From a virus, in the IMG/VR virus record IMGVR_UViG_3300001523_000016, positions 1 through 22,787 of that record: 22,787 nt of DNA; one strand, given 5' to 3'. Both the position numbers and the translations under genes were made by a program. Positions 1-22,787 of the stretch are shown here, one piece after another (the stretch's first letter is position 1; every line of letters starts with the position of its first letter). The notes under the pieces were generated by a model, which made no database searches, was not told where the DNA came from, and saw nothing but the letters and a program-made list of their open reading frames with translations.

Positions 1-48
1 ACGCTTCAACTGTCGAATTTCCTTTATTTTCAGCAAGAATTGGATGTA

Positions 49-76
49 TTTAAATAACTTGACGCGACTATTTAAA
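49..76 (+). promoter_or_regulatory. Inverted repeat around -35, possible operator
   Basis: TTTAAATA (49-56) and its reverse complement TATTTAAA (69-76) are separated by 12 bases and flank the -35 hexamer. The same arms with the same spacing occur at 17720-17747. The right arm is degenerate in the 4249 promoter. It could be an operator for a dimeric regulator or only an AT-rich upstream element. Confidence 0.4.
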
Positions 77-87
77 ACCCATACTAT
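59..87 (+). promoter_or_regulatory. Promoter, cassette copy 1
   Basis: The -35 box is TTGACG (59-64), followed by a 17-base spacer and the -10 box TACTAT (82-87). The conserved TTATCAG lies just downstream, where transcription should begin. The same architecture with exactly 17 bases of spacing occurs at 4249 and 17730, so chance is unlikely. It should drive the operon starting at 126. Confidence 0.8.
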
Positions 88-125
88 TTAATTATCAGAG
101 CAAGAAAAAAACTAAGGAGTACCAA

Positions 126-353
126 ATGAATACAGAAACGAAAAATTCACACCAAACCCGCACCAATGAACTAGTAGATGCAATCGTTACAGAATTAAAC
201 CTAGAAAGTGACTTGCACATAGAGGCATGTCTACGCAAAGTGATAGAAGCAAAAAATACCCATGACAGCCTGCGCTCACTTGAGTACCTATTGCAAACAA
301 TTTTGCGCGGACAAGGCAGAGACTTCTATTACAGCACACGGGCAGGTTCATAA
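126..353 (+). CDS. Hypothetical protein, first gene of cassette 1
   Basis: 75 residues, family not recognised. The start is supported by AAGGAG at 114-119, six bases upstream, inside the repeated leader. The protein looks mostly helical and hydrophilic, with no signal peptide or membrane segment. Its stop overlaps the next ATG by one base (TAATG), so the two are probably translationally coupled. As the promoter-proximal gene of a strong-looking unit, it is likely well expressed early; a host-takeover role would be only a guess. Confidence 0.75.
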   Translation: MNTETKNSHQTRTNELVDAIVTELNLESDLHIEACLRKVIEAKNTHDSLRSLEYLLQTILRGQGRDFYYSTRAGS

Positions 354-649
354 TGGCAAGCAACATTATTAAAGACCTAGAGATCGACTTAGGCAGTTTG
401 AATGATCAAATTATTGAAGCGATAAATGACACTCTTGAAAATTTAGACTTGCAGGGTTTAGGCGATGACGGCAACACAGAATTTTCTGTCGAGAACGTCG
501 AGGTGCGATTAGTGGATGGTAAGTTTTTGGCAAACATTTATCTGCACCGTGAGTCTGGCAAGTTTATGAGCAACGGAGATTTAGAGGAAGCAGTCCTCTA
601 TCAGGTTAACCGAGAGAAAATTGCAGTCACAGTAGAAATAGGTGCATGA
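353..649 (+). CDS. Hypothetical protein, acidic N-terminus
   Basis: 98 residues, family not recognised. It starts at the ATG in a TAATG overlap with the previous stop and ends in an ATGA overlap with the next gene. The N-terminal half is acidic and helical (Asp/Glu/Leu-rich around residues 6-40); the C-terminal half alternates hydrophobic and polar residues in strand-like fashion. There is no cysteine, signal peptide or membrane segment. Coupling on both sides supports it as a real member of the first operon. Confidence 0.75.
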   Translation: MASNIIKDLEIDLGSLNDQIIEAINDTLENLDLQGLGDDGNTEFSVENVEVRLVDGKFLANIYLHRESGKFMSNGDLEEAVLYQVNREKIAVTVEIGA

Positions 650-849
650 TGAAAACTTACAATCTTACAGCATTAGGCAGGAACGAAATCAAGGGGCTAA
701 AACTTACGCAAGAACAGGTCGAAGCAATGATAGGCAATCAGGCGGTCGAAAGACTAGAGGAAGTAATGGCAAGCGGAAAAGTAAAAGTTTTAAAGGGTTT
801 AGATTCTTTGGAAAAAGACTCACTTCACAAATTCGTTGTCAAAATTTAA
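646..849 (+). CDS. Hypothetical small protein
   Basis: 67 residues starting at 646; the second ATG at 649 is equally possible. The start overlaps the preceding TGA as ATGA, so it is probably read by re-initiation. Lys/Glu-rich and probably helical (residues 9-60), with no recognised domain. A longer reading in another frame at 642-866 is rich in Arg, Ser and Gly and is a shadow. Confidence 0.7.
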   Translation: MMKTYNLTALGRNEIKGLKLTQEQVEAMIGNQAVERLEEVMASGKVKVLKGLDSLEKDSLHKFVVKI

Positions 850-869
850 TCAACCAAAAAGGATAAAAA

Positions 870-998
870 ATGTTTTTAGAATCATGGCATGGCGCAAAGT
901 GGACGGCTCGGGGGTTGAAATTTAAACACACGGTCGAGGGTGCGCTATTTCTCGTTGCAGCATTTGGGGTTATGGCATCTTCAGGATGGGGGCAGTGA
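870..998 (+). CDS. Small putative membrane protein
   Basis: 42 residues. An AAAGGA-like site lies about seven bases before the ATG. Residues 21-40 form one hydrophobic stretch (VEGALFLVAAFGVMASSGW), compatible with a single transmembrane helix after a basic N-terminus. The TGA overlaps the GTG of the next gene (GTGA), in keeping with the coupling style of this operon. Function unknown. A hydrophobic miniprotein might act on the host envelope, but nothing here proves it. Confidence 0.6.
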   Translation: MFLESWHGAKWTARGLKFKHTVEGALFLVAAFGVMASSGWGQ

Positions 999-1105
999 AG
1001 AAGGCACAATGCTTTCGCTGCGGAAAGTTTTATTACATAACCGAGTGGGGGAATAAAGGATCGCAAAACGTGTGCGCTTGGTGCTTGAGGGAATTATCCC
1101 GCTAG
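995..1105 (+). CDS. Small zinc-ribbon protein
   Basis: 36 residues from a GTG that overlaps the previous stop as GTGA. It has two CxxC knuckles, CFRC near the N-terminus and CAWC about 24 residues later, the layout of a minimal zinc ribbon. No catalytic domain is present. Many phage proteins of this size are uncharacterised; an adaptor or nucleic-acid-binding role is only a guess. Its stop codon also forms the first bases of the possible -10 box at 1103. Confidence 0.6.
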   Translation: MKKAQCFRCGKFYYITEWGNKGSQNVCAWCLRELSR

Positions 1106-1108
1106 ACT
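1103..1108 (+). promoter_or_regulatory. Candidate leaderless -10 (TAGACT)
   Basis: TAGACT fits TANNNT and lies exactly six bases before the ATG at 1115, a gene without a ribosome-binding site. The same six-base gap is seen at 7064 and 18476. In actinobacteria such boxes usually give mRNAs starting at the A of ATG. No good -35 is visible, so this is the weakest of the three. Confidence 0.35.
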
Positions 1109-1114
1109 AAATCT

Positions 1115-1339
1115 ATGTCAGACCTACCGACTCAAATTAGCAAGTTGATAAATGACGCGGGGGCAACCTTTGAACAAAACGCTATTTGCTCTTCATGGCT
1201 GCTCATTACTGAGTGGGTAGATGGAGAGGGGCGGGTATGGCTTGAAGAACATAGGACGAGCGAGATGCCCGCGTGGAAAAGGTTAGGCATACTTTATTAC
1301 GTCTTAGATACAAATACTGATTATGAAGAGGAACAATAA
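1115..1339 (+). CDS. Hypothetical protein
   Basis: 74 residues, family not recognised. The ATG at 1115 has no purine-rich site in front of it but has a TANNNT six bases upstream, so leaderless translation is plausible. The C-terminus is acidic (NTDYEEEQ), and the middle is rich in Trp and Leu. It sits two bases before the Gp88-like gene, and the two are probably co-transcribed. Confidence 0.65.
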   Translation: MSDLPTQISKLINDAGATFEQNAICSSWLLITEWVDGEGRVWLEEHRTSEMPAWKRLGILYYVLDTNTDYEEEQ

Positions 1340-1341
1340 AA

Positions 1342-2118
1342 ATGCCTAATCTGCTAAAGCAAAATTCAGAATTACGAGCCGATCGCATTTGGAATTGGAC
1401 TCTACCTGCATGGGTTACCAAGATGCCCGATGGGACTAACATTAATGTTTGCCCAAGTGCGGGGGCTTGCGCAAAAGTTTGTTATGCGAGAAATGGGACT
1501 TACAACTTTAAGGGGGTGAAGGCAGCGCACACAAGAAACCTCTCTATGGTTAGAGATGATTTAAACAAGTGGAGCGAATTAATGAAACAGGAATTAAGGC
1601 ATAAAAAATTTTCGCCTTCTGGGGTTGCTCGATTTGACGAGGAGCAACTAGCCGCGTTGGCACTAAACGCACGAGATGCAATTTGGGCAGAGGTGGGTGG
1701 CGCGGCTGTGAGAATTCATGACGCGGGAGATTTTTTTAGTGCAGAGTATTTACTGAAGTGGCTAGAAATCGCAGAAGAATTTCCTTTAATTGTTTTTTAT
1801 GCTTATACAAAAGAAGTTTTAAAGTTTCGGGAATTAGTGGAAAGAAAAGCACCCGCCAATTTCAAGTGGGTTTATTCAATGGGGGGAAAGCACGACTCGA
1901 TTATAAATCTAGACACGGAGAGGCATGCAGATGTGTTTCCAACCATGGAGATGCTTCTAGAACGGGGTTATACTCCACAAACAGAGAGCGATTTATACGC
2001 CGTACTGCTGCCTACTACACGGATCGGTGTACCAGCAAATAACATACCTGCATTTAAAAAAATCATGCAGGGCAAATCTTTTTCAGAAATCCAGAAAAAC
2101 AGGAAAACCCATGACTAG
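1342..2118 (+). CDS. Gp88-family phage protein
   Basis: 258 residues. It resembles the family named after mycobacteriophage 'gene product 88': an N-terminal NSELR...IWNWTLPAW segment, then a cysteine cluster CPSAGACAKVC (CX5CX3C, about residues 37-47) followed by YARNGTYN, and a later IHDAGDFFS motif (about 125-133). The cysteine triad recalls the iron-sulphur site of radical SAM enzymes, but no radical-SAM activity is established to my knowledge. A GAGG site precedes the start. It overlaps the downstream nuclease gene by eight bases and sits among replication and recombination genes. The family call rests on motif memory. Confidence 0.7.
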   Translation: MPNLLKQNSELRADRIWNWTLPAWVTKMPDGTNINVCPSAGACAKVCYARNGTYNFKGVKAAHTRNLSMVRDDLNKWSELMKQELRHKKFSPSGVARFDEEQLAALALNARDAIWAEVGGAAVRIHDAGDFFSAEYLLKWLEIAEEFPLIVFYAYTKEVLKFRELVERKAPANFKWVYSMGGKHDSIINLDTERHADVFPTMEMLLERGYTPQTESDLYAVLLPTTRIGVPANNIPAFKKIMQGKSFSEIQKNRKTHD

Positions 2119-2458
2119 CCAGCATCGCAAACACAGGGGCTATAAATCTCAATCCATACTTGCAGAGTATTTAAAAAAGCAGGGCTGGACGTTTGCAGAA
2201 TCAACGGGCGCGGGGAGATCTGGCAGCGATGTGACGGGAACGCCGTGCATTGATTGGGAAGTGAAAGCAAGGGCGGATTTCAACCCGTCGGCAGTAATGA
2301 AACAACTTAAAGACCGAGGAAAAGACGGCACGTTACCTGTCGCTGTTTTGCGGTTAAACGGTCAGGGCGAGGAGAGTATTACCGAGTGGTGCTTTATTGT
2401 GAGAGTAGAGGACGGGATACAACTGCTTAAGGGGGCTGGGTATGGGAGCAACGCCTAG
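2111..2458 (+). CDS. PD-(D/E)XK nuclease, Holliday-junction-resolvase-like
   Basis: 115 residues using the ATG at 2111. An in-frame ATG at 2027 would bury 92 bases inside the Gp88-like gene and adds residues that do not look conserved. The core is S-x-L-A-E-Y-L near the N-terminus, then GSDVTGTP with the putative metal-binding Asp, then WEVKAR giving the ExK signature, followed by ADFNPSAVMKQL. This matches the small archaeal Hjc/VRR-NUC-like nucleases that actinophages often carry as Holliday-junction resolvases. It would cut branched recombination or replication intermediates. Its position near SSB and HNH genes fits. Substrate specificity cannot be read from the sequence. Confidence 0.7.
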   Translation: MTSQHRKHRGYKSQSILAEYLKKQGWTFAESTGAGRSGSDVTGTPCIDWEVKARADFNPSAVMKQLKDRGKDGTLPVAVLRLNGQGEESITEWCFIVRVEDGIQLLKGAGYGSNA

Positions 2459-2942
2459 GCTTTTAACTAGCGAGTGCGCCGCTCATTACCCGAGGCTGTG
2501 GGGATTAATTGAATCCATGTCTAATAACCGCGCTGTCAGAAAGTACCCAATAATGCTAGACATGATTTCATTCAGCCAAGAATTCGAAAACTGGGTTATG
2601 TCGGCTACTGATCACATCGAATTAATTACAGAAAAGGCTGCCCCTGAACGTCGTCATAGTTGGAATCATTACGGGGCAGATCCGATAGTCGCGGAAAGAC
2701 TAGATTACTTTGCAGATGAAATCGGGTTGATGGTTTTAAAGCAAGAGAGTGTGGCGACGGTTATGCTGTACGACTTGGGGGATTGGCATCACGCCATTTT
2801 GCAACGAACTACGCCGAGTGAATTACCTAAATACATGGCATCAATTAAATGCCCAGAATGTCAAAAATTTGCAATCTTGAAGCACAAGTCTGACTATTTT
2901 TGTGTAAATAAAAATTGCCAGCACGCATGGGTTAAGGCTTGA
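2442..2942 (+). CDS. Hypothetical protein with C-terminal zinc ribbon
   Basis: 166 residues. The ATG at 2442 overlaps the previous gene by 17 bases and has a strong AAGGGGG site upstream. Residues 1-125 look helical with no recognised motif. The last 35 residues form a zinc-ribbon-like module: CPEC, then a Cys pair spaced as CVNKNC. The helical body with a zinc-ribbon tail resembles an uncharacterised actinophage family. It may bind nucleic acid or another replication protein, but no function can be assigned. Confidence 0.65.
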   Translation: MGATPRLLTSECAAHYPRLWGLIESMSNNRAVRKYPIMLDMISFSQEFENWVMSATDHIELITEKAAPERRHSWNHYGADPIVAERLDYFADEIGLMVLKQESVATVMLYDLGDWHHAILQRTTPSELPKYMASIKCPECQKFAILKHKSDYFCVNKNCQHAWVKA

Positions 2943-3280
2943 AGAAACTTAGAGAGAAACTTTTAGAAAGATGCAAGGGTTATTGTGAATTGTGCGGGGG
3001 GTCGCTGGGAGATAACTGGGCGTTACATCACCGCAAATTAAAGTCTAGGGGCGGGAAAGATGAAATCGCTAACATAGTTGCACTACATCACAAGTGCCAC
3101 AATCTTGGGACTGATTCGGTGCATTTAAATCCAGCAAGAGCAAAAGAGACTGGCTTTATGGTTTCTTCATGGGATGATCCCGTTTTAATTTGGATTTTAT
3201 ACTATGATGGGTTTAAAGTGTATTTAAAGAATGACGGAACAATCGAGAGGGCAAAAGAATGTCAGGAGAACCAGCGATAA
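2939..3280 (+). CDS. HNH endonuclease
   Basis: 113 residues from a TTG overlapping the previous stop as TTGA, so coupled translation is likely. The HNH fold is visible: a CELCG knuckle (about residues 16-20), WALHHRKLKSRGG with the first catalytic His (about 27-39), an Asn in EIANIVALHHKCHN, and the final His/Cys metal ligands. The family cuts DNA with one metal ion; phage members act in packaging, homing or recombination. It lies far from the terminase and next to SSB, so a recombination or host-DNA role is at least as likely as packaging. The tail beyond residue 65 is unassigned. Confidence 0.8.
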   Translation: MKKLREKLLERCKGYCELCGGSLGDNWALHHRKLKSRGGKDEIANIVALHHKCHNLGTDSVHLNPARAKETGFMVSSWDDPVLIWILYYDGFKVYLKNDGTIERAKECQENQR

Positions 3281-3630
3281 CTTTAACGGGTCGGATTGGT
3301 GGCGAGGTTAAATTAAATTTCAGCCAGTCAGGAAAAGCGGTAGCAGCGTTTAGTTTAGCAGTAACGCCGAGCGTTAAAGAAGATAATGAATGGGTAAAAA
3401 AAGCAACAATGTGGTTTAACGTTTCTTTATGGAAAGACGCGGAAGGATTCACGGATCGCGCTAAAAAAGGTGACTTAGTTTTAGTGAGTGGAAAATTTGA
3501 TACTTGGGAATACAAAACCAAAGAGGGCGAAAATAAACTTAGCCTTCAAGTAAACGCTGAAAGTGTTGGCTTCGTAATGACGAACGAGCACAAGCAAGAA
3601 AAAACTCAGGACAGTCAGGTGCCGTGGTGA
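3259..3630 (+). CDS. ssb: Single-stranded DNA-binding protein
   Basis: 123 residues with one OB-fold: a GRIGGEVKLNFSQSGKAVAAFSLAVTP strand pair near the N-terminus, MWFNVSLWKDAEGFTDRAKKGDLVLVSGKF in the middle, and YKTKEGENKLSLQVNAESV. This is the bacterial SSB pattern. The C-terminus ends DSQVPW, a weakened form of the acidic Asp-Asp-x-x-Pro-Phe tail that recruits replication proteins. It would coat ssDNA during phage replication. The ATG at 3259 overlaps the HNH gene by 22 bases, and the gene ends overlapping the next one. Confidence 0.9.
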   Translation: MSGEPAITLTGRIGGEVKLNFSQSGKAVAAFSLAVTPSVKEDNEWVKKATMWFNVSLWKDAEGFTDRAKKGDLVLVSGKFDTWEYKTKEGENKLSLQVNAESVGFVMTNEHKQEKTQDSQVPW

Positions 3631-3851
3631 GTGAATCAGTAAGAGCGGAACACATTAAAGAGATTGCCCGCTGTGGAAGTTTAGAGGCGTTAAAAATTGC
3701 AAAGGCAGTTAGTAATTTAATTGCAGAGGAGATAGAAGCACATGCAGAATTTTTGGAAATTGAAGGGGACATTTACGGAATGGGGGGCGGGCTTAGAAAA
3801 GCCGCTGCTATTTCCAGAAAGTACAAAACAGATGGAGAACAAAATGAATGA
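3624..3851 (+). CDS. Hypothetical helical protein
   Basis: 75 residues starting at GTG 3624, or one codon later at 3627, where it overlaps the SSB stop as GTGA. The protein is almost entirely predicted helix, rich in Ala/Glu/Ile, with a short Gly-rich turn (YGMGGGLRK). No domain recognised. A longer ORF from 3742 in another frame overlaps it but is probably only upstream extension of the next gene. Confidence 0.65.
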   Translation: MVSESVRAEHIKEIARCGSLEALKIAKAVSNLIAEEIEAHAEFLEIEGDIYGMGGGLRKAAAISRKYKTDGEQNE

Positions 3852-4113
3852 AATAGTTACCGAGCCTATTAAAGATGGCACTTATGTAGAAACAAGTTTC
3901 GGAAGAGAAGAATGGCATGACGTGGAAGACAAGGCAAAAAGAAAATACACAGACAAGGCATCCGCAAAAGCGAACAACCTTAACCCAGCAAGCGTAAGAG
4001 CATGGGCGATTGCAAATAATGTAGCAGTTGGTAAGCGCGGAAGATTTGACTCGCACTTAGTAAGACGCTACATTTATGAAACGCAACAAAAGAATTCTGC
4101 AACAGCAGAATAA
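3844..4113 (+). CDS. Lsr2-like DNA-binding protein
   Basis: 89 residues from the ATG at 3844, preceded by GGAG; a start at 3742 would overlap the previous gene by over 100 bases. The C-terminal part (about 50-80: NPASVRAWAIANN, then VGKRGRFDSHLVRRY) matches the DNA-binding domain of actinobacterial Lsr2, whose RGR motif inserts in the minor groove of AT-rich DNA. The usual N-terminal dimerisation sheet is not evident; the N-terminus is a polar Glu/Lys region instead. Phage Lsr2-like proteins may silence, or relieve host silencing of, AT-rich phage promoters. It is the last gene before a strong terminator. Confidence 0.7.
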   Translation: MNEIVTEPIKDGTYVETSFGREEWHDVEDKAKRKYTDKASAKANNLNPASVRAWAIANNVAVGKRGRFDSHLVRRYIYETQQKNSATAE

Positions 4114-4171
4114 ACACAACTGAATAAACAGATGACTTTGTGGGGAAGCGGGAAATCTGGCAAGAAAATTA

Positions 4172-4210
4172 GCGGGGTTAGTAGTTGAAAGACTATTAGC
4201 CTCGCTTTTT
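4172..4210 (+). terminator. Rho-independent terminator of operon 1
   Basis: GCGGGGTTAGTAG (4172-4184) pairs along all 13 bases, including G-T pairs, with CTATTAGCCTCGC (4193-4205) around an eight-base loop, followed by TTTTT (4206-4210) and CCTTTT. It ends the operon containing the Lsr2-like gene and abuts promoter copy 2. The 201-base gap 4114-4314 holds this terminator and the cassette below; I see no further gene in it. Confidence 0.9.
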
Positions 4211-4317
4211 CCTTTTGTTTATAGCAGGAAACGCCCTTATTTAAATACTTGACTCATTGTTTCAAATCAAATACTCTTTAATTATCAGAGTAAGAAAAAA
4301 ACAAGGAGAAAAAAATG
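4205..4317 (+). repeat. Terminator-tail/promoter/RBS cassette, copy 2
   Basis: Second copy of the repeated unit at 18-132 and 17686-17802. It starts with CTTTTTCCTTTT of the terminator tail, then TATAGCA, TTTAAATA, the promoter, TTATCAG, an A-run and AAGGAG (4303-4308), six bases before the ATG at 4315. After the RBS it diverges from the other copies (AAAAAAATGAAC instead of TACCAAATGAAT). Confidence 0.85.
4249..4277 (+). promoter_or_regulatory. Promoter, cassette copy 2
   Basis: -35 TTGACT (4249-4254), 17-base spacer, -10 TACTCT (4272-4277), then TTATCAG. TTTAAATA lies just upstream, but the right arm of the inverted repeat seen in the other copies is degenerate here (TGTTTCAA). It should drive the ArdC-N-like gene and followers. 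Confidence 0.8.
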
Positions 4318-4668
4318 AACAAGTCAAGCGAAGACCGCAAACTAAAGATAGCAAGTTTAAAGGAAGCAGCAATCTTAGTCAGCGAAAATGAAGTCGCTGC
4401 ATTTTTAGCCCGCACTGCAAAAAAATACTCACCATTAAATGTGCAAATGATTATAAGCCAAAATCCTGAAGCATCAGTAGTTGCAGGATACAACGCTTGG
4501 AAAGAAGCAGGACGAGTAGTTAGAAAAGGCGAGAAGGGCATCGCAATCTTCGCTCCAATTTCCAAGAAAAATAAAGAAACCGAAAAGAGCGACATCTACG
4601 GATTCCGCGCAGTTTATGTTTTCGACATTAAGCAGACTGATGAAGTCGCCACAGGGGTGGCGGCATAA
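4315..4668 (+). CDS. ArdC N-terminal-domain-like anti-restriction candidate
   Basis: 117 residues. The pattern YSPLNVQMIISQNP...VVAGYNAWKEAGRVVRKGEKGIAIFAP...VYVFDIKQT follows the N-terminal domain of the anti-restriction protein ArdC, which binds single-stranded DNA in plasmid-encoded homologues. The C-terminal metallopeptidase domain of full ArdC is missing: the protein ends ten residues after the DIKQT motif. As the first gene behind promoter copy 2, it is placed for early, strong expression, which would suit protection of incoming DNA. That role is inferred from family and position only. The stop overlaps the next ATG (TAATG). Confidence 0.7.
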   Translation: MNKSSEDRKLKIASLKEAAILVSENEVAAFLARTAKKYSPLNVQMIISQNPEASVVAGYNAWKEAGRVVRKGEKGIAIFAPISKKNKETEKSDIYGFRAVYVFDIKQTDEVATGVAA

Positions 4669-4859
4669 TGATTTACTACTCAACAAGCGAAGTAGTTTTA
4701 CCAACACTACCCAACGGTAGAAACACAAAATGTTTTTACTGCACGTCAAAAGGTTCACACTTTATGGAAACCTACGATGCACCACCAGTCGTTTACACAT
4801 GTGGCGAATGTTGCGGGGGCTGTCTATGGGATGAAGACTGCGATTACGCACCCGAATAA
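4668..4859 (+). CDS. Small cysteine-rich protein
   Basis: 63 residues, TAATG-coupled to the ArdC-N-like gene. It has CFYC (about residues 22-25) and a dense CGECCGGC cluster (about 45-52), plus one further Cys near the acidic end. The arrangement suggests a zinc-binding domain, possibly with two sites; the function is unknown. Being co-translated with an anti-restriction candidate suggests a related early role, without direct evidence. Confidence 0.65.
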   Translation: MIYYSTSEVVLPTLPNGRNTKCFYCTSKGSHFMETYDAPPVVYTCGECCGGCLWDEDCDYAPE

Positions 4860-4886
4860 ACCAACCAAAAAACTAAGGAGTATCTA

Positions 4887-5141
4887 ATGGGTGATTATGA
4901 CGAGAACGGTTACAACGGCTGGACAAATTACGAAACTTGGAACGTGGCACTGTGGCTTGATAACGATGAGAGGTCACAAAGGGCAGTAGTTCTGTTTATG
5001 GGTAAGCACGGCTCAAAGCCTAGCCCCTACAAAGTGTTCGCAAAAGAGCATCTAGTCGGTGCAACTGGCGACGGCGTGCTGTGGGATGACGCACTGCTCG
5101 ATCACAAAGAATTAGACGACATGATGAGGGAGCAAGGATGA
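4887..5141 (+). CDS. Conserved phage protein with WTNYETWNV motif
   Basis: 84 residues. The start has AAGGAG (4875-4880) six bases upstream in a leader resembling cassette copy 1 (AACTAAGGAGTA). The N-terminal NGWTNYETWNVALWLDND is a signature I associate with a widespread uncharacterised family in phages and plasmids. The rest is polar with an acidic C-terminus. Function unknown; cytoplasmic, no signal or membrane segment. The gene ends in an ATGA overlap with the next one. Confidence 0.75.
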   Translation: MGDYDENGYNGWTNYETWNVALWLDNDERSQRAVVLFMGKHGSKPSPYKVFAKEHLVGATGDGVLWDDALLDHKELDDMMREQG

Positions 5142-5437
5142 AAGAAAGAACAGAGGCACGAGAATCGGAATTTATTGCAGCAGTGATTGAGGTGGCAAAA
5201 GAAACTGAAATAAGCCCATCGCAAATAGAGATTAGACCCGCAGTTGTATTCATGTATCAGGGGGAAAGTTCTACCGCCGTTTACTACTATGGAGCAGTAG
5301 ACCAATTTAGGGTTAGTCAGTACTCGATTAGCGAAATTGAAACCTATTTTAATCCAGAATCGGGGGAGTTTGTGGACATAAAAAGTTTTGACAATCCGAC
5401 AGAGGCGATTCTGCATGCAATTGAGGTTGCGAGTTAG
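5138..5437 (+). CDS. Hypothetical protein
   Basis: 99 residues, ATGA-coupled to the previous gene. An acidic helical N-terminus (about 1-30) is followed by a strand-rich middle with AVYYYGAVDQF and a C-terminal helix. No recognised family and no cysteine. Its TAG overlaps the GTG of the next gene by one base. Confidence 0.65.
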   Translation: MKERTEARESEFIAAVIEVAKETEISPSQIEIRPAVVFMYQGESSTAVYYYGAVDQFRVSQYSISEIETYFNPESGEFVDIKSFDNPTEAILHAIEVAS

Positions 5438-5631
5438 TGGCATACGACATTATGGATAAGTACCCGCTAGAGCCGCAGGCGTGCCATGAGTGTGGGGCGG
5501 TCGCGGTGTTCATGGAGTACGGCAATCATTTAGGATACGCGCAAAATCAATTTTGGTGCTTGGAGTGTTTAACGGCAAAAAAATTCTTAGACGATCAGAA
5601 TTTGCTAGTATTGAGGAAGCAGGAGGGCTGA
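5437..5631 (+). CDS. Small zinc-ribbon protein
   Basis: 64 residues from a GTG overlapping the previous TAG (TAGTG). CHEC (about residues 16-19) and CLEC (about 41-44) form a typical two-knuckle zinc ribbon separated by aromatic strands. No further domain. It lies directly before the ParB-like gene and is probably co-translated with its neighbours. Function unknown. Confidence 0.65.
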   Translation: MAYDIMDKYPLEPQACHECGAVAVFMEYGNHLGYAQNQFWCLECLTAKKFLDDQNLLVLRKQEG

Positions 5632-5634
5632 CTC

Positions 5635-6243
5635 ATGAACGTAAAAGAAATCTCGCTAGATGATTTAATTGAATACCCTAACAACGCACGCAGAGGCAAC
5701 ATTAGTGTTCTAGTTGATTCGCTAAAGGTTAATGGGCAGTACCGCCCTATCGTGGTGCAAAAGTCCACTAGTTATGTATTGGCGGGCAACCACCTTTTAC
5801 GGGCAGCCAGAATTCTGGGGTGGGACACGTTAGATGCAGTGGTGGTTGATGTCGACGAGCAGGCGGGCTTAAAAATAGTTCTAGCGGACAACCGATCGGC
5901 AGACTTGGGTGATTACAACGAGCAACTGCTTTCTGGTTTATTGGAGATGCTGGAAAATTTCGATGGCACGGGATACACCGAGGCGGACATTTTAGATCTA
6001 GAAAACGCGATAAACCCCGAGCCACTAGAAGAGCGGGCAGAGGTTGAATTTTCGTTAGGGATGAGAGAGTCAAATAACTACCTAGTACTCGTTTTTGACA
6101 ATGAGTTAGACTGGCAAGCGGCTATTACTACCTTTGATTTAAAGACCGTAAAGGCGTGGGATAGCCGTAAGGGATTTTCGAGAATGGGGGTAGGCAGGGT
6201 TATAGCGGGGGCGGAATACGTCAGGAAATTAAACGGGGATTAA
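5635..6243 (+). CDS. ParB/Srx-like nuclease-domain protein
   Basis: 202 residues, with AGGAGG eight bases before the ATG. Residues 1-90 match the ParB N-terminal domain: EISLDDLIEYPNNARRGN, then LKVNGQYRPIVV, and YVLAGNHLLRAARILGWD, equivalent to the ParB G-x-H-R-x-x-A box, followed by VLADNRSADLGDYN. There is no helix-turn-helix partitioning domain, so plasmid-style segregation is unlikely. Phage ParB-like proteins are commonly linked to DNA modification or act as nucleases or CTPases; here a DNA glycosyltransferase candidate follows. The C-terminal half (about 130-202) is not recognised. Confidence 0.75.
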   Translation: MNVKEISLDDLIEYPNNARRGNISVLVDSLKVNGQYRPIVVQKSTSYVLAGNHLLRAARILGWDTLDAVVVDVDEQAGLKIVLADNRSADLGDYNEQLLSGLLEMLENFDGTGYTEADILDLENAINPEPLEERAEVEFSLGMRESNNYLVLVFDNELDWQAAITTFDLKTVKAWDSRKGFSRMGVGRVIAGAEYVRKLNGD

Positions 6244-6321
6244 CTACCCTTACTCTTCGCTTACTGGTGATTTAAATCTAAAAACTACCTTCACTACCCG
6301 CCTACTTTAAGGAAAAGAAGC

Positions 6322-7056
6322 ATGCTAATAGTTAGCCCATCGTATAAGCGCGCAAATGATGTAAAGATTAAGACGTGGCTGCCAGATGTGACGCTTGCTG
6401 TGCATGAATTTGAAGTAGCCGAATACAAAAAAACGTACGGAGATAACATACTCGTACTACCTGACGAAACCCGCGGAAACATGGCAAAGGTTCGCCAAGC
6501 AATTCTAGACTCTGTGCCCTCTGGTGAGTGGGTGTGCATGATGGATGACGACATACAAGAAGTTGGATACTTCGGCAAATCGATTGGGTTAGGTAATCAC
6601 GAAACGTACGACACGGAACAATTCATGGAATTCATGGATAAGGGCACAATGATGGCGGAAGAGGTAGGCACTACTTTGTGGGGCATAAACGTTTCCTACG
6701 ACCCGCGCTTCTATCGGGAATACACGCCGCTATCTTTCTCTTCGCCTGTGTTGGGGACATTCTGCGTGCAGAAGAAAGTAAAAGGGATTCAGTACGATGC
6801 AAGACTTGGTTTAAAAGAAGATTATGACATTTTCTTACAGCATCTTCATCGCAACCATAAGGTTTTAAGGTTTAACTCTCATTACTACATAGCAGGACAC
6901 CTGACGGTGCAGGGTGGGTGCGGGGCGTATCGGGTGATGGAAGAAGAAGAAAAGCAGATGGGGATTCTGCAAAAGAAGTGGGGCAAAAGGGTGGTAAGGT
7001 CGAACTTACCTAAATCAACAAACCCGCGAATTAAATCCCCCGTCGCTGGTGTTTGA
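6322..7056 (+). CDS. TAGT-like DNA glycosyltransferase
   Basis: 244 residues, with AAGGA eight bases before the ATG. The N-terminus IVSPSYKRA and the metal-binding VCMMDDDIQEVGYFG (about 71-85) are those of a GT-A glycosyltransferase with a DxD motif. The overall pattern (VHEFEVAEYKKTYG, later FCVQKKVKG, LKEDYDIFL) resembles the TET-associated glycosyltransferases of actinophages, which add sugars to oxidised 5-methylcytosine in DNA. No TET/JBP dioxygenase or cytosine methylase is visible in this window, so the acceptor could differ. Its ParB-like neighbour fits a DNA-modification module that would block host nucleases. The 78-base gap before it (6244-6321) is pyrimidine-rich and shows no clear signal. 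Confidence 0.7.
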   Translation: MLIVSPSYKRANDVKIKTWLPDVTLAVHEFEVAEYKKTYGDNILVLPDETRGNMAKVRQAILDSVPSGEWVCMMDDDIQEVGYFGKSIGLGNHETYDTEQFMEFMDKGTMMAEEVGTTLWGINVSYDPRFYREYTPLSFSSPVLGTFCVQKKVKGIQYDARLGLKEDYDIFLQHLHRNHKVLRFNSHYYIAGHLTVQGGCGAYRVMEEEEKQMGILQKKWGKRVVRSNLPKSTNPRIKSPVAGV

Positions 7057-7063
7057 TTAAAGG

Positions 7064-7069
7064 TACAAT
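7064..7069 (+). promoter_or_regulatory. Candidate leaderless -10 (TACAAT) before small terminase
   Basis: TACAAT lies exactly six bases before the ATG at 7076, which has no Shine-Dalgarno site. The context GTACAAT-A-AAA-C-C-ATG is nearly the same as at 18476-18490. It probably starts the packaging and head operon. No convincing -35 is present, which is common for actinobacterial leaderless promoters. Confidence 0.55.
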
Positions 7070-7075
7070 AAAACC

Positions 7076-7552
7076 ATGAGCCTAAAAAATGGTGGCAAGA
7101 AGAATGACCCTGAAGTTTTCGCAAGAGAGCGGAAAGTCTTAGAAATGAGATTAGCGGGGGTTACATTCGACATAATCGGCAAGACTGTTGGGTATGCGAG
7201 CGCGGGGGCGACGTATAACGCTTACAAGCGGGCGTTGATTAGGACGTTACAAGAGCCAGCAGACGAGATCAGGGACACGGAACTGGCAAGGCTTGATCGG
7301 TTAATGCAGGGTATTTGGACGCAGGCTTTACGGGGTGAAATTTCATCAGTACAAACGGCTCTTAAGATCATGGATAGGCGGGCAAGATTGCTAGGATTAG
7401 ATGCGCCTACAAAACAGCAGGTAGATGTTGTCACATACGAGGGGGGCAGTGAACTTGATAGAGAAATCCAACGCCTTGCCGAGTTACTCGCACAGGGTGG
7501 CAGCAAGCCGAATAATGTGGACGCACAACCAAGCGAGACCCTCGCAGATTGA
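7076..7552 (+). CDS. terS: Terminase small subunit
   Basis: 158 residues. The N-terminal half is a helix-turn-helix-like region (FARERKVLEMRLAGVTFDIIGKTVGYASAGATYNAYKRAL, about 15-58); the middle is a helical oligomerisation segment ending MDRRARLLGLDAPTKQQVDV, a phrase typical of actinophage small terminases. It would bind pac or cos DNA and hand it to the large subunit. Position directly before terL supports this. The gene overlaps the large subunit by 38 bases if the latter starts at 7515. No SD, and a probable leaderless start. Confidence 0.75.
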   Translation: MSLKNGGKKNDPEVFARERKVLEMRLAGVTFDIIGKTVGYASAGATYNAYKRALIRTLQEPADEIRDTELARLDRLMQGIWTQALRGEISSVQTALKIMDRRARLLGLDAPTKQQVDVVTYEGGSELDREIQRLAELLAQGGSKPNNVDAQPSETLAD

Positions 7553-8843
7553 GCCTGAAGGCGACTGGAAGACTTGGCTGATTCTTAGCGGTCGAGGGTG
7601 GGGGAAAACTCGGACAGGTGCGGAGTGGTTGGTATGGCAAGCGATTTACATGCCCAAAACTCGGTGGGCGATTCTTGCGCCTACATTCGGATCGGCTAGA
7701 GATACTTGTATCGAGGGAGAATCAGGGGTACTCGGGATTTTGCAGAGGTATGGGGCGTTAAAGAAGGACAACGGGTATAACCGAAGCAACGGGGAATTAT
7801 GGCTCGCTAATGGTTCGAGGATTAAAACATTTTCGGCGGGTGACCCCGAAAGACTCAGAGGACCACAGTTTCATGGCGCATGGGTGGATGAATTAGCAGC
7901 CTTCCAGTATCCCGAGTCGTGGGATCAACTGCAATTCGGGTTGAGACTGGGAGCAGATCCTAGGGTGGTGGTTACGACAACACCTAAGCCTAAACCGCTT
8001 ATCCGCGCTCTGGTGGATCGGAAGGATGGAACGGTTAGCATAACCCGCGGATCAACTTTTGAGAATAGAGAGAACCTAGCGCAATCGGCTTTGGTGGAAT
8101 TACAGACACGGTACGCAAACACGAGGCTTGGAAGGCAGGAACTTTACGGGGAGATACTCGAAGACGTAGAGGGCGCGCTGTGGTCGATGGATTCGATAGA
8201 TAGTAATCGGGTGGAAGTCGCGCCAAGAGACATACAAAGGATGGTGGTTGCAATCGACCCTGCGGTTACCAATACCGATGATTCTGATGAGACTGGCATT
8301 GTGGTGGCGGGCAAAAACAATCAAGGCGAGGCGTTTATAATCGCGGACTATTCGTGCAAAGCGTCGCCCCTTGAGTGGGCAAAAAGAGCGGTCGAGGCGT
8401 ACAAAGTACATGAAGCAGATGTAATTGTGGTTGAGGTGAATAATGGGGGGGACATGATTGCCGCGGTCATTAGGCAGATCGACCCTGTGATTCCTATTAA
8501 GTCGGTAAGAGCGACGAGAGGGAAGGCGATCAGGGCAGAACCTATCGCGGCTTATTACGAGCAGAACCGTGTCCACCATGTGGGGGTGTTTGAGAAGTTA
8601 GAAAACCAGATGGTGACATGGACACCTGACGAGCCAAAATCGCCAGATCGGCTTGATGCTTTAGTCTGGGCATTGACTGACCTTTTAGAGGGTTCATCAT
8701 TGACAGGGTATCTTGCTAACCTTGCTGTTTGGTGCGATACTTGTAACCTGCCTATGCCTAAAACTTTAAAAGTTTGCAGCAACTGTGCATCTCCGCTATC
8801 CGAGAGCGGGGACATAGAGGAGAGGCACGTGCTAGGAGCATAG
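7515..8843 (+). CDS. terL: Terminase large subunit
   Basis: 442 residues from ATG 7515. A TTG at 7425 would add 30 residues inside terS and looks unlikely. Walker A is SGRGWGKT (about 25-32), Walker B GAWVDEL (about 121-127). The RNase H-like nuclease half has AIDPAVTNTDD with its Asp (about 248), IVVEVNNGGD (about 304-313) and SPDRLDALVWAL (about 376-387). It pumps DNA into the procapsid and cuts it. An oddity is the tail CDTC...CSNC (about 407-424), a zinc ribbon not normally found at the end of TerL. The portal ATG follows the stop directly. Confidence 0.92.
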   Translation: MWTHNQARPSQIEPEGDWKTWLILSGRGWGKTRTGAEWLVWQAIYMPKTRWAILAPTFGSARDTCIEGESGVLGILQRYGALKKDNGYNRSNGELWLANGSRIKTFSAGDPERLRGPQFHGAWVDELAAFQYPESWDQLQFGLRLGADPRVVVTTTPKPKPLIRALVDRKDGTVSITRGSTFENRENLAQSALVELQTRYANTRLGRQELYGEILEDVEGALWSMDSIDSNRVEVAPRDIQRMVVAIDPAVTNTDDSDETGIVVAGKNNQGEAFIIADYSCKASPLEWAKRAVEAYKVHEADVIVVEVNNGGDMIAAVIRQIDPVIPIKSVRATRGKAIRAEPIAAYYEQNRVHHVGVFEKLENQMVTWTPDEPKSPDRLDALVWALTDLLEGSSLTGYLANLAVWCDTCNLPMPKTLKVCSNCASPLSESGDIEERHVLGA

Positions 8844-10982
8844 ATGGCAATCTGGGATAACTTACTTAGGCGCAACGTAGAAAAAGCAGCACCAATGTTG
8901 CCAGCGGGCGCACAGGTTTCACAGTTTACTCAACAGGAATTGTCAGGGGTCGGATACCAGCCTTATAGCATCGGAATCGCTACGGCATTACCACAGCCGA
9001 CTTATTTAGCAGGCATACCATTTGGACCTTCCACCCCGTTAATTCCTGCTGCAATAAATCCAGTGGGGGCAGACGGAAGACCAGAGCCGAGACGGTGGGA
9101 GTACCCCGTCGCTTGGAACATCTTTGTATCAGAACAACGGGTTATTCCGTGGAACGTCCTAAGAACCGCTGGGGATCAAATAGACATCTTGAGGCGATGC
9201 GTTGAAGTTTTAAAGTCACGACTTAACGGGATGAACTGGGACATAACTTTTTCGGATTCTGCTAGTGAATTGATTGCTGCCGAATCTGGTGGGGATCATG
9301 TCAGGGCGATGCAAAAAGCGAGAGATGAGTACACGGAAGAGATTGCAAGACTTAGGGCGTTTTGGCAGACTCCTGATCGAATCAACGGCTTAGGATTTAA
9401 AGACTGGCTAGGGATGGCTCTCGAAGAGGTGCTAGTGCTGGATGCGTTGGCGGTATACCCGCACCCCGATTTAAAAGGCGACCTACATTCTTTCGAGATT
9501 CTAGACGGTTCGACGATTAAGCCGTTGCTTGACGATCGAGGAATGAGACCGCAACACCCATTTCCTGCTTACCAACAAATCCTTTATGGTTTTCCTCGTG
9601 GCGAATTCATCGCATCTTCCGATGATCCGACGCAAGACGGGAATTTCTCCGCAGACGAGATGATCTACTTAGTACGTAATAGAAGAACATTCACGCCTTA
9701 TGGTTACAGCCCTGTTGAGCGCGCATTACCGCTGGCAGACCTTTATCTAAAAAGGCAACAATGGTTGAGGGCTGAATTTACTGACGGGGTTATGCCTGAC
9801 TTAATGTTTGAGTCAGACCCGCAGTTTGGTGGCACTCCTGAATTGTTGAGAGCGTGGGAAAACATACTTAATGACGATCTAGCGGGACAAACAGAGCAGC
9901 GGAAACGCGCACGGATTATCCCGAGCGGATTAAAGGCGATAGATAACACGGGACATTCGGAAAAATTTAACGATACTTTCGACAACCATTTGATTAAGGG
10001 AATCACTGGGCACTTTGGGATTCTACCTTCAGAAATCGGCTATGCAGACGGTGGAACATTGGGGGGCGCGGGTCAACAAAATGGAGAGGCAAAATCGGGT
10101 GACGTGATCGGGGTCGAGCCTTTAATGCTTTGGCTTGCTGATCAACTTTCCGACCTGTCCTATAAATTCTTAGGGATGCCTAGAGAGTTAGTTTTTAGAT
10201 TTAACGGTGGACGGGAAACGGACACGGAGACAGATGCAAGGCGGGTAGACATTGAGACGAGGGGCGCAAGAAAGTCGTTAAATGAGGCGAGAGCAGAGAT
10301 GGGTCTGCCACTTATTGATTCACCTGCTGCCGATGCGTTAATAATGAATACAAGCGCAGGTTTATACATGGTTACTAGTGGGGGCTTGGTATCTGTTGAT
10401 CAACCTTCGCCAGCACCTGAGGGTCAAGTCATTGTGCCAACAAGCAGTCAAGAAGAAGAGGCTTTAGATAGCCCAGCAGTGTCGCCGTTAGATGATGAAG
10501 AATCACTAGAGGAGAGCGTCAAAGCGGAAAAACTAGCCGTAGGCAATTTTGTTTCGTGGGGTTCAAGTGGTGGGAAGGCGAGAGGAAAGATTACTCGGAT
10601 CGCCAAGTCGGGAAGCATAAAAGTACCTGACTCTAGTTTTTCGATTAATGCGACGGAAGAAGACCCCGCTGCTTTAATTAGGGTTTACCAGCGAGACGGG
10701 GATTACTGGAAGGAAAGCAAAACAATAGTAGGTCACAAACTCGCAACCTTGACAAGGATCGAAGAGTTACGGGCGAAGCCTAAAGATGCAGAAAAAATCG
10801 ACCAAGAATCGGCTCAAGAAGTTAAAGCATTTTTAAAGTGGGCAAAGAAGGGGAATACCGAAAGAGATTTTGAATTTCTAGCGGTGGACGCTTTTATGGC
10901 AAAGGCTTTGAACCAGTCAGTAAGAGAGCAAGACTCTGAATTAACTAAAGCACTTGCAGATGGTGTTTTAAAAAAAGCGTAA
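8844..10982 (+). CDS. Portal protein with C-terminal Tudor-like domain
   Basis: 712 residues, ATG immediately after the terL stop. Portal features: PWNVLRTAGDQIDILRRCVEVLKSRLNGMNWDI (about 102-134), FEILDGSTIKPLLDDRG (217-233), EMIYLVRNRRTFTPYGYSPVE (272-292), GILPSEIGYADGGTLGG (392-408). It forms the dodecameric DNA gate that docks terminase and tail. Residues about 564-641 (VGNFVSWGSSGGKARGKI to HKLATLTRI) resemble the DUF2945/Hva1 Tudor-like fold that actinophages attach to various structural proteins. The end sits on a TTTAAAAAAA run next to a hairpin, so a share of ribosomes may continue into MuF in the -1 frame. Confidence 0.9.
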   Translation: MAIWDNLLRRNVEKAAPMLPAGAQVSQFTQQELSGVGYQPYSIGIATALPQPTYLAGIPFGPSTPLIPAAINPVGADGRPEPRRWEYPVAWNIFVSEQRVIPWNVLRTAGDQIDILRRCVEVLKSRLNGMNWDITFSDSASELIAAESGGDHVRAMQKARDEYTEEIARLRAFWQTPDRINGLGFKDWLGMALEEVLVLDALAVYPHPDLKGDLHSFEILDGSTIKPLLDDRGMRPQHPFPAYQQILYGFPRGEFIASSDDPTQDGNFSADEMIYLVRNRRTFTPYGYSPVERALPLADLYLKRQQWLRAEFTDGVMPDLMFESDPQFGGTPELLRAWENILNDDLAGQTEQRKRARIIPSGLKAIDNTGHSEKFNDTFDNHLIKGITGHFGILPSEIGYADGGTLGGAGQQNGEAKSGDVIGVEPLMLWLADQLSDLSYKFLGMPRELVFRFNGGRETDTETDARRVDIETRGARKSLNEARAEMGLPLIDSPAADALIMNTSAGLYMVTSGGLVSVDQPSPAPEGQVIVPTSSQEEEALDSPAVSPLDDEESLEESVKAEKLAVGNFVSWGSSGGKARGKITRIAKSGSIKVPDSSFSINATEEDPAALIRVYQRDGDYWKESKTIVGHKLATLTRIEELRAKPKDAEKIDQESAQEVKAFLKWAKKGNTERDFEFLAVDAFMAKALNQSVREQDSELTKALADGVLKKA

Positions 10983-10999
10983 GCCGTAGAGATGCGGCT
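10967..10999 (+). promoter_or_regulatory. Candidate -1 programmed frameshift signal, portal to MuF
   Basis: In portal frame the bases read T-TTA-AAA-AAA-GCG-TAA. Both TTTAAAA (10967-10973) and A-AAA-AAA (10970-10976) fit X-XXY-YYZ. Five bases downstream, A82-A88 (AGCCGTA) pairs with T93-T99 (TGCGGCT) around a GAGA tetraloop. The -1 frame is open from 10949 to the MuF stop at 12547, so the slip must fall in a 34-base interval, and these signals are inside it. Confidence 0.6.
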
Positions 11000-11044
11000 A
11001 AAGAAAACCTCTTCATAAGAAACTCCTTAATCATCCAATCGGCG

Positions 11045-12547
11045 ATGAGGAAGCAAGCAGATGCGAAGAAGATAACCAGCAAATGGTATGACCACAATGC
11101 GATTAAATCTCCCGCGACTCAATCGGCAAAAGACTGGGTAAGAATTAACCTATCTCTAGACGATTCAGGAATGACAAAAGCGATGGAGAGCGTCTACTCT
11201 TCAGGGTGGGCTTTCGGGGGTGCAGATGCTGCTGATAGGCTTGGGTCTAGCATTGGTTTTGACTGGGATAATTGGAAGGCGGGAAATGAAGCCGCGGCTG
11301 CGTTAGTGGATTACCCGAGCGGACTACAAAACCTTTTAAATAAATCGGGGACAGTAATCCGAGGGCTGGACAATACAACGGTTGATAGAATCGGCACGGC
11401 TTTGGCGTTGGGGCTATCACAAGGGTTATCGCCAGCGGATACAGCAAAGGCTGTGGATTACGTTATCGACAATCCGCTTAGATCGATGGTTATCGCTCGA
11501 ACAGAGACTGCACGCGCTTTAATAGATTCCAACGTGGCAAGTTATCGCGAAGCAAAAATACAGAGACTAGAGTGGCTTGTCGGAGACCCTTGCCCTATCT
11601 GTGCGCCGAACGCGGGGGTGATTGTGCCTATTGGTGAGGAATTTCCAAGTGGGAACGTTTACCCGCCTGCTCACCCGAATTGTGTTTGCGATGTTGCGCC
11701 AGTTTTGGATGACGATTTACAAGGGGCTGTAAGTCAGGGGTCTATTAATCAAGAGCCAGAAATTGCAAGAGTAGAAAATCAAGACCGCTCGAAGATGGGT
11801 GACATCCGAATACCAATTGAGGACTTAAGGGGCGGGAGCGCAAGTAGATTCTTGAGACCAGACGGGACGTTTACCCCCGACCGTCAGGCTCTGCATGACA
11901 GAATTGTTTTTAATGCGGTAGATGGGATTCAACCATCAGCAAATCCAACGTACACAATGCTCGGGGGCGGACCTGCTTCGGGTAAAACAACTGTTATTAA
12001 TTCAGGGGTTGCGGAAGTTATAGATGCTACAAAGGCTGTACACATTAACGCTGACGACATAAAGAGCCTTTTGCCAGAAACGCAGGCAATGTTGGATGCA
12101 AAAGATACTGCTTGGGCTGCTTACACGCACGAAGAATCCTCTTATCTGGCAAAGCGGATTCAAAATGCCGCAATGCAAAGGTCACAGCACATTGTCTTGG
12201 ATGGTACAGGAGATAACGGGGTGCAAAGCATTGTTGGGAAACTCAAGGCTGCGAGCGATGCGGGCTATGAGGTAAACGGGGTTTATGTTACTGTGACAAC
12301 TGAACAGGCACTAGCAAGATCCGCGGCACGGGGAGTTAGAACTGGAAGAGTTGTGCCAGATACGGTAGTCAGGAACATACACGCTGCGGTGTCTGACGTG
12401 TTCCCCCAAATTTACGGGAGATTCGACTCTTTCTATGTAGTGGACAACTCGATTAACCCGAGAATAATCGCTACTGGCGGCAAAGGTAAGATAGAAATAA
12501 CAGACAAGAAGGCTTACAATGCCTTCCTGAGAAAGGCTAAAAAATAG
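11045..12547 (+). CDS. MuF head-morphogenesis protein fused to zeta-toxin kinase
   Basis: 500 residues from the first ATG, but that ATG lacks an SD site. The frame is open back past the portal end and encodes a plausible SRRDAAKENLFIRNSLI segment, so it may be made only as a -1 portal fusion of about 1234 residues. Residues 1-225 are SPP1-gp7/MuF-like: the ARTETARALIDSNVASY helix (151-167), then the WLVGDPCPICAPNAG...PPAHPNCVCDVAP cysteine motif (178-219). Residues about 265-480 are zeta-toxin-like: Walker A GGGPASGKTT (307-316), HINADDIK (333-340), VLDGTGD (394-400), RGVRTGRVVP (429-438). Zeta kinases phosphorylate UDP-N-acetylglucosamine or related nucleotide sugars. The toxin could be packaged and injected. 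Confidence 0.88.
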   Translation: MRKQADAKKITSKWYDHNAIKSPATQSAKDWVRINLSLDDSGMTKAMESVYSSGWAFGGADAADRLGSSIGFDWDNWKAGNEAAAALVDYPSGLQNLLNKSGTVIRGLDNTTVDRIGTALALGLSQGLSPADTAKAVDYVIDNPLRSMVIARTETARALIDSNVASYREAKIQRLEWLVGDPCPICAPNAGVIVPIGEEFPSGNVYPPAHPNCVCDVAPVLDDDLQGAVSQGSINQEPEIARVENQDRSKMGDIRIPIEDLRGGSASRFLRPDGTFTPDRQALHDRIVFNAVDGIQPSANPTYTMLGGGPASGKTTVINSGVAEVIDATKAVHINADDIKSLLPETQAMLDAKDTAWAAYTHEESSYLAKRIQNAAMQRSQHIVLDGTGDNGVQSIVGKLKAASDAGYEVNGVYVTVTTEQALARSAARGVRTGRVVPDTVVRNIHAAVSDVFPQIYGRFDSFYVVDNSINPRIIATGGKGKIEITDKKAYNAFLRKAKK

Positions 12548-12756
12548 TGCAAACATACGTTGAATCCGATTTAATAAATAAAATTTTAGTCGCTATCGGT
12601 CTGGGCAAATCTAAGGAAAAATTTAAAGGCAACTTAACAGAATTCGAATCTGCTTTCTGGGGTCAAGTGGAAAAAGAAATCGAAGAGATTAGGGCAGCGG
12701 GTATGATCCCAATGATTCCGACGGAAACACCAAGCCCTACCCCGTTGATTAATTAA
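12547..12756 (+). CDS. Small protein coupled to MuF-zeta; possible immunity protein
   Basis: 69 residues starting at a GTG that overlaps the MuF-zeta stop (TAGTG), with GAAAGG ten bases upstream. Residues 5-50 are helical (NKILVAIGLGKSKEKF, then FWGQVEKEIEEIRAAG); the end is Pro/Thr-rich. Polymorphic-toxin genes are usually followed by an immunity gene, and the epsilon antitoxin of zeta is a small helical protein, so this is the positional candidate. No epsilon sequence motif is recognisable. It may instead be a conserved small head-gene-cluster protein. Confidence 0.6.
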   Translation: MQTYVESDLINKILVAIGLGKSKEKFKGNLTEFESAFWGQVEKEIEEIRAAGMIPMIPTETPSPTPLIN

Positions 12757-12831
12757 AAACATACGGATCTGCCCGATAGACAAACGCCCTAAGTGTGCGC
12801 CATAATTAATTTATTACTTTAGGAGTTTGCT

Positions 12832-14100
12832 TTGGCTAAAAATACTCAAGATACTACCGCTTATGCTCAAATAGTTAAATTTGAAGAGCAGGAAGATGGA
12901 ACAGTGCTGGCGTATGGCAAGGCAACCGACGATACCTTAGATTCCGACGCGCAAGTTTGTGACCCGATCTGGTTAGAAAAAGCAATGCCCGAGTGGTTTA
13001 AATTTGGAAACATTCGCGAACAGCACACAAACATTGCAGCGGGAGTTGCGACGGAGTACGAATCAAAAGGCAACGAGCATTTCATTACAGCGCACATAGT
13101 AGATCCCAACTCTGCAAAGAAAGTTAAAGCGGGGGTACTTAAGGGGTTCTCTATTGGGATACGAGGCGCAAGGGTTATTAAAGACGCAAACGCAGCGGGC
13201 GGCAGAATCATTGACGGGCAAATTGTTGAGGTCTCAATTGTTGATCGACCTGCAAACCCATCATGCACTTTAATTATGGCAAAGACTGTCGGCGCAGATG
13301 TTGTGCAGGTGGAAGAGTATACGGAGACGGAAGGCAAGGCGATGACAGCCACCGAAATTATTGAAATGGCTAAAGGCTTAACCGCCGATACAGTCAAATT
13401 CAACGAAGCAGGATACAACGATGCACGGCGAGCCCTTGCGACATTAATCATGTCAGAGGCGGGGGAGATGGCAGAGGGATCTGATGAGAGTTACTCGATT
13501 CAATGCCTGCTTGCTGCTGTGTGCGCACTCATGGAGTGGGTCGATAGTGAAGAGAAAGAAGGAGAAACCGCCATGGAGACTGAAGGGATGTACATGGACA
13601 TGGACATGGAGATGGCAATCAAGCCAGAAGAATCCATAAGTGAAGAACTTGAAGAGGTAGCGGAGAAGTCTTTAGAGACGACTGAGAAATGCCTAGAGTG
13701 CGGTTGCCACGAGCCAGCCAACGATCATGGCAGAGAAGATGTGTCTGTTGCAGAGATCGTAGTAGCAGAAGAAAAATCTGCCACCCTTGATAATTCAGAA
13801 TTACGCGAACTTATCGCGGAAATTGTGAAGTCGCTAAACACCAACCCGACGGTTGAACAGGATCTATTGACAAAGGCTGCCGAAGCCGAACGCATTGAGG
13901 CGTTGGAATCGGAACTTGCACAGGTCAAGGCTCTTGCTGCACCTAGTGGACCAAAAAGATTCGCTCAGGTGAATAGCAAACCAATTAATGAGAAAGTGAC
14001 CAAGGCGGCTTATTTCCGCGCTAAGGCTGCGGCAACATTAGATAAGGCACTCGCTGACGGATACCGCCAGATGGCTGCCGAATTAGAAAAATCCATTTAA
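12832..14100 (+). CDS. Prohead protease fused to scaffold-like domain
   Basis: 422 residues from TTG 12832, chosen because AGGAG (12821-12825) is six bases upstream. Residues 10-152 are an XkdF/HK97-type maturation protease: GKATDDTLDSDAQVCD, then REQHT with putative catalytic His65, GVLKGFSIGIRGARV with putative Ser107, and VEVSIVDRPANPSC. After 170 the protein becomes acidic, with a Met-Asp repeat (MYMDMDMEM, 253-261), a CLECGCH...H possible metal site (287-299), and a coiled-coil Ala/Glu segment (320-422), as expected of an internal scaffold. It would organise the procapsid and then cleave head proteins, including itself. It sits directly before the capsid gene. Confidence 0.85.
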   Translation: MAKNTQDTTAYAQIVKFEEQEDGTVLAYGKATDDTLDSDAQVCDPIWLEKAMPEWFKFGNIREQHTNIAAGVATEYESKGNEHFITAHIVDPNSAKKVKAGVLKGFSIGIRGARVIKDANAAGGRIIDGQIVEVSIVDRPANPSCTLIMAKTVGADVVQVEEYTETEGKAMTATEIIEMAKGLTADTVKFNEAGYNDARRALATLIMSEAGEMAEGSDESYSIQCLLAAVCALMEWVDSEEKEGETAMETEGMYMDMDMEMAIKPEESISEELEEVAEKSLETTEKCLECGCHEPANDHGREDVSVAEIVVAEEKSATLDNSELRELIAEIVKSLNTNPTVEQDLLTKAAEAERIEALESELAQVKALAAPSGPKRFAQVNSKPINEKVTKAAYFRAKAAATLDKALADGYRQMAAELEKSI

Positions 14101-14131
14101 CCCAACTTAACTAGAAAGGTGGTTCTCAGAT

Positions 14132-15124
14132 ATGTCTGAAGCCCCAAAAGTTACCGATCTATACGGTGACTTATCTCCAAGGGATGCGGCTGCACGCCAC
14201 GAAGATTACATCGCTGCATTGACTAAGAGCAACTCAAGCCCTGTCGATGCATCATTCTTCGGCGGTTCACCAGTTGCTCCTGCTGCAATGACGGCATCCG
14301 CCGCAATGCAAGCAATCGTTAGCAATGAATCAATCGTTAAGGGTATGAGCCCTGATGCTCTTTCATCTCTAACAACCGCTCTTGAAGTACAGCGTGCTTC
14401 TGGTCAGGACATCGTCAAGGATCTTACCTTGACAAGCCCGATCAGCACGGGACTTGTAGCCTTCGATCTCGAAGCACCTGCAAAACTTCTAACCCCTCGT
14501 CCAACACCTTTGCGCAATAAAATTCCACGCAAAAAAGGAGTCGGAACATCTCACCGCATTAAAGTAATTAGCGGCTTTACTGGTACTGGCACAGGCGGAG
14601 TAGGCAATACATGGCCAGGAATTACCGACAGTACAACTACTTCATTCGGCTCTGTAAATTACTTGCGTGGACCAAAAATCTCATACGCAGGTTATGACAA
14701 GGCTGTTAATTACAAGCAGTTCTCTCTTTCTGACGCAGTACCGTTTTCTGCACAGTTCCAAGGACAGGGCTACCAAGACATCCGCCAGTTATCTCAGACA
14801 TCCGTGCTTTACGCATCCATGCTTATGGAAGAGCGCATGCTACTTATGTCTCGTGGAACTGATTCGGGTTTCCAAGGTGCGCTTGCCGCTCCTACATTCG
14901 CAGGAACATCACCAGTTGCAAGCGCAAGTCAAACCGCGCTTGCTGCTGCAACCTACTACGTAAATGTAACGGCTGATGCTGGTGCATTTGGTGAATCCAT
15001 CCTAGGAACGGAAGCATCGGTCGTAGTGGCTGCTGGAGACGTGCTTAGTATCGGATCTTATTGCTCCTGTGGTTGGTGCGCTTGGTTACAACGTTTATGT
15101 TGGAACAACTACTGGCGATGCTAA
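14132..15124 (+). CDS. Major capsid protein, N-terminal frame
   Basis: 330 residues as read, with GAAAGGTGG before the ATG. An N-terminal delta-like segment is followed by an HK97-type body (LTLTSPISTGLVAFDLEAPAKLLTPRPTPLRNKIPR, about 107-140) and YDKAVNYKQFSLSDAVPFSAQFQGQGYQDIRQLSQTSVLYASMLMEERMLLM (about 190-240). From about 255 an Ig/Fn3-like insertion begins (YYVNVTADAGAFGESILGTEASVVVAAGDV). The frame then runs into a cysteine/Trp-rich nonsense tail (YCSCGWCAWLQRLCW) and stops. The rest of the capsid protein continues in the +1 frame up to 15815; together they would give about 560 residues. The frame change is discussed in the findings. Confidence 0.85.
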   Translation: MSEAPKVTDLYGDLSPRDAAARHEDYIAALTKSNSSPVDASFFGGSPVAPAAMTASAAMQAIVSNESIVKGMSPDALSSLTTALEVQRASGQDIVKDLTLTSPISTGLVAFDLEAPAKLLTPRPTPLRNKIPRKKGVGTSHRIKVISGFTGTGTGGVGNTWPGITDSTTTSFGSVNYLRGPKISYAGYDKAVNYKQFSLSDAVPFSAQFQGQGYQDIRQLSQTSVLYASMLMEERMLLMSRGTDSGFQGALAAPTFAGTSPVASASQTALAAATYYVNVTADAGAFGESILGTEASVVVAAGDVLSIGSYCSCGWCAWLQRLCWNNYWRC

Positions 15125-15815
15125 CCTTAAGTACCAAGGTCGCTCAACTGGGCTAACCTTCGTTATTCAGGGTGCTGCATCTAACGTAACCACAGGCGAT
15201 AACGCCCCATTCTCAACAGGTGGTGCAGCCGCTACACGCGCAACTGCTGATACATCTGCACGAGCAACTGGCTACGATGGCATCCTGCCTACCGTGCTTG
15301 GCTCTGAGAGTGGATTCATTAATCGGATCAATTCGGTGTTTAGTACCAGCAATCCTGGCTCTGAATTCCAAAAGGTGTTCGCTGCACTTTACGAAAACGT
15401 AAAGGCTGACCCTGATGAGATTCTGCTTAATGGTGGAGACCGCAAGCAATTATCTGACGCAATCAAGTCGGGATCTGTCGCTAACTACCGTCTAAACATC
15501 TCACAAGATGAAATCGGTGGCATGACACTTGGCAACGTTGTAACAGGTCTGCAAAACGAAGTAACTGGCAAGGGAATTTCCCTAACCGTTCACCCGTGGT
15601 TACCACAGGGTGTTGCGCCAGTACTTTCGTACACATTGCCGATTCCTGATACAAACGTTTCTGATGTTTGGGCAGTATTCAATACGCAGGATTACATGGC
15701 TATTGAATGGCCAGTAACTCAATTCGCATACGAAACCAGCACATACTGGAACGGTACTTTCCAGTGCCAAGCACCAGCATGGAACGGTGTAGTGTCGGGA
15801 ATTGTTTCCGCGTAA
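15069..15815 (+). CDS. Major capsid protein, C-terminal part in +1 frame
   Basis: 248 residues if counted from GTG 15069, but this is not a likely start: no ribosome-binding site precedes it, and the frame is open back to 15027 with IAPVVGALGYNVYVG completing the Ig-like repeat of the upstream frame. Later residues are the HK97 P-domain and A-domain end: NSVFSTSNPGSEFQKVFAALYENVKADPDEILLNGG, NVVTGLQNEVTGKGISLTVHPWLPQG, and QDYMAIEWPVTQFAYETSTYWNG. It is therefore the second half of the capsid protein. Removing one base near 15058-15059 would fuse both halves perfectly (GSIAPVVGAL). Confidence 0.85.
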   Translation: MVGALGYNVYVGTTTGDANLKYQGRSTGLTFVIQGAASNVTTGDNAPFSTGGAAATRATADTSARATGYDGILPTVLGSESGFINRINSVFSTSNPGSEFQKVFAALYENVKADPDEILLNGGDRKQLSDAIKSGSVANYRLNISQDEIGGMTLGNVVTGLQNEVTGKGISLTVHPWLPQGVAPVLSYTLPIPDTNVSDVWAVFNTQDYMAIEWPVTQFAYETSTYWNGTFQCQAPAWNGVVSGIVSA

Positions 15816-15826
15816 CTAATAAGTCC

Positions 15827-15871
15827 GTGTGACCCTTGCCCACTAAACTAGGGTAGGGGTCACACCTCTTT
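15827..15871 (+). terminator. Terminator or attenuator after capsid gene
   Basis: GTGTGACCCTTGCCC (15827-15841) pairs with GGGTAGGGGTCACAC (15851-15865) around ACTAAACTA, a 15-base stem with one T-T mismatch and G-T pairs. Only CTCTTT follows, so the T-tract is weak. It may partly end transcription after the abundant capsid message, or protect its 3' end, while letting some polymerase through to the connector genes. Confidence 0.75.
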
Positions 15872-15885
15872 ATGGAAGGTAAAGA

Positions 15886-16173
15886 ATGGCTAAGTATTTT
15901 GCAAGCGATCGGCGAGCGGTAGAAGTAACGATTGAAGGCGCAAGAACTGGCTCGATGCGAACTCTCAAGGCGGACAGGAAGGGTTTCTATGAAGTCACAA
16001 ATAAGAGCGATGCAAAAGCACTTAAAGATTCGGGCTTCGTTGAGGCATCGCTTATGGGACCGAGTAGCGGAATCGGCGGCTATCTATGTTTTAAGTGCGG
16101 TTTCAATGGTTGGTTCAAGACTTGCGGAAAATGTGGAACTACCCAAGAAGGACCGCAAGATGCTGGTGCCTGA
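15886..16173 (+). CDS. Small head protein with zinc ribbon
   Basis: 95 residues, GGAAGG six bases before the ATG. The N-terminal half is strand-rich (VEVTIEGARTGSMRTLKADRKGFYEVTNKSDAKALKDSG), and the C-terminal half has CFKCGFNGWFKTCGKCG, a two-knuckle zinc ribbon with knuckles only about ten residues apart. Small proteins of this design follow the capsid gene in many actinophages. Its role, perhaps as a minor head or connector component, is not established. Confidence 0.7.
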   Translation: MAKYFASDRRAVEVTIEGARTGSMRTLKADRKGFYEVTNKSDAKALKDSGFVEASLMGPSSGIGGYLCFKCGFNGWFKTCGKCGTTQEGPQDAGA

Positions 16174-16255
16174 AACGACAAAAGAATTTAAACATAAGCA
16201 ATGGTGTGCAATGATGTGGTCGGATTATATGGAGTGCGATTGTGAGGAAAATTAA
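16160..16255 (+). CDS. Tiny acidic Cys-containing protein
   Basis: 31 residues from ATG 16160, with AAGGA seven bases upstream. Its TAA overlaps the ATG of the connector gene (TAATG). It is Trp/Met/Asp-rich with CDC near the end (WSDYMECDCEEN). An in-frame ORF starting at 15932 covers the zinc-ribbon gene in another frame and is probably not translated. The good RBS and coupling support the small gene, but its shortness keeps confidence modest. Confidence 0.5.
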   Translation: MLVPETTKEFKHKQWCAMMWSDYMECDCEEN

Positions 16256-17148
16256 TGGCTAATCTTTATGGAAACACGACAAAGTTATTTTCAACCCCTT
16301 ACATAACCGCAGCGGAGTATAGGCAAGCGCCTACGGCTATTGACATAGATAACCTTGTGGCTGGTTCAACTGATGCGGCTGTTCAGGATGCGGAATTAGT
16401 AAATGGAATTGCAAGGGCTTCTTCATGGATAGATACTCATTGCAACCAAGTTTTGGGCGCAAATACGGTAACCGAGCAACAGCGCAACCGCTTACGACCA
16501 GATGGATTTCTTGCAATACACCCTAGATACTCACCGCTAGTTGCGCTTACCGAGATTTCTTACGGCATCGCGCCGAACCTGATGGTTAGTTTTCCTGATC
16601 CATCGGTCGGGTGGATTGAAGATGAACAATTTATAATCCCTTACACCGCTGCTAACATCTCTTATTCCTCACAAGGACCGCTTCAATTTGGGATGCCAGC
16701 AGTACCGCGGGCAAGGGTATTTGTTAAATACACATACATCAACGGGTACGCATCTACGGTTCTCGCTGTTAGCGCGATTGCAGGGGCAATTTCTGTGACG
16801 GTTGGCAATCCTGTGGGAATTACTGCGGGGCTTACTATGACGATCTACAACGGAAAATTTACCGAGATGGTAACCGTGGCATCTAGTTATGTGTTCGGCT
16901 CTGCGGTAGTGCCTCTTGCAAGCCCTCTCGTCAATGCTCAGACTCTTGGGGCGGGAATTAGTGCGTTACCCCCCGCGATAAAACAAGCCGCTATCCTTGC
17001 CACTACTGCGATGTTAAAAGTGCGTGGAGATTATTCGATGACTATGCAGGTGACTAACCAAGCGGGGTCAGTGAGTGCGGGTGCTGACGGCACGGGAGAT
17101 TTAAACCTTGCAAAAGAATTGTTGCTACCTTTCCGTAGGATTCGTTAA
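16255..17148 (+). CDS. Head-tail connector/adaptor protein
   Basis: 297 residues, TAATG-coupled to the preceding mini-gene and followed without gap by the next ATG. The N-terminal part (about 35-65: DAAVQDAELVNGIARASSWIDTHCNQ) is the helical pattern of gp6/gp15-type head-completion adaptors; the centre holds a strand-rich insertion (about 160-230); the end returns to helix (PPAIKQAAILATTAMLKVRGDY) and LLLPFRRIR. It would form a ring beneath the portal. Assigned by position and general pattern, not by a diagnostic motif. Confidence 0.65.
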   Translation: MANLYGNTTKLFSTPYITAAEYRQAPTAIDIDNLVAGSTDAAVQDAELVNGIARASSWIDTHCNQVLGANTVTEQQRNRLRPDGFLAIHPRYSPLVALTEISYGIAPNLMVSFPDPSVGWIEDEQFIIPYTAANISYSSQGPLQFGMPAVPRARVFVKYTYINGYASTVLAVSAIAGAISVTVGNPVGITAGLTMTIYNGKFTEMVTVASSYVFGSAVVPLASPLVNAQTLGAGISALPPAIKQAAILATTAMLKVRGDYSMTMQVTNQAGSVSAGADGTGDLNLAKELLLPFRRIR

Positions 17149-17634
17149 ATGTCGCGGGCGGAAGTGCGGGCGCAATTAAATACATTTTTGACAACACCGC
17201 CTGTGGCTAATGTAAATCAGGTGCTGACATCTTTTCCTAAGCAAATAAATTTTCAAGTCGGATCAACTAGCGGACAACAAACGCGGGCAGCGGCTGTAAT
17301 TTTTATCGCTAACGAAATAGAAAGTCGCATCGCATTGGGTGGGGCATCGTCAGGAAAAAAGCGAATCGACTACACGGTTATCCTGCAAGTGTTTACTCAT
17401 TCAATGCATCGGAAGTCAGAAGACGCGATGGATGATTTCGATGTGATTATCGATGACATTAAAAATCGGCTTAGATCAGACCATCGATTCGGCGACGATA
17501 ACGGGCAACTAGTGTGGCAGGGGGCAGAGCCTGAGATTTCCGTAGATTATGGCGAGCCGTCTACAAGTGATCGAGGGGCAACGGAGACGTGGGCTTCAAT
17601 ACAGTTTCAGGTTACGCAAATTATTACTGCGTAA
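17149..17634 (+). CDS. Tail terminator / head-tail joining protein
   Basis: 161 residues, ATG directly after the previous stop. An N-terminal helix (SRAEVRAQLNTFL) is followed by strands typical of tail-terminator folds: FPKQINFQVG, a KRIDYTVILQVFTHSMHRKSEDAMDDFDVIIDDIKNRLRSD segment (about 86-125) and TETWASIQFQVTQII at the end. This strand-helix order is common in proteins that cap the tail tube and join it to the neck. Assignment rests on position and pattern. A strong terminator follows seven bases after the stop. Confidence 0.6.
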   Translation: MSRAEVRAQLNTFLTTPPVANVNQVLTSFPKQINFQVGSTSGQQTRAAAVIFIANEIESRIALGGASSGKKRIDYTVILQVFTHSMHRKSEDAMDDFDVIIDDIKNRLRSDHRFGDDNGQLVWQGAEPEISVDYGEPSTSDRGATETWASIQFQVTQIITA

Positions 17635-17640
17635 TCTGAT

Positions 17641-17691
17641 GGGGCTGCGGGATTCGGCAAGCCTTCCACTTAATCCCGTAGTCCTCTTTTT
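17641..17691 (+). terminator. Rho-independent terminator of head/neck operon
   Basis: GGGGCTGCGGGATT (17641-17654) pairs with AATCCCGTAGTCCT (17672-17685), including G-T pairs, around a 17-base loop, followed by C and TTTTT (17687-17691). It lies between the tail-terminator gene and promoter copy 3, and insulates the small-gene cassette from structural transcription. Confidence 0.88.
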
Positions 17692-17719
17692 CCTTTAGTT
17701 GTAGCATAAAATTAATTTG

Positions 17720-17747
17720 TTTAAATAACTTGACTTGGCTATTTAAA
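17720..17747 (+). promoter_or_regulatory. Inverted repeat around -35, second copy
   Basis: TTTAAATA (17720-17727) and TATTTAAA (17740-17747), 12 bases apart, flank the -35 box in the same geometry as 49-76. Possible operator; it may also be only AT-rich promoter DNA. Confidence 0.4.
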
Positions 17748-17758
17748 TCAAATACTCT
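17730..17758 (+). promoter_or_regulatory. Promoter, cassette copy 3
   Basis: -35 TTGACT (17730-17735), 17-base spacer, -10 TACTCT (17753-17758), then TTATCAG near the expected start of transcription. It drives the four small genes 17796-18449. Confidence 0.8.
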
Positions 17759-17795
17759 TTAGTTATCAGGTTAGAAAAAAACAAAGGAGTACCAA

Positions 17796-17993
17796 ATGAA
17801 TACAGCAATTAAAGTAAAATCAGGTCACTACAACTACCGCGGCATTTTAATCGTTCGCGGTGAAGTTAGCACTCACAAAGGGCTTGGATGGTATTACATG
17901 AATCCAAAGACTTACAAGACAACCTACGCATCAACCCTTAAAGATGCCGTGTACGCAGTAGATTACGCCTTCGAGTGCAAGGCAGGTGCATAA
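17796..17993 (+). CDS. Hypothetical protein, first gene of moron cassette
   Basis: 65 residues, basic and rich in Tyr (NYRGILIVRGEVSTHKGLGWYYMNPKTYKTTYA), compact alpha/beta look, no known motif. It starts MNT like the first gene of cassette 1 because the repeated leader extends over the start codon. The stop overlaps the next ATG (TAATG). The gene has its own promoter inside tail genes, so it is a likely moron. Confidence 0.7.
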   Translation: MNTAIKVKSGHYNYRGILIVRGEVSTHKGLGWYYMNPKTYKTTYASTLKDAVYAVDYAFECKAGA

Positions 17994-18205
17994 TGAATAC
18001 AACAACACTGAGAGACATCGAAGCACAATTTAACGCTTGGTTCGCAGTAACAGTAGAAGCAAAGTTTCAACTTCATGTCAGCGATTTCTTTATCGATTAT
18101 CTTGACGCGCTAGATAACGAAGAGGTTAATTATGAAGTGCCCTCTTTCTATACAATCAGCAACCGCCCCGAAATCTTTTACCCAAGTTTTAAGGTGACTT
18201 TCTAA
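17993..18205 (+). CDS. Hypothetical protein
   Basis: 70 residues from the ATG at 17993, TAATG-coupled on both sides; an upstream in-frame start at 17975 lies inside the preceding gene and is less likely. Acidic and aromatic (FIDYLDALDNEEVNYEVPSFY), with no recognised domain or membrane segment. Confidence 0.65.
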   Translation: MNTTTLRDIEAQFNAWFAVTVEAKFQLHVSDFFIDYLDALDNEEVNYEVPSFYTISNRPEIFYPSFKVTF

Positions 18206-18309
18206 TGAATACCAAGCAAATCTGCGTAGAGTGCCAGCGGGTGTTTGATTTGATGGATGAAAGAGACGCGGGAGAATGGTACTACGGGCACGATTGTGAG
18301 GTTGAATAA
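18205..18309 (+). CDS. Tiny CxxC protein
   Basis: 34 residues between TAATG overlaps. CVEC (about residues 7-10) and a late HDC suggest a small metal-binding site, three Cys and one His in all (C7, C10, H30, C32 approximately). Function unknown. Coupling to both neighbours supports translation. Confidence 0.55.
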   Translation: MNTKQICVECQRVFDLMDERDAGEWYYGHDCEVE

Positions 18310-18449
18310 TGAAACTGCTAGGGCATGATTTTGGAGATCAAGACATTTATGAAAAGCCAGCAAAGAACAAGAAACAGTCAATAGTTTGCAACTGTCAAGA
18401 TGGCAACAAGTGGAGATTTAAAATGGCTAGTAGCACACCTGAATCGTGA
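18309..18449 (+). CDS. Small hypothetical protein
   Basis: 46 residues, TAATG-coupled to the previous gene and last in the cassette. Lys-rich centre (KPAKNKKQ), then VCNC and a basic patch (NKWRFK). No recognised family. The 38 bases between its stop and the next ATG contain no hairpin but do contain the TACAAT box at 18476. Confidence 0.5.
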   Translation: MKLLGHDFGDQDIYEKPAKNKKQSIVCNCQDGNKWRFKMASSTPES

Positions 18450-18475
18450 AGCAAAAAAAGTGGCTTAGATGCGTG

Positions 18476-18481
18476 TACAAT
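18476..18481 (+). promoter_or_regulatory. Candidate leaderless -10 (TACAAT) before neck/tail genes
   Basis: TACAAT six bases before the ATG at 18488, with context GTACAATTAAATCATG almost identical to that before the small terminase (7063-7078). No SD site precedes this ATG. It would restart structural transcription after the inserted cassette. Confidence 0.55.
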
Positions 18482-18487
18482 TAAATC

Positions 18488-18916
18488 ATGAAAATCAGCG
18501 TGGACGCGCTCAAAACAATTGAAGCACTGCGAAAAATAGACAAAAGAATTCCTGACGCGATGCAATTCGCAACCCAGCAAGTTGGCATGGCTGCAACCAG
18601 TGAGATGAAAAAGCAGATAACAGGCGGACACAAGGCGGGAACGCCGACCCCCTCAGTAATAGGATCTCCGCCTACAAACATTACTGGCAACCTGCGTAGG
18701 GCAATTAGAGCAACATACCCAATAGGCTTTCGTGGGTATTCCGTTATCGTCGGATCTTTTGCGATTTACGCCCGACAAGTGGAGCAGGGTGGCGGTAATT
18801 GGCGGAATGGTGCAAGGTATCCATTTGTAGAACCTACTGCTAGAATTATGTTGCAAGAGAAGAAAGCGCAAAACATTTATAGCAGGGCAATTCGCAAAGC
18901 CCTTGATAGCAAATAG
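18488..18916 (+). CDS. HK97-gp10-like neck/tail-completion protein
   Basis: 142 residues. N-terminal helix (MKISVDALKTIEALRKIDKRIPDAMQFATQQVGMAATSEMKKQI), a Pro/Gly-rich loop with SPPTNITGNLRRAI, strands GYSVIVGSFAIYARQVEQGG and the C-terminal YPFVEPTARIMLQEKKAQNIYSRAIRKAL. The G-N-L-R...Y-A-x-x-V-E-x-G...P-F-x-x-P order is characteristic of HK97 gp10-like tail proteins. Start leaderless; gene followed by GGGAG and the next start. Confidence 0.78.
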   Translation: MKISVDALKTIEALRKIDKRIPDAMQFATQQVGMAATSEMKKQITGGHKAGTPTPSVIGSPPTNITGNLRRAIRATYPIGFRGYSVIVGSFAIYARQVEQGGGNWRNGARYPFVEPTARIMLQEKKAQNIYSRAIRKALDSK

Positions 18917-18925
18917 GGAGTATGA

Positions 18926-19111
18926 GTGCCAAAATTTCGTGCAGAGATTTTAGAGGAACGCACATACCCGACGCTTGGCATGGTCATTAAGCCCGATGAA
19001 GTAGTCAATCTGCCCGCTGGGACAAGTATTGCTGGCTTAGTTCTAGTTGAAGAAAAAGCACAGAAAAAATCCGACCCCGTTGCCGAGGCAACAATCTCTG
19101 AAGGAGCATAG
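18926..19111 (+). CDS. Small protein before tail tube
   Basis: 61 residues from GTG 18926 with GGGAG five bases upstream; a nearby ATG at 18922 is in another frame. Short strands (KFRAEILEERTYPTLGMVIKPDEVVNLPAG) then an acidic tail. It may be a minor tail component, but no family is recognised. It ends three bases before the tail-tube ATG. Confidence 0.6.
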   Translation: MPKFRAEILEERTYPTLGMVIKPDEVVNLPAGTSIAGLVLVEEKAQKKSDPVAEATISEGA

Positions 19112-19114
19112 AGC

Positions 19115-20098
19115 ATGGCTCTGCCAAAAGTACGGTCTTTTATAGGCATCGGCAAAGAATCAGCGCGCCCCGTTTTAGGCGAAGCACCTACCCTTGCTGA
19201 TGCGACGGATTACATACCAGTAACAACCATAACCCCGCTTGATAACGTCGCTTACCTTGATGACATGGGATTACGCGGATCTATGACGGAAGAATACGAC
19301 GTAATACAGGGTCGTATCTTTAGTGAATTTGAAATTGCGGGGGATGTGTTTCCTGATACCTTCGGTTACCTCGTGGCTGGTTTGATGGGAGATGTCGCGA
19401 CAGTTGGAGCATCTGCCCCTTTTACCCATACGATCTCGCTACTAAATAGCGGCACGGGTCAGCCAGTAACCTATACGGCAACAGATTTTAACGGATTAAA
19501 CTCTAGACAGTTTGGCGGTCTGCAATTTGCTTCCGTAGATGTTAATTTTTCCGCTGATGCGTTATTAAGTTATACCGCCAAAGCGATGGGTTACCAGTCG
19601 GTAGTTGGCTCAACGCCAACGCCTTCATTCTCTACGGTCATACCAGTGCCGTCATGGAGTGGCTCAGTATCAATCGCGGGGTCGCCGTCCATAAAGATGG
19701 CAGAGGGAAACATAGCGATCACTCGAACGGTTGAACCGATCTTTACTTTGTTGGATAATCAACGACCATACCAAATGTTTGCAGGACCTGTGAGCGTTGA
19801 AGGGGCTATGACTTTTGTTACAGAGAGTGACGTAGAACTTGATTACTACTTAAATAATACCAAACCAATTGTCGTAGTTAATTTCACGCAGGGGTCGGGC
19901 GCAACACTCACGCAGGTTCAATTCACTATGAGCAAGTGCGCATTTACTATTGCGAGAATTGAACGCTCAAAAGATTATGTAGAAACTAGCGTTACCTTTA
20001 AGGGAATCGCCAATACAACAGATGGTGGAGTATCAGCAGGATTCTCGCCAATTAAAGTAATATTAAAAAACGCAAAGGCATCAGGTACTTACGTTTAA
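19115..20098 (+). CDS. Major tail (tube) protein
   Basis: 327 residues, with AAGGAG upstream and the next structural genes downstream. The N-terminus has KVRSFIGIGKESARPVLGEAPTLADATDYIPVTTITPLDNVAYLDDMGLRGSM, followed by EYDVIQGRIFSEFEIAGDVFPDTFGYLVAGLMG; this pattern is common to actinophage tail tubes. The rest is strand-rich with repeated Ser/Thr/Val segments and DVELDYYLNNTKPIVVVNF (about 247-265). It polymerises around the tape measure into the tail tube. Position directly before the frameshifted chaperone genes is decisive. Confidence 0.82.
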   Translation: MALPKVRSFIGIGKESARPVLGEAPTLADATDYIPVTTITPLDNVAYLDDMGLRGSMTEEYDVIQGRIFSEFEIAGDVFPDTFGYLVAGLMGDVATVGASAPFTHTISLLNSGTGQPVTYTATDFNGLNSRQFGGLQFASVDVNFSADALLSYTAKAMGYQSVVGSTPTPSFSTVIPVPSWSGSVSIAGSPSIKMAEGNIAITRTVEPIFTLLDNQRPYQMFAGPVSVEGAMTFVTESDVELDYYLNNTKPIVVVNFTQGSGATLTQVQFTMSKCAFTIARIERSKDYVETSVTFKGIANTTDGGVSAGFSPIKVILKNAKASGTYV

Positions 20099-20120
20099 TA
20101 GGTAGCGGGAAGGCTAAACT

Positions 20121-20483
20121 ATGCAAAGAAAAAATCTAACAGGCGGCTGGGTTGAATTAAGAAGCCCAACGGAAGTGCCAGAACGGTTACGCCGTCCAGT
20201 GGTTCATGCAAGTATTGATGCGCAACGATTCGCTGACCTTGAAGAGGGCGACTTCACGGGCGAGGACATGAATCAATTGCAGGTGCTAAATGATCTCGTG
20301 GCTATTGCTCTTGTGAGTAAGTGGTCTTTTGAAGCCGATATCTCTTTGGATGGATTATTAGATTTACCTAGCGGCTCTTACGATGAACTGCTTGCGATAG
20401 TTGCGCCGCAGGTCGGAGAATTGATGCCAAACTTCGGCGTGAATCCTGACCCAAAAGTGCTTACCGAAAACTTAGACGGCTAA
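20121..20483 (+). CDS. Tail assembly chaperone, G-type product
   Basis: 120 residues, GGGAAGG seven bases before the ATG. It is the zero-frame product of the chaperone pair between tail tube and tape measure: SPTEVPERLRRPVV near the N-terminus, a helical middle (MNQLQVLNDLVAIALVSKWSFE) and LLDLPSGSYDELLAIVAPQ. It would bind the tape measure and guide tube assembly. A slippery CCCAAAA near its end diverts some ribosomes to the longer product. Confidence 0.8.
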   Translation: MQRKNLTGGWVELRSPTEVPERLRRPVVHASIDAQRFADLEEGDFTGEDMNQLQVLNDLVAIALVSKWSFEADISLDGLLDLPSGSYDELLAIVAPQVGELMPNFGVNPDPKVLTENLDG

Positions 20484-20668
20484 CTTGGGCTCTTTCTGGT
20501 AAAGAGGTAGGCGAGGGGTTAGAAGAAGTGCCGTACTGGCGGGATTACATTATCGCCAAAAAGTTTGGCTGGACTAAAAGTCAGATTGAGGAACAACCCG
20601 CTGTTTGGCTAGACTGGTTAATAGCAATAGATAGAGAAGTTTCGGCATTTGAGGCGAACTTAGGCTAG
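20121..20668 (+). CDS. Tail assembly chaperone, frameshifted GT-type product
   Basis: Product of 20121-20456 joined to 20456-20668 by a -1 slip, about 182 residues. The T-part reads from the slip SAYRKLRRLTWALSG to a Trp-rich domain (EVPYWRDYIIAKKFGWTKSQIEEQPAVWLDWLIAID). This frame has no convincing start of its own. The G/GT arrangement, with the longer product in smaller amount, is conserved in long-tailed phages, and the two together assemble the tail around the tape measure. Confidence 0.8.
20450..20456 (+). promoter_or_regulatory. Slippery heptamer CCCAAAA, -1 frameshift
   Basis: In frame the bases read C-CCA-AAA-G, an X-XXY-YYZ site. A -1 slip continues with SAYRKLRRLTWALSGK and stays open to TAG at 20666-20668. 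No strong downstream hairpin is obvious. Confidence 0.8.
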
Positions 20669-20679
20669 AAGGGTGTCAA

Positions 20680-22787
20680 GTGTCTACCACTATACCGCCC
20701 GTATACGTTGAATTTAGAGGAAATGCTAATGACCTTTTAGGGGAAATTAGAAAAGTCACGAAGGCTTTGCCAGAAGTTGAGAAGCAAGCCAAAAGTGCCA
20801 GCAAGTCTTTCGGATTATTAAAAGGTGCGATCGCTGCGGTGTCGGTTGCTGCCATTGCACGCGGATTGAAAACCATTACGATGGGTGCTTCTAATCTAGC
20901 GGAAGCCATAAGCAAGGTAGATGTTGTATTTAATGACAACGCCGCAGAAGTCCAGAAGTGGGCTAAAACTACCGCTGTCTCTATGGGTGTCAGCCGTTCT
21001 GCCGCCTTAGCCGCCGCAGGAACTTATGGCAATCTATTTAAAGCATTTGGCTTGGGTGATAAGCAAGCACAGACAATGTCTATGAGTCTGGTCAAACTCG
21101 CAAGTGACTTGGCATCCTTCAATGACACATCCATAGACGACGCAATTTTGGCTTTGCGGTCTGGTCTCTCTGGTGAGGTTGAATCGCTTAAAAAGTACGG
21201 TATCGCGATTAATGAAGTGCGGCTCAAAGAAGAAGCAAGAAACTTAGGTTTAATTAAATCAACCAAAGACGTAATGCCACAGGCGGTTAAAATGCAAGCC
21301 GCTTATGCGTTGATTATGAAAGACAGCGCGCTTGCGCAAGGCGACTTTGCTCGGACATCTGCGGGTTTCGCCAACCAGATGAGAACTTTGCAAGCAAACA
21401 TTAAAGATGCAGGCGATAGTTTGGGCGCAATTCTTTTGCCTTATCTCACCTCGCTGGCGACAACGATCAATGAAAAAGTAATACCAAACATACAGGCTTT
21501 TATTAACGGGCTAACTGGAGATGTGAGCGTTATCGCAAGCCTAGATGAATCGGGTCAAGCGGCTTACACTTGGGGCGCTAGAGTTTCAGCAATTTTTGAT
21601 TTCATTTTGGCATTTAAGCCACTTTTGATTGGTTTGGGTATTGCGCTAGCATCAATTTGGGCTCTTAATACGATCGCCGCAGGAGTAAGCGCGACTGTGT
21701 CAGCAATTGGAGTCATAACGACTGCTTACAAGTTCCTGAGAACTCAGGCAATTTTAACTGCAACGGCAATGGCTTTTGCTTTCGGACCAGTAGCGGGAGT
21801 AGCGGGAGTCTTAGCGTTAGGCGCAGCGATGATAGGCGCTAATTATCTGGCAGAAAAATACAGCGCCAAGATGCCAGAAATGCCTGCGTTTGCTGCAAGC
21901 AAGCCTTACGTTTCTCCAATGGGTGAAGATGCTTCTCTAAGTATACCCGAGACAATTAGCGGGACTGACGGCAAGAAAGGAAGCAAGGTAGGTAAAGCAA
22001 AAGCAGCGGCAAAAGCCGCAGCAGCCGCCGCCGCAGAAGCAGCCGCAGAATCAGCAAAAGCCGCGAAAGAGTACGCGGATAAAACGGCACAAATGGCGAG
22101 AGACATTGCTAATGCAATTTTGGATAGTACTAAAAACTATTGGGCAACAGTAGTAAGTGCCGCCGAGCAAGCAAGGAATTTTGCCGAAGAGCAGTACAAC
22201 AAAACTTTAGCCCTTTTGCAGGCTTCGGTTTCTGGATTAAGCGGATCGCTAGACATCACGGAAAAGGGAAGCACGGGCGCGGGAATGGTTGCGTACTTTA
22301 AAAGGCAACTGACGAGAATTAAAGAATTTGTGGCTAACGTGAGCAAACTAAAAGAGATGGGTCTGCACCCGATGTTCATTAGTCAATTAGTGGCTGCTGG
22401 ACCTGAAGGCGGGAGCCGTGCGGCAAGGGCGTTAGTCGGGGATTCAGCCGCTATTGCTGAATTAAATGCAATGCAAACGGATTTCTTAGGTGTGGCTCAA
22501 GGGGCTAGCGGCTTGTATCAGGAAGACAGCACGATTACCGACATGGCTATGCGTACGGGTGCGGGAATCGGTTATACAACCGCTGAAAACACATATCAAA
22601 AATCTTTATCCGACCAAGCAAACATGATCGGGGTAGCAGAAAGAGCGGCTGCTGAATATAATCAAAACAACAACATGACTTTTAATATTGACGGCGCAAC
22701 TTACGAAGACCCCGCAAGACTGGCGCAAGCGATTGCTGATGCTGTCGCTGCGGGCGTAAAGAGTGTGCCGTTACCTGCTGCTGCAAC
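20680..22787 (+). CDS. Tape measure protein, 3' end outside window
   Basis: 702 codons visible, open to the window edge. The GTG at 20680 has GAAGGG six bases upstream; a GTG at 20673 hits a stop quickly. The N-terminus is coiled (NDLLGEIRKVTKALPEVEKQAKSASKS), followed by a TMP domain with FNDNAAEVQKWAKTTAVSMGVSRSAALAAAGTYGNLF (about 85-125) and SFNDTSIDDAILALRSGLSGEVESLKKYGI (about 145-175). A hydrophobic block follows (about 306-385), then an Ala/Lys-rich helix (about 430-470) and MGLHPMFISQLVAAGPEGGSRAARALVG. It sets tail length and may help DNA cross the membrane. Confidence 0.9.
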   Translation, partial: MSTTIPPVYVEFRGNANDLLGEIRKVTKALPEVEKQAKSASKSFGLLKGAIAAVSVAAIARGLKTITMGASNLAEAISKVDVVFNDNAAEVQKWAKTTAVSMGVSRSAALAAAGTYGNLFKAFGLGDKQAQTMSMSLVKLASDLASFNDTSIDDAILALRSGLSGEVESLKKYGIAINEVRLKEEARNLGLIKSTKDVMPQAVKMQAAYALIMKDSALAQGDFARTSAGFANQMRTLQANIKDAGDSLGAILLPYLTSLATTINEKVIPNIQAFINGLTGDVSVIASLDESGQAAYTWGARVSAIFDFILAFKPLLIGLGIALASIWALNTIAAGVSATVSAIGVITTAYKFLRTQAILTATAMAFAFGPVAGVAGVLALGAAMIGANYLAEKYSAKMPEMPAFAASKPYVSPMGEDASLSIPETISGTDGKKGSKVGKAKAAAKAAAAAAAEAAAESAKAAKEYADKTAQMARDIANAILDSTKNYWATVVSAAEQARNFAEEQYNKTLALLQASVSGLSGSLDITEKGSTGAGMVAYFKRQLTRIKEFVANVSKLKEMGLHPMFISQLVAAGPEGGSRAARALVGDSAAIAELNAMQTDFLGVAQGASGLYQEDSTITDMAMRTGAGIGYTTAENTYQKSLSDQANMIGVAERAAAEYNQNNNMTFNIDGATYEDPARLAQAIADAVAAGVKSVPLPAAA

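Follow-up and report, generated by a model that had tools for sequence, protein, structure and literature searches.

Repeated promoter-like units as putative recombination sockets for small accessory genes in an uncultured phage and its relatives

The morons of lambdoid phages such as HK97 and HK022 are extra genes with a promoter of their own, located between tail genes that adjoin each other in related phages. T4-type phages carry PeSL cassettes (Arbiol 2010; Comeau 2014), which, as portrayed in the accounts consulted here, are composites of an early promoter and a stem-loop that are present in many copies per genome and lie in regions of small genes shuffled between related phages (PMC4503421, PMC3950731). 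A PeSL-like role in shuffling has been proposed for promoter/inverted-repeat motifs of the archaeal virus HGTV-1 (PMC3950731), and promoter activity has been shown for all tested intergenic repeats of halovirus HF2, which are conserved in place and orientation; in the portions of the latter account considered here, exchange of the genes behind the repeats is not described (PMC8707807). Furthermore, cluster K mycobacteriophages carry start-associated and extended start-associated sequences (SAS and ESAS), i.e., RBS-bearing repeats just 5′ of start codons, with varying genes behind them; some have an upstream inverted repeat, the consensus of which differs by subcluster; the SAS proper is a 13-bp sequence, GGGATAGGAGCCC, that is confined to the non-structural half and conserved by gene family (PMC3203893).

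The window analyzed here is the entire record IMGVR_UViG_3300001523_000016 (22,787 bases, linear) of an uncultured virus, and encodes GP88, HNH, SSB, ParB-N, glycosyltransferase, terminase, portal, capsid and HK97-gp10-like tail genes. Two related contigs of ~36 kb each, G003 and G007, end in identical stretches of 123 bases, so that the window probably represents part of a genome of about this length. All contigs compared are metagenomic; no near match to the window was found among 50,697 named phages, and a terminase search of bacterial genomes indicated no host.

Three direct copies of the unit are present in the window, all on the plus strand (Table 1). In a gapped self-BLAST, the copies are 80%, 78% and 74% identical pairwise over ~115–143 nt, with E-values of 1.3e-24, 2.7e-17 and 2e-16, and with values in this range (1e-16 to 1e-24) they are not a product of chance. 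Every copy consists of TTGAC(G/T), a 17-nt spacer, TACT(A/C)T, TTATCAG, an A-run and AAGGAG exactly six bases 5′ of an ATG; copies 1 and 3 have AGGAGTACCAAATGAATACA in common, and a run of small genes stands behind each of the three. On all these points, including the coordinates, the spacing, the stretch identical in copies 1 and 3 and the small genes behind each copy, the initial annotation is reproduced. The "TAGCA-like" element that it listed is how the window represents a 5′ box found in relatives as CCCTTNNNAATAAAGGG or as the reverse complement of that sequence. A consensus promoter scan found copy 1 at threshold and did not find copies 2 and 3; it returned fewer sites than in shuffled sequence, and the hexamers of the units are ordinary. 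The 13-bp SAS of cluster K is absent before the start codons, where the window units read TAAGGAGTACCAAATG, CAAGGAGAAAAAAATG and AAAGGAGTACCAAATG. Unlike SAS and ESAS, the units are ~100 bp long, contain a full promoter-like sequence and occur also inside the late region.

Table 1. Units, neighboring genes, joints and hairpins (window coordinates), and contigs bearing the near-palindrome
Feature	Position	Strand	Details
Unit 1 (locus A)	18..132	+	5′ box, AT tract, TTGACG (59–64), 17 nt, TACTAT (82–87), TTATCAGAG leader, A-run, AAGGAG (114–119), ATG 126
First gene behind unit 1	126..353	+	75 aa; ends in joint-like GGTTCATAATG (345–355)
Joint GGTGCATGATG	641..651	+	Between small genes of the unit-1 run
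Intrinsic terminator 5′ of unit 2	4171..4213	+	16-pair stem, T-run; hairpin 4171–4206, z −6.0
Unit 2 (locus B)	4205..4317	+	TTGACT (4249), 17 nt, TACTCT (to 4277), TTATCAGAG leader, A-run, AAGGAG (4303–4308), ATG 4315
First gene behind unit 2	4315..4668	+	117 aa; ends GGCGGCATAATG
Hairpin and T-run 5′ of unit 3	17641..17695	+	Hairpin 17641–17685, z −3.1
Unit 3 (locus C)	17686..17802	+	TTGACT (17730), 17 nt, TACTCT (to 17758), TTATCAG leader, A-run, AAGGAG (17784–17789), ATG 17796
First gene behind unit 3	17796..17993	+	65 aa; sibling contig L003 has an unrelated gene here
3′ joint GGTGCATAATG	17985..17995	+	SD-like sequence in last codons; stop-start overlap to next small gene
Other small genes of the unit-3 insert	17993..18449	+	Precede tail gene at 18488
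Bearers of near-palindrome CCTTNNNAATAAAGG			G006 (L088/L089), G007 (L090/L091), G028 (L142), G003 (L085)

When 2.9 million viral contigs were scanned for exact matches to the pattern of the window unit, L003 was the sole match, and unit searches among named phages gave chance matches only. Relatives that are 70% identical lack the exact unit sequence, so that profile and self-repeat searches were needed. With a profile built from 14 units, homologous units were identified in G003, G006, G007, G011, G028, L010 and L003; among the non-seed contigs, the matches were to G028 (best 2e-26), G011 (4e-22) and L010 (3e-9), and those in G003 were weak (0.009 to 0.1). Self-comparison showed that G005, G018 and G031 have multi-copy unit families of their own that are specific to the respective lineages. 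Related contigs contain the promoter-like unit, in a homologous or lineage-specific form, at 3–6 copies per genome. Unit 1 of the window is syntenic with the units at G006 10385, G007 22724, G028 18812, G011 8729 and G003 32302. In G018 (L096/L097) and G032 (L235/L236), small genes are preceded by units of another family, which have TTGAC-17-TAAACT and whose leader hairpin is longer (e.g., TACGAAG...CTTCGTA).

With some variations, the units of G006, G007, G011 and G028 are organized as a 5′ near-palindrome CCCTTNNNAATAAAGGG, often common to two divergent units, an A/T tract, TTGCAT-17-TATNNT, a short leader hairpin and AGAACAGAAGGGCAAGAAAATG. The stem of this hairpin covaries (92.4% of cells paired; covariation 0.853 vs. 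0.187 in shuffles, with 0 of 500 shuffles reaching the observed value and slid controls at ≤0.17), and its loop contains a conserved CAGAG or CAGGG. The window and L003 represent the divergent end of the family: TCAGAG or TCAGG is kept without a stem, the leaders of the window copies being unstructured when searched for a hairpin, and the palindrome of the window copies is degenerate. Compared with PeSL, the leader hairpin of the relatives has no T-run behind it, and the window leaders have no hairpin. The near-palindrome CCTTNNNAATAAAGG is found in units only (Table 1), is common to divergent unit pairs and looks like a putative regulator site.

All three window units stand at loci that are shared with relatives, as identified by anchors, and unrelated genes follow them. 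At locus A, located before the w1115/GP88 block, the first genes of the window, G003, G006, G007, G011 and G028 are unrelated; the same holds at locus B, before the terminase gene, for the window, G006, G007 and G003 (the latter read across the circle junction). The product of the window gene at locus B contains the N-terminal domain of the anti-restriction factor ArdC (PF08401, E 2e-11). Overall, the first genes behind the units are mutually unrelated except for true orthologues and two cross-locus cases, and the first gene behind unit 1 matches (39%, E 2e-10) the gene behind a G007 unit at a different locus (D, leftward). The expectation that the unit would persist in relatives with other genes behind it is borne out at loci A and B as well as at locus C (see below).

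The borders of the replacement are particularly clear at locus A of G007 and G028, where the two contigs show 89.5% identity as far as the start codon and 92% identity from the joint on: homology ends at the ATG and resumes at AAGG(T/C)TGGTGC(A/G)TAATG, and between these borders lie unrelated genes for 60 aa and 69 aa, with a third gene in G011. At locus E of G007 and G028, the units precede unchanged genes that are 98% identical. In reciprocal comparisons of G006, G007, G011 and G028, 25 of 28 unit starts whose upstream DNA aligned showed a loss of homology at the start codon, vs. 17 of 271 other gene starts; because the 28 comparisons come from four genomes counted both ways, they are not independent, and the figures convey an effect size, not a number of trials. 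The right-hand border of the locus-A swaps, GGTGC[A/G]TAATG, is located where the stop codon of one small gene overlaps the start codon of the next in the window, G003, G005, G006, G007, G011, G013 and G028; it occurs once in 20 other records, and the exchanged genes often end in it. The following gene has an SD-like AGGTG within this joint, the conservation of which could therefore reflect translational coupling. A shared 3′ joint is a further difference from PeSL.

Locus C lies between two tail genes. Twelve contigs, some of which are near-duplicates, have an empty site there (51–76 nt), and four have a filled one (window, 853 nt; G006, 710 nt; G028, 572 nt; G005, 1381 nt); each of the four has a unit, in accord with the proposed insertion of small genes. 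G028 has a unit, a gene and a terminator where the 92%-identical G007 has 63 nt, and G006 has a unit and a terminator as in G028 with a different gene between them; with regard to a transposon or integron cassette, no target duplication was seen when the empty locus of G007 was compared with the filled locus of G028. The window insert (853 nt vs. 51–76 nt in the 12 contigs) resembles a moron in its location between genes that are adjacent in relatives; it has a promoter-like unit of its own, and in G006 and G028 a terminator is present as well. Unlike in morons, each genome has a single, shared type of repeated unit, with exchange of the gene that follows. The mobile or recombinogenic cassette suggested initially is upheld in part: gene exchange and insertion at locus C are seen, but it is mostly the gene between the unit and the stop-start joint that is swapped, and not only the cassette as a whole. 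The additional suggestion that late transcription is left undisturbed gains no support from the window, in which no terminator is listed on the plus strand between 17993 and 18488, where the unit-3 genes give way to the next tail gene, a weak match to HK97 gp10; in G006 and G028, a terminator separates the insert from the tail gene.

As regards the terminator tract ascribed to every copy, a strong hairpin with a T-run is indeed present 5′ of copies 2 and 3, and copy 1 begins 17 nt from the contig end. Relatives without an insert at locus C also keep a hairpin there, with a different stem sequence. The hairpin lies just 3′ of the tail gene in the window, G003, G005, G006, G007, G013, G014 and G018, the stem varies, and in the insert-free loci no T-run follows it. 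The hairpin before unit 3 is ancestral and outside the mobile piece; accordingly, the exchangeable unit would begin at the T-rich box after the hairpin, and the "terminator-promoter-RBS cassette" should be read as a resident hairpin plus a unit. The loop of many of the tail-gene hairpins contains GCCTTCCAC. A candidate hairpin spanning the −10 of copy 2 was dropped because it would be 5′ of the transcript start, and the CCCTT...AAGGG box was rejected as an intrinsic terminator given that, in the units read, neither strand has a T-run after it.

A possible trace of recombination within the units is found in L003, which is 99.77% identical to window 4800–17799 (13 kb). The differences are sparse up to 17769, inside the unit-3 leader, where L003 switches to AGAGCAAGAAAAAAC, which is unit-1-like, and then to another gene. 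Such a switch is the trace to be expected from a crossover between unit copies; it could also be an assembly chimera through the repeat, since the contig ends ~210 nt after the switch. The window units are 77–81% alike among themselves, and their likeness to the syntenic units of relatives is 57–65%, a concerted pattern that homogenisation among the copies would produce. No recombinase signature or gene was detected among the part of the window proteins scanned, and either homologous recombination in the units or random recombination sifted by selection would explain the pattern.

We consider it probable that the units serve as early promoters, each with a leader and an RBS, and at the same time as recombination sockets for accessory genes. 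Under this hypothesis, the unit would be a host-type (sigma-70-like) early promoter with a 5′ leader and a ribosome-binding site, with several copies of it per genome, each placed before short accessory genes; given that the copies are alike within a genome and occupy the same positions in related phages, they would serve as common 5′ sockets. The gene behind the unit would be replaced, with its expression unharmed, by homologous recombination at two borders: the left one inside the unit, and the right one inside whichever conserved sequence comes next, often the GGTGC[A/G]TAATG joint or a terminator. What the comparisons show is the unit family, its conserved positions, the replacement of genes at borders formed by the start codon and the joint, the presence or absence of the insert at locus C, and the covarying leader hairpin of the relatives; transcription of the units, its early timing and the exchange by homologous recombination we infer. 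A more elaborate version, which we put forward only tentatively, is a two-ended gene-cassette system with one-for-one swaps between a lineage-specific 5′ unit and a 3′ joint (AAGG..GGTGC[A/G]TAATG), units homogenised by gene conversion and, in most members, a leader hairpin that a common phage regulator would read.

The principal alternative, to which we assign a minor share of the likelihood, is that the units are merely promoters and that genes come and go by illegitimate recombination, with selection keeping the working junctions, as in the classic accretion of morons. Selection alone would favor breakpoints at functional borders, and entire promoter-gene-terminator inserts such as those at locus C are what is seen for morons. 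However, the new genes stand behind the unit type of the resident genome and not behind a foreign promoter, related genes occur behind units at different loci, the L003 hybrid switches inside a unit, and the window copies resemble each other more than they resemble syntenic copies in other phages, all of which counts against this alternative.

It appears improbable that the units are primarily sites of a phage regulator that co-controls accessory operons, such that they resemble one another because they are regulated together, the turnover of genes being incidental. The near-palindrome CCCTTNNNAATAAAGGG 5′ of the promoter in relatives, which is common to divergent pairs and matched exactly in units only, and the leader hairpin with its covarying stem and conserved CAGAG/CAGGG loop are compatible with such a role, but the window copies, with a degenerate palindrome and no hairpin, still front swapped genes; besides, regulation of this kind is compatible with the socket hypothesis. 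Apparent swaps caused by assembly, i.e., by repeats joining different genomes, would be in keeping with the metagenomic origin of all contigs and with the proximity of the L003 switch to the contig end. Nevertheless, the swaps in G006, G007, G011 and G028 lie inside the contigs, are flanked by conserved sequence at either end and recur at several loci, and the empty locus C agrees in 12 contigs, so that this explanation is highly unlikely.

The best reading of the recombination-socket hypothesis in the light of known systems is that the units would work like T4 PeSL cassettes, as far as these are portrayed in the cited accounts, and share with them an association with gene shuffling between related phages; the repeated units here are promoter-like, with a leader hairpin in relatives and none in the window. 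The two would be unrelated by sequence and phage type: no sequence relation was found, the unit sequence is lineage-specific, and the phage is not T4-type, having an HK97-gp10-like tail gene and complete relatives of ~36 kb; the best portal and terminase matches of the window are to non-T4 phages. With HGTV-1 and HF2, so far as those accounts go, the likeness lies in the repeated intergenic promoter units, and the difference in their archaeal TATA/BRE promoters. The PeSL idea would thereby be extended to a distant group of small phages, with the addition of sharp breakpoints at both gene ends, and the question of mosaicism, short shared linkers as opposed to random joining sifted by selection, becomes testable. 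The family suggests how phages could trade accessory genes with gene control intact. In addition, the unit provides a search handle, the gene directly behind it being a candidate host-takeover or counter-defence gene, and the ArdC-type anti-restriction domain behind unit 2 is a recognisable accessory case.

Several other features of the window were observed. The TET-associated glycosyltransferase (PF20691) encoded at 6322–7056 suggests hypermodified DNA in this phage. The C-terminal part of the portal-like protein encoded at 8844–10982 matches capsid-annotated or hypothetical proteins of other phages, which suggests a fusion. Four extra bases compared with L003 (15054–15058, near GATC) split the major-capsid-like frame of the window into 14132–15124 and 15069–15815, either through a sequencing error or through a real frameshift; in L003 and G003, this frame is continuous over ~560 codons.
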